Of a DNA stretch of 64,000 nucleotides, positions 1 to 64,000 are shown piece by piece (positions within the stretch are counted from its first letter, which is position 1; every line of letters starts with the position of its first letter). Where the stretch lies: contig NZ_AOLP01000001.1 in assembly GCF_000337795.1 (NCBI RefSeq), forward strand, positions 124,001 to 188,000, in the 5' to 3' direction. A model generated the notes under the pieces. The model was not told where the DNA came from. It ran no database searches and saw only the letters and a list, made by a program, of their open reading frames with translations. The stretch is from Haloferax denitrificans ATCC 35960. GTDB lineage: Archaea; Halobacteriota; Halobacteria; Halobacteriales; Haloferacaceae. The position numbers were made by a program, and so were the translations under genes.

Positions 1-98
1 CGTTACTGGGAATTACGCTTGCATGTGCAATGATTCAATTAAAAATAGTCACGAGACCAAGAATGACGACTAAACGAAGCGAACTAACTATGAAAGGG

Positions 99-1424
99 CT
101 ACTCTCTTTCGGTCTTCTCAACGACGTCACGTGCAGTCTCAAGTAACGCATCAGCCTGCTTTTCAGATCGCGCCTCGGACGTGAGCCGAATCAATGGCTG
201 TGTGCCGCTCGCACGGACGAGGATCCAACCATCGTCGTGCTCGACGCGAACGCCGTCAAGCGTGGAGACCGCCGTCGAATCGTACTGTTCGAGCAGTGAC
301 GAGCGGACGGCTTCCATTATACCGTGCTTCTGGTCAACTTCGAGGTCTGTCCGACGAAGCGGATACGACGTGAGCTCGGAACGCTGGGTTGCAAGCGAGC
401 CACGTTGTTCAACGAGTTCGACAAGTTTACACGCCGCAAGCGGGCCATCGGGACACAGCGTTTCGTCGGGCCAGATCCACGCACCACTCGGTTCACCGCC
501 GAAGACTACGTCATTGTCCTGTGTCGCTTCGGCGACGAACACATCACCCACTTTCGTCCGCGTGAGCGATGCACCCTGTGACTCAAGCACGTCGTCGACG
601 AGGAGACTCGTATTCAGTGGGGCAGCGACACGCTCACCAGCAGAAACCACATCACGGCCGAAGAGTGCGAGTAGTTCGTCGCCCTCAACGAACGACCCCG
701 TTTCGTCAACTGCCATCATTCGGTCTGCATCACCATCGTGGGCGATTCCGAGGTCAGCACCAGTTGCTTCAACGACGGAACACAACGTTGCACACGTCTC
801 TGCTGTCGGTTCACTTGGCCGTCCGGGGAACCGACCGTCTGGCGTTGCATTAAGCGTCTGAACATCACAGCCCATCTCCAGTAGCGCGTCAACGGTTGCA
901 CCACCCATCCCGTTTCCAATGTCGACGACAACAGAGACATCGCCATCGATATCGACTGCGTCACATAATTGACTGACGTGAGATTCTGTAAGGTCTGAGA
1001 CGGTCGTTTCGTTGCCAACAGAGTCCCACGAAGCGGTAATCTCGTCATCTGCTTCAAGTGCGCCCTCAATTGCGTCACGACGTGGTTCGTTGAATGCTTG
1101 TCCCGACGGCGACCAGAGTTTGAATCCGTTATCTGCCGGTGGATTGTGTGAGGCGGTGACCATCAGGCCCGCGTCGGCGTCAGTCACCGACACACCGCGC
1201 GCAAGCGTCGGTGTTGCGACACGGCCAGCACGGATGACATCGACACCTGCCCCACGAAGTGCCGAACTCGCGGCGTCTGCGAGGAGCGGACTCGTTGTCC
1301 GTGCGTCGCGACCGATGACAATACGGCCGTAGTTACAGGCGGCAAGCGCGTGCCCGAGCGATGCGGCGAACTCAGGAGTGATGGTGTCTCCGAATCGACC
1401 TCGAACCCCACTCGTTCCGAACAT
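99..1424 (-). CDS. Phosphoglucosamine/phosphomanno-mutase family protein
   Basis: This 441-residue protein belongs to the alpha-D-phosphohexomutase superfamily, cytosolic enzymes that interconvert hexose 1- and 6-phosphates to supply nucleotide sugars. All four family signatures are visible: the phosphoserine loop TASHNPP (Ser about 92), the metal loop DGDADR (about 230), the sugar-specificity loop GEPSGAW (about 310) and the phosphate-binding RASGTQP near the C-terminus. Length fits archaeal GlmM-type enzymes. The start MFGTSGVRG is the usual N-terminus of the haloarchaeal group. It is transcribed away from a divergent glycosyltransferase gene, which fits a role in glycan precursor supply. 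The family is certain; the choice between glucosamine, mannose and glucose as substrate is not. Confidence 0.93.
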   Translation of the reverse strand: MFGTSGVRGRFGDTITPEFAASLGHALAACNYGRIVIGRDARTTSPLLADAASSALRGAGVDVIRAGRVATPTLARGVSVTDADAGLMVTASHNPPADNGFKLWSPSGQAFNEPRRDAIEGALEADDEITASWDSVGNETTVSDLTESHVSQLCDAVDIDGDVSVVVDIGNGMGGATVDALLEMGCDVQTLNATPDGRFPGRPSEPTAETCATLCSVVEATGADLGIAHDGDADRMMAVDETGSFVEGDELLALFGRDVVSAGERVAAPLNTSLLVDDVLESQGASLTRTKVGDVFVAEATQDNDVVFGGEPSGAWIWPDETLCPDGPLAACKLVELVEQRGSLATQRSELTSYPLRRTDLEVDQKHGIMEAVRSSLLEQYDSTAVSTLDGVRVEHDDGWILVRASGTQPLIRLTSEARSEKQADALLETARDVVEKTERE

Positions 1425-1563
1425 ACAGACAGATTCACATATTTCGCAATGAACGCTTCGTCTCTCAGATCATGTTCATTTTAATAACTAGGTTGTGACT
1501 GAGAATGTAGGATCATTCGGTGCGTTCAAGTTGATGTCATTGAATGTGTGTGCAAACCAGAAC

Positions 1564-2712
1564 ATGAACCTCACCTTCGTCTCGAACGTCGTTTATCCCT
1601 ACATCACTGGTGGCGCAGAAAAGCGTATTCACGAAATCGCCACCCGACTCTCACAGAACGGCCACGACGTGACCATCTACGGCCGCCACTTCTGGGACGG
1701 CCCGAAAGAGACGACCCACGAGGGCGTCACCCTCCGTGCAGTCGCCCCCGAAACAGAACTCTACACCGACGACCGTCGCTCGATCACCGAAGCGCTCGAT
1801 TTCGCCGCCCGTCTCGCCTACCCACTCGCCAAACGACTCCACAACGAGAATCACGACCTCGTCGTCGCCTCCGTCTTTCCGTACTTCCCTGTGCTCTCCT
1901 CGAAGCTCGCCGCCCTCGGGACCGACGTGCCCGTCGTCACGACCTGGCACGAAGTGTGGGGCGACTACTGGGACGACTACCTCGGCGTGCTCGCCCCCTT
2001 CGGGAAGTTCACCGAACACCTCACCGTTAGAGTCCCCCAACACCCTATCGCCGTCTCGGGTATCACCGCCGACCGCCTCGCCGATATCGGCCGGGACAGA
2101 GACACTATCGAAGTCGTCCCGAACGGCATCGACGTCGACCAGATTCGAAACGCGCCGCGTCCCGACGAGGGCGACTCGTTCGACGTGCTGTTCGCCGGGC
2201 GACTCATCGCCGACAAGAACGTCTCCACCCTCCTCGACGCCTTCGACCGCGTGGCCGACGACTACGACGACGTCACCCTCGGCATCGTTGGTGATGGCCC
2301 GGAGGTCGACCGTCTCAAACAACAGGCGAACGCGTTGGATCACGCCGACCGGGTGAGTCTGCTGGGCTTCCTCGACGAGTACGAGGACGTGTTGGGGCAG
2401 ATGCGCGCCGCGGACGTGTTCGCCTCTCCCAGTACGAGAGAAGGATTCGGCATCACCTACGCCGAAGCGATGGCCGCCGACTGTACCGTTATCGGCGTTC
2501 AGCATCCCGAATCTGCGGCGAGTGAGGTCATCGGCGACGCGGGGTATCTCGCCGAACCAACCGTCGATTCAGTCGCAGACTCATTAGACCGAGCACTTGC
2601 GGGTGAACGACCACCGACGGAACCCACGAAACGCGCTGAACAGTATGATTGGGATAGCGTCACCGACCAGGCTGAAGCGGCGTATCGCCGGGCAGTTAAC
2701 GGCAGCTGGTAA
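1564..2712 (+). CDS. Family 4 glycosyltransferase
   Basis: This GT-B fold glycosyltransferase of about 382 residues transfers a sugar from a nucleotide-sugar donor, probably at the cytosolic face during glycan assembly. The N-terminal acceptor domain begins MNLTFVSNVVYPYITGGAEKR, with the GGAEKR loop typical of GT4. The C-terminal donor domain shows FAGRLIADKN, a GDGPE loop and the E-x7-E motif region EGFGITYAEAMA. I chose the ATG at 1564 over the upstream GTG at 1495 because homology-like sequence starts there. The reading frame is high in GC, like the flanking chromosome. The donor and acceptor cannot be read from sequence. Confidence 0.9.
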   Translation: MNLTFVSNVVYPYITGGAEKRIHEIATRLSQNGHDVTIYGRHFWDGPKETTHEGVTLRAVAPETELYTDDRRSITEALDFAARLAYPLAKRLHNENHDLVVASVFPYFPVLSSKLAALGTDVPVVTTWHEVWGDYWDDYLGVLAPFGKFTEHLTVRVPQHPIAVSGITADRLADIGRDRDTIEVVPNGIDVDQIRNAPRPDEGDSFDVLFAGRLIADKNVSTLLDAFDRVADDYDDVTLGIVGDGPEVDRLKQQANALDHADRVSLLGFLDEYEDVLGQMRAADVFASPSTREGFGITYAEAMAADCTVIGVQHPESAASEVIGDAGYLAEPTVDSVADSLDRALAGERPPTEPTKRAEQYDWDSVTDQAEAAYRRAVNGSW

Positions 2713-2782
2713 CTGCCGAGGTGAACTTGGGGGCGAACCACAGTCGTGAACACTTATCGGCCACCCTCCAAAGTAACATCCA

Positions 2783-3313
2783 ATGCCCAATTCTCCACGT
2801 CGGCGTATTGTTGGTATCCTCGTCTTACTGGGGTGTCTGTTCGGACTCATGGTTTGGTTTGGGTCACTCGCTCCTGCCCCAGAGGCGGGCGCATATCCTG
2901 GGTCGGAAGAGTTGGGAACGGACTACGACGCATGGGTGGGCGACCAGGTGAGTCTCACGGGCACCGTCATCGATACTGACCCACTCACGATCAGCGCCGA
3001 GTACGGAGCTGGTGAACAGGTCCGCCTTCGCGTCAGCAACGCTGCTGTCGATGCACAACAGGGCGATACTCTCTCAGTATACGGCGTCGTCGAACCGGAT
3101 CGGGAACTCAGTTCGTTGAACGCCTACACCGTCCCGCCGGGGAACTATCTGTACATGTACGCCGTTTCGTTCCTCGCTGGCCTGTGGGTGCTTGGGAGGA
3201 TTATTCGGTCGTGGCGTCTCGACGAGACGTGGTCGCTCGTGCCGCGGGAGGCACCACTCCGAATTCGTGACATCATCTCCCGACCTAAACACACGGAGGA
3301 CCACGATGCCTGA
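2783..3313 (+). CDS. Membrane-anchored protein with OB-fold-like middle domain
   Basis: The product is 176 residues with an N-terminal membrane segment (about residues 8-28). An extracytoplasmic beta-rich stretch follows (about 55-110: VSLTGTVIDTDPLTI, VRLRVSNAAV, DTLSVYGVVEPDR) that resembles an OB-type fold. A second membrane segment lies at about 123-141 and a short basic tail ends the protein. Such proteins are common in haloarchaea, but I do not recognise a named function. The stop overlaps the start of the next gene by 8 bases, so the two are probably cotranscribed. Confidence 0.75.
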   Translation: MPNSPRRRIVGILVLLGCLFGLMVWFGSLAPAPEAGAYPGSEELGTDYDAWVGDQVSLTGTVIDTDPLTISAEYGAGEQVRLRVSNAAVDAQQGDTLSVYGVVEPDRELSSLNAYTVPPGNYLYMYAVSFLAGLWVLGRIIRSWRLDETWSLVPREAPLRIRDIISRPKHTEDHDA

Positions 3314-3806
3314 CTTGCTCGCACACGCTCTTCTCGCATACACGATTGCCACGGTCGCCTCGTGGCGCTACGAGTGGATCACGCGTCCATACGTCACTGC
3401 CGCGATGGCTGGGGCGTTCATCCCCGACATGACCAAGGTCAGGTTACTGATCCCGAGCGCTCGAGTCGAGCAATTGCTTGGCATTCCGTTTGATTGGATC
3501 GGCCTTCACACAGCAGGCGCAGCACTGTGTTCGGTCCTCATTGGTGTTCTTCTTGTCTCTGAGACAGAGCGCCGCCGTGTCTTCACGCTCCTTTCAGTAG
3601 GTGCTGCGTCGCACCTCATCGCGGACGCCTTCCTGTTGAAACCGACCGGGTTGTCGTACCCACTCCTTTGGCCGGTTACTCGCATCCACCCGCCGACTCC
3701 AGGCTTGTACCTGAGTACTGATTTCGAACCGGCGCTCGTCCTCGGGATAGTTGCACTCGTCGCCTACGGTGTTACCCGAGTTAAGACAGATCAAGGCCGT
3801 TCGTAA
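3306..3806 (+). CDS. YdjM/DUF457-like membrane-bound metal-dependent hydrolase
   Basis: The product is a 166-residue polytopic membrane protein. It begins MPDLLAHALLAYT and has a PDM motif in GAFIPDMTKV, HTAGA around residue 60, and ASHLIADAFL around residue 103. These His/Asp motifs (LLAH, PDMTK, SHLIAD) match membrane-bound metal-dependent hydrolases of the DUF457/YdjM group. Four or five membrane segments are apparent. The start overlaps the previous gene by 8 bases, indicating translational coupling. No substrate is known for most members. This is the last gene of the left flank before the accessory block. Confidence 0.75.
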   Translation: MPDLLAHALLAYTIATVASWRYEWITRPYVTAAMAGAFIPDMTKVRLLIPSARVEQLLGIPFDWIGLHTAGAALCSVLIGVLLVSETERRRVFTLLSVGAASHLIADAFLLKPTGLSYPLLWPVTRIHPPTPGLYLSTDFEPALVLGIVALVAYGVTRVKTDQGRS

Positions 3807-3954
3807 TTCAGTCGCTTCGTCTGCTCCTGTTGTATCGCCCTCCAGTTAACCTTCACACCCAGGCAACCGGCCAGCCTAGATTACCCACACCGACCCACGA
3901 ATTGGGTTGACACACACGATACCATCGAGTGTGAGAGTACAGTTCGTCTGCTAC

Positions 3955-4012
3955 GGCTCTGAAATCCTCAGCAAGTGAGATATTCTGTCCCAGTCACGGT
4001 TACTACAGGACG
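3955..4012 (+). repeat. Solitary left-end remnant of the IS6-like element family
   Basis: The sequence GGCTCT then GAAATCCTCAG...ATTCTG...TACTACAG matches the conserved terminal 58 bp seen at 25237, 37252 and 41646. A GTT has been lost inside the terminal repeat. No matching opposite end or 8-bp target duplication was found to the right, so it is a relic. It lies at the left edge of the accessory block. Confidence 0.6.
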
Positions 4013-4061
4013 GGAACCTATCGTTCGGTCCTAGTGAGACTGAGGTGCTGGACTGTATTTA

Positions 4062-4394
4062 TTAGCGAGGTGTGAGTTTCAATATCTCGCTTCGAACGTC
4101 GTCGGCAGAGTCGTATGTTTTAGTATCGGATGAAGAAAACACTTCTTCAAGAGATTTCTGTCCGTTTTGAGTTTTGACCTCATAATTGCCATAGGCATCA
4201 ACCAATTCGTCAGTTGTGGTTGGGTAGTTATGCGTTTCGAGCGCGTTATTTAGGTCACCAAGCCGCTCGTCAGGGTTGCCGCGTACCGGCTCATTTTCAT
4301 CGGCGCGGTCAAGTGCCTCCTCTTGCATCCGCTCTTGCTGGCGTCGCTCTTCATTATTCACTTGCTCGTCTCGGCCCTGTTTGTTATCTGCCAT
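4062..4394 (-). CDS. DUF5789-like small acidic protein
   Basis: This 110-residue hydrophilic protein begins MADNKQGRDEQ, with a charged N-terminal helix (about residues 1-40) and a C-terminal domain containing LGDLNNALETHNYPTTTDELVDAYGNYEV. The pattern matches the haloarchaeal DUF5789 family, whose function is unknown. I chose the internal ATG at 4394 over the one at 4439 because family members start at MAD-K-GRD. The gene lies just inside a solitary IS6-like left end and may have been carried by that element. Confidence 0.7.
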   Translation of the reverse strand: MADNKQGRDEQVNNEERRQQERMQEEALDRADENEPVRGNPDERLGDLNNALETHNYPTTTDELVDAYGNYEVKTQNGQKSLEEVFSSSDTKTYDSADDVRSEILKLTPR

Positions 4395-4489
4395 CCTTTC
4401 TACTAGGAGACCCATTCGGATAACCGTGTGGGTGCTCATTGGTGGATATATTCACCCATTGTACGCAAAAAACGCACGACACACACGCG

Positions 4490-4625
4490 GAAAGCATACG
4501 AAATGTACTCTCTAACGTAGAACGCGATGGCCTAAGCGGGACGGGATAGAGTGCATTTCGCATGCTTTCGTTCGTAGTTGGAAACGCAAGACGGCATCGA
4601 GGAGAGCATACGAACTGTACTCTCT
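4490..4625. repeat. Direct-inverted-direct repeat triad, copy 1
   Basis: Three copies of a roughly 24-bp motif, consensus GAAAGCATACGAANTGTACT plus CTCT, occur at 4490-4513 (forward), 4549-4570 (inverted) and 4602-4625 (forward). The spacing is about 55 bp. The same triad occurs twice more at 7478-7613 and 7729-7860, on the other side of the orc1 gene. The layout suggests a protein-binding array for partitioning, replication control or autoregulation. Confidence 0.75.
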
Positions 4626-4646
4626 GACTCGGCCGTCAGTTCGACG

Positions 4647-4850
4647 TTAGTATTGTTCGTCGGGAGGGTGCAACGCTGTCCGTCGCTGTGTCTGCCGAAG
4701 AAACTGACGCCAGCGAGTGTACAGATACATCCCGCCGAAGATGAGGCCGACGAGCACCACGAGTCCAGTCACGTCCGTTTCGGGCACACCAATACGGAAG
4801 GGAGGTGTTTGGAGGGCCACCCCAGACCACAGGAGAGAGATCGCGGGCAC
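4647..4850 (-). CDS. Small single-pass membrane protein (duplicated locus, copy 1)
   Basis: The reading frame starts at GTG and encodes 67 residues. It has a hydrophobic segment TGLVVLVGLIFGGMYLYT (about residues 28-45) followed by the basic stretch RWRQFLRQTQRR. The second copy near 8 kb preserves the membrane segment with several conservative changes, which supports real coding. It lies immediately beside a repeat triad. No family was recognised. Confidence 0.45.
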   Translation of the reverse strand: MPAISLLWSGVALQTPPFRIGVPETDVTGLVVLVGLIFGGMYLYTRWRQFLRQTQRRTALHPPDEQY

Positions 4851-4992
4851 AGCTAGCAGTATCGAGCGTCAATTGAGTTAGTGGTTGTGTCCATCGTATC
4901 GTCGCGCTCGCGTCGTCGAACGGACCACGCCGAACAGTACGAGCGGGGGCCGCGTCGCTAACTAGCCAGTGAACACCGCAGTCGAGAACTAC

Positions 4993-5070
4993 AGTAGCGT
5001 TTGCAAGTCAATGCACACTCAATCGCATGCTACCGTGCGATTGGATGTGTAACCAGTTGCAAACGCTACT
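4993..5070. repeat. 78-bp hairpin / MITE-like element
   Basis: The 14-bp perfect terminal inverted repeats AGTAGCGTTTGCAA (4993-5006) and TTGCAAACGCTACT (5057-5070) flank an inner inverted repeat, AATCGCA...TGCGATT. No clear target duplication is visible. It could be a tiny non-autonomous element or a structured origin-associated site. The rest of 4851-5478 holds only origin-type repeats. Confidence 0.65.
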
Positions 5071-5094
5071 ATAATCGAGGAGGTCGAACCTCCT

Positions 5095-5478
5095 CCCCCC
5101 ATGACTTCATCTGTTCTTTCAATGTCGACATGGGGTGACTCGTCGACCAATCGAAGCCAATGCAGTCAGGGAAAAACACACAAAGTACTGTCTTTCAGAG
5201 CAGATGGAATCCGCTGAGAGACCTGAGTCGAGCTGATACACAGTCGTGTGCTTCCGAGTCATAAACGTCCGTGGAGACAGCCCACTCGGTGGGCTATGGG
5301 AGTCAGGCGTCGATCGCAGAAGCAGACGAGACGAACAAACACCGGTTTCGGGTATGAAGGCAGACGTCGCGTGAGACAGCAGTTGAGGACCGGGGGTACT
5401 CCACCACTACATCTGTTTTTCGAGAGACAGAACAGAGCCATGACCACCCACACCCCGTCACTTCATCTGTTCTGTGGG
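5095..5478. repeat. Origin-type repeats downstream of orc1
   Basis: Three copies of the motif C-rich run + CACTTCATCTGTTCT lie at about 5095-5120, 5396-5420 (degenerate) and 5453-5478. The last directly abuts the orc1 stop codon. They match the copies upstream of orc1 and fit the pattern of archaeal origin recognition boxes, which combine a G/C string with a core motif. Confidence 0.75.
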
Positions 5479-6708
5479 CTACTGCTCCGAGGAGTTCTTG
5501 GCGAACGATTGAATCGAGCGGTGGACGCCGATTTCATCGATTGTGTCGGCGAGGGTTTCCGTAATTAACCCGAGGTCGTAGTTGAGTCCGTACAGCACCT
5601 TCTTCCCGCCACGACGACCCAGATTCCGCTCTTTGCCCGTAATGACACCCATCATTTTCAACTCGGAGAGATGGCTTTGCATCTGTCGATGTGAAAGCGG
5701 GTCGATGCCACTCGAACTGCAGAGTGCGAGATAGCGTTCGCGGATTGTCGGTGAAGTGACTGGCGTCTCACCGTCTGCGGCGAACGTCGTAAGCGCGTAC
5801 AGCGTCAGTCGGGCGTGCTCTGTGAGTTTCGACACGCCAGTCGTGATTTGGTCGGATTCGAGCTTTCGTTTGGCTTGGTCGACGTGCGGTTTCGTTACCT
5901 GTGGCGCGTTCTCGTTCCGTGCGATATCCCCCGCCTCCAAGAGGAGATTAATCGCCTGTCGAGCGTCGCCCGAATCCTTCGCACCATAGGCGGCACAAAG
6001 CGGGATGACATCTTCCGAGAGAGCGTCATCACGGAAGGCGACTTGGGTCCGTTGTTCGAGCACTTTGCGGAGTTCTCCCGCATCGTACGGTGGGAAATAG
6101 ACCTCTTTTTCGCACAGACTCGACTGGACCTTTGCCGAAAGCCCTTCTCGGTACGACAGATCGTTCGAAATACCGATCAGCCCGATCTTCGCTGACGTGA
6201 CGTAACCGTTGTCTCGTGCGCGCGGAATTTGATACAGAAGTGAGTCGTCGTTGACGTGGTCGACCTCGTCAAGGATGATGAGGATGGTCCCGTACTGATC
6301 GAGTTCTTCCCACAGGAACTGGTACACCTTCGACTGGGGATAACCAGTCATTGGAATCTGGTCTTCCGGACTACGCAGACAGTTAATGATCGTTACAGCG
6401 ACTTGATAGCTCGTGTTGAGCCCGTCACAGTTGACCCGTACCGCGTGCAAGTCGAGGTGTTGAATCGACCGAGCGGCGTCTCGGAGTCGATCCAGTAAGA
6501 ATCGTGTTGCGGCTGTTTTCCCGACACCGGACTTACCGTATAGAAAGATGTTTGAAGGGAGTTCGTTGTTGATTACCGGCTGGAGAGCGGAATGATACTC
6601 ACTCAGTTCTTCATCCCGGCCGACGAGTTCTTCGGGGGTATAATCCTCACGTAGCACATCCCGATTTTTGAAGATCTGATTTGATTGCGAGAACTCGAAA
6701 GATCCCAT
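5479..6708 (-). CDS. orc1: Orc1/Cdc6-family replication initiator
   Basis: This 409-residue AAA+ initiator binds origin recognition boxes and loads the MCM helicase. Visible elements are the N-terminal LVGRDEEL segment, Walker A GKSGVGKT (about residues 59-66), Walker B ILDEVD (about 146), and sensor-1-like GISND. An arginine-rich region GDARQAINLL (sensor 2) and a C-terminal winged-helix domain (about 300-400) follow. Length is typical. The gene is flanked on both sides by repeats of one motif, the usual arrangement of a haloarchaeal orc gene with its own origin. Its setting among plasmid-type genes suggests it drives an accessory replicon rather than the main chromosomal origin. Confidence 0.95.
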   Translation of the reverse strand: MGSFEFSQSNQIFKNRDVLREDYTPEELVGRDEELSEYHSALQPVINNELPSNIFLYGKSGVGKTAATRFLLDRLRDAARSIQHLDLHAVRVNCDGLNTSYQVAVTIINCLRSPEDQIPMTGYPQSKVYQFLWEELDQYGTILIILDEVDHVNDDSLLYQIPRARDNGYVTSAKIGLIGISNDLSYREGLSAKVQSSLCEKEVYFPPYDAGELRKVLEQRTQVAFRDDALSEDVIPLCAAYGAKDSGDARQAINLLLEAGDIARNENAPQVTKPHVDQAKRKLESDQITTGVSKLTEHARLTLYALTTFAADGETPVTSPTIRERYLALCSSSGIDPLSHRQMQSHLSELKMMGVITGKERNLGRRGGKKVLYGLNYDLGLITETLADTIDEIGVHRSIQSFAKNSSEQ

Positions 6709-6737
6709 ATGTATCGCAGACCCCTATACCACATATA

Positions 6738-7260
6738 TCCACCGTTTCATCTGTTTCATCTGTTCTATAAATATATAAGTGAGGAACTCCGTGACTTCAT
6801 CTGTTCTATGCTGTGTGATCTGTCTACGACTGACAATGATGGTTAAGAGCCAGCGACCACCCGAACTATCGAGCCCCAAACCACACAGAAACAGTGCAGA
6901 TAATCAGAACAGATGAAGTGGTGGGGTGGGAGAGTCTCCAACATTGTTGGTCATGGCTGTTCAGGTAGCCGAGAGGATTTGGTAATCGTTCTACCCCCAC
7001 CACTTCATCTGTTTAGCAGCCATACAGGGGTTCAAGATGCCAATATCTTCGAGTCGAAGCCAGTTCGAGACGGAGATCCCGGTGGTAGTGCAGCGCTGCT
7101 GTAGGTAGAGACGAACCACAAGAACACATGAAGCGATGGGGGGAGACAACCAAACTGTAAACTGAACCAGTTCGTATACCCGAAACGAAGGAAATAGACT
7201 GCAAAGAAATCGTTCTGAGAATCCGGGACAAAAATCTGACCCCCACAACTTCATCTGTTT
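6738..7260. other. Probable replication origin with origin-recognition-type repeats upstream of orc1
   Basis: Six copies of the TTCATCTGTT(CT) core lie at 6738-6769 (tandem double core), 6788-6810, 6906-6930 (inverted), 6993-7015, 7121-7144 (inverted, degenerate) and 7239-7260. Several are preceded by a run such as CCCCCACCA. The stretch 6709-6790 is AT-rich (CTATAAATATATAAG) and could serve as the unwinding element and orc1 promoter. No credible gene lies in 6709-7926. Confidence 0.8.
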
Positions 7261-7477
7261 AGATGCGTCTCAGGAAGTGGTACACACGAAATCGGCAACA
7301 GAGACTCCGAGGCCGATGCGAAGGACACGAGATCAGATACACTCGAAGTCGTGGAGATACATTCGAAACGGTACTCCCCGAGGAACCGTCATGTCGTCAT
7401 CGCATCTGCAGTGACCTGTACAACGCGATACATTCAAAACTCCACACCCTCCCCCCTCGTAGAACGCTTCATATTGA

Positions 7478-7613
7478 GGAAAGCATGCGAACTGTACTCT
7501 CTCACTCAGCAGAGATGACCGAAGACGGGCGAGTCAGAGTACGTTTCGTATGCTTTCTTTCTTGGTTGAAACCGCAAGACGGTACAGACGATAGCATACG
7601 AAATACACTCTCT
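7478..7613. repeat. Direct-inverted-direct repeat triad, copy 2
   Basis: Copies of the GCATACGAA...ACTCTCT motif occur at 7478-7504 (forward, GCATGCGAA variant), 7535-7557 (inverted) and 7591-7613 (forward). Spacing equals that of the triad at 4490. Unlike the other two, this triad is not followed by the small membrane gene. A further inverted half-copy lies at 7680-7697. Confidence 0.75.
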
Positions 7614-7724
7614 CACTTGAGTTTCAGTTCGATGACGGACAAAATCCAGACGTAGTCGTCATCGCGAGAAAAACAAAGTCCAGTTCGTATGCTCGAGTCT
7701 GTGTTTAAAAACGACAGGCACCGA

Positions 7725-8140
7725 CGTGGAAAGCATACGAAGTGTACTCACGCAGAACGCGATGGCCTAAGCGGGACGGGATAGAGTGCATTTCGCATGC
7801 TTTCGTTCGTAGTTGGAAACGCAAGATGGCATCAAGGAGAGCATACGAACTGTACTCTCTGACTCGGCCGTCAGTTCGACGTTAGTATTGTTCGTCGGGA
7901 AGGTGCAACGCTGTCCGTCGCTGTGTCTATCGAAGAAACTGACGCCAGCGAGTGTACAGATATATCCCGCCGAAGATGAGGCCGACGAGCACCACGAGCC
8001 CAGTCACATGCGTTTCGCGCACGCCGATGCGAAAGGGAGGTGTTTGGAGGGACACGCCGGACCACAGTGGAGGTACTGAGAACACAACTAGCGGTGTCGA
8101 ACGTCCATTTAGTTAGAGATTGTGTCCGTGGCATCGTTGT
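7725..8140. repeat. Duplicated ~420-bp block, copy 2 (with triad 3)
   Basis: This block repeats 4480-4900. It includes the third triad (7729-7751 forward, 7781-7803 inverted, 7837-7860 forward) and the small membrane gene. Divergence is higher at the 5' end of the membrane gene. The next stretch, about 8141-8727, is AT-rich and contains nothing I can identify. Confidence 0.85.
7927..8085 (-). pseudogene. Small membrane protein, copy 2, truncated by a TAG
   Basis: This is the counterpart of the 4647-4850 gene. The membrane segment TGLVVLVGLIFGGIYLYTRW is kept, but the codon after RQFLR is TAG where copy 1 has CAG. That removes the last 15 residues. The downstream frame still encodes the lost tail (TQRRTALHLPDEQY), so the change is recent. 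A shorter protein of 52 residues could still be functional. Confidence 0.45.
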
Positions 8141-8727
8141 GACCACATCGTCGATCGGATCACGCCGAACAGTAACGGGGCCGCATAGACAACAGAGAAG
8201 GGAGATATAACATCCATATGTCCGGTACACCGGTTCGTAGTTTCCGACACTCACTGGGACACCACGAGTCGGACACAGCCATGGTTGATTTTTGGAATTC
8301 TGGTGGCCACGTAGTGTGTTGTGTGGATCTTCCGTCATGACCAAAAGTGAGTGATTACTGTCTAAAAATGGGAACAGTCAGTTTTCATACTGTTGTATCT
8401 GTTGACTAGGTATATTGTTCAGCATTTGGGTTGGAGAGACGGGAAAATAGTGGTTTGATGTGTCTACCTCTACCTATTCAGCCGTTGAGCAGTATGTGAG
8501 CCATCGTGTCGGTGACGTGTCAATCGACAGTATTTCTAGAAGAGAATCGTCTATCAGAAACCGTTGTGTCGACAGATCATAGCAGTCTATGCGGTTGTCT
8601 CTACTTCACCACCGTTGGTACACTCGTTTTCAGGATTCGAACTGAAATATACTATATCAATAATACTCAATAAGTTGGTAGCTCTGCGTTAAATATAGGT
8701 TTGCTCTGATAACGTTTGAGACTCGAT

Positions 8728-8922
8728 TTATCCACGTCGACAGTCGTGTATCTCAATCCGCTCTGGCAGCCCCACCGTGCCACACGCAGGACACGCCACG
8801 AGCGTCGTCGGCAACTCCTGACAGGACTCCAACGCGGCGTTCAGATGCGCCTGTACGTCGGGTTCGGTCGTTCGCGTCAGCGCTTGAGCGAGGTGCATTC
8901 GCAACTCTTCGTGGGCACTCAT
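8728..8922 (-). CDS. Small zinc-ribbon-like protein
   Basis: This 64-residue protein has an N-terminal helical region (EELRMHLAQALTRTTEPDVQAHLNAALE) and a C-terminal CPACG...HDC cluster, a likely single zinc-binding knuckle pair. Its start overlaps the stop of the upstream gene as ATGA, so it is the second gene of a two-gene operon. Plasmid-borne haloarchaeal proteins of this kind are common, but no function is known. Confidence 0.65.
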   Translation of the reverse strand: MSAHEELRMHLAQALTRTTEPDVQAHLNAALESCQELPTTLVACPACGTVGLPERIEIHDCRRG

Positions 8923-9227
8923 ACGCGAGGGGTCTCCTTCCGCTCAGAATCCACTCGAAGCCCGAGGGGTGCAAGTTGGCCCATCGAGGCCCACCCACGT
9001 TTTTGAGAGACGAACGCCTTCCACTCAGTGAGGGGCCGGCCATCAAGCGCCTGGTAGTGATCGAGAGTTCGGCCGTCAAAAACGACGACGGCGTCGGCCC
9101 GGCGGTAGTAGTGATGTGTACAGCCCTCAGTGTCGATACCAAGGGTAAACGAGCGTGCGAGGGCGTTGATAAGGTGGTCGGCTAGCGATACGGTACGCTC
9201 TTGTGCCGCGGTGTGCGTAGTTGACAT
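8919..9227 (-). CDS. Haloarchaeal hypothetical protein
   Basis: This 102-residue protein (MSTTHTAAQERTVSLADHLINALARSF) has a beta-rich centre (HHYYRRADAVVVFDGRTLDHYQAL) and a basic C-terminal part. I chose the ATG at 9227 over 9272 because the upstream extension looks like leader sequence. It is translationally coupled to the zinc-ribbon gene downstream through a 4-base overlap. The family was not recognised. Confidence 0.6.
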   Translation of the reverse strand: MSTTHTAAQERTVSLADHLINALARSFTLGIDTEGCTHHYYRRADAVVVFDGRTLDHYQALDGRPLTEWKAFVSQKRGWASMGQLAPLGLRVDSERKETPRV

Positions 9228-9384
9228 TGGCTTACTCTGATCTGAGAAGCCACCGGTCACGTGTTCTAGCACGTGGCCTTTCTACAAAAGGCGAATCCAG
9301 TGCTTCTCAGTTCTACCTACGTTCTTCGATCACTTAATACTATGCACAATGCCAAGTCAGATTGCATATTAGTAATGCCATTCT

Positions 9385-9391
9385 TTATAGC
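9385..9391 (+). promoter_or_regulatory. TATA-like box of the 9414 gene
   Basis: TTTATAG lies about 27 bp upstream of the ATG at 9414, the spacing expected for a leaderless archaeal transcript. It decides the start of that gene. Confidence 0.5.
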
Positions 9392-9413
9392 ACATAGTGG
9401 TCTAGTAGCAACT

Positions 9414-9650
9414 ATGAGCGCCTCAGATCTCACTGGGACGGACAAAGCAATTCTCGACGTACTCAAGCGAGGACGCGATGGGGATAGTCCGTGGGGAATT
9501 GCGACCAAAGGCTATCTCGTCGACGAGACTGGGTACTCACGAAATAGTGTGTATAATCGCCTCGAAGTGCTCGAAGCTCGTGGCTATGTGAAACTCATTC
9601 ATGAGCCTACGCGACTCTTCGAATTCGTGAGTGATCCGCGAGAAGAGTGA
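9414..9650 (+). CDS. Small winged-helix DNA-binding protein
   Basis: The 78-residue product has the layout of a winged helix-turn-helix: a helix (DLTGTDKAILDVLKRG), a recognition region (YLVDETGYSRNSVYNRLEVLEARGYV) and a wing (KLIHEPTRLFEFV). It is probably a DNA-binding regulator of the accessory element. The start at 9414 is supported by a TATA-like box 27 bp upstream. It converges with another small winged-helix gene at 9665. Confidence 0.7.
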   Translation: MSASDLTGTDKAILDVLKRGRDGDSPWGIATKGYLVDETGYSRNSVYNRLEVLEARGYVKLIHEPTRLFEFVSDPREE

Positions 9651-9664
9651 GAAGAGATCAGTTA

Positions 9665-9913
9665 CTACAGCTCGGATGCGTCGACATCCCCAGATAGATA
9701 GCCACGTCCGGTTTCGCTAATCTCGTATTTCCCCCTCTCAACGCGATCTACAAGCCCCTTCTCGACGAATTCTGATAAGCGTCGGTTCACGTGGGACCGA
9801 TCAAATCCAGCATTGAATGCGACAACAGTAGGCGTTAATACGAGACCGGAATCACCCAATATCTCTAGAATCTGGTCGTCAGTCGGCTTCATCCAGTCAC
9901 CCCGTTTTCGCAT
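9665..9913 (-). CDS. PhiH1-repressor-like winged-helix protein
   Basis: This 82-residue protein begins MRKRGDWMKPTDDQILEIL, the characteristic N-terminus of the haloarchaeal phage PhiH1 repressor-like family. It continues with a helix-turn-helix (PTVVAFNAGFDRSHVNRRLSEFVEKGLV) and a wing (DRVERGKYEISETGRGYL). It is likely a compact transcriptional regulator typical of plasmids and proviruses. The intergenic stretch 9914-10184 shows no other feature. Confidence 0.75.
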   Translation of the reverse strand: MRKRGDWMKPTDDQILEILGDSGLVLTPTVVAFNAGFDRSHVNRRLSEFVEKGLVDRVERGKYEISETGRGYLSGDVDASEL

Positions 9914-10184
9914 ACAGACTCAATTCAGAACATCCTGTTAACAGAATCGATATATTAGATATTAGTCACCATAATGTAGATTACAGGCATCAATTAGTGA
10001 CCAAATTGAAGTAGCTGGACTGAATTCACTAGCGTAACGACTCATCGGATTTCCAAGTCCTCTCAGAAAGGACCCGTGCTGAAGACACGGATCCGGTGCG
10101 GTCTAACCCCAACCGCATGTCTTCGAACACACCACCCACGCAAAAAGGTCTCGTCGCACAGCCACCCCGTACGGAGGGACACGA

Positions 10185-10829
10185 ATGACCTCCATCGAGG
10201 ACCTCGCCGCCCGGATCGACGAACTCGAAGATCGCGTCGACGAACTCGAAACCGACACCCAACAACTCGAAGAGACACTCGACGCCCAAGCACAGACAAT
10301 CGCGTCCCAACGCGAGGAACTCTCCCAATACAACACTCACACCCAAGACCTCGAAGCCCAACTTGACGCAGCAACCGACCACCGCAAGCACCTTCAACAG
10401 CGCCTCTACGCCGTGGAATCCGAGGATACCCCCACCGACGAATCCACCACCCCAACCTCCCCACTCCAACAACTCATTCGACTCCCCTCGAAAGCGCTCT
10501 CAAAACTCACTGCCAATCAAAAACGCGCTCGCTTCATCGCCAAAGACATCAGGGAGTACGCTACGAACGTCCCCGCAGGCTTCGCACTCGATTCGAGTAC
10601 TATCAGGACCGTCCTCCACGCAAAGGAAGGCCGAACACCCCATACCCAAACCGTCACTCGCGTCATGGACTTTCTCGATGACCTTGGCAAAGAAGGCGTG
10701 AAGATCGTGAAACGCCGCGGGACGAAACGCGTCATCTTCTCTGAACACGCCGTCTCAGAACTCGCAGAGACGTCACCTGCGTCCGCGGGTGGAAGTGGGA
10801 TCACGGACGTTGTGATGGGGTGGCGCTAG
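10185..10829 (+). CDS. Coiled-coil plus C-terminal DNA-binding-like domain protein
   Basis: The 214-residue product has an N-terminal heptad-rich coiled coil (about residues 4-85, IDELEDRVDELETDTQQLEETL), a Ser/Thr/Pro linker, and a basic C-terminal domain (about 105-195) resembling a winged helix. That domain contains HTQTVTRVMDFLDDLGKEGVKIVKRRG. Proteins of this layout recur on haloarchaeal plasmids and may act in replication or partition, but that role is inferred only from context. Confidence 0.7.
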   Translation: MTSIEDLAARIDELEDRVDELETDTQQLEETLDAQAQTIASQREELSQYNTHTQDLEAQLDAATDHRKHLQQRLYAVESEDTPTDESTTPTSPLQQLIRLPSKALSKLTANQKRARFIAKDIREYATNVPAGFALDSSTIRTVLHAKEGRTPHTQTVTRVMDFLDDLGKEGVKIVKRRGTKRVIFSEHAVSELAETSPASAGGSGITDVVMGWR

Positions 10830-11161
10830 CGAGCGTGTGATCAGCGAACGATAATCGGACGCACGCCACAAGTCGTCGACACCCACTGCGGGTACAGACG
10901 CTCGTTCTAGCAGCAGCACTGGAGAAAGCCCCTTTGTGGACAACGGTAGTGTGAGTGAATAAAACGAGTTTGTGGTGGTGAGTCCATCGAGACAAATCAC
11001 AACAGGTGTGATTAGTAGGCTCTGTTGAATGCCGTAGAGCCTGATAGAACCTGTGTGACACAGACAGAGGGTGGATTTAGCACGTGGGTGTCGTTCGTTT
11101 CATAGCCTCGTGAGCGAAAATGACTGTTACGTAGGGTTGCGAACACAAATTTCGAAGGACA

Positions 11162-11884
11162 CTATTCGAGCCACGTCAGGCCGTCTCTCCCTAATAAAAT
11201 CGCCTCCACTTTGTGAAGGTGTTCGTGGAGGGTCGAAGTGGTAATCCCCAATTCATCCGCTAATTCGCCGGCCGACGTTTCCTTCGGATACTCGTAGTAC
11301 CCCATCTCACGAGCGAGTTGAAATACCTCTAACTGACGCTTCGTGAACTGATCCACTGGCAGTGTGGTTGGCGCATCTCCCCGATTCTGCTGTTTCATAC
11401 TCCGCACATGAATCTCCGCACTCATCTGCTCACGAACTTCATCAAGCTTGATTCGAGCCGTCTCCCGGTCGTGGTTCGTTACGAGACTCCAATACTCCCT
11501 CCCATCTCGAATATCAATCGGCCCCGTACACACGAATCCACGAGAAGTGAGTGGCTGACTAATCTGCTTTCGCCCATCGTGAACAACGAGGAGTTCGCGC
11601 GTTGCATTTCCGGGCTTTGGAATCGATGCCTGTCGGAAACCAGTCGCCATCTGGGAGACAGAACGAACGTGTTCAGACGCACGAATAGCTTCGATACCCT
11701 CGGTAACCGATTCGTGATTGTTCGCGTAGATAGTGAAAAGCGTCGCAACCTCGCCGCCAGTCATGTAAATCCCATAACCGAGAATCCCGACGTCGAGACG
11801 CTCCGTGATTTTGATTTCCCAGCATTCTGGGTACCAGAGATCAAGAGACACCTGAAGTGCTTCGTCAGACCGCTCGGGAGACAT
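11162..11884 (-). CDS. HTH-10 (Bat-like) transcriptional regulator
   Basis: This 240-residue protein has a ligand-sensing-type N-terminal half (about residues 1-160) and a C-terminal HTH_10 domain (about 185-238). The latter contains FTKRQLEVFQLAREMGYYEYPKETS, then AGELADELGITTSTLHEHLHK, the hallmark of the bacterio-opsin-activator-like haloarchaeal family. It lacks PAS/GAF domains, so it is of the short class. It lies downstream of the acyl-CoA dehydrogenase gene on the same strand, separated by a MITE, and may control it. Both genes sit inside one putative element. Confidence 0.85.
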   Translation of the reverse strand: MSPERSDEALQVSLDLWYPECWEIKITERLDVGILGYGIYMTGGEVATLFTIYANNHESVTEGIEAIRASEHVRSVSQMATGFRQASIPKPGNATRELLVVHDGRKQISQPLTSRGFVCTGPIDIRDGREYWSLVTNHDRETARIKLDEVREQMSAEIHVRSMKQQNRGDAPTTLPVDQFTKRQLEVFQLAREMGYYEYPKETSAGELADELGITTSTLHEHLHKVEAILLGRDGLTWLE

Positions 11885-11958
11885 CGTAATATCGAATATC
11901 CCTATAGCCCGATAACGGTTCTGTGAGCCGGGGCAGACAGCCGACGACCCTCTTGGTC

Positions 11959-12083
11959 GGCTCTGTTGAAATCCTTCAGCGTTGACATTGGAGAGAGCGC
12001 TCTTTCTGGCTAGTTTCCGTGGATCACAGTGAAAGCTAGTCTCTCAACAAATCGCAAGACAGCGAGAGGACTTCAACAGAGCC
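11959..12083. mobile_element. 125-bp MITE with perfect 8-bp target duplication
   Basis: The terminal repeats GGCTCTGTTGAAATCC (11959) and GGACTTCAACAGAGCC (ending 12083) match at 15 of 16 positions when inverted. The flanks are TCTTGGTC at 11951-11958 and TCTTGGTC at 12084-12091, an exact 8-bp duplication. There is no coding capacity. The right target copy runs into the stop codon of the acyl-CoA dehydrogenase (12090-12092), so the insertion preserved the reading frame while replacing the gene's 3' flank. Confidence 0.9.
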
Positions 12084-12089
12084 TCTTGG

Positions 12090-13229
12090 TCAGTTATCAT
12101 GTCGCTCGAAGATGGCCTCAGCAAGCGTGTTCTTGTGACCTTCGTTCGGGCCACCGGCAATCGTGAGGAGTTTCGCGTCGCGCAGATACCGCTCGACATG
12201 GTGCTCAGTCGTGTAGCCGATACCACCGTGGAGTTGAATCGCGTCGTTTGCGTTGTCCACGGCGGCCTGTGTGGCGTTGATTTTCGCCATGCTGAACTCG
12301 CGTGTGACGTCGTATCCACGTTCGGCACGGTCGGCCGCGCGGAGGGTGAGTAACCGGGCGGTATCGACTCGTTCAGCCATCTTCCCGACCTCCCATCCTA
12401 CACCTTGGAAGTTGCTGATGTGCTGGCCGTACTGCTTACGTGCGCTCGTGTAGGCCACCGTATCTTCGAGGGCAGCGCGGGCGATACCGATACCGCGAGC
12501 TGGGACGTTCACACCCGTATGTATCTCTCCACGCTGAACGTAGCCCTCGCCCTCCTCGCCGACGAGTCGGTCATCGGGAACGCGAACGTTCGAGAGGGAG
12601 ACGCGCGGGGATTTGACGCTGTTCGCGCCCAGTGTCTCCCATACTGTCTCGATTTCGAAATCATCGGTTGGTACGAGAAACGCGCTGATGTTGTGTGGGG
12701 CGTCCTCCTCGGGGCCAGTTTTCGCGTACGTAAGGACGTAGTCAGCGTCAAAGAAGTTCGTCACCCACTGTTTGTGGCCGTTGAGTACCCACTCATCCTC
12801 GTTACGTTCAGCGGTAGTCTCCATCTCCAATTTATTACACCCCGCGTTCGCCTCACTCAAGCCGAGTGCGCCGACAGTGTCGAAGGACACCATCTCTGGA
12901 AGGAAGTCCTCGCGCTGCGCCTTGGTTCCGAAGCGCTCGACGACTGTCGCAACTCCGATGTGGAGTCCGATGGCACTTGCCACGGACATGAGTCCAGCCG
13001 ATAGCTCTTCGATCATCAACGCGAGTTCGACGAGGCCTTCGCCCCGGCCCCCGTATTCTTCCGGAAGCGTCACGCCCGTCAAACGACGTTCGCCGAGTTC
13101 GTCGAAAATCGTGCTCGGGTACTCCTCCTTTCGGTCGAGGTCTCTCGCCTTTGGTTCGATTTCCGTTTTTGTAAACTCCCGAACCTCATCTCGAAACTCC
13201 CGTTGATTCTCCGTCAGGCCGAACCTCAT
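12090..13229 (-). CDS. Acyl-CoA dehydrogenase
   Basis: This 379-residue flavoenzyme performs alpha,beta-dehydrogenation of acyl-CoA thioesters in fatty-acid or branched amino-acid breakdown, passing electrons to an electron-transfer flavoprotein. Visible are the N-terminal helical domain (LTENQREFRDEVREF), the FAD/substrate segment ALGLSEANAGCN and KQWVTNF, and the C-terminal domain. The last contains QYGQHISNFQGVGWEVGKMAE, the FAD-binding QLHGGIGYTTEHHVERYLRDAKLL (about residues 333-356), and the position expected for the catalytic base in the short-chain family. Length is standard. It sits within the 11018-13409 element, ending exactly at a MITE target site. Confidence 0.93.
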   Translation of the reverse strand: MRFGLTENQREFRDEVREFTKTEIEPKARDLDRKEEYPSTIFDELGERRLTGVTLPEEYGGRGEGLVELALMIEELSAGLMSVASAIGLHIGVATVVERFGTKAQREDFLPEMVSFDTVGALGLSEANAGCNKLEMETTAERNEDEWVLNGHKQWVTNFFDADYVLTYAKTGPEEDAPHNISAFLVPTDDFEIETVWETLGANSVKSPRVSLSNVRVPDDRLVGEEGEGYVQRGEIHTGVNVPARGIGIARAALEDTVAYTSARKQYGQHISNFQGVGWEVGKMAERVDTARLLTLRAADRAERGYDVTREFSMAKINATQAAVDNANDAIQLHGGIGYTTEHHVERYLRDAKLLTIAGGPNEGHKNTLAEAIFERHDN

Positions 13230-13351
13230 ATATCATGGGTATGCACCTAACCGAGTAAATGTGGAACCTGCTATAGCAGGCTATCTGGAGATACCCATCA
13301 AGATGATTTTCTATACTAAACGAGTTTTCATCCAACTCTGTGACCGACTTG

Positions 13352-13409
13352 CGACCTGTATTCAGCACGGCCGCAGCAAGCTGTTAGTACTGAGGATTTC
13401 AACAGAGCC
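13352..13409 (-). repeat. Conserved left-type end of the IS6-like family (inverted)
   Basis: Read on the minus strand, this runs GGCTCTGTTGAAATCCTCAG and ends ...GTGCTGAATACAG. It aligns along its whole length with the left end at 41646. It forms the right boundary of the 11018-13409 element. Confidence 0.75.
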
Positions 13410-13493
13410 GAGTAGTATTGATTGGCCATCCTCTGGCAACGACGACTGCCTGCCGAAATATCCAACTGTGAGCCACGAGTGGATTCGCTTACG

Positions 13494-13955
13494 ATGTCGG
13501 TCGAATCGTACGGTCCCACGCGTCCAGACCCGCTCACTCGATTCATGGCCGCCTGTCAGGGTGCCGGTATTGCCTCCATCGCGTCTCCAACGGTCGGAAG
13601 TGCGTCGGTCCTCGCCGTGAGTGCAGTCACTCACTGGACGCCAAGTGAGCTCCTGCGTTGGAGTGGACAAACGCTGTTGTTGCTGTTCGTGTGTGCAATC
13701 GCCGTCGGCTTCATCGCGGGGTCGTACTGGCCGGTGGTCGATGGCCACCCACAAGAACGCGAGCACGAGCTGTACTGGGTTCGAAAGCGCTTCACCATGT
13801 GTCTGTTTGGCGGCCTCGGGTGTTACGGCGTGTTCTCGCTTATGTTCGTCGTGACGGTCACAGACCTACTCCAGAATATGGTCGGCCTTGGCGCGGCGAT
13901 TCTCGTGTGTACCTATTTGTATGCGTACTCCACGGACCGACGTGGGGTGAGGTGA
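13494..13955 (+). CDS. Polytopic membrane protein of unknown function
   Basis: The product is 153 residues with about four hydrophobic segments: near 28-48 (IASIASPTVGSASVLAVSAV), 58-78 (LLLLFVCAIAVGFIAGSYW), 104-124 (CLFGGLGCYGVFSLMFVV) and 130-146. It starts at ATG 13494. No conserved motif was recognised. It begins 85 bp outside the IS6-like element. Confidence 0.6.
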   Translation: MSVESYGPTRPDPLTRFMAACQGAGIASIASPTVGSASVLAVSAVTHWTPSELLRWSGQTLLLLFVCAIAVGFIAGSYWPVVDGHPQEREHELYWVRKRFTMCLFGGLGCYGVFSLMFVVTVTDLLQNMVGLGAAILVCTYLYAYSTDRRGVR

Positions 13956-14174
13956 GCAGTCGAAGTCACGCGTCAAGACACCACAGAGAATCGAACGATC
14001 GGGACTCCCTTCTGGCCGTTCGAATCGCTTACTGTAGAGGGTTTATTTTCAATTGAGAGTAGTAACAGTATTGAACCACTTTTGTCGAGGACAGTACGCT
14101 AAGGCGGAGATGGATACAACCTGAGAACTGACCGAAACGTCTTTATGACACAATCGACTACATTCGGGTACATA

Positions 14175-14579
14175 ATGCCGGTGCTCCTCAAACATCACGA
14201 CGCTGAACTCAGTCTTCGGCCAGGGACCACGAAATCAGATCTCGTGGCGTACCTGTACCAAAATTCTGAGTGGGGATACTCCCCCCAGGAGCTCAAGGAA
14301 GCACTTGACATCCCTCGAGGGACCGCTACGACTACACTCAAGCGTCTCTACGACGACGACTACATCGGAAAAACGGATGACGGCTACTACTACGCGCTGA
14401 GCGAACGAGACGACATCCGGCGGTACGTCTCCAGCCTCAACCAAGTCAATCGACTGTTCGGTCACCACCGCGATGCGGACGCCACTCCCGAAGAACCCGA
14501 CAAACAAATCGGAGGCGGTCGCACTGACGAGGAACTCGATGCAGAACTCGCAGAGCTGGAAGCCGAAGTAGATGAGTAA
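14175..14579 (+). CDS. Winged-helix (MarR-like) regulator
   Basis: The 134-residue protein has a winged helix-turn-helix (about residues 20-85: KSDLVAYLYQNSEWGYSPQELKEAL, then PRGTATTTLKRLYDDDYIGKTDDGYYYAL) and an acidic C-terminal tail (GGGRTDEELDAELAELEAEVDE). The start at 14175 is preferred because a TTTATGA box lies about 28 bp upstream. Related haloarchaeal genes often precede PIN or MazF toxins. Here the following sequence is a broken toxin-antitoxin copy. Confidence 0.7.
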   Translation: MPVLLKHHDAELSLRPGTTKSDLVAYLYQNSEWGYSPQELKEALDIPRGTATTTLKRLYDDDYIGKTDDGYYYALSERDDIRRYVSSLNQVNRLFGHHRDADATPEEPDKQIGGGRTDEELDAELAELEAEVDE

Positions 14580-14581
14580 CG

Positions 14582-14835
14582 TCGAACAGACAGATTACGA
14601 TTCCAGGCCGTCCCCGCCAGTAGTTCGATCTTGAGAGAGGACGAAACTTGCTGATCGTGCCGACCGATTTCGGACTCGTACTAATGAAAATCGGGTTGCC
14701 GCCAGTCACGGAGTTCCAGCAGCGTGTAAAAAAACGTGCCAGCGAACGCGAATGCTTGATGGACGAGATTACTCAACTCGTACACGACGCCCGAACTGAC
14801 GACTGAAGGCCGTCCTCGGTACGAACGTTCTGGAA
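14582..14835 (+). pseudogene. Degenerate AbrB antitoxin / PIN toxin start (copy of 15987-16260)
   Basis: The DNA follows the intact antitoxin at 16018-16247 closely, for example GACGAAACT...CCGACCGATTTCGGACTCGTACT and GACGAGAT...CAACTCGTACACGACGCCCGAACTGACGA. It is interrupted by frameshifts and lacks the N-terminal start. The first codons of the PIN toxin (AAGGCCGTCCTCGGTACGAACGTTCT) follow and then degenerate. It is a dead duplicate of the toxin-antitoxin pair 1.4 kb downstream. Confidence 0.8.
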
Positions 14836-14931
14836 GACTCGGCACGCAGACCACCAGCGACTGCGCGTGAACGAGTGCTTCGAATTCGAAGGCGCGCCGA
14901 ACGGAGTGCTCTGACCAAAACGAATACGTCT

Positions 14932-14952
14932 ATTCCCACTCTATGTGGGAAT
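14932..14952. promoter_or_regulatory. Palindromic operator abutting an antitoxin start
   Basis: ATTCCCAC-TCTAT-GTGGGAAT has perfect 8-bp arms and ends one base before the ATG at 14953. Its position on the promoter of an AbrB-type antitoxin suggests the autoregulatory operator of the toxin-antitoxin operon. Confidence 0.7.
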
Positions 14953-15237
14953 ATGACCAAGGTAGACTCAAAAGGGCGAGTCGTCCTCCCAAAGGATGTA
15001 CGAGAGCGTCTCGGTATTGCGCCCGGCACAGAAGTAGACATCCACGAAGAAGACGGGAAAGCAGTTGTTGAACCGAGAGACGACCCCGGCGAAATTCTCG
15101 CCCGCATGGAGCAACTCATTGAGGAAACGTCTTCGAAGCGAGAAGAGACGACGCCGCGTATCGAAGGGGCCGACCCAATTGCCCAGAAGCACAGAGATGC
15201 GGTTCGAAAGGGAGCGGAGAAACACTGCGATGAGTGA
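14953..15237 (+). CDS. AbrB-family antitoxin
   Basis: This 94-residue protein starts MTKVDSKGRVVLPKDVRERLGI, a classic swapped-hairpin AbrB/SpoVT DNA-binding domain (about residues 1-45). An acidic helical tail that would wrap the toxin follows. The last 8 bases overlap the start of the PIN toxin gene. A perfect palindrome abuts the start codon. The start at 14953 is chosen on homology, because the upstream extension is non-homologous. Confidence 0.85.
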   Translation: MTKVDSKGRVVLPKDVRERLGIAPGTEVDIHEEDGKAVVEPRDDPGEILARMEQLIEETSSKREETTPRIEGADPIAQKHRDAVRKGAEKHCDE

Positions 15238-15697
15238 CGCTGGTGGTCCCTATCTGTTTGATGTCGGTGTGATTGCCCTCGCACATACCGATGCCCCGGT
15301 TCGTGATACTGCGCTCTCATATGTCCGAGACGCCATCGTTGGCGACATCGATGCTGTTGTTCCGTATCCTGCGGTATTCGGAGCACACACCGTCTTGACA
15401 ACGTACTACGGGCGCTCAAACACAGACGCATCTCAGCTCCTACAGAATTTCATGGATGCACAACGAATCCATTGGTACGACGAGATGCCCGAAGACGTAG
15501 TTCGGGGTGGGCTCTCTCAGGCGAGTGATGCAAACGTTGGTGGATGGGACGGGTACTATGCTCGGGTGGCGATTGACCAAGGGGTGAATACTGTGTTGAC
15601 GATTGATGATGACTTCGAACGATTTGATGTGTTCGATACTGAGGTGATTCTCTCACCCGACGAATTTACCGAACTGAACCGGTTTCTTGGAAACTGA
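15230..15697 (+). CDS. PIN-domain (VapC-like) toxin
   Basis: The product is a 155-residue PIN-domain ribonuclease-type toxin. Acidic residues expected at the Mg-binding site appear as FDVGVIAL (Asp about 12), the central VRDAIVGD region, and the C-terminal WDGYYARVA...LTIDDDFERFD (Asp about 105 and about 126-128). The start overlaps the antitoxin by 8 bases. About 75 bp downstream begins a fragment of the epimerase 3' end, a junction type repeated twice more in this window. Confidence 0.8.
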   Translation: MSDAGGPYLFDVGVIALAHTDAPVRDTALSYVRDAIVGDIDAVVPYPAVFGAHTVLTTYYGRSNTDASQLLQNFMDAQRIHWYDEMPEDVVRGGLSQASDANVGGWDGYYARVAIDQGVNTVLTIDDDFERFDVFDTEVILSPDEFTELNRFLGN

Positions 15698-15772
15698 CTC
15701 CCAGAAAAAACCGTCTCTGACCACCTCGAAAATCAAACGCAAAACCGCCCAGCCGAACCACGAACGCTTCCG

Positions 15773-15893
15773 TCAGTCGAGATACGGCTCACAAACCCGC
15801 TCGACACCTTCTTCGAACGAAACCTCGGGCTCCCAGCCAGTCGCCTCGTGTATCTTCGAGTAGTCCGCCTTCGTGTCGTGGACGGACACTTCG
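15773..15893 (-). pseudogene. Epimerase 3'-end fragment 1
   Basis: This minus-strand stretch encodes the last 35 or so residues of the epimerase at 51220 (DTKADYSKIHEATGWEPEVSFEEGVERVCEPYLD) with few changes. It is then cut off by the toxin-antitoxin module. It is a truncated duplicate with no start or Rossmann domain. Confidence 0.85.
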
Positions 15894-15960
15894 ACGGAAG
15901 GAACCACCGACACGGAGTTGACTCGGCGCTCCAACACGACCGAAAGGTTCACCCTACTGG

Positions 15961-15975
15961 GTAAGGAATTCTTAC
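15961..15975. promoter_or_regulatory. Inverted repeat upstream of an antitoxin
   Basis: GTAAG-GAATT-CTTAC ends 11 bp before the ATG at 15987. It is placed like the palindrome before the other AbrB antitoxin at 14953, so it is a candidate autoregulatory site. Confidence 0.45.
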
Positions 15976-15986
15976 GTAGACCCAAC

Positions 15987-16247
15987 ATGAGCACAGATGA
16001 TCCCGAGGTGACCACGGTAACGTCGAAAGGACAGATCACGATTCCAAGCCGTCTCCGCAAGCAGTTCGGTCTCGAAAAGGGGACGAAACTGATGGTCGTT
16101 CCGACCGATTTTGGACTCGTACTGAAGAAAATCGAGTTGCCGTCAGTCACGGAGTTCCAGCGGCGTGTTGAAAAGCGTGCCAGCGAAGACGAACTCTCGA
16201 TGGACGAGATCAACCAACTCGTACATGATGCCCGAACTGACGAATGA
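15987..16247 (+). CDS. AbrB-family antitoxin
   Basis: This 86-residue protein has an AbrB fold at residues 8-52 (VTTVTSKGQITIPSRLRKQFGLEKGTKLMVVPTD split across two hairpins) and a C-terminal helix (SMDEINQLVHDARTDE) for toxin binding. The last four bases overlap the toxin start as ATGA. A decayed paralogue lies at 14582. The pair is bracketed by two copies of the epimerase 3' end. Confidence 0.88.
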   Translation: MSTDDPEVTTVTSKGQITIPSRLRKQFGLEKGTKLMVVPTDFGLVLKKIELPSVTEFQRRVEKRASEDELSMDEINQLVHDARTDE

Positions 16248-16654
16248 AGGCCGTCCTCGATACGAACGTCCTGATTTCGAGCGTTATCGCGACCGGCGTT
16301 CCTCACGACATCGTTGTCAAAGGATTCGAAGGCGAATACGAACTCGTCGTTTCGGTTGACACACTCACCGAGTTCCGAGAGACGCTCCTCAAGTACCCAG
16401 ACCGATTTCACCTAAATGAAGACGAGGTACAACAAGAAGTCGAAACCATCCGGTACTTTGCCGAGTTTGTTGACCCCCAAGAAGAGATTCGCGCAGTTGC
16501 AGACGATCCAGACGACGACAAATTTCTCGAGGCTGCTGTCGCTGGAAACGTCGACTACGTCGTCTCAGGTGATAACCACCTTCTGACACTCGATTCGTTC
16601 AGAGGGATTTCGATTGTTGACCCACGCACGTTCTACGAACACCTCGAAGCGTGA
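16244..16654 (+). CDS. PIN-domain toxin (PIN_3-like)
   Basis: This 136-residue toxin begins MKAVLDTNVLISSVIATGVPHDIV, the N-terminal strand and catalytic Asp (D6) of the archaeal putative-toxin PIN subfamily. ADDPDDDKFLEAAVAGNVDYVVSGDNHLLTLDSF near the C-terminus supplies the remaining acidic residues (about 93-116). It probably cleaves RNA and is neutralised by the overlapping AbrB antitoxin. A remnant encoding the GNVDY...LTLDSF segment also lies at 51095-51174. Confidence 0.9.
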   Translation: MKAVLDTNVLISSVIATGVPHDIVVKGFEGEYELVVSVDTLTEFRETLLKYPDRFHLNEDEVQQEVETIRYFAEFVDPQEEIRAVADDPDDDKFLEAAVAGNVDYVVSGDNHLLTLDSFRGISIVDPRTFYEHLEA

Positions 16655-16691
16655 ACCAAAACGCCCGGTTGAAACACAACCGCAAGTGCCG

Positions 16692-17305
16692 TCGTCAGTC
16701 GAGATACGGCCCACAAACCCGCGCGACTCCCTCCTCGAACGAAACTTCAGGCTCCCTCCCTGTCGCTTCGTGGATCTTCGAGTAGTCCGCCTTCGTGTCG
16801 TGGACGTACACCTCGAAGAGGTTTTCCACATACTCAGGCTCGATGTCCGTCCCAAGCACCTCGTTGATCATCTCGACCGTCTCGTTGAACGAGTAGCTCT
16901 CGGCAGTTCCGAGGTTGTAGATACCCTAGAGTCTTTCGTCTGCGGTGAGTCTGAACCCCCGAACGATATCATCGACGTGGGTGAAGTCCCGAGTTTATGA
17001 CCCATCACTGAACAGTTCGGGCGACTCGCCGTTCGCAATCTGGTCGGTGAACTGCGCGACTGTATTCGCGACCTCGCCTTTGTGTTCTTCTGCACCGCCG
17101 AAGCCCTGGTACACCGAGAAGAAACGCATCCCTGCGAGTTGCATGTCGTAGTGGTGGAAGTACTCCGTGTAGCGCTCCCGCGCCAGTTTCGACGCTTCGT
17201 AGCCCATCCGGGTTCGACCGGCATATCCTTGGGCGACGGTTCCGTCCGCGACCCGTAGATCGAAGAGGTCGTCGTCAAGGACCGTCATGTCGTGGAACTC
17301 CACAG
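16692..17305 (-). pseudogene. Epimerase pseudogene (3' two-thirds, frameshifted)
   Basis: The minus strand matches the 51220-52140 epimerase from its C-terminus back to around residue 50, with stops and frameshifts. One preserved section reads GYEASKLARERYTEYFHH and MRFFSVYQGFGGAEEHKGE. A central segment around the TSS/YGS region is collapsed. The 5' third is missing, ending at TGGAACTCCAC (17299-17309). It is about 85-90% similar in DNA, so the duplication is fairly old but recognisable. Confidence 0.88.
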
Positions 17306-17404
17306 AACTGTGTGACCCAGACAGCGGGTGGTGAATATCGTATGTATACGCTCGCCATCGAGTGAATAGCACACGTATCTGTGTCCATACTTGCTGTCGA
17401 AGTA

Positions 17405-17505
17405 GAGCACACCACCATCCAAACTGATCCGTGTGTTCTGGTTCTTTATACGACACCCACACAGTGTTTTGCAAGTGTTTAACTAGAAGACCCAGACAAG
17501 CGTGA
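17405..17505. repeat. Dispersed repeat, copy 1
   Basis: ACCACCATCCAAACTGATCC...GTGTTCTGGTTCTTTATA...GCAAGTGTTTAACTAGAAGACCCAGACAAG matches 52326-52415 closely. It also matches the inverse strand of 20758-20830 and 21979-22050 more distantly. It includes a TATA-like TTCTTTATA. The remainder of 17306-17748 holds no gene. Confidence 0.6.
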
Positions 17506-17748
17506 CTTGGCGTCGGCTGTATTAAGCGGGTTCTCTGATAGAGAAAAAACACATGCAAAACGGTGTCTTCGAGGGTGTAGCTGAGTAGCCGCACACGAAT
17601 TTGCGTCCCTCGCTACGACAGTCGTTCAGAGACGGCGTCATACACAGTTGGGTGAGACGTGACGGCGAGGCCGCCAGCTGGTTACCGTCGCAATCCAACA
17701 GTGGCGGCTCCCTCAAACTACATTCACCCGCATACACAACGTATGCAC

Positions 17749-17949
17749 ATGAGCACATCAATCCGCGTCTCTGACGAGACAAAGGCGAAACTGGCGCGGT
17801 TAAAGCGTGAAAATGAAAGTTGGGATGAGTTCCTTGACCGGTTGGCGAACCAGGGTTCGGGAATGACGGCTGGTGCGTGGAACGGAACTGACAAAGCCGA
17901 ACCGGCGCGCGAGGCAATCAAACGTTCCCGAGAGAGCTTCCAGCGGTGA
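17749..17949 (+). CDS. VapB-type antitoxin
   Basis: This 66-residue protein (MSTSIRVSDETKAKLARLKRE) matches haloarchaeal DUF7557/VapB-like antitoxins. It has a short ribbon-helix-helix-like N-terminus (SIRVSDETKAKLARL, ESWDEFLDRLA) and a disordered toxin-binding tail. The start may be the ATG at 17743 or 17749. Its stop overlaps the GTG start of the PIN toxin as GTGA. Confidence 0.8.
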   Translation: MSTSIRVSDETKAKLARLKRENESWDEFLDRLANQGSGMTAGAWNGTDKAEPAREAIKRSRESFQR

Positions 17950-18341
17950 CCATTCTCGATTTGTTGGTTATCATCGATTACCTCGATGGTGTTGAGGAAA
18001 TCGTGGAGTTTGTCGATGAACAACCGACGTTGGTCACGTCCAGCATCTGTATCTATGAAGTTCTCGCTGGAGAGGTGTTTTCAGCGGGTGAGACAGACCT
18101 CATCGGGGCGCGTAAAAACTTCGGGAGGGTCACTGCTCTTGACTTCTCCGAAGACGTCGCGTTCGAAGCTGCACGGACGCAGAACCGCCTTCTCGAATCT
18201 GGCACCCCCATGTCGCCACGTGATTTCATGATTGCAGCGACGGCCCGATCTGAAGGGAAGGAACTGGTCGTCTCCGACGCTGACTTCGATACAGAAGGCC
18301 TCGGTGAACTCCTCTCTATCCGGAGATTTGGACCGTATTAG
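17946..18341 (+). CDS. VapC-type PIN toxin
   Basis: This 131-residue PIN toxin has acidic residues at D4 (TILDLLVIIDYLDG), E38 (ICIYEVLAG), D98 (SPRDFMIAATARSEGKEL) and D113-D116 (VVSDADFD), the full VapC quartet. The normally polar positions after the first Asp (usually LDTNVLI) read LDLLVII, which is unusual next to an active site. GTG is the start and overlaps the antitoxin stop. Confidence 0.85.
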   Translation: MTILDLLVIIDYLDGVEEIVEFVDEQPTLVTSSICIYEVLAGEVFSAGETDLIGARKNFGRVTALDFSEDVAFEAARTQNRLLESGTPMSPRDFMIAATARSEGKELVVSDADFDTEGLGELLSIRRFGPY

Positions 18342-18518
18342 CTAAGTGGGTATCAGGGTGATTCGACTCGCTATACGGCCGTGGGCGTGAACGAGTTCGG
18401 CTAACAAGACAAATACACTCAGTCACCGTGTGAAGAAGTATTGCCGAGGTAACGAGGGGGGTTCAAGCGAGCCCAATTTGCCGAAATTGATTTGGTAAGA
18501 CGTGCGTAATACCAACGT

Positions 18519-18803
18519 ATGTCTGGAGCAACTACGAACTCAAACGGTGATGACGAAATTGTCACAGTGAATTTCAAAGTCACACAGTCATTTCTCAACG
18601 AAATTGATAGCACATGGCAGGGGCGTGGGTTCAACAGCCGAAGTGAATTCATTCGCTACACCCTCCGAGATGCGATTGAATTCCCGACGTTCGACCGCGA
18701 TGAACTCATCGCACTCCTCCAAGCAGAAGGGGACATCCGTGATCGGCGGACGATGAGTGCCGACGAAGCTCGCGAGCAGTTCGGAACGGACAGCGATGAG
18801 TGA
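18519..18803 (+). CDS. Ribbon-helix-helix (CopG-like) protein, orphan antitoxin candidate
   Basis: This 94-residue protein has a ribbon-helix-helix at about residues 14-50 (VTVNFKVTQSFLNEIDSTWQGRGFNSRSEFIRYTLRDAI) and an acidic C-terminal tail. An overlapping ATG at 18798 would start a partner, but that frame stops after 15 codons. It is followed by IS6-like end debris, so the toxin appears lost. It may still act as a repressor. Confidence 0.78.
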   Translation: MSGATTNSNGDDEIVTVNFKVTQSFLNEIDSTWQGRGFNSRSEFIRYTLRDAIEFPTFDRDELIALLQAEGDIRDRRTMSADEAREQFGTDSDE

Positions 18804-18958
18804 GTCTCTTGTTGCGATTGAAAAGCGGATTCCAACAGAGTGAGTCGATGCTGACCGAGACGCGACCTGTATGCAGCCCGACGTGCACAAAATAACGGGT
18901 GGCGCTCAGATATCCGTGCACCCACAAAGTAATATTAGCGGAACACATAACACCGGTC

Positions 18959-19501
18959 ATGACTGAAGAGACGCCGACGCCACCGGACGTGAACCTCACC
19001 GAGGAGTGGGAACGCGCCGTTACACAGCGGACTGTGAAAGACCGTGTGTACGAAGCGGCCACGACGCTCACCACACCAACGACTGTCGCGGATATCGCGG
19101 CTCGCGCTGATTGCACGAAAGAGGGTGCTCGCCCCCACCTGGAGTGGTTCGTTGATCTCGGCGTCCTCGAGAAGGTCGCTGACAACCCTGCACTATTCGT
19201 TCGGAACGAGGCGTACTTCGAGTTTCGTCGGGTCACCGAACTGATTCGCGAGTTCGAGACGTCTGCAGCGATCGCTGAGGCGATTGACGAGTATCGAGCC
19301 CGCGAGCGCGAACTCGCAGCGCACTTCGACGAACCGTCACCGGACGCGGTCGCGTACGCTGGGATTGCTGCTCGCGACGACGACGCGGCAGAGCGCCTGC
19401 GTGAGTGGCGAACGGTCACCCGTCGGCTCCGGGAACTTCGGGAGGCGAAACTCCGACTTGACTCCGATGGTGGTCACAGCGCTGCGTCGCTGTTTCCCTA
19501 A
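18959..19501 (+). CDS. Winged-helix regulator (DUF7342-like)
   Basis: The 180-residue protein has an N-terminal winged helix (about residues 20-85: RTVKDRVYEAATTLTTPTTVADIAARAD, then GARPHLEWFVDLGVLEKV). A C-terminal helical region rich in Glu and Arg follows (VTELIREFETSAAIAEAIDEYRA, LREWRTVTRRLRELREAKLRL). The pattern resembles haloarchaeal ArsR-like DUF7342 proteins. Three bases separate its stop from the next gene. A matching C-terminal remnant precedes the disrupted paralogue of that gene at 37099. Confidence 0.75.
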   Translation: MTEETPTPPDVNLTEEWERAVTQRTVKDRVYEAATTLTTPTTVADIAARADCTKEGARPHLEWFVDLGVLEKVADNPALFVRNEAYFEFRRVTELIREFETSAAIAEAIDEYRARERELAAHFDEPSPDAVAYAGIAARDDDAAERLREWRTVTRRLRELREAKLRLDSDGGHSAASLFP

Positions 19502-19503
19502 CG

Positions 19504-19992
19504 ATGGGTCGGCGTGATGACCTCAACGAAGAACGAATGTGGATGCTTGGCTCCCGTCTCGCAGCGCTCTCGATGGTTGAGTCGGTCCACTATTTTCCCC
19601 TCGAAAAACCCGACCGTGTTGTTGCATCGTTCGAGGAGACGTATTATCCAGACGTGGTTGACGCTGCGGCTCTTGAGCTTCGATTCCGGTTGAATGGCGA
19701 GTTCAATCTATTATATCGCGAACGATGGGCGGGTGACCGCTGGGTTTGTCGATGGGACCGTCATCCGAATACACACAACACGGACGACCACTTCCACGTC
19801 CCACCACGACCCAGCGAAACGACCGCACTTGACGCGGAATATCCTGCCGATATAAACGACGTACTCCGACTTGTCTTCGAGACGATCGAAGCGCGAGTTA
19901 ACGAGGTGTGGGCGGAGACGACAGCACCGGTATACCCCACAGAATATGAATTTGAACGACAATACGAACTGCCGTACCTCACAGACACGTAA
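19504..19992 (+). CDS. Conserved haloarchaeal protein paired with a winged-helix regulator
   Basis: This 162-residue soluble protein has a beta-rich N-terminal half ([29 protein letters not shown]), a His-rich turn ([18 protein letters not shown]) and a C-terminal helix ([20 protein letters not shown]). Two damaged paralogues exist in the window (27455-27710 and 37099-37886). One retains an upstream regulator remnant, so the two-gene unit is mobile or repeatedly acquired. The arrangement resembles a toxin-antitoxin-like pair, but the biochemical function is unknown. Confidence 0.75.
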
Positions 19993-20044
19993 ATCTTCTC
20001 CGCGGTCGGCCAAGTACTACCGAAAGCGCCCCGTTCCTGCCTGT

Positions 20045-20295
20045 TCACTCGACGGCGATCGGCTGGGGCTGGAAGGCGGTCGGCCGCTGTGCGTTCGCCC
20101 ACCGTCGGTAGTCCCAGAAGACGACGAGTGCCAGCAGCAAGACGAGGAGCGTCAAGTCACCGACTGGCGCACCCGTCTCGCTGACGACGAAGAGTGGGTT
20201 GAGGTCGAACGTCCCGTGGAACAGCCCGACGAGGACAACATTCCGAGTCAGTTCGTAGGTCACACCGAGCAGCAGCGCGTACACGGTCGTAAGCA

Positions 20296-20300
<5 letters not shown>
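20045..20300 (-). pseudogene. CPBP (CAAX) intramembrane protease, C-terminal fragment
   Basis: The minus strand encodes [21 protein letters not shown], then [15 protein letters not shown], the last conserved His motif of CPBP/CAAX proteases. A further hydrophobic segment and the C-terminus follow. The N-terminal domain with the EExxxR motif is missing. The gene is cut at about 20300 by a TnpB fragment on the opposite strand. Confidence 0.75.
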
Positions 20301-20638
<338 letters not shown>

Positions 20639-20697
20639 AACGGGAGTCCACGCTGAATGCCACGCTCTTCGGGGCGTGGGAGCTTACTTCGATCACG

Positions 20698-21012
20698 GTG
20701 TGGGTCCCCCTCCGTGACACCGTCGTAGTCGAATGCCTTCGACTTCCCACGACGTGACGAGAACACTTGCAAACCGGTGTGAGAGAGGACATAAAGAGAC
20801 AGAACACGGAACACATTGGAGGGTGGTCTTTGTATGCATCGTCAGGAGCGACAGTCACAGGCGTTCTTGCATGGCCAGCGATACGCTCTTCGTTGGTCCT
20901 GTTGTGTGTGCTGTTCTACGACTTCAGGCGTCACAACGCCGTCACTCACCAGTCTGTCACTCGGTACGAGGGGTGTGGGTTACCACGTTTGAATACGGTA
21001 TCCCCGTGACCA
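20698..21012. repeat. ~315-bp repeat, copy A
   Basis: This matches 21920-22240 in the same orientation over its whole length, for example GTGTGGGTCCCCCTC...GTGACACC, CTTGCATGGCCAGCGATACG and GGGCGTCACAACGCCGTCACTC. It contains the 20758-20830 section related to the dispersed repeat at 17405 and 52326. No good reading frame is shared by both copies. Confidence 0.85.
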
Positions 21013-21043
21013 CAACCGAGACGCCGAGTCCACGACCGACTGT

Positions 21044-21385
21044 TCACTCGCGACCGACGCTATTGAGCGCGCTGTTCAGTTCAAAGAGTTCTCGGACGAC
21101 GGTGCTGTCTGTGAGCCGGTACCGGCGCGGGGACGTGTCCGGTACTTCTTCGATGAGTTCAACCTCAATCAAGAGGTCCGTGTAATTGCCGACAGTCTGG
21201 CGTGTGACGCCGGCGTGGTCTGCGAACTCTGTTTTGTTGAACTCACGGTTTGGCGGAAGATCGAGCAATGCGTCTACGAGAATCGGGATGGCGTCGTGTT
21301 GCGTGAGATAGAGCCATCCACTCGGGTGCTCCTTTCGGAGTTCCTTTTTGTCTCCTCGATCAGCCGCGTGCTCTATACTGCTCAT
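21044..21385 (-). CDS. Winged-helix transcriptional regulator
   Basis: This 113-residue protein has a winged helix at about residues 45-100 (FNKTEFADHAGVTRQTVGNYTDLLIEVELIEEV, then a wing RRYRLTDSTVVRELFEL). I chose the ATG at 21385 over 21424. It is divergent from the 21479 gene, sharing a roughly 93-bp promoter region, so it may regulate both. The pair is bracketed by the two ~315-bp repeats, like cargo. Confidence 0.72.
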   Translation of the reverse strand: MSSIEHAADRGDKKELRKEHPSGWLYLTQHDAIPILVDALLDLPPNREFNKTEFADHAGVTRQTVGNYTDLLIEVELIEEVPDTSPRRYRLTDSTVVRELFELNSALNSVGRE

Positions 21386-21448
21386 ACAGAGATTCACCCA
21401 TTCTGCGTGTATAAACGTTTCCACTAGTGTTAACGACCATTAACAGCA

Positions 21449-21457
21449 TTTATATGC
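21449..21457 (+). promoter_or_regulatory. TATA-like box of the 21479 gene
   Basis: TTTATATGC centred about 26 bp upstream of the ATG at 21479 fits a leaderless archaeal promoter. Confidence 0.5.
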
Positions 21458-21478
21458 GGCCGACTTGATTCTTCGATC

Positions 21479-21793
21479 ATGGAGAAGCCGTCGGTGAAAT
21501 GCGCCCTCTTAGCAACAATGATCGCGAAACACAAGTGGGGGACACCGATTACCGAAGAAGACCTCCTCAACCTCTCGGCTATCGGCAATGACTACCCAGT
21601 CGCACGTGAGGTCTACGCCGATCTTCGGAGCGAGCCCTATATCACTCACCGTGGAAATCGTGGTATCGAACTCGACAAAAGTAATTTCGACAAGCTTGCT
21701 GATGTCCTTTACCATGAATGTCGCTGGGAAACGTGGGAGATTGAGACTCGTCTGAAACACTACGAAGGGATCAAAGATCACGACTGGGGGTGA
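21479..21793 (+). CDS. Haloarchaeal hypothetical protein
   Basis: This 104-residue protein begins MEKPSVKCALLATMIAKHKWGTPI. It is mostly helical with a repeated charged pattern (DLLNLSAIGNDYPVAREVYADLRSEPYITHRGNRGIEL) that could form a winged helix. It is divergent from a winged-helix gene. No family name is recognised. Its position between two copies of the ~315-bp repeat suggests joint mobilisation with its neighbour. Confidence 0.65.
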   Translation: MEKPSVKCALLATMIAKHKWGTPITEEDLLNLSAIGNDYPVAREVYADLRSEPYITHRGNRGIELDKSNFDKLADVLYHECRWETWEIETRLKHYEGIKDHDWG

Positions 21794-21919
21794 GCCGACC
21801 GTAGAAGATTGAGCGGGAGAGCGTCGAATTCGTAGTGGTAACCTGAGCTGTCTCCGTTCAAAAACGGTGTGTGAGGGTGCCAACAATCGGCCTCGGATTG
21901 GGGAGATTTCGTTTCGATT

Positions 21920-22240
21920 GTGGTGTGGGTCCCCCTCACCGTGACACCTTCTCATGGATGACTATCGACCCCGCGACGTGCTGAAGAACACGTGCAAACC
22001 GGTGTGTGGCACCATATAAAGAAACAGAACACTCAGAACACATTGGAGGGCGATCTTTTTACGCATCGTCAGGGGCTGCGGCCTCACAGTCGTTCTTGCA
22101 TGGCCAGCGATACGGTCCTCGTTGGCACGAGTTGTGTGCAGTTCTGTGACTGCGGGCGTCACAACGCCGTCACTCGCCAGTCTGTAACTCGGGTGCGAGG
22201 GGTGTGGGTTACCTCGTTTGAATACGGTGTCTCCGTGTCG
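21920..22240. repeat. ~315-bp repeat, copy B
   Basis: Direct repeat of 20698-21012 with about 80-85% identity by eye. The remaining gap, 21794-22531, contains no credible gene except the operator of the ATPase gene at 22453-22479. Confidence 0.85.
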
Positions 22241-22452
22241 ACAATCGAGTGCAGTATCGAGTCTACGACCGACTAGAACGCCACCCCACCCTGTTCGAAA
22301 TGAAATTTGCTGAGACGAGTCGACCACCCAATATCGACGCAGACGACCGTCAGACCGGGTTTCACGGAGTGAATTCAAATCGAACACGGTGTGCGAAGAA
22401 CCCTCCCGTCGTGGGGTTCTGCCTTCGTGATTGACCCGTAGAGTTAGAGTTT

Positions 22453-22479
22453 AAACTATTATAGCTCAAACTATTATAG
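22453..22479. promoter_or_regulatory. Tandem AAACTATTATAG operator upstream of ATPase-nuclease gene 1
   Basis: The 12-mer AAACTATTATAG occurs at 22453-22464 and 22468-22479, one and a half helical turns apart. It lies 53-79 bp before the ATG at 22532, next to a TTTAAA palindrome. It is a likely repressor-binding site. Inverted repeats occupy similar positions before the two paralogous genes. Confidence 0.5.
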
Positions 22480-22531
22480 TTTGATTCCTAACTTCGGAGC
22501 ACATATGTAGCTCCCACCACGACATGGAGGT

Positions 22532-23935
22532 ATGGACCAGTTCGTCAATCGTATCGAGGAACTCGATCGGTTACAGGCCCTCTACGAGAGTGGTACTGCA
22601 GAACTCGCGATCATTTATGGCCGCCGCCAGATCGGCAAGAGCGAACTCGTCCGCCAATCGATTGCCGACCGCGACGATGCTGTGTACTATCAGGCAGTCC
22701 AAGGAACAGCGACGACACAGCTCAGGCGATTCGTCGAGGCAGCAGCGTCGACCTATCCAGACATCACAGCCGTCAAAGAGGAATGGGAACCACTCGTAAC
22801 GTACCTCACCGACAGAGACGCAGTCATCATCATCGACGAATTCCCGTACCTCATCGAATCGAACGAGGGACTTCCCTCGGTCATTCAACACCTGTGGGAT
22901 ACAGCTGTCGGTGAGAGTCAGGCAACACTCGTACTCACAGGCTCTGCAATCGGCATGATTCACACCCACGTCCTCGATGGGGGTGCGCCGCTCTACGGCC
23001 GGGTATCCCAGACACCGAATGGTCGCCTCGAACTCACGCAGCTGCCGTTTCGATCCATCCAAGAGTTCGTGCCGACGTACGATCCCGAAGAACGGGTGTT
23101 CGTCTATGGCGTCTTCGGTGGCACACCCCGATATCTCAGCCCACTTGATCCATCACAGAGCCTCGGAGAGAACGTCACGCGGCTACTGTGCGACCCGGAT
23201 GGCCCACTCCACGACGAGCCCGAGACCGTCCTCCAGATGGAGCTCAACGAGGTGAACACGTATTTTTCGGTTCTCGAGTCGATGGCCAGCGGGAACCGCA
23301 GTCGAAACGAGATTGCGCAGGGAGCTGGCATCGAGAGCACCAATACGTCGTACTACTTCGACCGGCTGGAAACCCTCCAGATCATCGAGAAACAGCATCC
23401 GGCACTCGCCGACCCGGCGCGCAGCAAGCGGACTCGGTACAAGATTCGAGATCCGGTATTCCGGTTTTACTTCCGGTATCTCTACGGCCGCGGGGGACAG
23501 TACGAACTCTACGGTGAGAACGCCTACGCGGATCTCATCGAACCGAGATTACCAGACTTCGTTAGTGAAACGTTCGAATCGCTCTGTCACCAGGCAGTAC
23601 CGGCGCTCTATACAGACTACCAGCTCACACAGGTGCCAAGTCAGTGGTGGTACAAGGGCCAGGAGATAGATGTCGTCGCACCAACCGACGAATCAACGCT
23701 GATCGCTGGCGAAGCGAAATTCACCAACGCTCCCCTCGGTTATGACGTGCTCGCGGATCTCGAAGACGACGTGGAGCACATCGATTGGACACCCACGGGG
23801 GGTGGTAAGCCGACGTATGAATTCGCCTTGTTCAGCCGTTCTGGGTTCAAACGCTCCGTCGAGGAAGCCGCAGACGAGCGTGATGACCTCCGCCTCTTCG
23901 ATCTCTCGGATATCGTTACTGCTCTCGAAAGTTAG
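22532..23935 (+). CDS. Archaeal-type ATPase fused to DUF234 nuclease-like domain (paralogue 1)
   Basis: This 467-residue protein belongs to the archaeal ATPase family with a C-terminal DUF234 domain. Residues 1-220 are a STAND/AAA-like NTPase: Walker A GRRQIGKSEL (about 30-39) and Walker B VIIIDEFPYL (about 97-106). A winged-helix region follows (about 255-310, RNEIAQGAGIESTNTSYYFDRLE). The C-terminus carries a restriction-endonuclease-like signature EIDVVAP...GEAKF (about 378-397), matching the D...ExK pattern of PD-(D/E)XK folds. Two paralogues lie at 35370 and 40211. Their role is unknown; defence, plasmid maintenance or DNA repair are possible. Confidence 0.9.
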   Translation: MDQFVNRIEELDRLQALYESGTAELAIIYGRRQIGKSELVRQSIADRDDAVYYQAVQGTATTQLRRFVEAAASTYPDITAVKEEWEPLVTYLTDRDAVIIIDEFPYLIESNEGLPSVIQHLWDTAVGESQATLVLTGSAIGMIHTHVLDGGAPLYGRVSQTPNGRLELTQLPFRSIQEFVPTYDPEERVFVYGVFGGTPRYLSPLDPSQSLGENVTRLLCDPDGPLHDEPETVLQMELNEVNTYFSVLESMASGNRSRNEIAQGAGIESTNTSYYFDRLETLQIIEKQHPALADPARSKRTRYKIRDPVFRFYFRYLYGRGGQYELYGENAYADLIEPRLPDFVSETFESLCHQAVPALYTDYQLTQVPSQWWYKGQEIDVVAPTDESTLIAGEAKFTNAPLGYDVLADLEDDVEHIDWTPTGGGKPTYEFALFSRSGFKRSVEEAADERDDLRLFDLSDIVTALES

Positions 23936-24034
23936 ACATTCACGCTTGCCCCCTGGGAACGGGATTGAAGAAGGGTCTGCACGGGACTTTTCACCGTCCG
24001 AACGCTTATCGTCTGAGATCGATTCGAGTTCAGT

Positions 24035-24292
24035 ATGGCAAGTGCGACCCGGAACGGTGAGCCCAACGGAGTTGAGTTCGTCCGCGAAGATGATGGGAGC
24101 ATCACCGCCCGCGATACCGAGACCAATCTCGCACGTGGTGGCGACACCCGGGCGGAAGCACTCTCGCAACTTGCGGAGGTTCTTGTTCTCCACGAGGGAG
24201 GTGGTGAACCCCTCACCGACGATGACCTCGAAGAACTTGGCCTCAACCCCGATGAGTTCGAGAACCGCGACCTGCCCGACTTCACGCAATAA
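24035..24292 (+). CDS. HicB-like antitoxin, orphan
   Basis: The 85-residue protein shows the partial-RNase-H HicB core (EFVREDDGSITARDTETNLARGGDTRAEALSQLAEVLVLH) and an acidic tail. No HicA toxin frame (about 60 residues with a double-stranded-RNA-binding fold and catalytic His) lies adjacent on either side. It is therefore a solitary antitoxin, perhaps an anti-addiction remnant. The gap 24293-24537 holds no recognisable gene. Confidence 0.75.
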   Translation: MASATRNGEPNGVEFVREDDGSITARDTETNLARGGDTRAEALSQLAEVLVLHEGGGEPLTDDDLEELGLNPDEFENRDLPDFTQ

Positions 24293-24537
24293 CGCGGCGT
24301 GCTCAGGGTACTCGATGAGTCCCTTGTTGCCTTTGAGCAGATGACGCAGACAGGATGATGCGGCTGTCTCCCACCCCTCGAACCGAGTGATAGACTGACG
24401 AATACAGGCGTCTCCCGCCAGACAACTGCATCGCATCGAACGAGTATCCATGCACCCAAACTCTTGCTCATCACCATGCGAAACCCCGTATTGCAGGGCT
24501 AGACGACTGAGAATACGAGAACGTTTGCCAATCCCTC

Positions 24538-24915
24538 TCAGACCTCGGTGAGGCCGAGACTGTATTCGAGTGCGGTATCGACCTCGTCCATCCGCTCTTG
24601 CGGAATCGAGCCGATGTTCTCTGTGATGCGGTGCTCTATGGAGACGGTTCGAACCTGGCTACAGAGCGCGACAGAATCCTCCCGAAGCGCACACTCTTCG
24701 GCTGGGACGAGCACTTCGAACGGGTAGAGCTGCTCTCCGAACGAGGTAGTGAACGGAACAACGATCGTTGTCGGTGCGTTTGCATTCCCGACGTTATTCT
24801 GCACGACGAGACACGGACGCGTTTCCCGTTGTTCGGATCCCTGCGTCGGGGTGAGTTCAACAATAACGACGTCTTCGACGGACAGACGTGGCCATTCACT
24901 ACCACTCTGGGGCAT
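24538..24915 (-). CDS. MazF/PemK-family toxin
   Basis: This 125-residue endoribonuclease-type toxin has the MazF barrel pattern: DVVIVELTPTQGSEQRETRPCLVVQNN, APTTIVVPFTT and ALCSQVRTVSIEHRI. It includes the conserved Arg in ETRPCLVV and the Ser/Thr after VPF. I chose the ATG at 24915, giving a 17-base overlap with the antitoxin gene that precedes it. Toxin follows antitoxin, as is normal for this class. Confidence 0.9.
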   Translation of the reverse strand: MPQSGSEWPRLSVEDVVIVELTPTQGSEQRETRPCLVVQNNVGNANAPTTIVVPFTTSFGEQLYPFEVLVPAEECALREDSVALCSQVRTVSIEHRITENIGSIPQERMDEVDTALEYSLGLTEV

Positions 24916-25165
24916 CGCCCAGGTGTTCATCAGCCTCCGCCGAGACACCCTCCAGTTCGTTTGCGAGTTCGCGGGTCCGTTGGGCACGCTGTCGGTACCC
25001 CGCGGCCAACTCTTCACGAGTGATTGACCGCTCGATAACGAGCTTGCCCGCCTCTTCGTGGATCACGACGTCGTCTCCTCCCTTTATTCCGAAGCGTTCG
25101 CGGAGCTCTTTGGGAATCGTTACCTGGCCCCGCTCCCCGACTTTCCGGCGTTCACCCTTACTCAT
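24899..25165 (-). CDS. AbrB-family antitoxin of the MazF module
   Basis: This 88-residue protein has an AbrB DNA-binding domain (KVGERGQVTIPKELRERFGIKGGDDVVIHEEAGKLVIE split across residues 8-46) and a C-terminal helical, acidic toxin-binding region. It overlaps the MazF gene by 17 bases and must be translated first. It is the third distinct AbrB-type antitoxin in the window. Confidence 0.88.
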   Translation of the reverse strand: MSKGERRKVGERGQVTIPKELRERFGIKGGDDVVIHEEAGKLVIERSITREELAAGYRQRAQRTRELANELEGVSAEADEHLGDAPEW

Positions 25166-25236
25166 ACATATTCATACTGATAAGCACTTCGGGCGGAAGG
25201 CAGTCAGTACAGACCGATGTGGGAATCTGTCGAAAG

Positions 25237-25294
25237 AGCTCTGTTGAAATCCTCAGAAAATGATAGATTCTGACCCAGTTGTGGTCAATACAGG
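25237..25294 (+). repeat. Left-type end of the IS6-like family, no partner found
   Basis: AGCTCTGTTGAAATCCTCAG...ATTCTG...GGTCAATACAG aligns along 58 bp with 37252 and 3955. It points into the HD-hydrolase gene. The expected opposite end is not found before the TnpB element that starts near 26008, which may have removed it. Confidence 0.7.
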
Positions 25295-25334
25295 AGTTAC
25301 ACCGAGCAGGGGGGAGTGGCGACTGAAAGACGTA

Positions 25335-25946
25335 TTAGAGTTGGCAGGGTCGCCCGAGTTCTCGTTCGTACTGCGATTTAATTTGCTCGAACAGGTCCTG
25401 GCCGACTTCTGTCTGGAAACGAGGCGCGGCGGTAGCAAAGAACTCGTCCAGATTCTCGAACTCGGCAAAGTGGTCGTTCGCTTCAGCGTCGTCGTACCGA
25501 CCTTGGCACTCGTACTTGAGCGCTTGGAGACAATTATCAATCAGATCCATGTCCTTGACGAACTGTGCTGTCGGGGTGTCACGAGCTTCGTACTCTTCCC
25601 AAAGCGACAGCAGTTCGGTGTCCGCGAACGGTCCGACGAGATCGGTTACTGCGCTCCGTTCAGCCGACTCCTTCTCGGACGTGGGGATGGTCTGGCGTCC
25701 GTCCTCCACGCGGGTTGCGATATCACCCGTTCGAGCTTCGCCGAGGTCGTGAATGAGTGCCATCGTCACTGCTTTCTGACGGTCAACATCTTGCTGGTCG
25801 GCATAGAGCAGACAAAGCGATGCTGTCCCCCACGTGTGGGCTGCGACCGATTCAGGCGAGTCGATATTCCGAAGCTCCCATCCCGTCCGAAGTTCGTCCT
25901 TCAACTCGAACCATTCAAGCAAGGAGTCGAGTTCGTTGGTCATCAT
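25335..25946 (-). CDS. HD-domain phosphohydrolase (YfbR-like 5'-deoxynucleotidase)
   Basis: The 203-residue HD-superfamily metal enzyme probably removes phosphate from deoxynucleoside monophosphates. Motifs visible are ESVAAHTWG (H about 37), the HD pair in MALIHDLGEARTGD (about 66-67), and the final Asp in KDMDLIDNCLQALKY (about 137). The length fits the YfbR/HDDC2 group. Because it lies directly inside a solitary IS6-like left end, it may have arrived as cargo. Confidence 0.85.
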   Translation of the reverse strand: MMTNELDSLLEWFELKDELRTGWELRNIDSPESVAAHTWGTASLCLLYADQQDVDRQKAVTMALIHDLGEARTGDIATRVEDGRQTIPTSEKESAERSAVTDLVGPFADTELLSLWEEYEARDTPTAQFVKDMDLIDNCLQALKYECQGRYDDAEANDHFAEFENLDEFFATAAPRFQTEVGQDLFEQIKSQYERELGRPCQL

Positions 25947-26007
25947 ATCGGAGAGAAGGGAAGTGGCCAGTTCAACTCATCGAGACTAGTCCGCCGGGTT
26001 GCCGACA

Positions 26008-27417
26008 TTCAACTGAAGCGGTAGCGCGGAGTCCCCTTCCTCAACGAACGAGCGAAGCGAGTGAGGGAGGGGAGGAGCGCGTTCGTATTGGCTACAACCA
26101 CCAACCTACAAATAGCCACGTATCTACATTGAAACTGTGGCGGATGACTACGTGCGTCGGACAGCAATAACCCGCCTCTCGGTAGACGGTGAGCAACGCG
26201 AGTTGCTCGAGGAGACCATCTCCGAGTGGAAACGTGGGTGCCAAATCGCCACCGACATGGCGTGGGGCAGGTGCAACGCGAAAAGCGACGTACAGCCCCT
26301 CGCCTACGACGACGTGCGCGAACACACCGGCCTCGGGAGTCAGCACGCGATTCTCGCCACTCACCAGGCCGCAGAGGCCATCACTGGCTGTCTCGAACAC
26401 CGGTCCAACGGCAAGACGGTGAGCAAGCCGACCTTCACCGCACCCACAGTGACGTACGACACTCGAACCATGACGCTGTTCGATGATGATACGGTGTCGC
26501 TCACCACCACGGAGAGTCGCGTCCGGTGTCCGCTTGCGCTCCCCGACGCCGACGATGGCTACCAACGGCAGTACCTCGACTCCGACGAATGGAGCGTCAC
26601 CGAAAGCACGCTCACTGCCCGCAACGGCGACTACTTTTTACATATCGGCTTCCGCCGACCCAAGACCGATACCGAACGGAACACCGCCGAGGACGGAACG
26701 GTCCTCGGGGTCGATCTCGGCATCGAAAACCTCGCCGTCACCAGCACCGCCTCATTCGTCAGCGAGCGGGAGTTGACCCACAATCTCCGCGAGTTCGAGA
26801 CGGTTCGCGCCGGACTCCAACAGACCGGCACACGAAGTGCTCACCGAACGCTCGAACAGTCGAGTGGCCGAGAACTGCGATACATCCGCGACGTACTCCA
26901 CAGAGCGTCGAACGCCATCGTGAACGAAGCACGCCGTTATGAGTGCGACGTGATTGCGTTCGAGGACTTGACCCACATCCGCGACCGCACGGGTGCGTCG
27001 TGGGGACACAAGTGGGCGTTCCGAACGCTGTACGAGCAAGTTGAGTACAAAGCCGAATCGGAAGGCATCGCGGTGAAACAGGTGGGGTCGGCGTACACGT
27101 CGAAGCGGTGCGCCGAGTGTGGATTCACGGCAGACGAGAATCGTCTGACTCGAAACGAGTTCCGATGTCTGAAATGCGAGTCGGAAGCGAACGCAGATTA
27201 TAACGCGGCAAAGAATATCGGAATGCGGTATGTCCGTCGGGGCCAACAGTCGTCTCGGCGGACGGGCGACAGTCAGCTTGCCCTAAAGTCTGGAACAGTG
27301 ACGCTGAGCGGCGAGTTTACCGCCCACCCAGACGGGTTCGAGGCCGAGTTCATGGACAAGCCCCACCCTCCACGAGCGAACCCGCCAGGGTGAGCGAAGT
27401 AGGGTGGGGTAGTTGAC
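26008..27417 (+). mobile_element. IS1341-type (tnpB-only) IS200/IS605 element 1
   Basis: The left end near 26008 carries the subterminal CCCCTTCCTCAACGAACGAG also seen at 44440-44465. The right end contains the hairpin CCCCACCCTCC...AGGGTGGGG (27361-27410) and finishes GTAGGGTGGGGTAGTTGACT, shared with element 2 at 42953-42972 inverted. There is no tnpA gene, so mobilisation would need a transposase elsewhere. The exact ends are uncertain by a few bases. Confidence 0.75.
26137..27393 (+). CDS. tnpB: RNA-guided nuclease TnpB, full length
   Basis: The 418-residue TnpB is an RNA-guided DNA endonuclease ancestral to Cas12. RuvC motifs are GVDLGIENLAV (Asp about 193), IAFEDLTH (Glu about 273) and [11 protein letters not shown] (Asp about 352). 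The zinc ribbon is CAECG...CLKC (about 327-345). The order and length are complete, so it may be active. Its 3' end overlaps the region where the guide (omega) RNA of such elements is made. The first codon is read as GTG/ATG near 26137. It interrupts sequence between an HD-hydrolase gene and a decayed gene copy. Confidence 0.92.
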   Translation: MADDYVRRTAITRLSVDGEQRELLEETISEWKRGCQIATDMAWGRCNAKSDVQPLAYDDVREHTGLGSQHAILATHQAAEAITGCLEHRSNGKTVSKPTFTAPTVTYDTRTMTLFDDDTVSLTTTESRVRCPLALPDADDGYQRQYLDSDEWSVTESTLTARNGDYFLHIGFRRPKTDTERNTAEDGTVLGVDLGIENLAVTSTASFVSERELTHNLREFETVRAGLQQTGTRSAHRTLEQSSGRELRYIRDVLHRASNAIVNEARRYECDVIAFEDLTHIRDRTGASWGHKWAFRTLYEQVEYKAESEGIAVKQVGSAYTSKRCAECGFTADENRLTRNEFRCLKCESEANADYNAAKNIGMRYVRRGQQSSRRTGDSQLALKSGTVTLSGEFTAHPDGFEAEFMDKPHPPRANPPG

Positions 27418-27420
27418 TCT
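27300..27420 (+). ncRNA. Candidate TnpB guide (omega/sense-overlapping) RNA
   Basis: The last tnpB codons and the element's right end fold into a strong stem (CCCCACCCT at 27361-27369 pairing with AGGGTGGGG at 27401-27409). Haloarchaeal IS1341-type genes are known to give sense-overlapping 3' RNAs, and guide RNAs of TnpB end at the right-end boundary. The exact 5' end is inferred. Confidence 0.5.
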
Positions 27421-27454
27421 GAAGTTGCGGGTTTCGGTCTTGAAAACCAATCAA

Positions 27455-27710
27455 TTAGTTGCCGACGAGATAGTCTGCGCCGTCCTCTGCTCGAATTCGT
27501 ATTCCGACGGAAAAACCAGATCTGTTGTCGCCCAGATATCGTTGATTCGCTTCTCGATACTCTCAAGAACATCCGAAGCACGTCATTCGGAGCATCTGGA
27601 TAGACTGCATCAATCGCACGCTCTTCTCCTGGCTGGGGTGGTACGTGGTAATGGTCGCGTGAGTTGTGTATTCACCTTTCGTTCTCGAAAGAAGACACAC
27701 CGCACACCGA
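27455..27710 (-). pseudogene. Fragment of the 19504-type protein gene
   Basis: The minus strand reads HNSRDHYHVPPQPGEERAIDA, then VYPDAPNDVLRMF, then after a one-base frameshift LESIEKRINDIWATTDLV, then FPSEYEFEQ. This parallels [11 protein letters not shown]...[20 protein letters not shown]...[10 protein letters not shown] of the 19504 product. The N-terminal half is missing or unrecognisable. It sits beside the right end of the TnpB element. The rest of 27711-28008 has no identifiable feature. Confidence 0.8.
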
Positions 27711-28008
27711 GTGAGCAATGCAGCGACAGATGAGCAGGGAACCGGCCTCACTGAGTAGCAGTAAACGCACATTCGGCCACTCACGCACAAACAGAAGGCT
27801 CGTTCGTGGTGCGATCTGGAGTTGAAATCTACAGTAACTCTCTCGTACACAAGATGGTCTTGCAAAAAAGAACTACCACTAGAATATAGATATTTCACAG
27901 ATATTAGCACCCAATCCACACATTCCACAATCAAAAGAACTTAATTATCGCTTGAAAGTTGAAAGTGTAGGAATTGTAGCCAACCGGCACAATTCACAAG
28001 CAACCCAC

Positions 28009-28431
28009 ATGTCGAACGAAAAAGACAGCCCACCCAATACAGTAGTCAATTCAGATCCCGATTCAATTCGAGTTGTTTCGTCCGGACGCCTCGCGGTGAT
28101 GATTGCCCTCGTTGGACTCGTTGTTCTCACACAGCCTGTTGCAGCCCAAGATGGAGTCATCTGCAGTACAAGCAAACTGCCACAGATGCTCGAAGGCTTC
28201 TTCCAATTAACCACGGCCCTCGGGCTGATTGGTCTCGTCGTTGTCTGGCAGGGTGATTCGCTCTTTCAGATGTTCACGACCAACCACGAGCAGAAAGCCA
28301 AACTCAAAGAACACATGCGGGCGACATTGAAATCCGCAGTCACCCTGCTTGTACTCGGTCCCCTCTACACCGTTGCGGGGTCGTTGATGGGACTGCCACT
28401 TGCAGAGTGTGTCGATCTCGCGCCCTGGTGA
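28009..28431 (+). CDS. Small membrane protein heading the conjugation-like operon
   Basis: The 140-residue product has a first hydrophobic segment (about residues 30-47) ending VAAQDG, which may be a cleavable signal. Two further membrane segments follow at about 68-83 (LTTALGLIGLVVVW) and 112-128. Size and position at the head of a six-gene operon resemble VirB2-like pilin or small channel subunits of type IV secretion systems, but sequence alone does not establish this. The stop overlaps the next start as GTGA. Confidence 0.7.
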   Translation: MSNEKDSPPNTVVNSDPDSIRVVSSGRLAVMIALVGLVVLTQPVAAQDGVICSTSKLPQMLEGFFQLTTALGLIGLVVVWQGDSLFQMFTTNHEQKAKLKEHMRATLKSAVTLLVLGPLYTVAGSLMGLPLAECVDLAPW

Positions 28432-30194
28432 GTGCGGGCTTCACAGTGCCGTCCCACATGCGCACTCCCGCGTGGGCTGTCGTCATCGGGTGCCTCCTTC
28501 TCACGAGCGGGCTCACCGGTCTCGTCACAGCCACGCCACCACGCCCGGGAACAGAAGACAATGGCTTGACCGAAAACGAGACCGCAACGCTGTGGTCTGG
28601 TGACGCAGATGCGTACATGAACGAGACGACGTATCGCCACCGCTACGGAGAGGGCCGAACCCCAATCCAGCAACTTGCGAATGGGACAGATATCACGTTC
28701 ACACGCCCACCGGCGACCGCAGCGACATGGACACGCAATGACTTCCGAGACCTGAACGCAGGCAGTACACAGACATCGCTGTATCCGGCCCACGCGTCTC
28801 TCGAAGATGGCGTCTACATCGACGATGCACACGCGACGTTCTTCGGCGTCCATCCATCGACACGAGGGCATCTCGAAGCAGGTGACACCCCACTGTACGT
28901 CGCACCAGCGGGGACTGTCCGTGGCTTTGTTGACTATCGTGTTCGGATTCCGGACGACAGACAATCGGCCAGTTCGTCTGTTCGGTGGTCACTCGTCGAC
29001 GACGAGATCGCAGCAGTCCGCCTGAAATCGGATGATGACGTGATTGTCCGAACAGGCGGCACGCACACGCCGACACTCGAGTACCAACTCGACGAAGCGT
29101 GGAGTACAACGCTCACCCTCGAAGCCGACATCGAGGTCCGACTTCAAAAGGAGACGACGGTCTCAATCGGGAATCGTACCCAGACAACGACCACCTATTC
29201 GACTGAGACGATGACCGTTACCGACGAAATCGATGTCGAAGTCTACAATCTCCATGCGTACGCCTACGACGCCGACTATCCAGACGGCGATACTGGAGTT
29301 GCAATCTTCCAATCGCGGCCGTGGCAGGGCTACACGCTCACCGAAGACGGCGACGAACGCGTCCGCGGTGTGTGGCGCTTCTACACGGCTCGTGACCCAC
29401 GCTGGGACCGGCTCACGCAAGCAACGGCCACGGGCGAGACCGAAATCCACTCCGAGGCACTGCCGGTGTATGTCCATGCCTACCCATCACGCATCGGTCC
29501 GCGAACCGAGCCACTTCGTGATGGCCCGACGATACTCGACTCGTGGGGGAGAACACGGAGGTCACCACACTCGACGATCCCAGACACGGTCTCTGTCGAG
29601 GTCCTTACCCAGTCGTATACGCCAACCTACGGACTTGCCGTCCGAACAGATGACATAAACCTCGATGCACTCCGGGTGAGTGGGATCGTCCGTGGCGTCG
29701 ACGCAACACCCATCACGTCAACGGTGGGCACTCCTCGTGAACTTCGCGAGAGTCAACTTACCGCCGAAGTGGTCTCGCAGACGACCGATCAGGCGACCAT
29801 CCACATTGAGCTCCGCGATACCGAGACTGGCTCTCCGATTGACCTCACTGCCGACGACCGACACGGTTCGCTCAATGGTGAGTCTGGAGGCGGCTATCTC
29901 ACTGTTGCCGACCAGCGTGTTCGGACGAACGAGTCTGGGATCGCGGTCGTAACTATCGACCAACCCGGAATCTACACAGCACGCTATCATCCCGGCACGT
30001 GGTTGGTCGCAAATCCAGCCTATGTGTCCGACACGGCGACGGTGCGATGGCATCCACTCGGCACCCTTGATGGGTGGGTTGGATTGCTCATCGAGGTCGG
30101 CTGGCAGTTCATCCCCTTCGTTGTCGTGTTCTATGCAGGGAGGCAGATTCTCCAATTCTTCGGGCCACGAGATGATTCTGAACGCTATCCATGA
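28428..30194 (+). CDS. Large secreted, C-terminally anchored surface protein
   Basis: The 588-residue protein has an N-terminal signal-like helix (AWAVVIGCLLLTSGLTGLVTAT) and a long acidic, Thr-rich beta-structured exterior. An Ig-like segment lies at about 470-550 (TIHIELRDTETGSPIDLTADDRHG...GIAVVTIDQPGIYTARYHPG). A C-terminal membrane helix follows (WVGLLIEVGWQFIPFVVVFYAG). It probably forms the outer part of a mating apparatus or adhesin. GTG 28428 is chosen because it overlaps the upstream stop; ATG 28458 is possible. It overlaps the next gene by four bases. Confidence 0.75.
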   Translation: MSAGFTVPSHMRTPAWAVVIGCLLLTSGLTGLVTATPPRPGTEDNGLTENETATLWSGDADAYMNETTYRHRYGEGRTPIQQLANGTDITFTRPPATAATWTRNDFRDLNAGSTQTSLYPAHASLEDGVYIDDAHATFFGVHPSTRGHLEAGDTPLYVAPAGTVRGFVDYRVRIPDDRQSASSSVRWSLVDDEIAAVRLKSDDDVIVRTGGTHTPTLEYQLDEAWSTTLTLEADIEVRLQKETTVSIGNRTQTTTTYSTETMTVTDEIDVEVYNLHAYAYDADYPDGDTGVAIFQSRPWQGYTLTEDGDERVRGVWRFYTARDPRWDRLTQATATGETEIHSEALPVYVHAYPSRIGPRTEPLRDGPTILDSWGRTRRSPHSTIPDTVSVEVLTQSYTPTYGLAVRTDDINLDALRVSGIVRGVDATPITSTVGTPRELRESQLTAEVVSQTTDQATIHIELRDTETGSPIDLTADDRHGSLNGESGGGYLTVADQRVRTNESGIAVVTIDQPGIYTARYHPGTWLVANPAYVSDTATVRWHPLGTLDGWVGLLIEVGWQFIPFVVVFYAGRQILQFFGPRDDSERYP

Positions 30195-31033
30195 ACCACA
30201 AACAATCACATTTCAATCGACGAACCGTCCTCCGAACCGCAGCCGGGCTCTCCGTTGGTGGTCTCGCTGGCTGTCTCAACGGCAGTGGTGAGACTCGTGC
30301 TGGGACTTCCATCGTAAACGACGATGCTGACGACCAGGGAATCCTGCGTCAGGTTGCTGTTGACGGAACCGAACTTGTTGTCAAGCTTGGTTCTGCGGCT
30401 GACGTAGACCAGCTCAATCTCATCCAGCCGAACGGCGAGCTATTCGGTACACGGGAGCGTGCGGCCGGTGTTCGACAGGTCTCATTCGATATCGGGACTG
30501 CGTACGACCCCGGTGAGTACCGGATTATCGCCGTTCACGGCGAAGAGATGGTGGCCGAGACGAGTGTGGAGATTCGACCGCAACTCGAAATCGTTGCCGT
30601 CGGGCTGTTCAGGAACAACCCAGACAAGCCGTGGGATGAGGTGTATGGGGAGAGTGAGACTGATACAAAAAAGAACGGTGAAGCGTTCGTCACTGTGATG
30701 AATGCTGGAAGTGGTCCAGAAGCTGTTATCGAACTTCGGTTTGTGGGAGATATACCGAACCCGTCAATGAGTCCTCGTGGAAGTGGCATTCACGACAGCG
30801 ATAACGTAGTCATTCCACCTGGAGATGAAATCGATCTATTCAGCAGCTCGTTCCCGTTCGGCGCAGAGATCGGAGACAATGGAATGGGTTGCTCAATCAC
30901 CAGTAACAATGGGCGGTTCAAAATCACACTTGAAAGCCGCACCACGGCACAAAATGTTGAGAGCGAATTCAACGTGCAGTATTCGGGATCTGACGTGATG
31001 CATGATTGCCGTATCGAAATCACTGAGGCGTAA
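30191..31033 (+). CDS. Tat-exported lipoprotein of the conjugation-like operon
   Basis: The 280-residue protein begins with a twin-arginine signal (NRRTVLRTAAGLSVGGLAGC) whose lipobox cysteine is at about residue 28. It is therefore probably exported folded and lipid-anchored. Two beta-rich domains follow (about 50-125 and 130-275). No known fold was assigned. The ATGA overlap with the previous gene and the 3-base gap to the next place it inside the operon. Confidence 0.75.
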   Translation: MNHKQSHFNRRTVLRTAAGLSVGGLAGCLNGSGETRAGTSIVNDDADDQGILRQVAVDGTELVVKLGSAADVDQLNLIQPNGELFGTRERAAGVRQVSFDIGTAYDPGEYRIIAVHGEEMVAETSVEIRPQLEIVAVGLFRNNPDKPWDEVYGESETDTKKNGEAFVTVMNAGSGPEAVIELRFVGDIPNPSMSPRGSGIHDSDNVVIPPGDEIDLFSSSFPFGAEIGDNGMGCSITSNNGRFKITLESRTTAQNVESEFNVQYSGSDVMHDCRIEITEA

Positions 31034-31036
31034 TCA

Positions 31037-32098
31037 ATGGTTGATCTCATTGACGTTGTTCTGGAGGGATTCAAAGACGTCATCGGATGGGTTACTGATG
31101 TTTTCAGAGAAGGACTCTCAACCGGCTATCAGAATCTCACTGAGGCTATGTTTGGAACACCCACTCCTCAAACAGATGGAGTCTTCATGTTTGGTACACC
31201 CTCAAACGCGCCGTGGCCGTCGATAAGAGATGCTCTCATTGGTGGTGAGGTGATGCTCCTCGCCTTGTTGCTTCTCTTGACGAGTGTCCAAGGTCGACAT
31301 GTAATTCGAATATTCAATTTCGGGAGTTCATATGAGGCCAGCAAGACCAAAAAAACCGCTTGGACTGGTGCTGTCGCGATAATCTTGTGGTACTGGATCG
31401 GTGTTTTAGCACTGAATCTGATCGATGGATTCACGATTGCCTTGCTCCCAGATCTGACTGCACTTCGCGGTGCTATGGTCGGGTTCCTGAGCGTAACAGT
31501 GATCAACCCCATTCTCGGCCTGCTACTCACAGCACTTGGCGGCATCTCAATGTGGGCGATGCAAGCGCTCTTTTTCATCCGCGAAATCCTGCTGTACGTC
31601 TATGTCTATGGGATGCCCATCGCCATCGCACTCGGCTATGGAAACATCCCAGTGCTCTCTGACATCGCAACCGGATTCGCAAAGCGATTCGTCCCATTAG
31701 TCGTCCTCCCACTCCCGGCAGCAGTCGTGTTCAAAGGCTACGACCTACTGTTCGCCAGTGGGACGTTCTCGCCGGAAACTGCGTTTCTTCAATATCTCGT
31801 CGCCGTCTCACTCCCTGTCATCGCACTCTATCTGACGTGGAAGACGTTCGCCTACGCAACCCCGCTTACTGCGAAAGCCATTGGAACCGCAAGCAGAGGC
31901 GCGGTCATCGTCGGAAGTGTCGCCGCAGGCGCGTCCATCGGTGGTGCGGGCGTCGCCACGACCGCCGCCCGCTGGGGCCCAAAAGCCGCTGCTGGCCAAG
32001 TAATCGCACAGAAAGCCGCCGTCCGGGGTGAAACCACCACACGCGACACGGCCTCGTATCGCCGGACCGAGAACGACCCACACAACGCCAATCGCTAA
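31037..32098 (+). CDS. Polytopic VirB6/TrbL-like membrane protein
   Basis: The 353-residue protein has about six or seven membrane segments, including DALIGGEVMLLALLLLLTSV, WTGAVAIILWYWIGVLALNLI, LGLLLTALGGISMWAMQALFF, ILLYVYVYGMPIAIALGYG and YLVAVSLPVIALYLTW. A Gly/Ala-rich C-terminal tail follows. Position next to VirB4-type ATPase genes and topology match VirB6/TrbL inner-membrane channel proteins. Direct sequence similarity cannot be judged by eye. Confidence 0.7.
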   Translation: MVDLIDVVLEGFKDVIGWVTDVFREGLSTGYQNLTEAMFGTPTPQTDGVFMFGTPSNAPWPSIRDALIGGEVMLLALLLLLTSVQGRHVIRIFNFGSSYEASKTKKTAWTGAVAIILWYWIGVLALNLIDGFTIALLPDLTALRGAMVGFLSVTVINPILGLLLTALGGISMWAMQALFFIREILLYVYVYGMPIAIALGYGNIPVLSDIATGFAKRFVPLVVLPLPAAVVFKGYDLLFASGTFSPETAFLQYLVAVSLPVIALYLTWKTFAYATPLTAKAIGTASRGAVIVGSVAAGASIGGAGVATTAARWGPKAAAGQVIAQKAAVRGETTTRDTASYRRTENDPHNANR

Positions 32099-32104
32099 TT
32101 CATC

Positions 32105-33220
32105 ATGTCGACTGATTCAGACGCTGCAGAACGCCGTATCATGGACGAATTCGGAGAAGAAAGCCGGATCCCAGGGCTCAATATCGAAGAAGGGGACGTT
32201 GGGGTCCTCATCGCATTCCCACTTCTCGGATTGTTCATCGCCGGGCTCACTGGAATCGACTCACTCGCAGTCCCACTCATCACAGGGGGTGTTGGACTGG
32301 GTGCCGCAGTCGTCTATGTCACCCCAGACCACCTCACGGCGTGGACGTGGGCCAAAAACGTGTCTCACTTCACGACGCGGCCACGTCGAACGTTCAGTGC
32401 TCCGAGCGCAACAGACACCCAAGAGGCCGTCCGAAACGAGGGTGGCCTTGCGAACTACACACCGTTCAAACCAGATGAACGAACACAGGATCTCACCAAC
32501 ATCGAGCGCGCCTGGCCCGGTGTGGGTGCGATCCAGCGTTCGGATGGCGTGATGGAGGCATTTATCGAAGTCAACCCAGGGAATATGGACTTCGCCATGT
32601 CAGATGACTGGGCGAGTCTCCAAGACGCAGGCGCGGCGTTCGCGAACAAGGAACTCGATTCAAAGCTGAAGTTTCACGCGACGACGCGGTCGTTCCCAGT
32701 CGAACAACTCACAGAGAACATCGAACAGCGCCTGTCGGATGAAGATGTTACCCAAAACCCAGTCTTCCGTGAACTCCTCGAAGAATATCGCGGGACACGT
32801 CCAAAGGCGATGCAAAGCCGTGGAACCCAACAGATTCGCTTCTTTATTGGTGCCGAAGTCTCGCCATTGGAAGTCTATGACCGCTTTCGTGACGAACGAA
32901 CGCCCGCAGAGAAGTTGACCGAAATCCCCGGTCTTGGCTTCCTGTTCAACCCATTCGTCACGCGCCGAGAAGATCTCTCGAACGCCGAAGAGCGTGCACG
33001 GATATTCGAGCGATTAGATACCCGAATCACGAACATCGAGTCCGGATTCATCCAACAGGCGTCAGGGTGGTCTGCTCGTCGATTGAGCACAGTCGAACTA
33101 TTCGTGTTGGCGATGGACTTCTGGAACGGTCACGAACACGACTACGACAATCCACGACGAGTCATCCGTGACCAACCGATTATCGGGCGTTCCCGCCGAG
33201 AGGGCGATCTCGATGCGTAA
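32105..33220 (+). CDS. VirB4 N-terminal-like / PrgI-type membrane protein
   Basis: The 371-residue product has two adjacent membrane segments near the N-terminus (about residues 35-50 and 55-72, VGVLIAFPLLGLFIAGLTG and VPLITGGVGLGAAVVYV). A soluble region follows with TPFKPDERTQDLTNIERAWPGVGAIQRSDG and a VirB4-like CagE/N-terminal pattern. The pairing of a PrgI/VirB3-type membrane anchor with a VirB4-N-like domain, just before the VirB4 ATPase gene, suggests it docks the ATPase to the membrane. It overlaps the next gene by 8 bases. Confidence 0.68.
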   Translation: MSTDSDAAERRIMDEFGEESRIPGLNIEEGDVGVLIAFPLLGLFIAGLTGIDSLAVPLITGGVGLGAAVVYVTPDHLTAWTWAKNVSHFTTRPRRTFSAPSATDTQEAVRNEGGLANYTPFKPDERTQDLTNIERAWPGVGAIQRSDGVMEAFIEVNPGNMDFAMSDDWASLQDAGAAFANKELDSKLKFHATTRSFPVEQLTENIEQRLSDEDVTQNPVFRELLEEYRGTRPKAMQSRGTQQIRFFIGAEVSPLEVYDRFRDERTPAEKLTEIPGLGFLFNPFVTRREDLSNAEERARIFERLDTRITNIESGFIQQASGWSARRLSTVELFVLAMDFWNGHEHDYDNPRRVIRDQPIIGRSRREGDLDA

Positions 33221-35318
33221 TCTCACGCTCCAAGTTGCGAGCGAACTCGCTCGCCAACTCGTCGAGTGGTTGCAACAGCCAACGTCACCCGAAGGGGCTG
33301 CGGTGTACGCTGCCGGTGTACTCATCTCCATCGTCATTGCCATCGGTGCACAGAAACGCCGCTCTCCCGACGAAGAGCCCGAAGTCGACTTCGCAGCTGT
33401 CCTCGACGAAGAGACGATCCAAACAGGACATACTGAGCGACGGCTCCTCGAGGACGTTGCCGAGTCACACAAAACGACGATTGCACCCGCAGCTATCGAA
33501 TGGGAGACGCGTGCAGCCCGCGTGGGCGAGCAGTGGACTTCAACACTCACGATCACCGACTATCCTGATTACCCGAGTGACGGCTATCTCAGTGATCTGT
33601 TCCAGCTAACAGATGTCGAGTTCGACCTCACGGCCCACATCCGGCCAAAGAATCAGCTGCGTGCTCGAAACGAACTCCAAGAGATCGCTGATGACCTCCA
33701 AGTTGATGCTGACCTCGAAAAGAGCGTTCGAAGTGGGTATCTCCAACAACGAGCACAGCAAGCTGCGGCGACATACAATGCTGTCGAGAGTGGGACTCGT
33801 GTCTTCGACCAGTCGCTGTTCGTCACTGTCCGGGGCGACACACGCGATGAGCTCCACGATGCCGTCCAAAGCGTCAAAAGCGCACTTCGCGATGAGCCGG
33901 CCAGCCTCACACCGAAAACGGCGATTTGTAAGCAAGACCTCGCACTCCAATCTGCAGCACCGATTGGAGAGAACATCGGCGGTCGCAGCGCAATCGCACT
34001 TGGTGGGGCCGTCGGTGCACTCCTTGCCTCACCACACAACGCGACAATTCTCGAAGAAGGAGGCGTCGAATTCGGCATCCACAAAGACACCCACAGCCCG
34101 GTCGTTATCGACCCGTTTGCTCGCGAGAACGGCTATGCGATGTTCACCGTCGGCGATACCGGCTCTGGAAAATCATTTGGCTCGAAGCAGAACTTCATCC
34201 GGTCGATCGAACAAAGCACAGACCGGATCGGCATCATCCTCGAACCGCTCAACAATTGGGCTGGCGTCGCCAAGGCCTTGGACGCCAAACGCATCACCGT
34301 TGGTGGGACACTCGGGTTGAACCCCTTAGAGATTCGCCAGACTCCCGAACACGTCCAGCGAGCGATGGGTGAGGATGCGAGTCCGTTTAACGAAAAACTC
34401 GACGACGCAATGAGCTTCTTGACGAACTACTTCGCGCTCCGCGGCATCTCACTTGGTGACCGACGAACTACCCTTGAGCTGGGGCTTCAACAGGCGTACG
34501 AACGACAGGGGATCACCGACGAGATTGCCACGCATGGCAATCCAAGCCCGACGATTCGCGATATGATGGACGTCTTCGAGGAGATGATTGAGTCACCCAG
34601 TGAGTTCATCGTTCGGACGAACGCCGAGGCGAACAAACTACGAGAGGATGCAACGTGGCTCCTTGGACAACTTCGGCTGTTCGAGGAGGGTGGGCGGTAC
34701 GCAAACCTCGGAAGAGCATCCGAATTCAACATCCGCGACGAGAAGGTCATCTACCTTGACCTAGCCCAACAAGAAGGCAGCGTCAGCAGTAGTACCGCGC
34801 TGACGATGCAACTGCTCATCTCCTTGGTGTACGAACGTGCCAAAGAGACAGACAAGGAAGTCGTGTTCGTTATCGACGAAGCACGGTACATCATGCAGGA
34901 TGCCGCGAGTTTGGCGTTCTTGGAGACGGTGTTCCGTCATCACCGCCACCACGATCTCTCGATTCGACTCGTCACACAGACGGTCGACGAGTTCTTCGAA
35001 CACACGGAGTCCGAAGCGATTCTTGACCAGTGTGCAGTCAAGCAGTTCCACCACCTTGACGGAATGGACGAAACGTGGGCGACAGAGTTCGGGCTGAACT
35101 ACGCGCAGATGCGATTCGTCCAAGATGCGATTCCGGGGAATGAAGACGCTGGCTACTCCGAAGCGCTCGTTGGCGTCGACGGTGAGTGGCGCGGGATTCG
35201 CGTTGAGGCGATGCCCAAGGAGAAAGAAGTCATTGACTTCGACCCAACGGAATCGGCTGCTGGGTCGTTACCCGGTGGTGAGAGCACTCGTCGAGCGTAC
35301 AGGCACAGGCGTTCGTAG
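33213..35318 (+). CDS. VirB4-like conjugation ATPase
   Basis: The 701-residue protein has one N-terminal membrane helix (about 29-45), a VirB4 middle domain and a C-terminal HerA/FtsK-type ATPase. Walker A is GDTGSGKSFG (about 312-321). Walker B is VVFVIDEARYIM (about 549-560). A VTQTVDEFFEH segment and the C-terminal region GMPK..EVIDFDPT are also visible. It would energise DNA or pilus-subunit transfer across the membrane. It is the last gene of the 28.0-35.3 kb operon. Length and architecture fit archaeal VirB4/TraC. Confidence 0.88.
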   Translation: MRNLTLQVASELARQLVEWLQQPTSPEGAAVYAAGVLISIVIAIGAQKRRSPDEEPEVDFAAVLDEETIQTGHTERRLLEDVAESHKTTIAPAAIEWETRAARVGEQWTSTLTITDYPDYPSDGYLSDLFQLTDVEFDLTAHIRPKNQLRARNELQEIADDLQVDADLEKSVRSGYLQQRAQQAAATYNAVESGTRVFDQSLFVTVRGDTRDELHDAVQSVKSALRDEPASLTPKTAICKQDLALQSAAPIGENIGGRSAIALGGAVGALLASPHNATILEEGGVEFGIHKDTHSPVVIDPFARENGYAMFTVGDTGSGKSFGSKQNFIRSIEQSTDRIGIILEPLNNWAGVAKALDAKRITVGGTLGLNPLEIRQTPEHVQRAMGEDASPFNEKLDDAMSFLTNYFALRGISLGDRRTTLELGLQQAYERQGITDEIATHGNPSPTIRDMMDVFEEMIESPSEFIVRTNAEANKLREDATWLLGQLRLFEEGGRYANLGRASEFNIRDEKVIYLDLAQQEGSVSSSTALTMQLLISLVYERAKETDKEVVFVIDEARYIMQDAASLAFLETVFRHHRHHDLSIRLVTQTVDEFFEHTESEAILDQCAVKQFHHLDGMDETWATEFGLNYAQMRFVQDAIPGNEDAGYSEALVGVDGEWRGIRVEAMPKEKEVIDFDPTESAAGSLPGGESTRRAYRHRRS

Positions 35319-35321
35319 CTG

Positions 35322-35368
35322 AATTGAGGCGAGAGGTCCCCTTCTTCAGTGAGCGACCACCGCTCGGC
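35322..35368. repeat. IS605-type left-end remnant
   Basis: CTGAATTGAGGCG followed by GGTCCCCTTCTTCAGTGAGCGA resembles the left ends of the two TnpB elements (inverse of 44440-44481). No TnpB gene is attached. Confidence 0.5.
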
Positions 35369-35369
35369 G

Positions 35370-36764
35370 TCAGTTTGGTGAACTTGTCAGCATGTCTATT
35401 TTTTGCAGGTCAAAGAGTGTCCACGACGCATCGAGTTTGTCGGAAAGGCCGTCTGTGAACCCACTCTTCGAAAAGAGCACAAACCGTTCAGTCCGGTCTG
35501 GGCTGCCCCAGCGGACATGCTCTGTCTTCGCTTTAAGATCTTCAACAAGCGACTGCCCGGCTGGGGACGAGGTCCATTTGCACTCCCCGAAGAGGATTCG
35601 ATCATCAGCTGGTGACAGTCCAACGATATCGATCTCGTGTTCACCGTACCACCATCGTCCAACAGTCCCGTAGGGTTCGAGTTCATCACGTCGAACCGCC
35701 TCCCAGACGACCTCACGACAAACCCGTTCGAACACCGTCGAAACATGTGTTTGGAGGTCCGGGAGGATTGTTTCTTCGAGGACAATGTCTGGTACTTCAG
35801 TAATACTCGATCGGTTTGGTTCGACGTATCGGAACCAAAACCGAAGGAATTCGTCTGCAATTCGGTAGAGAGATCGCTTCGACTGTGGTGACGAGACAGT
35901 AACCGGCGTTTCTCGCTCGATGAGTCGAAGGCGACGCAGCGTCTGTAGATATTTCGAGAGTGGACCTGAGTTAATCCCAGTCATCCCCGCGATTTCATTC
36001 GGCGTCGTGTGTCCGGTTGCAATCGCCTCAAGGATACTCAGATACCGAGCTGGTGATCGAAGCTCAGTCCGCAACAAGAACTCCGGTTCATTGTACAACA
36101 ATGAGCTCTGCGAGAGGACCTGAGATTCAATGTTCTCTGCGAGTGTCTGTGAGTACGCAAAGAGTGTGAGGTACATCGGTGTCCCTCCGGTGATTGCATA
36201 CGACCGAATTGCATCTTCAATATCGTAGTCGATGACTGCCCGTGCGTCTCGAAAATTGAATGGCGCGATGTCTAGTTGCTGTGTACGACGTCCGTAGAGT
36301 GGGCTTTTGTGACCGAGGACATCGGACTCCATGACGCTAATACTTGACCCACACAGAATGAGCATTGCATCTGTCTGCTGGAGACGCTCATCAACGAACG
36401 ATTGTAGATACGACAATATCGACTCATTAGCGTCAATCAGGTACGGAAACTCATCGACGACGATGATGCGTGATTCTGATTCGAGTTTGTCTCCGAGATA
36501 GTCGAACGCCTCATCCCAGCCGTCGATGCGTGGAACCCGGTCGTCGAACTCTGCTGCGATTTGTGTGACGAACTTGGTGAGCTGTTGTGACTCTGCTTCT
36601 TGTGCAGCAAGATAGTATACGTGAGGATAATCACGACAGAACTGCTTCAGTAATTCTGTCTTTCCGACACGTCTGCGGCCGTAAACGACGATAAACGAGT
36701 GTGTGTCTGCCTCGAACCCCTCCTCCAGCGTCGTCAGTTCTGCATCGCGGTTGTAGAAGGTCAT
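35370..36764 (-). CDS. Archaeal-type ATPase fused to DUF234 nuclease-like domain (paralogue 2)
   Basis: The 464-residue protein has the same layout as the 22532 product. Walker A is GRRRVGKTEL (about 29-38) and Walker B is IIVVDEFPYL (about 98-107). A winged helix follows (ATGHTTPNEIAGMTGINSGPLSKYLQTL, about 245-272). A C-terminal nuclease-like motif is EIDIVGL...GECKW (about 376-396). The catalytic-type Asp, Glu and Lys are retained, so the nuclease-like fold may be active. It converges on the conjugation operon. A palindrome occupies its promoter. Confidence 0.9.
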   Translation of the reverse strand: MTFYNRDAELTTLEEGFEADTHSFIVVYGRRRVGKTELLKQFCRDYPHVYYLAAQEAESQQLTKFVTQIAAEFDDRVPRIDGWDEAFDYLGDKLESESRIIVVDEFPYLIDANESILSYLQSFVDERLQQTDAMLILCGSSISVMESDVLGHKSPLYGRRTQQLDIAPFNFRDARAVIDYDIEDAIRSYAITGGTPMYLTLFAYSQTLAENIESQVLSQSSLLYNEPEFLLRTELRSPARYLSILEAIATGHTTPNEIAGMTGINSGPLSKYLQTLRRLRLIERETPVTVSSPQSKRSLYRIADEFLRFWFRYVEPNRSSITEVPDIVLEETILPDLQTHVSTVFERVCREVVWEAVRRDELEPYGTVGRWWYGEHEIDIVGLSPADDRILFGECKWTSSPAGQSLVEDLKAKTEHVRWGSPDRTERFVLFSKSGFTDGLSDKLDASWTLFDLQKIDMLTSSPN

Positions 36765-36775
36765 TATCTAGGTAA

Positions 36776-36793
36776 TCATTACTACGATAATGA
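36776..36793. promoter_or_regulatory. Inverted repeat upstream of ATPase-nuclease gene 2
   Basis: TCATTA-CTACGA-TAATGA, 6-bp arms, is centred about 20 bp upstream of the start at 36764. It is a likely operator. No gene is seen in 36765-36968. Confidence 0.5.
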
Positions 36794-36968
36794 CTTATTG
36801 ATGCCGGTGTGGTACACTCACACAGCGTGTGGCAAAACTCCAAGCACACGAGGTATCTTCTCACAGACAATCTCCGCGTTCTCACACGGATTCGACTTGG
36901 CTCTTACCTCAATAAGCGGGAAGGCCGTGGGATACAACGTTGATTCTGTGTGGATCCCCCTCGAGGTA

Positions 36969-37106
36969 CTCCGCCTTGTTATAATTGTAGCGAAAATTTG
37001 GGAGGTGGTGTCGGGGTGGAAGACACTGGAGCAACGCGCGGCCTTGGTAGATGCGGCGCACCGAGGTGAGTTATCGGGTGGGCATGCTGGGAGTGTCAAT
37101 GTCTGA
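36969..37106 (+). pseudogene. C-terminal remnant of a DUF7342-like winged-helix regulator
   Basis: The open frame ends VVSGWKTLEQRAALVDAAHRGELSG and runs to the stop at 37106, overlapping the start of the disrupted 19504-type gene at 37099. Its composition and place match the C-terminal helix of the regulator that precedes the intact paralogue at 18959-19501. The N-terminal DNA-binding domain is lost. Confidence 0.5.
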
Positions 37107-37886
37107 GAGAGACTCCGACAGTACAGGTAGTATTGACAGCGATGTACTAGAGCGGATTGGTCGGCGATTGCGTGGCAGTGCTCGGTTTTCCAATGTGGAG
37201 TACCGCCCTTCGTATGCACCGAATGCTGTCGTCGCTGATTTCGATACTGGAGGCTTTGTTGAAATCCTCAACAAGTAACACATTCTGCCCCGGCTGCGGT
37301 CAATACAGAGGATTCATCCATCCAGTAGTTCGGTCAGAATTCCGCTGAGTAGATAGAGTGGAATCACCCACATGAGAATGAGACTGAAGATGCCAATTAC
37401 CATCTTCACTGGTCCATTGCTTCCGGACGCGGTCTGCACAAAATCATCACGACGAACCAGAGCGTGAGTGCCTGAAAGAACTCTGACTTGTTCATGGAGA
37501 ACGTGCCACTCGTCGATTGTGTTTTCAAAATCACTTCCAATATATTCGCAGGTTTACTGAACGCTCAAACTCGTGTCAGACGTTGCGGATTTCAACAGAG
37601 CCATACTGGATATCTTCCAGCGAGTGTGGAGCGTGCGTCTCTCCGTATTCGGTGGTTTGTGACGGATGATTTTAGCGTGCACTATTTGGAACAGTATCGT
37701 GACGGAAGATCGTGGGAGTGGCAGTGGGATCGACATCCGAACAGCCACAACGACCGCGAGCATTTCCATCCGCCGCCAGATGCGGCGACGCCTGGTGAGA
37801 ATATGGCGTTTGGAAGTGATTGGCGTGATGTTGTTTCGCACGTGGTCTCGAAAATGAGTGAGCGAATTCAGTCGTTCTGGAACTAG
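37099..37886 (+). pseudogene. 19504-type gene split by a 351-bp IS6-like element
   Basis: Codons up to 37251 encode MSERDSDSTGSIDSDVLERI and then GSARFSNVEYRPSYAPNAVVADFDTG. From 37611 the frame resumes as YLPASVERASLRIRWFVTDD and then WEWQWDRHPNSHNDREHFHPP, ending at 37886. Deleting the element (37252-37602) with one target copy joins GAT-ACT-GGA-TAT-CTT in frame with no other damage. The intact protein would be about 142 residues, like the 19504 product. The disruption is therefore recent. Confidence 0.9.
37252..37602. mobile_element. 351-bp non-autonomous IS6-like element with perfect target duplication
   Basis: The left end is GGCTTTGTTGAAATCCTCAA at 37252 and the right end is GCGGATTTCAACAGAGCC ending at 37602. 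The 8-bp duplication is ATACTGGA at 37244-37251 and 37603-37610. The left end carries the family's conserved 58 bp. On the minus strand the interior shows a frameshifted reading of a small membrane protein: MNKSEFFQALTL, then in another frame GSNGPVKMVIGIFSLILM and WVIPLYLLSGIL. This may be a decayed cargo gene. Confidence 0.92.
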
Positions 37887-38014
37887 GCGATCGACTTTCT
37901 TTCTGGGGAGTGACATCCATCTCGTCAGAACCGACGAGGCTTCCCCCACATGAGGAATACCAGTCAGTCGTCGTTCGGACACCGAAACTCAACCTACTCG
38001 TTTCTCAAACTGAC

Positions 38015-38062
38015 TTGACATCCTCCCCGCGCTGAGACACGAGGATTCCTCCCGCTGGAGTG
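38015..38062. repeat. IS605-type end remnant
   Basis: ACTTGACATCCTCCCCGCGCTGAGACACGAGGATTCCT has the look of haloarchaeal IS200/IS605 right ends, a conserved GACATCCTCCCC followed by a hairpin. No transposase or TnpB gene is attached. Confidence 0.45.
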
Positions 38063-38079
38063 GGATAGTTACTAGATTG

Positions 38080-38385
38080 TCAGAAACCGTATCGCTTGTG
38101 GGCATCGTCGATTGGTAATATCTCGAGGACGCGAACCTCTCTGTCCTCTTCTAAGACGGTGTAAATCGCAGTGTAGGTCCGCGAGACGTGCATTCGGAAT
38201 CTATCGCGTCGCCCGTCGATGGGCAACTTCTCTTTATCGCCGCGTCGGCATCCCGGATATGGACTTTCGCCCAAGTACCCCAGCTTCTCCTTGCAAATTC
38301 GTGTCGTCTTCTCATCGGCGACACTCAAGAACTCGCGTGGTTGATCAGCAAGAAGAACAGCGTAGTCGTCCTCAGACATCCTCAA
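38080..38385 (-). CDS. RelE/ParE-family toxin
   Basis: The 101-residue basic protein has the RelE pattern: an N-terminal helix pair (REFLSVADEKTTRICKEKLGYL), central strands with Arg (IDGRRDRFRMHVSRTYTAIYTVLEEDREVRVLEI) and a C-terminal KRYGF. It probably cleaves mRNA at the ribosome. The start is at 38385 or 38379. Either overlaps the antitoxin gene by a few bases. The toxin follows the antitoxin. Confidence 0.85.
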   Translation of the reverse strand: MRMSEDDYAVLLADQPREFLSVADEKTTRICKEKLGYLGESPYPGCRRGDKEKLPIDGRRDRFRMHVSRTYTAIYTVLEEDREVRVLEILPIDDAHKRYGF

Positions 38386-38566
38386 TCGGGGTTAGATCAT
38401 CACTATCTGCGTCCTCCAACTCTTGGAAGCGCTTTTCGAGGTCTTCACGACGACGGCTTTGGGCAAGTTCCTTGAGGAGATCGTCGTAGGTCTGCCCCGG
38501 CTTTTTCAGTTCGTGAAGTTCCTCCCGAGTCTCTTCAGTCACTGGAATTCGTTTGTCAGCGGACAT
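38372..38566 (-). CDS. Antitoxin of the RelE module (DUF7557-like)
   Basis: The 64-residue acidic protein begins MSADKRIPVTEETREELHELK, with KPGQTYDDLLKELA and a charged helix (REDLEKRFQELEDADSDDL). This is the common haloarchaeal antitoxin layout of a short ribbon-helix-helix-like N-terminus plus a toxin-neutralising helix. It overlaps the toxin gene start. Confidence 0.82.
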   Translation of the reverse strand: MSADKRIPVTEETREELHELKKPGQTYDDLLKELAQSRRREDLEKRFQELEDADSDDLTPIEDV

Positions 38567-38591
38567 GCGTTGTAAGGACGTATCGTCCTGA

Positions 38592-38850
38592 TAGTATTAA
38601 CAGTTTTGTCACCCCGCGGCTCGATGAGCCGATACTGGATCCCCCGCGTCGCACCTTCTTGTTCGATGAGTCAGTCCCCAAGCGCACCGAGATACTATAT
38701 TCCTCAGCGGTACACATCAGTCGATTCACGAACGCTCGGAACACCCAGAAATTGTGCGTTTTCGCGTTCGTCTCGACCGACCAGTGTGTTTCCAACACGT
38801 CCGTCAACGCCCAGACATACACCGATCCAAACACAAGTCTTACCTCTAGC
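38592..38850 (-). pseudogene. Possible transposase C-terminal fragment
   Basis: The minus frame contains LVFGSVYVWALTDVLETHWSVET and NFWVFRAFVNRLMC followed by a polar tail. The hydrophobic-then-basic pattern resembles the C-termini of haloarchaeal DDE transposases. No DDE residues are present and the upstream portion is absent. It lies beside the tRNA gene and other mobile-element debris. The identification is weak. Confidence 0.3.
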
Positions 38851-38868
38851 AATCGGGTATGATGTCGT

Positions 38869-38943
38869 AGCGGGATGGGATAGCCAGGAGATTCCGCCGG
38901 GCTCATAACCCGGAGATCGGTAGTTCAAATCTACCTCCCGCTA
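38869..38943 (+). tRNA. Initiator tRNA-Met (CAU)
   Basis: A 75-nt cloverleaf without an intron. The acceptor is AGCGGGA paired with TCCCGCT plus discriminator A. The anticodon arm CCGGG-CTCATAA-CCCGG has the three consecutive G:C pairs diagnostic of initiators. The T arm is GGTAG-TTCAAAT-CTACC. The A1:U72 pair and the TTCAAAT loop are typical of archaeal initiator tRNA. CCA is not encoded. It lies among toxin-antitoxin and mobile-element remnants rather than housekeeping genes. Confidence 0.88.
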
Positions 38944-39013
38944 TGGTTTTGCCGACCGCAACTCCTGAGCGACGAGTCTCTGCTCGGCGCGACCCACGAG
39001 GTCGGCCACAGAG

Positions 39014-39076
39014 AGCCGTGGATTTGAACCGGGGAGCGTCAGCGACCGGGGTGCAAATCCACCTCACCTCCCGCTA
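39014..39076. repeat. tRNA-like debris with a second CCTCCCGCTA
   Basis: The sequence GTGGATTTGAACCGGGG...GTGCAAATCCAC forms a hairpin and resembles an inverted tRNA T-arm. It is followed by ACCTCCCGCTA (39066-39076), identical to the last bases of the tRNA gene at 38933-38943. An IS6-like TGTTGAAATCC follows at once (39081-39091). It may be an attachment-site scar. The remaining intergenic DNA has no gene. Confidence 0.4.
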
Positions 39077-39180
39077 CTGCTGTTGAAATCCCCGATCCGA
39101 AATTGTGGAGTACGTCTCCCGAATGGTGTGGTGAAAAGGTGAACTCCGGTTTCGGCGTCGGAAGGTGGGTGACTGGCGGT

Positions 39181-40014
39181 TCAATTATCGGCCAACTCAT
39201 CGAATCTCTCGGCGACAACCGACCCGACTGCAGACCGCAACGTCTTCCAATCGATGTTTCCGTGTTCAAGTCGGGTGTACTCCTCTCGAACAATCATCTC
39301 GAATACACGTTCGTGAATCTCGGCAGTTGTGACCGCTTTTCCGTGCGTTTCGATGGCTTTGATGGCTCGGTTGACTCGTGGCTTGGTTACAAGGCTGTGA
39401 GAGACGACTGTTGGCTCACCGTTGAGTGGCTCGTGGTCGACCTGCTCTTCGATTCGGGTTTCTTCGATGAGTGCGCTTCCACCACGTCGGTTATTGATTA
39501 CAACACCTGCGGCGGGTCCGTCGTACCATGCAGATTCGGGAATCTCGAAGCGCTCGGGATGGAAGTCCCGGACGTTCACCTCCTTCTGGAAGACGTTCGC
39601 TGGCGCGAGGCCCAGACGCTCGAACACCCGTTCGGCTTTGTCGATGGGGAGGAGTCGTTCGTTGGCTTCGTCCCAGACAGCACAGCCAAGAAACGATGGG
39701 AGTCGGTCCCAGTCATAGTCGAGACCGACGTTGCACGGAGCCACACCGAAGAAGACGTACGCTGACGGGTCGTCAACAGCATCGTGGAACGCGTCACGGT
39801 CGAACTGCTCTCGGACGTGCCGAACAGCGTGTTCGTACGGCGGTGGCACGTCGTCGAAGACTCGGTCTCGGTCTCCGAAGACCAGAAGCCCCGATAGTTT
39901 CATCTGAAACCGCAACCGAAGTCCAGCGACGTACTCACGGAGCCACAAGTGCCCGCTCGACAGCAACCCTTCGGGGGCGTCTGCGAGTTGAGGCGTCGAT
40001 GGATACGGTTTCAT
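39181..40014 (-). CDS. RNA-ligase-like (nucleotidyltransferase superfamily) protein
   Basis: This 277-residue protein resembles the DNA/RNA ligase superfamily of covalent nucleotidyltransferases. Signs are a motif-I-like MKLSGLLVFGDR with the candidate adenylated Lys at about 39, AYVFFGVAP (motif III-like, about 85), GPAAGVVINNR (motif IV-like, about 165) and a C-terminal helical domain. The start is set at 40014, where MKPYPSTPQLADAPEGLL begins. Its substrate is unknown. RNA ligases of this kind are proposed to act in RNA or tRNA repair. A duplicate of its 3' end lies at 42726-42835. Confidence 0.65.
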   Translation of the reverse strand: MKPYPSTPQLADAPEGLLSSGHLWLREYVAGLRLRFQMKLSGLLVFGDRDRVFDDVPPPYEHAVRHVREQFDRDAFHDAVDDPSAYVFFGVAPCNVGLDYDWDRLPSFLGCAVWDEANERLLPIDKAERVFERLGLAPANVFQKEVNVRDFHPERFEIPESAWYDGPAAGVVINNRRGGSALIEETRIEEQVDHEPLNGEPTVVSHSLVTKPRVNRAIKAIETHGKAVTTAEIHERVFEMIVREEYTRLEHGNIDWKTLRSAVGSVVAERFDELADN

Positions 40015-40140
40015 GAATAGATATGGCCACCTTCCACCGCGAGACAGATAGTCTTGGTCGTGCCCTGATTCATCTCGTCGATATTCTGGACACGTGGCTG
40101 AGTGGTATCTACAGCACTTGCTGTGTCGGTTACAGAAACC

Positions 40141-40164
40141 CCTCCCACGTTGAGCCGTGGGAGG
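40141..40164. repeat. GC-rich hairpin, possible IS605-type end or terminator
   Basis: CCTCCCACG-TTGAGC-CGTGGGAGG has perfect 9-bp arms. Its placement between the RNA-ligase-like gene and the end of an ATPase gene is compatible with an insertion-element end or with a transcription terminator. Confidence 0.5.
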
Positions 40165-40210
40165 AACGTGACCGAAGCGTTGTATCGACGAGAACAACAA
40201 ACACAGGATG

Positions 40211-41584
40211 TCACTCGAACAGCGCTAACACATCTGACGGGGTGAATAGATGGACATCCTCGCGCTGTGCTGCACGCTCCACAAGTTCGTCTGTGAACCC
40301 AGACCGCGAAAAGAGCCCGTACGCAACGTCTCGATCAGAACCTTGCCAACGCACGTCCGGTTCAGTCGCTTCGAGGTCGTCTAGGAGCGACTGACCAACG
40401 GAACTAGTGGTCCACTTGCATTCCCCAAGGAAGAGCGTCTTGGTTTGCTGGTTCAACCCAACCACGTCAATTTCTTGCTCGCTGTACCACCAGCGGCCTA
40501 CTCGAGAACTGGAAACAGGGAATGACGGCGCTCGGACGGCCTGTCGACAGACTTCTTCAAACGCGAAGCTTGTGTGCGTTGGTAATGTCTCAGCAATCGA
40601 TTCTCGGACGGGTTCGGTTCGGCCTTGTTCGAGGGTTCCTCGGTTCGCCGAGACGTAGCGAAACCAAAACCGGACGAATTGGTCAGTCAGTTTGTAGACA
40701 CCGCGTCCGTCAGGATCTGTGACTGGTGTTTCGCGCTCGACAAGCGCTAACTGAGTCAGGTTTTGGAGATACCGTGAGATGCCACTTGCCTGCTTATCGA
40801 TACGATTCGCGATATCGGTCACACGAGTTGCACCGTTGGCAATCGCTTCAAGAATCGCCATGTAGGTGGTCGGTTCTCGGAGTTCCTGTCGGAGCAGGAA
40901 TTCAGGCTCTTCGTAGAGGAACTCACCCTTGGAGAGAATGTGTTGTTCGATGTTCGAAAAGAGGCTTTGAGTCTCGTCAAATTGCTCGAGATAGGCTGGA
41001 ACCCCACCGAGCACACTGTAGGTCTGGATTGTTGTGTCAGCATCATACTGCGGGAAGAATTTCGCCACGTCACCGATGGTGAGTGGTTCGAGTCGCCACT
41101 GTCCAGTTCGGCGTCCATAGAGTGGGCTCTCGTAACTCAAGACACCCTCTTCGATCATCGAGATCGACGAACCCAACAGAACAATCGAAATCTCTGTATC
41201 AGCGAGCACTTCGTCGACGGCAGTCTGAAATACAGATGGGATTGTCTCATCTTCCGCGACGAGATAGGAGAATTCGTCTAAGGCGACGACAAACGGGCCG
41301 TCAACTCGCCCCTTGAGATACCGAAACGCGTCCAGAAATGTGTCTACATCGGGTGGAACATCGTCGAAGTGGTCCGCGCACTGACGTGCAAATTGCGTTG
41401 CGTTGTGTTCTGGCCCTCGTTGGTCACAAAGGTAGTATTGGGTATCCTGCGCGAGCGAATCGAGTGCGGTCGTCACGAGCGTCGTTTTTCCGACTCGGCG
41501 GCGACCATACACAACGAGAAACTGCCGGTCATCTCGTCTGAGGTGTGCGGTCAGCCACTCCAATTCCCGCTCTCGGTTGATCAT
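40211..41584 (-). CDS. Archaeal-type ATPase fused to DUF234 nuclease-like domain (paralogue 3)
   Basis: The 457-residue third paralogue has Walker A GRRRVGKTTL (about 27-36) and Walker B FVVALDEFSYL (about 98-108). A winged helix follows (ANGATRVTDIANRIDKQASGISRYLQNL, about 243-270). The nuclease-like EIDVVGLN...GECKW is at about 370-391. It is closer to paralogue 2 than to paralogue 1, sharing GECKWT and FSRSGFT. An IS6-like element has inserted 62 bp upstream of its start, leaving only a short native promoter. Confidence 0.9.
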   Translation of the reverse strand: MINRERELEWLTAHLRRDDRQFLVVYGRRRVGKTTLVTTALDSLAQDTQYYLCDQRGPEHNATQFARQCADHFDDVPPDVDTFLDAFRYLKGRVDGPFVVALDEFSYLVAEDETIPSVFQTAVDEVLADTEISIVLLGSSISMIEEGVLSYESPLYGRRTGQWRLEPLTIGDVAKFFPQYDADTTIQTYSVLGGVPAYLEQFDETQSLFSNIEQHILSKGEFLYEEPEFLLRQELREPTTYMAILEAIANGATRVTDIANRIDKQASGISRYLQNLTQLALVERETPVTDPDGRGVYKLTDQFVRFWFRYVSANRGTLEQGRTEPVRESIAETLPTHTSFAFEEVCRQAVRAPSFPVSSSRVGRWWYSEQEIDVVGLNQQTKTLFLGECKWTTSSVGQSLLDDLEATEPDVRWQGSDRDVAYGLFSRSGFTDELVERAAQREDVHLFTPSDVLALFE

Positions 41585-41602
41585 TATGCAGTAGATTATA
41601 TT

Positions 41603-41618
41603 ATCTTGTGCATAAGAT
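41603..41618. promoter_or_regulatory. Inverted repeat upstream of ATPase-nuclease gene 3
   Basis: ATCTT-GTGCAT-AAGAT lies 19-34 bp before the ATG at 41584, in an AT-rich stretch (GATTATATTATC). It is a probable operator, as in front of the two paralogues. Confidence 0.45.
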
Positions 41619-41645
41619 TTGTGGTGGGGTCGAATACCGTGATTT

Positions 41646-42591
41646 GGCTCTGTTGAAATCCTCAGTCACTGAGAGTTTGTTGAGGTCGTGCTGAATACAG
41701 CGCGCAGATCTCGTAATGAAATTTTACAGTACCTTTCTCTACGTTATCTGGCTTTCAGTACCTCCGTTCCGAATAAGCCCCACGGATCATCTCTTCTCGC
41801 GAATCAGTTTCGTAAACAGACCGACCAGCTGCGAATCTTTCGAATAACTCGGGTCGTTCACTTCGAGTGAGTTCCACGGTGTCAACCAAGGGTAGGGCTT
41901 TGATGAAGACTGGGTTACCTCTGTTGTCAGGGGGCGAACTCGCCTCGATCGGGACAGCCTGAACCGTCGCATCGGGTGGACAAATCCCGAGCACCATCGC
42001 ATCGTCAAGGTTGTAGGGATCATTGTTATCCCGATTTTCTTTGCGCCGCCCATAATACGCAGCGACTAGAGCACCAGATGCGGCGTTCTCCATCGCGTTG
42101 TAATCCTTAATAGCAGAGGCGTTGTCAATAGCAGCGAACTCATTTTTCGCCCAGACTGGACCGGTTCCCCAATCAATACCGAATACTGCCTCTGCTCGAT
42201 TGATGCCGTGACCAGCATAAAGCTGTGCTCGCCCGTAGTGAGTGGAGTTCAGAAAGTGAACTGCGCGCATGACTGCCATTGAATCCACATCAAGATTCCG
42301 CGCGACAGTCGTTACCACGTGGCGGTTCGCGTACTCAGTTCCGAGTGTCAAACGGCCTCTGTCGTCAGTTTCGCCAGTTATCTGATCTTGCATCGGTTGT
42401 GGTTATATGTTTCATAGTCTGAATTACTTAAGTCCTTTCCCGCACACCCCCACACCCACAAAACAAGGTATATGTTTTGCCGATTGAACCCCAAAGTGCA
42501 GGTACTGAGCAGACCCGGTCGTTCTGCTGACTATACCCTCTGTCTGTGTCACGCGGATTCTGTCAAAAAATGAGTATTTCAATAGAGCCCG
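41646..42591. mobile_element. 946-bp transposase-less IS6-like element with one cargo gene
   Basis: The left end is GGCTCTGTTGAAATCCTCAG at 41646 and the right end is GTATTTCAATAGAGCC ending at 42591. The 8-bp duplication CGTGATTT is at 41638-41645 and 42592-42599. The only gene inside is 41755-42393, which is not a transposase. Leaving aside that gene, about 109 bp of left end and 198 bp of right end remain. Mobilisation must be in trans. Confidence 0.93.
41755..42393 (-). CDS. Cargo protein of unknown function, AbrB-like N-terminus
   Basis: This 212-residue soluble acidic protein starts MQDQITGETDDRGRLTLGTEYANRHV, where TDDRGRLTLG resembles one AbrB hairpin. The remainder contains YGRAQLYAGHGINRAEAVFGIDWGTG split around residue 65, and DDAMVLGICPPDATVQAVPIEASSPP. 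There are no transposase motifs (no DDE, no HUH) and no membrane segments. It is the sole gene of an IS6-like element. The function is not known. Confidence 0.6.
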   Translation of the reverse strand: MQDQITGETDDRGRLTLGTEYANRHVVTTVARNLDVDSMAVMRAVHFLNSTHYGRAQLYAGHGINRAEAVFGIDWGTGPVWAKNEFAAIDNASAIKDYNAMENAASGALVAAYYGRRKENRDNNDPYNLDDAMVLGICPPDATVQAVPIEASSPPDNRGNPVFIKALPLVDTVELTRSERPELFERFAAGRSVYETDSREEMIRGAYSERRY

Positions 42592-42725
42592 TGATTTCAG
42601 CCCGACTGGACGGTATCTGAAGAGCGCCCGCATACCCGAAATCCTCGGTCATGAGCGGTCGAAGGCTTTCGTCCTGTACGTTTCCGCCTTGAGTTGGTCG
42701 GTCGAATGTTGCGAAATGCCGAAGT

Positions 42726-42835
42726 GATTTATCGGCCAACTCATCGAGTCTCTCGGCGACAACCGACCTGACTGCAGACTGCAGTGTCTTCCAATCGATG
42801 TTGCCGTGGTCACGTCGGATGGACGCCTCTCGAAG
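42726..42835 (-). pseudogene. Duplicate of the RNA-ligase-like gene 3' end
   Basis: The segment TTATCGGCCAACTCATCGAGTCTCTCGGCGACAACCGACC...GACTGCAGT..CTTCCAATCGATGTTGCCGTG matches 39186-39290 with about 88% identity. The homology then breaks off. Only the last 30 or so codons are present. It lies next to the right end of TnpB element 2. Confidence 0.85.
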
Positions 42836-42952
42836 TATCTCAGGACCGATACGGACTATCGAGGTTCGAAACGAGACTGGAAGGTCAACATGAGATGTCG
42901 ACTCTACCAGTAGGGTGCCTCTGTAACTGCAAGTGTCGGTGGGGTCTAATTA

Positions 42953-43060
42953 GTGAACTACCCCACCCTACCGCTCGCCTGACGGCTCGCGCTTGAGGTG
43001 GGGGCTTCCTGTTTCAACGACGCGCTTTGCAGACACAGGTGTATCCACAGGGAGCGCAGT
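42953..43060 (-). ncRNA. Candidate TnpB guide RNA, element 2
   Basis: The 3' end of this tnpB gene and the right-end boundary form complementary runs: CCCCACCCTACCG near 42961 and the CCTCAAGCGCGAGCC region transcribed just before the stop. By analogy with known TnpB systems, the guide RNA would end at the element boundary at about 42953. Confidence 0.4.
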
Positions 43061-44191
43061 CTCCACAGGCGTTGATTCGGAGTGTCCCGCTCCTAACCGC
43101 TTCTTGATACCGCGAGAAAGAATGTTCCACGCCGCGTTCGCGTCTCTATCCGCTTTAAACCCACACGCCGGGCAGGAGTGTTCCCGCACCCACAACGGTT
43201 TGTCCGTCGAGACACCGCAGGACGCACACTCTTTGGTCGTCCCTGCCGGGTCTACTGCCACGAAGTGAGTCCCTTCACGTTCGCACTTGTATTCGAGCAT
43301 CCGCAAGAACGTCCCCCACGCCGCACCTGCCCGGTTTCGAGAGTTGCCCGGAAGTTCGACTAACCCCTTCGCGTCCAAGTCCTCGACGGTCACGAGGTCA
43401 TACTCCCGAGCGTAGTAGTTCGAGAGTTTGTGCAAGAAGTCGCGGCGCTTGTTCTTCAACTCGGCGTGGCGTTCGGCCACGACCTTTCGCTGTTTTTGCC
43501 AATTCGCAGACCCGTGTTCTTTCCGCGAGAGGTCGCGCTGTGCGCGCTCCAAGCGTTCGCGCTCGTCGGAGAGGTCGAGAGATTCAACAGCGTTTCCGTC
43601 CGTGTCGTGGGCGTACTTGAGAATCCCCACGTCGATACCGACGCACCTCTCGGGATTCTCAGGCTTCTCCGATGGGTCGTCCGGGGTTTCGACGCCGAGG
43701 ACGGCGTACCACTTGCCGGTCGGTTCCTGTTTGACCGTGACGGTCTTGATTTCGACGTCGTTGGGCAGGTCGCGGTGGAACGTGAGCGGGATTTCACCGA
43801 TTTTCGAGAGCCACAGTCGAGTCCGACCGCTCGTGTTTTTGAGCTTGAAGCCGGATTGACTGTAGGTGAAACTGCGGTACTCTCCCGGTGCTTTCCACTT
43901 GAGCGTCCCCACGCGGTAGCCGTTCTCTTTGCGTCCGCGAAGCGTCGATAGGTTATCGTACAACCGCTGAACGACTTTCTGAAGTACCTTCGAGTGAACG
44001 TCTTTCAGGTCGTCCCACCATTTCTTGAGACTCGGCAAGAGTTTCTGCTCGCTGTATGCCGAGGTGTCGTCGGTGCGGTTGAGTCGGTGGAGGAAGTGGT
44101 TGTAGACCTGTCTACAGGTATCGACAGTCCACGTTAACTGTTCGAGGTGGGCGTCGGACGGTCGGAGTCGATACCTGTAGTTGTAGTTCAT
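42968..44191 (-). CDS. tnpB: RNA-guided nuclease TnpB, second lineage
   Basis: The 407-residue TnpB has RuvC motifs CVGIDVGILKYA (Asp about 192), LVTVEDLDAKGL (Glu about 276) and DRDANAAWNILSRG (Asp about 358). The zinc ribbon is CASCG...CPACG (about 325-347). The N-terminal helix MNYNYRYRLRPSDAHLEQL is typical of the ISH-type group. It is only distantly like the 26137 protein although their element ends are related. It appears complete. A small DUF2080-like gene precedes it by 8 bases. Confidence 0.92.
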   Translation of the reverse strand: MNYNYRYRLRPSDAHLEQLTWTVDTCRQVYNHFLHRLNRTDDTSAYSEQKLLPSLKKWWDDLKDVHSKVLQKVVQRLYDNLSTLRGRKENGYRVGTLKWKAPGEYRSFTYSQSGFKLKNTSGRTRLWLSKIGEIPLTFHRDLPNDVEIKTVTVKQEPTGKWYAVLGVETPDDPSEKPENPERCVGIDVGILKYAHDTDGNAVESLDLSDERERLERAQRDLSRKEHGSANWQKQRKVVAERHAELKNKRRDFLHKLSNYYAREYDLVTVEDLDAKGLVELPGNSRNRAGAAWGTFLRMLEYKCEREGTHFVAVDPAGTTKECASCGVSTDKPLWVREHSCPACGFKADRDANAAWNILSRGIKKRLGAGHSESTPVETALPVDTPVSAKRVVETGSPHLKREPSGER

Positions 44192-44199
44192 CGGGTGTG

Positions 44200-44340
44200 C
44201 TACTCGTCAGGTTCGGTGGTTCGGACGATTTTCACGTCTGCGCCACGCCATCGTTTCGGGACGAGGACGTGAGCGCCGTTGCCGGTGGCTTTGACCGTCC
44301 CGTCGATGACTTCGTGGCCTTCGATTTCATGTCTATCCAT
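44200..44340 (-). CDS. DUF2080-type transposon-associated small protein
   Basis: The 46-residue protein begins MDRHEIEGHEVIDGTVKATG and continues NGAHVLVPKRWRGADVKIVR. This is the conserved haloarchaeal DUF2080 family found just upstream of tnpB genes, with an AbrB/MazE-like short beta fold. It ends 8 bp before the tnpB start and is surely cotranscribed. It may regulate tnpB expression. Confidence 0.85.
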   Translation of the reverse strand: MDRHEIEGHEVIDGTVKATGNGAHVLVPKRWRGADVKIVRTTEPDE

Positions 44341-44832
44341 CACCTATGTTTATACATAGTTTCAACATAAAGATGGCGGTGGGCCTGTGGGCCGAGCGTC
44401 GAACGTGTTTGCTACTCGTGCGGCGCTGTATCCCCTCCCTACTCGCTCGTTGAGGAAGGGGCCTTAGCGCCTCAATTCAGGTAAAAGCGTTCTCACCTAC
44501 TGTCACTGGATGATTACGTTGGGAACTCGCCAAGCTGCTAGTATCGGGGGGGAAACAGACAGCGTGCCATCAGACACTAACACGCCGACCTGGTAAGACG
44601 CAGGGTCGTATTGCTATCGACGTGCTCGGACTCTTCGCGAGCAGTCACTCAGTCGCCGAGGTTACTGTACACGTCGCCGGCTGTACGGACCCAGACGCCA
44701 ACCGAGTCACAAACCAGTAACCGTGTCAGTTAGAAATCGATTGAGAGTACAATTATCAAACAAAGATGCAATTCTATCTAGTTTTATTTCTGAAGTCACA
44801 GATATAGGAGGAATTATGTCCACTGAGCGAGA

Positions 44833-47800
44833 GTGAAATTCATTATTTCGTCCAGCACCGACCGAACCTTCATTCACCTCTCGCCAACTGCAGATTCGTT
44901 CTCTGCTTCGACTGTCACTGCACAGTTCACTCGATTGTACTACCTCTTAGCGTCGACACAAACTTCGTCCCCCCTCGAATGGTTACTCGTCACTGACGGA
45001 GCAGACACAGGACCCATCGAGTACGTCCTGAGCGTCGACACTGACCTCGCATCGACGATTGAGACGTGGTGTCGAGAACTCGTTCCAAATTCGTTCGACA
45101 TTTCGACCACAACGACAGACCCACTGTGTTGTCTCTCACCGACTGAGTCTGACGCCACCACCAACCCAGACGATGGGGCCCTCGAATCGTATTCACCACC
45201 ACGATACCGAGCCGTCGAGTTCGTGGGCGTTACAGACCGACGCGAAGACTGGCAAACGACGCTCACTCGATACGACGAGTTCACCGACAAACACAGCCGT
45301 CTTCCACTCGCAACGGTGGTGAGTACGCTTGCGGACGCGTCCGTGCCGATGGCAGTCCAGATACTCGTGAGCCCGTATCCAGACTGGCGACACCACGCCA
45401 TTGACAGAACACAACGACTCAAACAGCATCGAGATACAGCCTTCCAGCGGTTCTTCGAAGACTGGATGACGACGACAGACACTGAGACCAACGACGCTGA
45501 CCCAGAGATTCGCTCGCGCGTGGATGCACTCGACCAAAAAGACGCACAACACAGTTATGTGGTCACCGCCAGGGCAGTTGCGACGACGACCGACCAGCGT
45601 GCACAACTTCCCGTCTTCACTCCACTCTCGACTGCGTTTTCGCATCTCAATGGCGACTACTACCGAATCGAAGGTCGCACACACGACGGCGATCGCGCAG
45701 CATCAGTGTACGAATCACTGCGCAATCGGGTCGTGAGTGAGCCAGAACACTCAAAGTTCACTGCCAGACTGCCGTGGACGGAGAATGCCAGTCGTGGACT
45801 CGTCATGGATAGCCATGAACTCCCGTTGTTGTGTCTCGTAGATGCAGCTACTCTCCCGACAAAAGCCCACCGCGCACTCGCCCCGACACCGACAGACGAA
45901 CACGGGCTTCCACGCCCACCACGTGATCGGATCGAGCGGTATCGAACAGCGGGGTTCACGCTCGGACATGCACAGACGGCCGACGGCGATGCCGAAGCCG
46001 TCCCTATCTCACTGCCGCCAGCACTCCAACCACTCCATCTCGGTCTGTTTGGCCGGACTGGATCGGGTAAGTCATCGAGTCTCGTCGCAGCACTCCTCGC
46101 GAATCACGCAGCAACCGACGGCGCCGACATCTTCATCGACCCCAAAGGCGACGGGATGGCCGACGACTATCTCCGAGCACATTATGCGAAATACGGCTCA
46201 CTCGATGACGTCTATTATTTCGATTGCACAGAGACACTCCCCGCACTGTCGTTTTTCGATATTCGCGACCAACTCGATGCAGGTATCGACCGCACGACTG
46301 CTGTCGAAGACGTCGTCGACCACTACATCGATATCCTGATCGGCATCATGGGCCGGGACCGATTCGAACGAGCCGTCCGTTCACCCGATATCATTCGCTA
46401 CGTTCTCAAAGCGATGTTCGATCCGATTCATGGGTCGAACGCCTTTAGCCATCGCGAGTTCCAGACGGCAGTCGCCAGACTACACGAAACGCGCGACCCA
46501 CCACCGGTCGTTGATGAAGACCTCCAAGCGATGCTCGCAGGTGTCGCTGCCAACTCGAAGCGCTCGTTCGATGAACTCATGCAAGGGGTTGCGAATCGAA
46601 TCGAGAAGATCCCCATCGATGCACGACTTGCGCAGGTATTCAATCACACCCCAGACGACGACAGCGACGACCCGGAGTTCGACCTTCGGAGGCTTATCGA
46701 CGAAGATGCAGTCATCATTATCGATACGGGCGGTCTCAGACCAGCCTCACAACGCGTCACTACGCTCGTCATTCTCTCGGCATTGTGGACTGCGCTTCAA
46801 CGCCGGACCCAGCAGGGTGACGACGAGACTGACCACCCACTCGTGAATCTGTATCTCGAAGAAGCCGCGCAGTTATCGACGTCATCGCTCTTGTCAAACC
46901 TCCTTGCTCAGTCTCGTTCGTTCGGCCTCTCGATTACCCTGGCGATGCAGTTTCCGGCACAACTCAGAGACGGGAACCCAGAGGCCTATCGTGAAGTCCT
47001 CAATAACGTCTCGACGATTGTTACTGGGAACGTCGCAGTCGACCCGCAGTTCAGTCAGCGATTTGCAACAACCGAAGTTCCCGCAACGGAGGTACAAACC
47101 CGACTACGCGCGCTTCGACGTGGCCAGTGGCTCGTGACGCTCCCTGCAGAGTTCGGACAACCAGAGCCACAGCCGTTCGTCCTCCAGAGCCCACCGCTCC
47201 CAGCTGGCCATCCAGAAAGTGATGAGCCGTTTTCGCCCGCTCGGGAGACTGCATACACAGCAGCATTCGAGTTGCTTACTGCTCGGTCCGCACACGCGTA
47301 TGGTCTCGATGTCTCGGGTATCGGCAGTCGAACCACGACAGAGCACACACAGGCGCCAATGGGCCACCGCGAATCGACACCGCTTGATGATTCCGAAGAG
47401 TCGACACACCACGCGACTCCCACGGCCGCACAATCATCATCTGCAGACGCACCAACAGAATCCTATCCAACGCGGAATGCGCCGACACCTGATGCGCGTA
47501 TCAACTCCGCGCTGCCGTACACGTCGCGGCTCCCGTCGATGGTGGGGTATGATCCCGAAGTCCACGTCGTCGTTTGTGATACGTGTTCGACTCGATACGA
47601 TCCAACACTCACAGGCATCAAAAACGCCATTGAATGCTGTCATAGCCTCGAGGCAGTCGATCGCGATGAGATCCCAATCTCACAACTCCCACTCAAACTT
47701 TCAGCAGTCGAACGCGGCAGTAGCGCCTTTACTGACGCACAACTGCGGTTCCTCCAAGCGGTCTACTCGGCACACCAGCGTCGATTCGATCCCGAATTCG

Positions 47801-48459
47801 AGTACGACCTCTTGTATGACAGCATGGTTCGCCTCCAAGAGTACACCGGCATCAGATATCAGGAAGTCCAAGAACTCATCGATGGGGGATCGCTCTCGGT
47901 CGATTGCACGTATCCTCACAAACTCTATACAGTCACACCAAAAGGCCGTCGTGCGATTGCTGTTCGCCACCGCGAGGGTGTCGCCCACGGCCACGGCCGC
48001 GGCGATTTGAGCGAGTCGAGTCTCCACGTCGTCATGGTCGAGCTTGGCCGACGATATCTCGAAGCGACGTTCGTTGATACCGATGACTCAGCGGCTGTTG
48101 AGGCTGTCGCATACTTTGAACACGAAGGCTCACGTCTCGATGCGGTCTGTCTCGATGACGATGGCGATATCGTCGTCACGCTCGAAGCCGAACGTGCGAA
48201 TCACGATATTTTGACTGCGGTCCCCGACGACTATGACAAGATGGCTGCGTGCGATCCCGAAGCCGCGGTGTGGGTCGTGAAGAATCGAAGTGATGCACAT
48301 GAGGTCCTTCGTGCACTCAACGAGCCAAACGAGGGCCACCCACGCGTCGAAAAGACCTATAGTTCGAATTCGCCGCCATCGTCGTTCCAGATTCATCAAC
48401 CCGGATTCACCGAGATGCGTACCTTACAGGAGTTGCAGTCGGGTCCGTCGGACTCGTGA
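44833..48459 (+). CDS. VirD4/TraG-like coupling ATPase, very large
   Basis: The 1208-residue protein has an N-terminal alpha/beta region (1-390), an AAA+/HerA-type motor and two extra C-terminal domains. Walker A is FGRTGSGKSSSL (about 404-415). IFIDPKGDGMADDYL follows, a signature of VirD4/TraD couplers. Walker B is AVIIIDTGGL (about 630). A LYLEEAAQLS and LAMQFPAQL segment completes the motor. A CDTCSTRYDPTL..IECCHS zinc finger lies at about 914-937. The tail (about 1070-1180) has RLDAVCLDDDGDIVVTLEAERAN, resembling a nuclease-fold core. It starts at GTG. It would deliver DNA to the transfer channel. Confidence 0.87.
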   Translation: MKFIISSSTDRTFIHLSPTADSFSASTVTAQFTRLYYLLASTQTSSPLEWLLVTDGADTGPIEYVLSVDTDLASTIETWCRELVPNSFDISTTTTDPLCCLSPTESDATTNPDDGALESYSPPRYRAVEFVGVTDRREDWQTTLTRYDEFTDKHSRLPLATVVSTLADASVPMAVQILVSPYPDWRHHAIDRTQRLKQHRDTAFQRFFEDWMTTTDTETNDADPEIRSRVDALDQKDAQHSYVVTARAVATTTDQRAQLPVFTPLSTAFSHLNGDYYRIEGRTHDGDRAASVYESLRNRVVSEPEHSKFTARLPWTENASRGLVMDSHELPLLCLVDAATLPTKAHRALAPTPTDEHGLPRPPRDRIERYRTAGFTLGHAQTADGDAEAVPISLPPALQPLHLGLFGRTGSGKSSSLVAALLANHAATDGADIFIDPKGDGMADDYLRAHYAKYGSLDDVYYFDCTETLPALSFFDIRDQLDAGIDRTTAVEDVVDHYIDILIGIMGRDRFERAVRSPDIIRYVLKAMFDPIHGSNAFSHREFQTAVARLHETRDPPPVVDEDLQAMLAGVAANSKRSFDELMQGVANRIEKIPIDARLAQVFNHTPDDDSDDPEFDLRRLIDEDAVIIIDTGGLRPASQRVTTLVILSALWTALQRRTQQGDDETDHPLVNLYLEEAAQLSTSSLLSNLLAQSRSFGLSITLAMQFPAQLRDGNPEAYREVLNNVSTIVTGNVAVDPQFSQRFATTEVPATEVQTRLRALRRGQWLVTLPAEFGQPEPQPFVLQSPPLPAGHPESDEPFSPARETAYTAAFELLTARSAHAYGLDVSGIGSRTTTEHTQAPMGHRESTPLDDSEESTHHATPTAAQSSSADAPTESYPTRNAPTPDARINSALPYTSRLPSMVGYDPEVHVVVCDTCSTRYDPTLTGIKNAIECCHSLEAVDRDEIPISQLPLKLSAVERGSSAFTDAQLRFLQAVYSAHQRRFDPEFEYDLLYDSMVRLQEYTGIRYQEVQELIDGGSLSVDCTYPHKLYTVTPKGRRAIAVRHREGVAHGHGRGDLSESSLHVVMVELGRRYLEATFVDTDDSAAVEAVAYFEHEGSRLDAVCLDDDGDIVVTLEAERANHDILTAVPDDYDKMAACDPEAAVWVVKNRSDAHEVLRALNEPNEGHPRVEKTYSSNSPPSSFQIHQPGFTEMRTLQELQSGPSDS

Positions 48460-48480
48460 GACAAAGCGAAAAAGACGAAC

Positions 48481-49734
48481 CTACCGTCTGAACCACCCAA
48501 ACAGCGACCATCCACGACCACTCTCGTCTGTCTTGTCTACGGCATCTAACGCTGCTTCCAGTTCACGTCGCCGTTCGCGTTCGGCTTCCAACTCCGCCTG
48601 TAATCGTTCGTTCTCCACGAGTACCGATTCGAGATGGCTCTGGAGGTCTTTGAGCCGGTCGAGATGGCCGGTATCGCGAGGTGAAGCTGTGTTCGAACGT
48701 TCGGTTGGTGTGGCCGACGTCGACGTCGGATCGTGTGGCGTCTGGTGGTCCGCACGTCCAGTTCGGGCGGAGTCTGTGCGCGTTGGTGAACGAGAGTCTG
48801 CATTCGACCACTGTGAGGGCTCATAAAAATCGGACGTCCGTGATACCGACCGCTCGATGGTCTTTTCTCCGTACGTCGACCCGTCGGCGAAGTGAGTTTC
48901 GTCCCATTTCTTGCGATACAATCCAGAGTCTCGCAGTAGCCGATCTATCTGTGCTGCATCACCGCCAGTCCAAAACGACAGGATAGAACACAGCGCCATA
49001 TCGGCTTCTGAGTGGCTGTCATACGCGCTGGTATCGCCTTTCCACAGGCGACTGAATTTCGGCCCGTTGGCTGCGTTCGATGCGCGCTCGACCACATCCT
49101 CGTCGGTGAGGTTGTTTCCTGGCGTGTCGACAACACTCGGTGGCGTGGTGATACTGGTGGTGTTCGATGCGTGTTGTGTGTCATGCTGGCTGTGTTGTGT
49201 CTCGAAGTACGCACCGTGAATTGCGGTGAGTTCGTCTGTTCGGTCGGCGACCGTCGTGGGCGTCTCGTCGACGTGGTCGCCAGTCATTGTAAAGAATCGC
49301 GAGTGTTCGTAGAGTTCGAGGTTCCCTGTCCGGTTGCCGTCAGGCGGCAGTGATCCACGGACGATGATGTGATAGCCCGTCCCTGACGGACTGATCTCTG
49401 TATACGACGCAAGCTGGTCGATAATCACGGTCGCCCACGCTTCTGTCTCGCCCGTTTCGCGACTGCGGCAGTTGTCGAGGTCTACACCAACATATGGGTC
49501 GTCAGTACTGAACACGAAGCCGACACCGTCTGCCGCGCCCTCCGTTGCATACGCGAGCGCTTCGTCGAACGTCGTCCACGTCGCCGCATCGGTTGCTGAG
49601 GCATAGCCGCCGTTCACCGATACGGGAACCTTCGTTTCGTCTCCACCGCGTGTCTGTTTACGCCACCCTACCCATTGACCTCGTTCGAGGAGTTTGTCGG
49701 GGAGTCTGTCGCGTTCGGGTAGGGGTGGCGTCAT
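48481..49734 (-). CDS. Primase-polymerase (PrimPol/NrS-1-like) protein
   Basis: The 417-residue protein begins with an archaeo-eukaryotic primase-type domain. It shows VGFVFSTDDPYVGVDLDNC with the catalytic DxD (Asp 85 and 87), then SPSGTGYHIIVRG (His about 122) and a third motif near ENLELYEHSRFFTMTGDH. A helical module (SRLWKGDTSAYDSHSEADMALCSILSFWTG, about 230-260) matches the NrS-1-polymerase helical domain. The C-terminus has a coiled coil (HLESVLVENERLQAELEAERERR) and a hydrophobic tip GWSLFGWFRR. It is likely to prime replication of the element. Confidence 0.85.
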   Translation of the reverse strand: MTPPLPERDRLPDKLLERGQWVGWRKQTRGGDETKVPVSVNGGYASATDAATWTTFDEALAYATEGAADGVGFVFSTDDPYVGVDLDNCRSRETGETEAWATVIIDQLASYTEISPSGTGYHIIVRGSLPPDGNRTGNLELYEHSRFFTMTGDHVDETPTTVADRTDELTAIHGAYFETQHSQHDTQHASNTTSITTPPSVVDTPGNNLTDEDVVERASNAANGPKFSRLWKGDTSAYDSHSEADMALCSILSFWTGGDAAQIDRLLRDSGLYRKKWDETHFADGSTYGEKTIERSVSRTSDFYEPSQWSNADSRSPTRTDSARTGRADHQTPHDPTSTSATPTERSNTASPRDTGHLDRLKDLQSHLESVLVENERLQAELEAERERRRELEAALDAVDKTDESGRGWSLFGWFRR

Positions 49735-49841
49735 CGGTACGCGATGGTCTCGGGGACACGTAGATAGCTATTTCGTGCTGCTACACCGGTGGGTCAATTC
49801 CCCTGAATTCTACACTGGTTTGGAAGTGAGGGATGTGTCAA

Positions 49842-50388
49842 TACACCCTCTACAGCCCCAGATCTCAGGGGTGTACATCCACGTCGAGTTCCCGTAAGGG
49901 TGTATGGGAGCTGTGACTCCGATTGGGTGTAGATACAGATTCGAACCACGGCCTCAAGATGGACGTCCATCGAACTGACTCTGGGATATTGGCGTCTTGC
50001 GGCGCTCAGACGTACGATTCGGTCTGAGGTGGACCCACATACTCGTGGGCGTTCACCTCCTATCCACCCGTGGTCGAGTATACGCGAATCCGCTATTCTC
50101 CAGTACACCACATCAGAGGAGTGGTGTATCGGCAGTTTTCAACAGCTCGATTGGCCTCGTTGATTGGGATTGCTGCTTGCTCATATCTGTTCATCGTTGC
50201 TTCCCACGCGAGACTCGAAAACACCGAAACTCCATCTTTCGGGCGCTTCGACGTCCCGTTCTTGTGTTCGTCTCGACTCGAAGAGGAGCTTTTGCGCTGG
50301 TGACCAAACCAGCGTGCACGACGAAGCCGAGAGATATCAGTCGTTGCCAGTATGGTGTCTATTGTTGCGGGACAGATAGTGGGGTGTA
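49842..50388. repeat. GGGTGTA repeats and palindrome upstream of the primase-polymerase gene
   Basis: The heptamer GGGTGTA occurs at 49842-49848 (inverted), 49869-49875, 49898-49904, 49925-49931 and 50382-50388. TACACCAC-N9-GTGGTGTA forms a perfect palindrome at 50104-50128. The rest of 49735-50466 has no credible gene. The cluster may be a replication or regulatory site for the adjacent gene. Confidence 0.5.
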
Positions 50389-50466
50389 TCCAATCGAAGT
50401 AGAGATATTCGGCGGAGGCGCCAGACAGACCGACGAAGGTGTTGTTCATGAGCCGCCGACCTCCCC

Positions 50467-50804
50467 TCACGCCTTTGGGTGTTCACTCCCCGTTGTTCGA
50501 CCTTGGAAGTCGTCGAACGGCTTTTCGTACCTCTCGCGGGCGACTTGTCCAGGATCCGCGAACGGGTCGTAGGTGATGTCTTCACGGTTCCGAGCCGACT
50601 TCCTTCGTCCTGCCCGGTCCCGCGTCGCCACAGCGCGACTATCGACGCGAGGACGACTGCGGCGAACAGACCGCCCAAGAAGAGATTGATCGGGTACTCG
50701 AGCGCGGGCACGACGAACACGAGAACCAACACGAGCGCAGTTAGTTGGAACGCGTACAGCAGGTAGCTGAACCACGTCCTGGAGAGTGAAACCGTTCGAC
50801 CCAT
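50467..50804 (-). pseudogene. Two-pass membrane protein gene with a frameshift
   Basis: The frame begins MGRTVSLSRTWFSYLLYAFQ and has two membrane segments (ALVLVLVFVVPALEYPINLF and GGLFAAVVLASIVALW). A coherent acidic tail (REDITYDPFADPGQVARERYEKPFDDF, ending HPKA) continues in a different frame after about 50620. One base gained or lost near GGGACCGGGCAGG would join them into a protein of about 112 residues. It could also be a sequencing error. Confidence 0.6.
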
Positions 50805-50852
50805 CTCTTGGGAACGTAGAGACACCACCGCCAAAGTGCTTCACACTGAGAT

Positions 50853-50880
50853 GGCTCTGTTGAATCCCTCGGAGATCGTG
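50853..50880 (+). repeat. Solitary IS6-like terminal repeat
   Basis: GGCTCTGTTGAATCCCTCGG lies at the right edge of the accessory block with no partner and no duplicated flank (ACTGAGAT). It resembles the right-type end at 11018. Confidence 0.55.
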
Positions 50881-50926
50881 TGGACGGAACTGTGCCGAAA
50901 AGGTGCGCACTCGAATACCCGGAGCC

Positions 50927-51073
50927 TCACCGACTGTCGTCGTCTTGTGTGTCGTTACGCCTCGAATTCGACCACGCGACGGCGATGCTCGGAAGTAGGA
51001 GAAGCACCGCCCCACCGAGCAAGAGGAGTGTGACGAGGAGATACAAAACCAGGGTGAACAGTAGGTCAATCAC
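50927..51073 (-). CDS. Tiny single-pass membrane protein
   Basis: The GTG-started frame encodes 48 residues: VIDLLFTLVLYLLVTLLLLGGAVLLLL split across one long hydrophobic helix (residues 4-28), then PSIAVAWSNSRRNDTQDDDSR. A short hydrophobic protein with a charged tail is plausible, but there is no independent support. Confidence 0.35.
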   Translation of the reverse strand: MIDLLFTLVLYLLVTLLLLGGAVLLLLPSIAVAWSNSRRNDTQDDDSR

Positions 51074-51094
51074 CCTCGAATCGGTACGTTCTCG

Positions 51095-51174
51095 TCAGGG
51101 CAGGCTCCGGAAACGTCGACTACGCCGTGTCGGTCGACGACCACCATCTGACACTTGACTCGTTCGGGGAATGA
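51095..51174 (+). pseudogene. PIN-toxin C-terminal remnant
   Basis: The frame GSGNVDYAVSVDDHHLTLDSFGE ending at TGA matches AGNVDYVVSGDNHLLTLDSF of the toxin at 16244. It ends 46 bp from the 3' end of the epimerase gene. This is the same toxin-to-epimerase junction found at 15697/15773 and 16654/16692. Confidence 0.8.
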
Positions 51175-51219
51175 GTTCGGAACGTTTGGCCGAAACGCGA
51201 ACCGACGCGAGCGACCCCG

Positions 51220-52140
51220 TCAGTTATCAAGATACGGCTCACAGACCCGCTCGACACCCTCCTCAAAGCTAACCTCGGGTTCCCACCCGGTCGCCTCGTG
51301 CATCTTCGAGTAGTCCGCTTTCGTGTCGTGGACGTACACTTCGAACGGATTTTCCACGTACGTTGGCTCGACGTCCGTCCCAAGCACCTCGTTTATCATG
51401 TCGACCATCTCGTTGAACGAGTAGCTCTCGCCGGTCCCCAAGTTGTAGATGCCCTGCAACCGCTCGTCGGCGGCGAGTTCCAACCCACGGACGATATCGT
51501 CGACGTGGGTGAAGTCGCGCGTCTGCGACCCGTCGCCGAAGAGCTCCGGCGACTCGCCGGCCGCGATTTTGTCGGCGAACTGCGCGACCGTATTCGCGAA
51601 CTCGCCTTTGTGTTCCTCCGCGCCGCCGAAGCCCTGATACACCGAGAAAAATCGCATCCCGGCCAACTGCATGTCGTAGTGGTGGTGGAAGTACTCCGCG
51701 TAGCGCTCCCGCGCCAGCTTCGACGCCTCGTACCCCGTCCGGGACTCGACGGGCATGTCCTCCGGCGAGGGCTCGGTTCGCGACCCGTAAATTGACGACG
51801 TCGTCGCGTACACAACCGTCTCACAGCCGTCCGTTCGGGCCTGTTCGACCGTGTTGACGAAGCCTTCGATGTTGACGCGGGCACCCTTCGTCGGGTTCTC
51901 CTCGTGCATCTTGTACGACGACAGCGCCGCCAGATGGAACACCACGTCCACCCCCTCGGTCGGGAGGTCGTCGTCGAGGACGCTCGCGTCGTGGAACTCC
52001 ACGGCGTCGTCGAGGTTCTCGGGCGTCCCGAGATAGAGGTCGTCGATTGCGATGACGTCGTTGTCGCCGGCGAGAGAGTTCGCGAGGTTCGAACCGATGA
52101 ATCCGGCACCGCCAGTAACGAGGACTCGTTTGCCGTCCAT
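51220..52140 (-). CDS. NAD-dependent nucleotide-sugar epimerase/dehydratase
   Basis: The 306-residue extended short-chain dehydrogenase probably acts on UDP- or other nucleotide-activated sugars. The NAD-binding GGAGFIG is at residues 10-16. The catalytic set is Ser/Thr in TTSSIYGS (about 117) and YEASK (Tyr about 140, Lys about 144). QTRDFTHVDDIVRG and YNLGTGESYSFNEM are typical of GalE-like enzymes. Length is standard. It is the intact parent of two truncated copies at 15773 and 16692, and its 3' end abuts a PIN remnant. Confidence 0.93.
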   Translation of the reverse strand: MDGKRVLVTGGAGFIGSNLANSLAGDNDVIAIDDLYLGTPENLDDAVEFHDASVLDDDLPTEGVDVVFHLAALSSYKMHEENPTKGARVNIEGFVNTVEQARTDGCETVVYATTSSIYGSRTEPSPEDMPVESRTGYEASKLARERYAEYFHHHYDMQLAGMRFFSVYQGFGGAEEHKGEFANTVAQFADKIAAGESPELFGDGSQTRDFTHVDDIVRGLELAADERLQGIYNLGTGESYSFNEMVDMINEVLGTDVEPTYVENPFEVYVHDTKADYSKMHEATGWEPEVSFEEGVERVCEPYLDN

Positions 52141-52325
52141 ACGGCAAAGCTCTCACGGAGTGACAAGAACGTATCGTCAACGTAGTGTGTAGGGTAGGTA
52201 GCTCTATAGTTTCCGTTCGCGGGACGACAAACTGCCACAATTCACCTGCGAGAGACCAGAGGGGCACCTTGAGGTCTTGTCTTCTACCGAGAACACAGTT
52301 CACCTACTTGTGCCCATAATCCCTG

Positions 52326-52415
52326 TCGTCCCAGAGTATACCACTATCCAAACTGTTCCATGTGTTCTGTTTCTTACCCACACACCAGTCCGCAAGTGTT
52401 CTACTGAGACAGACA
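52326..52415. repeat. Dispersed repeat, copy 2
   Basis: ACCACTATCCAAACTGTTCCATGTGTTCTGTTTCTTAC...GCAAGTGTTCTACTGAGACAGACAAG matches 17405-17505. It also matches the inverse of parts of the ~315-bp repeats at 20.7 and 22.0 kb. It lies upstream of the epimerase gene. Confidence 0.6.
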
Positions 52416-52440
52416 AGTCTCAGATGGGGGGCCAGCACCC

Positions 52441-52770
52441 CTCACCAACCTCGCCATCACACACTACCAGTCCGAGACGATTCACCCATGTTCTGATCGG
52501 AACGGCAGACTTGGACGAATCCTCATCGTCCTCCAACTGCACGACGCGGGTTATCTATTGGGTCCCTATCTCTCCCCGAATGCCTACCTCAATCGGAACA
52601 AACAGGAGTACGTTGAGAAGATGCGCGCAGTCAGCGAAGCGGGAAGCTGGCGGGGCTGGATTCAATTGGGGTTTTATTTCGAACACGGTATGGAGGACAC
52701 TACTGAGACACCTTCGCTTGGGAGAGCATCGACCCCACAACACTATGTCGTTCGAAATGAAATCTACTGA
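52441..52770 (+). pseudogene. Fic-family protein, C-terminal fragment
   Basis: The frame reads LTNLAITHYQSETIHPCSDR, then NGRLGRILIVLQLHDAGYLL, then the helix NKQEYVEKMRAVSEAGSWRGW. This is the Fic active-site loop HPFxxGNGRxxR with Phe changed to Cys and Gly to Arg, followed by the conserved helical end. The N-terminal two-thirds is missing and there is no start. The family AMPylates proteins; this remnant could not. No other feature is seen in 52141-52325 or 52771-52921. Confidence 0.85.
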
Positions 52771-52921
52771 ACAATTGATCCACTCCATATCAGCTCAGAC
52801 TGCCATATATACGGATTTCAAGCAGTAAATTCGACTCGAATACGATATCTGGGGTCGCCAACGACCCACGACGAATCGGAAATTAACACGTATATCCGAC
52901 AATCGCGTGTTTCGACGGTAT

Positions 52922-53239
52922 ATGCAATTCTGTACCGAGTGCGGCTCGATGATGCACACGGAGGGCGACACGTGGGTGTGTCGTTCCTGTGAGCACGAGG
53001 AGCCGCGTGACTCGCAAGCGGAGGCGGCGATGGCGATTCAGGACGGACAGCGAGACGACGGCGCACCCGCCGTGGCCGACGCGACGCGGGGCTCCACCGA
53101 GACGATGCAGGAGCCCTGTCCGGCGGACGACTGCGACAGCGACCGGGCCCACTACCAGATGATGCCGAAGCCGGGTGGCTCCTACGAGGTTCGGCTGTTC
53201 ATCTGCGTCGAGTGCGGTCACAGGTGGCGCGAGTCCTGA
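52922..53239 (+). CDS. TFS-like (TFIIS/Rpb9-type) double zinc-ribbon protein
   Basis: The 105-residue protein has an N-terminal zinc ribbon (CTECGS...CRSCEHEE, residues 4-24) and a C-terminal ribbon (CPADDCDSD...CVECGHRWRES, about 68-104). This is the architecture of archaeal transcript-cleavage factor TFS. The loop that normally carries the catalytic Asp-Glu pair (around SADEPxTxFF) reads KPGGSYEVRLF, so the acidic dipeptide is absent. It could be a paralogue that binds RNA polymerase without stimulating cleavage. Confidence 0.8.
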   Translation: MQFCTECGSMMHTEGDTWVCRSCEHEEPRDSQAEAAMAIQDGQRDDGAPAVADATRGSTETMQEPCPADDCDSDRAHYQMMPKPGGSYEVRLFICVECGHRWRES

Positions 53240-53270
53240 CGCTCCGGTGACTCACCGACCCACAGACAGC

Positions 53271-53441
53271 CTACCGCATCGACAACCCGGCCCCCAACCC
53301 CGTCCCGAGCGCCACGCCGATTGCGATTCCGAGCGCGAGATTGTCCGTCACGAGCCCGAGTGCGACGCCGAAGCCGGTCCCAATCGCAATCCAGGTGCCC
53401 ATCGTCGCCGAGTCGATACCCCCGTCGTCGGTCCCACTCAT
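53271..53441 (-). CDS. Small glycine-zipper membrane protein
   Basis: The 56-residue protein begins MSGTDDGGIDSATMGTW. It then has two hydrophobic Gly-rich helices (IAIGTGFGVALGLVT and LALGIAIGVALGTGLGAGL) separated by DN. Small haloarchaeal proteins with this glycine-zipper pattern are widespread. No function is known. It converges with the TFS-like gene. Confidence 0.7.
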   Translation of the reverse strand: MSGTDDGGIDSATMGTWIAIGTGFGVALGLVTDNLALGIAIGVALGTGLGAGLSMR

Positions 53442-53654
53442 GCGTGAACGATCACCGCGAGTCGAGATAGGGGTTCGTGACGGAGAACAGACAACAGACG
53501 CGCGTCGTCGACAACTATCTCGTCCGATCGCCGTGACCTGACCGAAGTCTCACAGCCATGCAACTGCCACACCACAACCCGAATCGGCTGTGGGAGTCGT
53601 AGACGTCGGACGGTGACCACAGCGGAAGATTGCGTGGTGAAACGAGCGGAACGC

Positions 53655-54077
53655 TCACTCCTCGAGGAAGCCGAGTTGCTCGGCGATCTCCCGCGGGTCG
53701 TAGTACATCCGCTCTTCCTGTATCTTGCCGTCGGCGATGACGAACGCGGACATACCCTTGTGCTCGAACGTGCGTCCGGTCGGGGGGAGGCCGTTGAAGT
53801 CGCCGTCGTGGGTCCCCGTCGCCCTCCATTCGGTCATGACCGTCTCGGCGTCTTCGAGGAGGACTTCGGGAGTGATTGTGAAATCGGGGAACGCAGTCCG
53901 AAGTTCGCGGACGTACGCGCCGAGCGCATCCGGACCGTGCAGTTCACCACCGGGAGCGCTCGGCTCGTAGGCGACGAACGAATCGGAGACGGCGTCTGTG
54001 TTCGAGTCCGCACCGTTCCAGAGCGCGAGATAGGCGCTCATGGGCTGTTCGTGTCTGGTCGAGACGTTCGAGGTCAT
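53655..54077 (-). CDS. SnoaL-like (NTF2-fold) protein
   Basis: The 140-residue protein has an NTF2/SnoaL fold: SAYLALWNGADSNTDAVSDSFVAYEP, GPDALGAYVRELRTAFPDFTI, VMTEWRATGTHDGDFNGLPPTGR and KIQEERMYYDPREIAEQLG. Members include polyketide cyclases and ester-cyclase-like proteins. The substrate is unknown. I chose the ATG at 54077. Confidence 0.82.
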   Translation of the reverse strand: MTSNVSTRHEQPMSAYLALWNGADSNTDAVSDSFVAYEPSAPGGELHGPDALGAYVRELRTAFPDFTITPEVLLEDAETVMTEWRATGTHDGDFNGLPPTGRTFEHKGMSAFVIADGKIQEERMYYDPREIAEQLGFLEE

Positions 54078-54301
54078 TGGTCTAAACACCTCGCTAGAGA
54101 GAGGTGCCAAACCGGCATATAATCGTCAGACATCTCTCGTGGGTCGAGAACCGGTTTCTCTCCGGAGGGAGCAGAACGGTGGCGTGGACAGACCGATTCG
54201 ACAGCGATTCGGACAACCAGACAGGGACGTTCCCAGCGAGCGACAATCACGGCGAGAGTTGATACGGTCCGCGAGTCTACGGTTACGTAGAGGTGAGAAA
54301 G

Positions 54302-54628
54302 ATGATCGAAACGGCGACCGTCGTACTCCAGTGGAGTGGACACGGTCCGATGGGTCCTCACGGCGGCCACGGGGTCGCCGCGGGGGGCGCGACGGCCACC
54401 GGGGGCATGGGACCGTGGTGGCTCGCGCTCGGTCTCCTCCTCCTGGTCGTACTCGCCGGGGTGAGTCTCGCGTACGTCAGTCGCGTACGAGCGGACAGTA
54501 CCGAGGCGGCTCCCCCGAAAGAAGCCGACAGTGCCATGGAAGACCTCCGAACGCAGTATGCACGCGGCGAAATCGACGACGAGGAGTTTGCAAACCGAGC
54601 GGCCACGTTGAATCTGGAGTGGGGATAG
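54302..54628 (+). CDS. SHOCT-domain membrane protein
   Basis: The 108-residue protein has a Gly/His-rich start (GHGPMGPHGGHGVAAGG), one membrane helix (WWLALGLLLLVVLAGVSLAYVS, about 38-60) and a C-terminal SHOCT motif (AMEDLRTQYARGEIDDEEFANRAATL). GTG 54293 is an alternative start. SHOCT tails are thought to mediate oligomerisation. It is a typical chromosomal haloarchaeal gene. The downstream 54629-55080 is AT-rich and shows no gene. Confidence 0.8.
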   Translation: MIETATVVLQWSGHGPMGPHGGHGVAAGGATATGGMGPWWLALGLLLLVVLAGVSLAYVSRVRADSTEAAPPKEADSAMEDLRTQYARGEIDDEEFANRAATLNLEWG

Positions 54629-55080
54629 ACGGGGGTTCGCGCAGAGAACCCGTCGAACGTACCAAAATCAGATACGTTGTCGAAGTCGAACAACTGATAT
54701 CAGATATTCGATATTCTGAGACCGTGTCTACTTTTCTATCTGTTTTCACAGTGTCGACATGAGAGAAACAACCGGTTCATATATCGCATCCATAGTCGCT
54801 TAAGAGAACAACACATTCTGCTCAGAAACAGAATCACTCACAGAAGCAGAATATAACTCGGCACTTCAGAGTAGACTTTGTAGTCCCGTGACAGAACGGA
54901 TTCCGCTACTAATCCGAAGAAGTACAACTCCTCAGTCAATTATTCATTTCGGATATATTCGTAGCCGTATCTGTCTTTGGCGGTGTTTTCATCAGCACCC
55001 AGATAGATTCAGGCACGACCGCGACCGCGACGCCCGAGTCCGCTCGGTGCAGAGACTCGTGAAACGGGAGGCGGCGGTCG

Positions 55081-56199
55081 TCAGCGGTCGAACGCGTCCG
55101 AGCGGTCGAGGAGCTCCGAGACCGACTGTCCGGCGGATTCGACGACGTCGAGCGTCACGCGTCTGGCCTCGTACGGTTCGACGATCGCGCCGGGGCCGCC
55201 GACGGTCAGCTGTTCGGTGCCGTCGTCGATGGTGAACGAGTTCTCGATGGGAATCGAGTTCGTCGTCGGTTTCACGAGCCCCTGCGTGATGTCGGTAATC
55301 GTCCCCGAGCGCGTTTCGAACGCCTCGTTCGAGTCCGCCGGTCTGAGTTCGAGCTCCGCGACGAGCGTGTAGCCGCGTTTCTGATACCGGGTCGCCGCGA
55401 AAATCGCGTGTCGGAAGCGGTCGTACGTCGCCGGAAGCTCGTCGGGTTCGTGCAGGTAAATCTCCTCTGCGAGCGGCCAGTAGTTGCCGAGGAACGACCC
55501 CACGAGCGCGGGGGACAGGCGGTCTTCGGTGAAGCTGATCGCCTGATGGTTCGACCCCCGGCCCATGACGAACTCCGGCGGGGAAAACAGCCCGTGGGTC
55601 CGGTCGACGCAGACGAGCATCGGCCCGCCGTCGGCCCAGTACCGGACGACACTGCCGAGCCCCTGCAACGCCGACTCCGAGACGGCGTCGTCCCCGTGGC
55701 CGTTGGCGAGGACGAGCGTGAGCACCCCCCGGTCGACGGCGGCCGCCAGCTCGGGCGCGAGGTCCGGAAGCAACGACGCCGGCACCGACACGTTGACCTC
55801 GTTTTCGGCCTGCTGTACCAGCGACGCGATGCGCTTTTTCACGGTGGACTTGGATTTGATGACCTCGTAGCGACGGTCCTCGCCGGGGTCGGGGTTGTGG
55901 ATGGCTTCGAGCTGTGTTTCGAGCGAGGACAACTGGTTCGAGAGCTCCCTCACGACGACCGCCGGGTCGACGGCGCGAATCGTCGTCGGCGTCTCGTGGT
56001 CGTTGACCTCGACGAGGCCGCGGTCCTCGAACTCCCCGAGGACGTTGTAGACGTAGCGCTTGGACACGCCGGCGCGCTGGGCGAGGTCGCTCGCTTTCGC
56101 CTCGCCCCGCTCCAAGAGCGCGACGTACGTGTCGACCTCTTTGTCGGAGAAACCGAACGCCTTCAGCCGTTCGCGAACGGTTGGTTCATCGATGGTCAC
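55081..56199 (-). CDS. TrmB-family transcriptional regulator
   Basis: The 372-residue protein has an N-terminal winged helix (LKAFGFSDKEVDTYVALLERGEAKASDLAQRAGVSKRYVYNVL, about 10-52), a coiled-coil dimer helix (VVRELSNQLSSLETQLEAI) and a C-terminal effector-binding domain. This is the sugar-type TrmB architecture. It lies 105 bp beyond the end of the BMP transporter operon on the same strand, so it likely controls it in response to the transported solute. A TACT-N7-GAGTG site occurs at that operon's promoter. Confidence 0.9.
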   Translation of the reverse strand: MTIDEPTVRERLKAFGFSDKEVDTYVALLERGEAKASDLAQRAGVSKRYVYNVLGEFEDRGLVEVNDHETPTTIRAVDPAVVVRELSNQLSSLETQLEAIHNPDPGEDRRYEVIKSKSTVKKRIASLVQQAENEVNVSVPASLLPDLAPELAAAVDRGVLTLVLANGHGDDAVSESALQGLGSVVRYWADGGPMLVCVDRTHGLFSPPEFVMGRGSNHQAISFTEDRLSPALVGSFLGNYWPLAEEIYLHEPDELPATYDRFRHAIFAATRYQKRGYTLVAELELRPADSNEAFETRSGTITDITQGLVKPTTNSIPIENSFTIDDGTEQLTVGGPGAIVEPYEARRVTLDVVESAGQSVSELLDRSDAFDR

Positions 56200-56304
56200 T
56201 ACCCCGTCTTTCGGGACGACCGATAATTGAACTGTTCGTTGGCGACAGGACTACGAGCGACGCGCCGGCGGCGTCGCGTCGAAGCGGCGGCCCCGCGAGG
56301 GGGG

Positions 56305-57360
56305 CTACTCCTCGGTGTCGTAGGACTCGCCGACCGCCGACGGCACGCGGGTGTAGCCAACGCCGACGAGGACGACGAGCACGGCGACGTAGGGGAACAG
56401 CCCGGTGATGCTCCCCGGAAGCGAGATACCGATGGTCTGCAGTTGAATCTGGAGCATGTCCATCGCCCCGAACAGGAGCGACGCGCCGTAGGTCCCGAGC
56501 GGGTTGTAGTTGCCGAAGAGGTACGCGACGATGGCTATCCAGCCGCGGCCGTCGACCATCGTCACGCCGGTTCCGGTGAACCCGCTCCCGATGCCGATAG
56601 ACAGGACCGCGCCGCCCAAACCGGCCATGACGCCGGAGAAGATGACCGTCGCATAGCGGACGCGGTTGACGTCGACGCCGGCGGTGTCGAGCGCCTCCGG
56701 GTTCTCGCCGGCCGCCTGGACCCAGTAGCCGTAGCGCGTGCGGAACAGGACGACCCAGGCCGCGACGGCGACAACGATGGTCAGCAAGACGAGCGGCGAG
56801 GCGTCGAAGAACAGCCGTCCGAGAACCGGAATCTCGGCGAGGACGGGCACCGAAACCGCGTCGATGTTCGGGAGCGAGGGGCTGGAGACGCCGCCCCACA
56901 GCACCGTGGCGGCGAACGGCCCGAAGCCGAGCCCGATGAACCAGACGGCGAGGCCGGCGACGATCTGGTTGGCCTCGTACCGAATCAACAGGACGGCGAA
57001 CAGCGTCGCCAGCACGCCGGAGACGAGCGCGACCGCGACGAAGGCCGCCCAGAGGTGCGCCTGCGTGATGCCGTCGCCGCCGGCGAGGAGCCACGCGACC
57101 GCGGCGCCGACGAGCGCGCCGAATATCATGAACCCCTCCAGCCCGATGTTGAACACGCCGCTTTTCTCGGCGTACAGGCCGCCGATGGCCGCGAGCGCGA
57201 TGGGCGTCGCCGCCTGCAGGGCGCGTTCGAGCGCACCGACCGTCACGAGGTCCGACCCCGGGAGGTCGACGAAAAGCAGGAGCGCGATGACGGCGACGAG
57301 CGCACCGAGGACGCCGACCAGCGTCCGGCGGTCGTCGACGAGCGTTCGAGCGGTACTCAT
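56305..57360 (-). CDS. BMP-type ABC transporter permease 2
   Basis: The 351-residue permease has about ten membrane segments and belongs to the BPD_transp_2 group related to nucleoside importers. It contains AGNPEALDTAGVDV-like loop sequence (AAGENPEALDTAGVDVNRVRY, about 215-235), typical of the family's cytoplasmic coupling loop. The start overlaps the stop of permease 1 by four bases. It pairs with permease 1 to form the membrane pore. Confidence 0.92.
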   Translation of the reverse strand: MSTARTLVDDRRTLVGVLGALVAVIALLLFVDLPGSDLVTVGALERALQAATPIALAAIGGLYAEKSGVFNIGLEGFMIFGALVGAAVAWLLAGGDGITQAHLWAAFVAVALVSGVLATLFAVLLIRYEANQIVAGLAVWFIGLGFGPFAATVLWGGVSSPSLPNIDAVSVPVLAEIPVLGRLFFDASPLVLLTIVVAVAAWVVLFRTRYGYWVQAAGENPEALDTAGVDVNRVRYATVIFSGVMAGLGGAVLSIGIGSGFTGTGVTMVDGRGWIAIVAYLFGNYNPLGTYGASLLFGAMDMLQIQLQTIGISLPGSITGLFPYVAVLVVLVGVGYTRVPSAVGESYDTEE

Positions 57361-58487
57361 TCGCGGTCACCTCCGAGCGAGGTGTACCGTCCAGCCGCGC
57401 GGAACAGCTCCGGCGCGGCGACGAACAGGACGATGAGCCCGATGACGCCGTCGACGAGTTCGCTCGGCACGTCGAGCGTGAAGCCGATGTACTGGCCGCC
57501 GGCGTCGAGGCCGCCGAAAAGCAGGCCGGCGGGAATCACGCCGAGCGGGTTGTTCGCCGCGAGGAGGCTCACGGCGATGGCGTCGAAGCCGAACGTGGGG
57601 AACGTGTTGGGGTCGCTGTAGTAGCCGAGAATCATAATCGCGAAGAGCGCGCCGGCGAGGCCGGCGATCATCCCGGAGATGGTCATCGTCCGGACGATCA
57701 TCCGCTTGGGGTCGACGCCGGAGTACTTGGCCGCCGGCTCTTGGTAGCCGCTCGTGACGAGGTCGTAGCCGAAGCCGGTCCGGTCCATCACCAGATAGAC
57801 GACGGCGACCGTCAGGAGCGCCACCCCGAGTCCGAGAATGGAAAACGACGGGCTCTCGAAGACGAGTCCGGGAAGCCCGACGTAGTCGGGGAACTGTTCG
57901 GTGTTCGGCGCGGCCGCCCCCTCCGGGCGGAGGTACGCGTCGAGCAGGAAGTAGACGACGCCCGAGGCGATGAAGTTCAGCATGATGGTCGTGATGACCT
58001 CGTTCGCGCCGGCGTACACCTTCATCATCCCCGGGAGCGCCCCGTACGCGCCGCCGGCCGCCAGCGCCAACAGCGCGGCCAGCGCCATCAGCGGAACCGC
58101 GGAGATAGACGAGTTCGGGAGCAACGGCGCGGCGAACAGGATGCCGAGGGTGGCCGCGAAGCCGCCGACGACGAACTGGCCCTGCACGCCGATGTTGAAC
58201 ACGCCCGCGCGGAACGCGACCGCGACCGCGACGCCCGTCAGAATCAGCATCGACGACTGTCGGAGCATGAACGCGAGGTTCGAGGCGTTCCCGACCGCGC
58301 CGTAGACGAGCGACGAGACGAACTCGACGGCGTCGTACCCCGAGGCGGCGACGATGACCGCGCCGATGAGCAACGCGAGCGCGGTGGCGACGAGCGCGAT
58401 GACGACGCGTTCGAGCACCGACGCGTCGAGCATGTGGTCGGCGATGCGGTCCGCGAGAGACCGGACGCCGGTCGCGGCGTCGCTCAC
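57357..58487 (-). CDS. BMP-type ABC transporter permease 1
   Basis: The 376-residue permease has about eight or nine membrane segments. The family signature FRAGVFNIGVQGQFVVGGF (about 90-110) and the coupling-loop SGYQEPAAKYSGVDPKRM (about 250-268) are both present. It overlaps the ATPase gene upstream and the second permease gene downstream by ATGA each. It probably imports purine nucleosides or similar solutes. Confidence 0.92.
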   Translation of the reverse strand: MSDAATGVRSLADRIADHMLDASVLERVVIALVATALALLIGAVIVAASGYDAVEFVSSLVYGAVGNASNLAFMLRQSSMLILTGVAVAVAFRAGVFNIGVQGQFVVGGFAATLGILFAAPLLPNSSISAVPLMALAALLALAAGGAYGALPGMMKVYAGANEVITTIMLNFIASGVVYFLLDAYLRPEGAAAPNTEQFPDYVGLPGLVFESPSFSILGLGVALLTVAVVYLVMDRTGFGYDLVTSGYQEPAAKYSGVDPKRMIVRTMTISGMIAGLAGALFAIMILGYYSDPNTFPTFGFDAIAVSLLAANNPLGVIPAGLLFGGLDAGGQYIGFTLDVPSELVDGVIGLIVLFVAAPELFRAAGRYTSLGGDRE

Positions 58488-60052
58488 GCGTCACCCTCCA
58501 CGCCGCTCGCCGCGCGTTCGGTGCCGTCCCGAGCCCGCCCGGCCATCAGTAAGCCGAGTTCCTCTTCGGTCACGTCGTCGGGGTCGACGGTGTCGACGAC
58601 CGACCCCTCGTACATGACGGCCGTGCGGTCCGAGAGCTTCTGGACCTCGTCGAGCTTCGACGAGACGAGGAGGATGGCGACGCCCGCCTCCCGCATGTCC
58701 TGAAACCGCTGGTGGATGAACTCGATAGAGCCGATGTCGACGCCGCGGGTCGGGTGGGCCGCGACGAGCACCGACGGGTCGCGTTCGAGCTCGCGGCCGA
58801 CGATGAACTTCTGTTGGTTGCCGCCCGAGAGCGATTTCGCGGTCGCCTCGGGGTTCCGCGGCCGCACGTCGTACTCGTCGATTATCTCGTCGGCGTGGTC
58901 GCCGATGCGTTGCCAGTCGAGAAAGAGCCCGTCGGAGAAGGCGTCCATCGTCTGGTTGCTCAAAAGCGCGTTCCTGACGAGCGTGTAGTCCTGAACGAGG
59001 CCCTCTTCGAGCCGGTCGCCGGGGACGTACGAGATGCCGTCTTCGATGCGGCGGCGACGGGACAGCTCGGTGATGTCGCGCCCCTGAAGCGAGACTGTGC
59101 CCCGCTCCGGGGTTCGCATCCCGGTGATGGCCTCGATGAGCTCCTGTTGGCCGTTGCCTTCGACGCCGGCGATGCCGAGAATCTCTCCTTCCCGAACCGA
59201 GAGGCTCACGTCGCGGGCCTGTTCGAGCCCGCGCTCGTCGCGCACGGTCACGCCGTCGACGGTGAGCGCGACCTCGCCGGGCGTTCCCTCCGCCGAGTCG
59301 ACGTCGAAAAGCACCTCGCGGCCGACCATCATGCGGGCGAGTTCGTTCTGCGACGTCTCCGCCGCGTCGACCGTCCCGACGGCGCTCCCGTCCCGGAGGA
59401 CGGTGATGTCGTCGGCCGCGTGCATCGCCTCGTCCAGCTTGTGGGTGATGAAGATGAGCGACCGCCCGTCGGCGGTGAGCGCCTCCATCACGTCGAACAG
59501 CCCCTCGACCTCCTGGGGCGTCAACACGGCCGTCGGCTCGTCGAGGATGAGCGTGTCGGCGCCTCGATAGAGGCTCTTGACGATTTCGACGTGCTGTTGG
59601 ATGCCGAGTCCGAGCTCTTCGATTGGCGTGTCGAGATGCTCGTCGACGGAGAAGCCGTAGGTGTCGCAGATTTCGGTGATGCGACGGCGGGCCGCCTGCT
59701 CGTCGACGAGTCCCCGCGACGAGGGCTCGTGACCGAGCACGACGTTCTGGAGGACGGTCATGTTGTCGACGAGCTGGAAGTGCTGGTGAATCATCCCGAT
59801 GCCCGCCGCGATGGCGTCTCTGGGGGAGTCGAACGAACGGGGCTCGCCGTCGACGGCGATGGTCCCCTCGTTCGGCTCGTACAGGCCGTACAGGACGTTC
59901 ATCAGGGTCGTCTTTCCAGCCCCGTTCTCGCCGACGACGGCGTGAATCGACCCGCGGTCGAGCGTGAGGTCGACGCTGTCGTTGGCGACGACGTCGCCGA
60001 AGCGTTTCGTGATGTCCGTGAGCTGAACTGCTGGTGCGGTCGTGTCTGTCAT
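58484..60052 (-). CDS. BMP-type ABC transporter ATP-binding protein (two cassettes)
   Basis: The 522-residue fusion of two ATPase cassettes energises uptake. Cassette 1 has Walker A GENGAGKTT (about 37-45), signature ELGLGIQQHVEI and Walker B LILDEPTAVLTP. Cassette 2 has GVEGNGQQEL in place of Walker A (no GKS/T), signature LSGGNQQKF and AAHPTRGVDIGS in place of Walker B. The degenerate second site is usual in the sugar/nucleoside group. ATGA overlap with permease 1. Confidence 0.94.
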   Translation of the reverse strand: MTDTTAPAVQLTDITKRFGDVVANDSVDLTLDRGSIHAVVGENGAGKTTLMNVLYGLYEPNEGTIAVDGEPRSFDSPRDAIAAGIGMIHQHFQLVDNMTVLQNVVLGHEPSSRGLVDEQAARRRITEICDTYGFSVDEHLDTPIEELGLGIQQHVEIVKSLYRGADTLILDEPTAVLTPQEVEGLFDVMEALTADGRSLIFITHKLDEAMHAADDITVLRDGSAVGTVDAAETSQNELARMMVGREVLFDVDSAEGTPGEVALTVDGVTVRDERGLEQARDVSLSVREGEILGIAGVEGNGQQELIEAITGMRTPERGTVSLQGRDITELSRRRRIEDGISYVPGDRLEEGLVQDYTLVRNALLSNQTMDAFSDGLFLDWQRIGDHADEIIDEYDVRPRNPEATAKSLSGGNQQKFIVGRELERDPSVLVAAHPTRGVDIGSIEFIHQRFQDMREAGVAILLVSSKLDEVQKLSDRTAVMYEGSVVDTVDPDDVTEEELGLLMAGRARDGTERAASGVEGDA

Positions 60053-60109
60053 GGGTTGGAGTCTACGCTGTCGGTGAAAACCCTGCGAGGTGGTGCCATG
60101 GCGGCGTCG

Positions 60110-61324
60110 CTAGCAGCCGCTGGCGCTACACGGCACGGTGACGTCGCCGTTGATGATGGCCTCTCTCGCCGCTTCGAGGTTCTCCGTGACCACGTCCGGC
60201 AGTTCGCCGCCGACCGCCTGCCCTAAGACGACGCGGACGGCATCCTCTTCGAGACCGAGGATGTTCGCGCCCTGCACCGCCGACCAGTTGTCCTGCACGG
60301 TGGCCTCCGCGACCTCGTAGGTCCCCTCGTTGATGTACTTCACCGCAGAGCCCATGATGACGTCCTCGTACTCGGGGAGCGTGACGGACTGGTCCGCGTC
60401 GACGCCGATGGCGAACCGGTTTGCGTCCTGCGCCGCCTGGAAGACGCCCTGTCCCGCCGCCGCCGCGGCGTGGTAGACGATGTCCGCGCCGGCGTCGTAC
60501 TGCGAAGTGGCGATGTTGTTGGCGGTCTGCGTGTCGGTGTAGTTCCCGATGTAGCCGACTCTGACGTCGACGTTCTCGTCGACCCACTCGACGCCCGCGC
60601 GGTAGGAGCGCTCGAAGGCGTTGATGAGCGAGCCGTCGACGCCGCCGACGAACCCGACGGTGGACGAGTCCGGGTCGAGCGAGTTCCCCTCGTAGGAGAG
60701 CTCGCGGGTCGTCATCGTCCCCGCCAGCACGCCCGCCTGGAACGACATCTGGTGGTTCGCCCACGTGTACCCCGCGACGTTCGGCTGGTCGACGGAGTCG
60801 TTTATCAGCATCCAGTTCTGGTCCGGGTACGCCTCGGCGTTCGTCTGGAGCGCCTGCGTGTGGTTGTAGCTGACCAGCACGACGAGGTCGTAGTCGGGGT
60901 TCGTGCTCTCGGCGAGTCGAGACTGAACCGTCTGGTAGTTCGACTGGTTCGTCTCTTCGACCTGCTGAATCTCGATGTCGTACTCCTCGGCGGCCGTCTG
61001 AAGCCCCTGAAGCGCGAGGTCGTTGAACGCTTGGTCGCCGAAGCCGGCCGGGCTGGAGACGATAGCGACGTTCGTCGTCTCGCCGCCCGACCCGCCGCTT
61101 TCGGTCGTCTCGCCGCTTGTCTCCGAGTCGTCGCCGCCGCCGTCGTCCGCGGCGGTCGTCGTGGTCTCTTCGGAGTCGCCCCCGGAGAGACAGCCCGCGA
61201 CCCCAGCTATCGCCGCGAGGCTGAGTCCCGATTTGAGAACGTCGCGGCGCTCGACGCCGCGTCGTGTCTCCTGTGTCCCTGTCTCGCCTGCCGAATCGCC
61301 TGCACCGGTGTCCCTTGTTGCCAT
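60110..61324 (-). CDS. BMP-family substrate-binding lipoprotein
   Basis: The 404-residue extracellular binding protein is anchored by a lipid. The Tat signal RRDVLKSGLSLAAIAGVAGC has its lipobox Cys at about 45. A Thr/Ser/Glu-rich linker follows, then the BMP domain (VAIVSSPAGFGDQAFNDLALQGLQTAAEEY, AGVLAGTMTTRELS and VDADQSV regions). It delivers nucleoside-type solutes to the permease pair. It is the first gene of the operon, 57 bp before the ATPase gene. Confidence 0.93.
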   Translation of the reverse strand: MATRDTGAGDSAGETGTQETRRGVERRDVLKSGLSLAAIAGVAGCLSGGDSEETTTTAADDGGGDDSETSGETTESGGSGGETTNVAIVSSPAGFGDQAFNDLALQGLQTAAEEYDIEIQQVEETNQSNYQTVQSRLAESTNPDYDLVVLVSYNHTQALQTNAEAYPDQNWMLINDSVDQPNVAGYTWANHQMSFQAGVLAGTMTTRELSYEGNSLDPDSSTVGFVGGVDGSLINAFERSYRAGVEWVDENVDVRVGYIGNYTDTQTANNIATSQYDAGADIVYHAAAAAGQGVFQAAQDANRFAIGVDADQSVTLPEYEDVIMGSAVKYINEGTYEVAEATVQDNWSAVQGANILGLEEDAVRVVLGQAVGGELPDVVTENLEAAREAIINGDVTVPCSASGC

Positions 61325-61340
61325 TGTGTTGCCTCAGACT

Positions 61341-61372
61341 CACTCAATCCTGAGTAACATAAATAATTATGC
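61341..61372 (-). promoter_or_regulatory. TrmB-like operator and TATA region of the BMP operon
   Basis: On the minus strand, TACT-CAGGATT-GAGTG (61356-61341) matches the TrmB consensus TACT-N7/8-GAGTA except for the last base. AATTATTTATG (about 61358-61372) looks like the TATA element. The site lies between it and the ATG at 61324, where binding would block transcription. Confidence 0.55.
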
Positions 61373-61587
61373 GCTATTTTCGCATGGTAAACGGGTGAGA
61401 TGAAAGTGTGAGATATTCGTTTATCGCACGTCCGCCCGTAAACGGACGGGGGTCGTACAGACCCGGACGCGCGCGGGGCCGTTCGGCGTCCGCTCGACCT
61501 AGTTTCCGAACGCGACTGGGCGACAATTCACCGAATCGTCAATTTAGACCGGGGGATTAATGATAATCACACGCAAAAGACTCGGAG

Positions 61588-62049
61588 ATGACCTACGAGA
61601 ACCTCGATTCCGACCTCATCAACGCGCTCCTCGAAGACGGGCGGCGCAGTCTCCGGAGCCTCGCCGAAGAACTCGACGTGTCGGTGACGACCGTCTCGAA
61701 CCACCTGCGAGACCTCGAAGACGAGGGAATCATCGAGGGCTACACGCCCCGGGTCGACTACGACGCGCTGGGCTACGACGTGACCGCGGTCATGCACCTC
61801 AAAGTAGAGGGGAGCGCCCTCTCGGAGGTCACCGAACTGCTCGCCGACGAGCCACAGATGGTGTCGGTGTACGAGGTCACCGGCGACTACGACGTGCTCG
61901 CCGTCGGGAAGTTCAAAAACACCGACGACATGAACCGCCAGATTAAGGCGCTGTTGAGCGAGGCCCCGATTCGGGAGTCGAACACGAGCGTCGTCCTCAA
62001 CGCGGTCTCCGAAAACGAGCAGTTCAGCCTCGGCGACGACGACGCCTGA
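61588..62049 (+). CDS. Lrp/AsnC-family transcriptional regulator
   Basis: The 153-residue protein has an N-terminal helix-turn-helix ([44 protein letters not shown], about 6-50). A C-terminal RAM ligand-binding domain follows ([34 protein letters not shown], about 62-145). It controls amino-acid or nitrogen genes in relatives. The gene stands alone here between the BMP operon and a convergent kinase gene. Confidence 0.92.
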
Positions 62050-62055
62050 GGCGGC

Positions 62056-63975
62056 TCAGTCGACGCGGAACTCGAACCGCGCACCGCCTTCGGCTCCCTC
62101 CGACACCGTCACCTCCCAGCCGTGTGTGGCCGCGACCTGTGAGACGATGTTCAGGCCGAAGCCGGTCCCCTGCGGCGACGTGGTGTAGCCGGCTTCGAAC
62201 ACGGTGTCGCGGTCCTCCGGAGGGATTCCCACGCCGTCGTCTTCGACGAAGAACCCGCGGTCGGTCTCGCCGACGGTGACGGTCACGCCGCCGTCGGCGG
62301 AACCGTGCTCGACGGCGCCGTCGGACGGAGTCCGACTGCCCGTGGAACCGTGTTCCACGGCGTCATCAGACGCAGTCTGGTTGCCTGTAGAACCGTGTTC
62401 GACAGCGTTCCGAAACAGGTTTTCGAGGAGTTGCTGGAGTTGGTCGCGGTCGGCGTCGACGACGGTGTCGGTCTCGACGGCCAACGTCGCGCCGTCGGTC
62501 ACCACGTTCTGCCAGCACGTCCGCGCGAGGTCGGACAGCGCGACCGGTTCGACCGTCATGGCGTCGTCGCCGTCGCGGGCGAGCACGAGCAGGTCGCTGA
62601 TGAGGTCGTCCATGCGGTCCAGCGCGCGGTCGATATCGTCGAGGTGGTCGCTGTCGCAGTCGTCTCGAAGGAGTTCGAGCCGGCCCATCGCGACCTGCAG
62701 TGGGTTGCGGAGGTCGTGACTCACGACGCTCGTAAAGCGGTCGAGTCGCTCGTTCTGCTCGACGAGTTCGGCCTCGCGTGCCTTCTGCTCGCTGATGTCG
62801 CGAATCATCGCGACGAACAGGTCCTCCCCGGCGAGGTTGAGCTGGATGAGGTGCACCTCGGTGGGGAACGTCGTGCCGTCGCGGCGTTCGAGCGCGCCTT
62901 CGAACCGCTGTGGCTCGTTCGCCGGGAGGTCCGCCCAGAACGACTCCGAGCGGTCCCGTTCGGAGGAGGGGTCGAGGTCCCAGACGGTCTTGCCGACGAG
63001 CTCCGCCTCGCTGTAGCCCAGTTCCTCGCACATCCGCTGGTTCACGTCTTGGATGGTGCCGTCGTCTTCGTGGACGACGACGAGGTCCGGCGAGTGTTCG
63101 AACAGGGCTTCGAGCCGGGCGGTGTTCGAACGCAGGAGCTCCTCGTAGGTCTTCCGCGGCGTGATGTCGTCTTGGAAGCCGACGAAAAAGTCGATTCCGC
63201 CGTCGTCGTCGAAGATGGGCGCGACGCGCACGCGGTTCCAGAACTCGGTGCCGTCCTTGCGGTAGTTCAGCAGTTCGGTCGTCACGGGCTCGCGGTCTTC
63301 GACCGCCTCCCGGAGTTCGGCGATAGACGCCTCGTCGGTCGCCTCGCCCTGCAGGAACCGACAGTTCCGACCGAGGGCTTCGTCACGGCCGTACCCGGTG
63401 AGTTCGGTGAACTGCTCGTTGGCGTAGACGATGGGGTTGTCCGCCGCGTGGGGGTCGGTGAGGACGATTCCGACGGGCGCTTCGTCCATCGCTCGTTCCC
63501 TGACCGACAGGCGCGTTTCGAGCGTCTCGCTCCGCGATGCCCGAGTAGTCCGGACGCGCTCGACGGCGTTCTCGATACGCGCGGCGAGGAGTCGGTACTG
63601 GGTCGCGTCGTCGCCCTTCCGGAGATACTCGGCGCCCGCGGATATCGCCTCACCCGCTATCTCCTCGCGCGCCCGTTCGGTAAAGAGGATAAACGGGAGT
63701 TCGGGGAACTCGTCGCGGACCCGCGACAGCACGTCGAGGCCGTCGAGGTCGGGCATGTCGTAGCCGCAGACGACGCAGTCGAACGCCGCGTCACCGCTCC
63801 GAATTCGGTCGAGCGCGGCCCGCGGGTCCGACTCGGTATGGACGGTGAGTCGCCCGCGCTCGCGCTCCAGTTGCGACGCGGCGCGCGCCGCGAAGTCGCG
63901 GTCGTCTTCGACGTAGAGGACGTCGATAGACGCCGACACCGAGAGCGAACGCGACGCGTTACGAGACGAATCCAT
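62056..63975 (-). CDS. LOV-domain hybrid histidine kinase with degenerate receiver
   Basis: The 639-residue protein has an N-terminal receiver domain (about 18-130) and a PAS/LOV domain (about 155-275) with the flavin motif GRNCRFLQG (Cys about 202) and LLNYRKDGTEFWN. A second PAS (about 285-400), HisKA (VVSHDLRNPL, His about 415) and an HATPase domain (about 500-639, GVGIPPE, GTGFGL) follow. The receiver's phosphoacceptor Asp is Gly (CGYDMPDLDG). The N-box region contains a 15-residue tandem repeat. The LOV domain suggests blue-light or redox sensing. Confidence 0.9.
   Translation of the reverse strand: MDSSRNASRSLSVSASIDVLYVEDDRDFAARAASQLERERGRLTVHTESDPRAALDRIRSGDAAFDCVVCGYDMPDLDGLDVLSRVRDEFPELPFILFTERAREEIAGEAISAGAEYLRKGDDATQYRLLAARIENAVERVRTTRASRSETLETRLSVRERAMDEAPVGIVLTDPHAADNPIVYANEQFTELTGYGRDEALGRNCRFLQGEATDEASIAELREAVEDREPVTTELLNYRKDGTEFWNRVRVAPIFDDDGGIDFFVGFQDDITPRKTYEELLRSNTARLEALFEHSPDLVVVHEDDGTIQDVNQRMCEELGYSEAELVGKTVWDLDPSSERDRSESFWADLPANEPQRFEGALERRDGTTFPTEVHLIQLNLAGEDLFVAMIRDISEQKAREAELVEQNERLDRFTSVVSHDLRNPLQVAMGRLELLRDDCDSDHLDDIDRALDRMDDLISDLLVLARDGDDAMTVEPVALSDLARTCWQNVVTDGATLAVETDTVVDADRDQLQQLLENLFRNAVEHGSTGNQTASDDAVEHGSTGSRTPSDGAVEHGSADGGVTVTVGETDRGFFVEDDGVGIPPEDRDTVFEAGYTTSPQGTGFGLNIVSQVAATHGWEVTVSEGAEGGARFEFRVD
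62300..62404. repeat. 45-bp tandem repeat inside the kinase gene
   Basis: GAACCGTG(C/T)TC starts at 62300, 62345 and 62390. It encodes three AVEHGS units spaced 15 residues apart next to the N-box of the ATPase domain. It is an in-frame expansion of a kinase ATP-lid region. Confidence 0.8.
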
Positions 63976-64000
63976 ACGCGGCGGAACATGACGCCAAGAC

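What the first reader, a model, noticed from the sequence alone, without database searches (positions are those of the whole stretch)
37252..37602. Recent insertion splits a gene; deleting it restores a perfect frame
The ATACTGGA duplication is exact. Joining 37251 to 37611 gives a continuous protein homologous to the intact 19504-19992 product. This is strong evidence that the family has been mobile recently although no element in the window encodes a transposase.
Basis: seen in the sequence. Interest (0 to 1): 0.75.

Follow-up and report, generated by a model that had tools for sequence, protein, structure and literature searches.

The report
Gene-carrying jumping element splits archaeal gene
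In a salt-loving archaeon, a 351-base mobile element that has no transposase gene but carries a captured (now broken) host gene has jumped into a toxin-like gene; it belongs to a class-wide family of jumping elements, nearly every copy of which carries a different borrowed gene.

Summary
Positions 37252-37602 hold a 351-bp element with inverted ends (GGCTTTGTTGAAATCC / GGCTCTGTTGAAATCC), flanked by exact ATACTGGA repeats, and it splits a TumE-like gene. A congener carries the same gene uninterrupted, with a single copy of the target. The halves align separately to that orthologue (82%, 81%) and to the 19504-19992 paralogue. 'Recently mobile' is supported: the sibling 944-bp element at 41646 is absent from another genome of the same species.

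The missing-transposase puzzle is largely resolved. The same genome, on another contig, holds an intact ISHla2-like IS5 element (1385 bp) with the same terminal repeats. In 52 target-duplication-bounded relatives (33 with transposase), the transposase is conserved (median 83% identity), but the slot behind it holds a different gene in almost every copy: 1 of 528 passenger pairs shows homology. Transposase-less relatives keep the ends and usually a passenger.

The 351-bp element fits this pattern: it carries a frameshifted copy of a small membrane-protein gene that sits elsewhere on the chromosome of congeners. It is best described as a mobile insertion cassette of an archaeal transporter-IS family, not an empty MITE. 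Which transposase moved it, and how passengers are captured, are inferred.

The parts
37244..37251 (.). left target duplication ATACTGGA
37252..37602 (.). 351-bp transposase-less element (mobile insertion cassette)
37252..37267 (+). terminal inverted repeat GGCTTTGTTGAAATCC
37252..37308 (+). 57-bp conserved end module, found in 86 of 381 Halobacteria genomes
37314..37495 (-). captured small membrane-protein gene, frameshifted after about 18 codons; intact homologues on the chromosome of congeners
37587..37602 (-). terminal inverted repeat GGCTCTGTTGAAATCC
37603..37610 (.). right target duplication ATACTGGA
37099..37251 (+). 5' half of the interrupted TumE-like gene (includes one target copy)
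37611..37886 (+). 3' half of the interrupted TumE-like gene
36987..37106 (+). remnant (last 39 codons) of the upstream HTH partner gene
18899..19501 (+). paralogous partner gene (DUF7342)
19504..19992 (+). intact TumE-like paralogue
41646..42589 (.). sibling 944-bp element with exact CGTGATTT repeats; empty site in same-species genome G152
41755..42393 (-). 212-aa passenger ORF of the 944-bp element, no known family
11018..13409 (.). older sibling element (2392 bp, 7 of 8 target bases match) carrying an HTH_10 regulator and an acyl-CoA dehydrogenase
11959..12083 (.). 125-bp sibling element nested in the previous one, exact TCTTGGTC repeats
25237..25293 (+). solitary copy of the end module (80% identical)
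3953..4008 (+). solitary, damaged copy of the end module

Best explanation
The 351-bp sequence is a non-autonomous transposon (mobile insertion cassette) of an ISHla2-like IS5-family lineage of Halobacteria. Shown: terminal repeats shared with an intact transposase-encoding element of the same genome, 8-bp target duplication, an empty-site allele in a congener, no transposase in the element, and an interior that is a frameshifted copy of a small membrane-protein gene found elsewhere on the chromosome of congeners. Inferred: a DDE transposase of this lineage acted in trans on the two ends and inserted the element into the TumE-like gene by a staggered 8-bp cut. The wider family works as a gene shuttle: conserved ends plus a slot whose passenger is replaced over evolutionary time, with or without the transposase gene. 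How passengers are captured (template switching during gap repair, use of a neighbouring copy's end, or recombination) is not known.
For: Exact 8-bp repeats and terminal repeats. Empty site in G112. Intact 273-aa transposase at C6:19403-20221 inside a 1385-bp element with the same terminal repeats, 79% identical to a DDE_Tnp_1 match; relatives named ISHla2 family, IS5-like. 33 duplication-bounded autonomous copies: transposase always starts at element position 53, passenger regions 319-3145 bp, one homologous passenger pair of 528; none of 23 pairs with 90-95% transposase DNA identity share passenger DNA. Passengers match many unrelated families. Copies L046 and L052 keep ends and exact target repeats with partial transposase genes. 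Cargo homologue at a conserved chromosomal locus in G155 and G266 without terminal repeats. The 57-bp end module recurs in 86 of 381 genomes; seven bounded examples lack transposase and share only their ends, the far end resembling that of the autonomous elements.
Against: Beyond the 16-bp repeat, the element's ends resemble the genome's own autonomous copy only weakly (left end z 3.4, right end not), so the cognate transposase may belong to another subfamily. That autonomous copy has no matching target repeats. The captured gene is frameshifted, so the element is now effectively non-coding. Many end-module loci lack a detectable partner end. The passenger set takes the longest ORF per element; some may not be real genes.
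Confidence: 0.85

Rival explanations
1. It is an ordinary empty MITE: a deletion derivative with IS ends whose interior is filler, and the resemblance of that interior to a membrane-protein gene is incidental.
For: No intact ORF in the element; length is typical of MITEs; the 125-bp sibling is such an element.
Against: The interior aligns over about 145 bp with a chromosomal gene of congeners (E about 3e-15) and its translated halves match the same family at both ends of the protein. Relatives with the same end module carry other, unrelated long ORFs.
Confidence: 0.1
2. The element was mobilised by a different, unidentified transposase that recognises the same GGCTCTGTTGAAATCC end; the ISHla2-like copy in the genome is not responsible.
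For: Subterminal sequences match the own autonomous copy poorly; all seven bounded relatives with the same 57-bp module lack transposase; more distant subgroups exist at 67-69% transposase identity with related ends.
Against: 16-bp ends and 8-bp duplication agree with the ISHla2-like lineage, and the far ends of the relatives resemble that lineage's far end.
Confidence: 0.3
3. The passenger diversity is only old divergence: each ISHla2-like lineage acquired one passenger long ago and kept it, with no continuing exchange.
For: A congener, G189, holds the same transposase (100% identical) with practically the same passenger.
Against: No passenger DNA is shared even between copies with 90-95% transposase DNA identity, while their conserved ends still align.
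Confidence: 0.12
4. G112 lost the element by precise excision, rather than never having had it.
For: A single clean target copy cannot by itself exclude precise excision.
Against: Excision that restores an exact single target is unusual for DDE elements (general knowledge), the target differs at three of eight bases, and the remaining gene is intact.
Confidence: 0.05

Closest known systems
MIC231 / IS231 of Bacillus cereus (mobile insertion cassettes; [quoted passage not shown]
   Same: Transposase-less unit with IS ends and a passenger gene, mobilised in trans by the related IS; modular make-up.
   Different: IS231 belongs to the IS4 family in bacteria (general knowledge); here the ends are those of an IS5-type ISHla2-like lineage in archaea, and the transposase-encoding copies also carry passengers.
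Transporter IS (tIS), as described in PMC3129680
   Same: IS copies with passenger genes unrelated to transposition.
   Different: Here the passenger differs between nearly all sampled copies of one lineage across an archaeal class.
ISHla2 (IS5-like, Halorubrum lacusprofundi)
   Same: Nearest named transposase; the NCBI record has a 57-aa hypothetical gene directly behind it.
   Different: The 351-bp element has no transposase and a different interior.
MITEs of Haloquadratum walsbyi (PMC3119063)
   Same: Transposase-free, transposon-like inverted ends, often target duplications; one ISH2-type element there carries a non-transposase ORF.
   Different: Those are a few families, four of five non-coding; here each copy tends to have a different gene-derived interior.
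Pack-MULE elements of plants (mentioned in PMC3942029)
   Same: Non-autonomous elements carrying fragments of host genes between transposon ends.
   Different: Different transposase superfamily and domain of life; similarity is in working principle only.

Membership tests
Mobile insertion cassette (MIC) | bounded by IS-type inverted repeats, no transposase gene | tested here: met
Mobile insertion cassette (MIC) | target-site duplication | tested here: met
   exact 8 bp; empty site
Mobile insertion cassette (MIC) | carries a gene unrelated to transposition | tested here: met
   membrane-protein gene with chromosomal homologues, now frameshifted
Mobile insertion cassette (MIC) | mobilised in trans by a related IS transposase | not testable with these tools
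   candidate transposase intact in the same genome
ISHla2-like IS5 family | DDE_Tnp_1 transposase (parent element) | tested here: met
   PF01609 E 4.5e-16 for homologue L054; own copy 79% identical to it
ISHla2-like IS5 family | shared 16-bp ends and 8-bp target repeats | tested here: met
ISHla2-like IS5 family | 351-bp element shares subterminal ends with the genome's own autonomous copy | tested here: inconclusive
   left z 3.4, right none
Transporter IS (parent family) | transposase plus unrelated passenger genes between the ends | tested here: met
MITE | short, IS ends, no coding content | tested here: inconclusive
   length fits and there is no intact ORF, but the interior derives from a gene
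IS6 family | ends match the genome's IS6 copy | tested here: not met
IS1595 family | the element's terminal repeat flanks the genome's IS1595 copy | tested here: not met
TumE toxin (interrupted gene) | matches Pfam TumE above its gathering score | tested here: not met
   PF20126 E 0.0091 (orthologue) and 0.0022 (paralogue), both below cut-off; 7 of 14 homologues match at E up to 0.1, best 4.7e-5
TumE toxin (interrupted gene) | adjacent antitoxin-like partner and toxicity | tested here: inconclusive
   HTH gene upstream in the paralogue (DUF7342) and in G112; toxicity not tested

The most novel reading that the evidence does not exclude
The ISHla2-like lineage is a class-wide gene-shuttling system in Halobacteria: its copies continually replace the passenger in a single slot with chromosomal genes, producing both autonomous and transposase-less carriers that spread small membrane, lipoprotein, regulatory and enzyme genes between genera, in the manner of plant Pack-type elements.
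Probability: 0.4. Interest if true: 0.7.

Novelty: new variant of a known kind. Interest (0 to 1): 0.5.

Why it matters
Insertion sequences are usually defined as carrying only their own transposase. Here a common archaeal IS lineage (matches in 105 of 194 sampled Halobacteria genomes at E below 1e-60, which includes its sister clades) almost always carries an extra gene, nearly always a different one, and its transposase-less relatives keep that habit. If confirmed, this is an overlooked route for gene capture and transfer in haloarchaea, and a small system in which capture of a chromosomal gene by a DDE transposon could be studied directly. One haloarchaeal transposon passenger has already been proposed as a virus-exclusion factor (PMC10544981); whether that transposon belongs to this lineage was not established.

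Tried and rejected
A zinc-ribbon remnant (FCPGCG) in the left end was considered as a transposase trace; rejected as coincidental, since the 57-bp module is a conserved end that also caps unrelated cassettes and is not the start of any transposase found. IS6 and IS1595 parents were tested and rejected. A search for the cargo in plasmids found nothing, nor did one for the 212-aa passenger of the 944-bp element. No phage record matches the element. Pfam and NCBIfam gave no accepted family for the 212-aa passenger. PADLOC matched only three of 48 passengers, two of them weakly, so a general defence role is not supported. The same-species genome G152 cannot score the 351-bp site: it keeps only a short remnant of the TumE-like gene there. 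A MAFFT alignment across the insertion misplaced the gap; BLAST was used instead. No solved structure resembles the TumE-like family by sequence.

Full report
What is there. The 8-bp repeats ATACTGGA lie at 37244-37251 and 37603-37610; the 351 bases between begin GGCTTTGTTGAAATCC and end in the reverse complement of GGCTCTGTTGAAATCC. That terminal sequence occurs 10 times in the window at up to two mismatches, against 0.03 expected. The window lies in a 3.83-Mb genome (G000, 21 contigs) whose named relatives in every search are Halobacteria.

The interrupted gene. The halves at 37099-37251 and 37611-37886 were compared separately with an intact orthologue in a congener, G112, and with the 19504-19992 paralogue. 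They align at 82% and 81% to adjacent stretches of the orthologue (residues 17-66 and 68-157) and at 37% (E 1e-4) and 34% (E 3e-19) to the paralogue. The flanks were joined once, before the gene had been identified. Over 140 codons dN/dS between the halves and G112 is about 0.09, so the gene was under purifying selection for most of the divergence and the disruption is comparatively recent. The protein family is TumE-like: seven of 14 homologues match Pfam TumE weakly (best E 4.7e-5), while the orthologue and the paralogue stay below the curated cut-off. TumE is a translation-inhibiting toxin of a toxin-antitoxin pair (PMC10584680); that function is untested here. In G112 and at the paralogous locus an HTH gene precedes it (DUF7342 in the paralogue). 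In the window only the last 39 of 205 codons of that partner remain, at 36987-37106, so both members of the pair are broken. Which broke first cannot be told.

The family in the window. Four members have recognisable ends and target repeats: the 351-bp element; a 944-bp element at 41646-42589 with exact CGTGATTT repeats and a 212-aa ORF; a 125-bp element at 11959-12083 with exact TCTTGGTC repeats; and, around that one, an older 2392-bp element at 11018-13409 (7 of 8 target bases match) carrying an HTH_10 regulator and an acyl-CoA dehydrogenase. The 944-bp element is absent from a same-species genome (G152), which has one CGTGATTT at the exact site. This is direct comparative evidence of recent movement.

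The transposase. The genome does: contig C6:19351-20735 is 1385 bp with the same ends and an intact 273-aa transposase; its 79%-identical homologue matches DDE_Tnp_1 at E 4.5e-16. NCBI names relatives IS5 family, ISHla2 family. This copy itself lacks matching target repeats. The genome's IS6 and IS1595 copies do not have these ends.

Passenger genes. Behind the transposase of the 1385-bp element is a 116-aa membrane-protein gene. This is general. Among fetched relatives, 52 distinct elements have matching 8-bp repeats (at most one mismatch), and an offset control gave none. Of these, 33 carry a transposase gene matching nearly over its full length, always starting at position 53 of the element. 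The transposases are 47-97% identical (median 83%), while the stretch between transposase and far end is 319-3145 bp long and holds a different gene in almost every copy: one of 528 passenger pairs has a BLASTP hit below 1e-3, and no pair with 90-95% transposase DNA identity shares passenger DNA. In most copies the last 60-70 bp are conserved again. Passengers match unrelated families, among them methyltransferase, glutathione S-transferase, hexapeptide acetyltransferase, bile-acid-symporter-type transporter, RDD, HD and DUF7344. A sister clade at about 46% transposase identity has different ends (GGCTCTGGTGAATCGC); its four copies with resolved ends are 937-938 bp, with no room for a passenger, so gene carriage looks specific to the ISHla2-like lineage. 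Copies with partial transposase genes but intact ends and target repeats (L046, L052) look like intermediates to transposase-less cassettes.

The cargo of the 351-bp element. On its minus strand, 37495 to 37314, it encodes, across a frameshift after about 18 codons, a protein with two hydrophobic stretches. The same gene family occurs in 40 of 381 sampled Halobacteria genomes. In congeners G155 and G266 it sits at a conserved chromosomal locus between a gene for an NADP/F420-type reductase-like protein and a short membrane-protein gene followed by a HAD-type gene (neighbours identified by eye), with no terminal repeats nearby. In the window's own genome this locus is present at 96% identity, but about 250 bp containing the small gene are missing. 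The cargo is only about 68% identical to the congener gene over 146 aligned bases, against 96% for the flanks, so it was probably captured from a more distant lineage. One other member of this gene family (L206) lies between similar repeats in another genome, without matching target repeats.

Relatives of the 351-bp element. Its first 57 bp recur in 86 of 381 genomes from 27 genera. Seven of the fetched loci can be bounded by target repeats (at most one mismatch); all lack transposase, are 374-1274 bp long, and align with each other essentially only at the two ends, the far end resembling the far end of the autonomous elements. Most other fetched loci with this module lack a recognisable partner end and are unresolved.

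Interpretation. The 351-bp element works like, and meets the sequence criteria of, a mobile insertion cassette; trans-mobilisation remains to be shown. The subterminal match to the genome's own autonomous copy is weak, so the exact cognate transposase is uncertain. Transporter ISs and mobile insertion cassettes are established ideas (PMC3129680, PMC3913671), IS231-MIC231 being the closest precedent. I found no description of this in the ISHla2 lineage, but only open-access papers could be searched and the name ISHla2 appears in none of them. What appears new is the scale: nearly every copy, across an archaeal class, carries a different gene.

Noticed in passing
G000 contig C9:451386-452409 (L184, L185): The native chromosomal copy of the captured small membrane-protein gene is missing (about 250 bp deleted) although the flanks are 96% identical to a congener; the only copy found in this genome is the broken one in the element.
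   Followed up: partly
36987-37106: The HTH partner gene upstream of the interrupted TumE-like gene is reduced to its last 39 codons; in G112 it is full length.
   Followed up: yes
L244, L248, L249, L250: A sister IS clade (about 46% transposase identity, ends GGCTCTGGTGAATCGC) is compact, with no passenger gene, where the ends could be resolved (937-938 bp).
   Followed up: partly
right ends of L109, L158, L171, L259; window 41646-41703 and 13350-13409: Several elements mix end types; a subterminal motif like CTGAATACAG near position 50 recurs at many ends, and GGTCAATACAG also directly after some transposase stop codons. Meaning unknown.
   Followed up: no
39185-39295 and 42729-42839, next to the IS605 OrfB/TnpB gene 42968-44191: A 111-bp direct repeat (88%) lies beside the TnpB-type gene and recurs in relatives G152 and G266.
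   Followed up: no
14576-17212 and 51089-51743: Diverged duplications within and between two regions of the window (75-90% identical blocks), not analysed.
   Followed up: no
4512-4811 and 7747-8046: A 300-bp direct repeat at 95% identity flanks the Cdc6/Orc gene at 5479-6708, possibly a replication origin.
   Followed up: no
20760-21020 and 21985-22249: Duplication with about 1229-bp spacing, 83-93% identical blocks.
   Followed up: no
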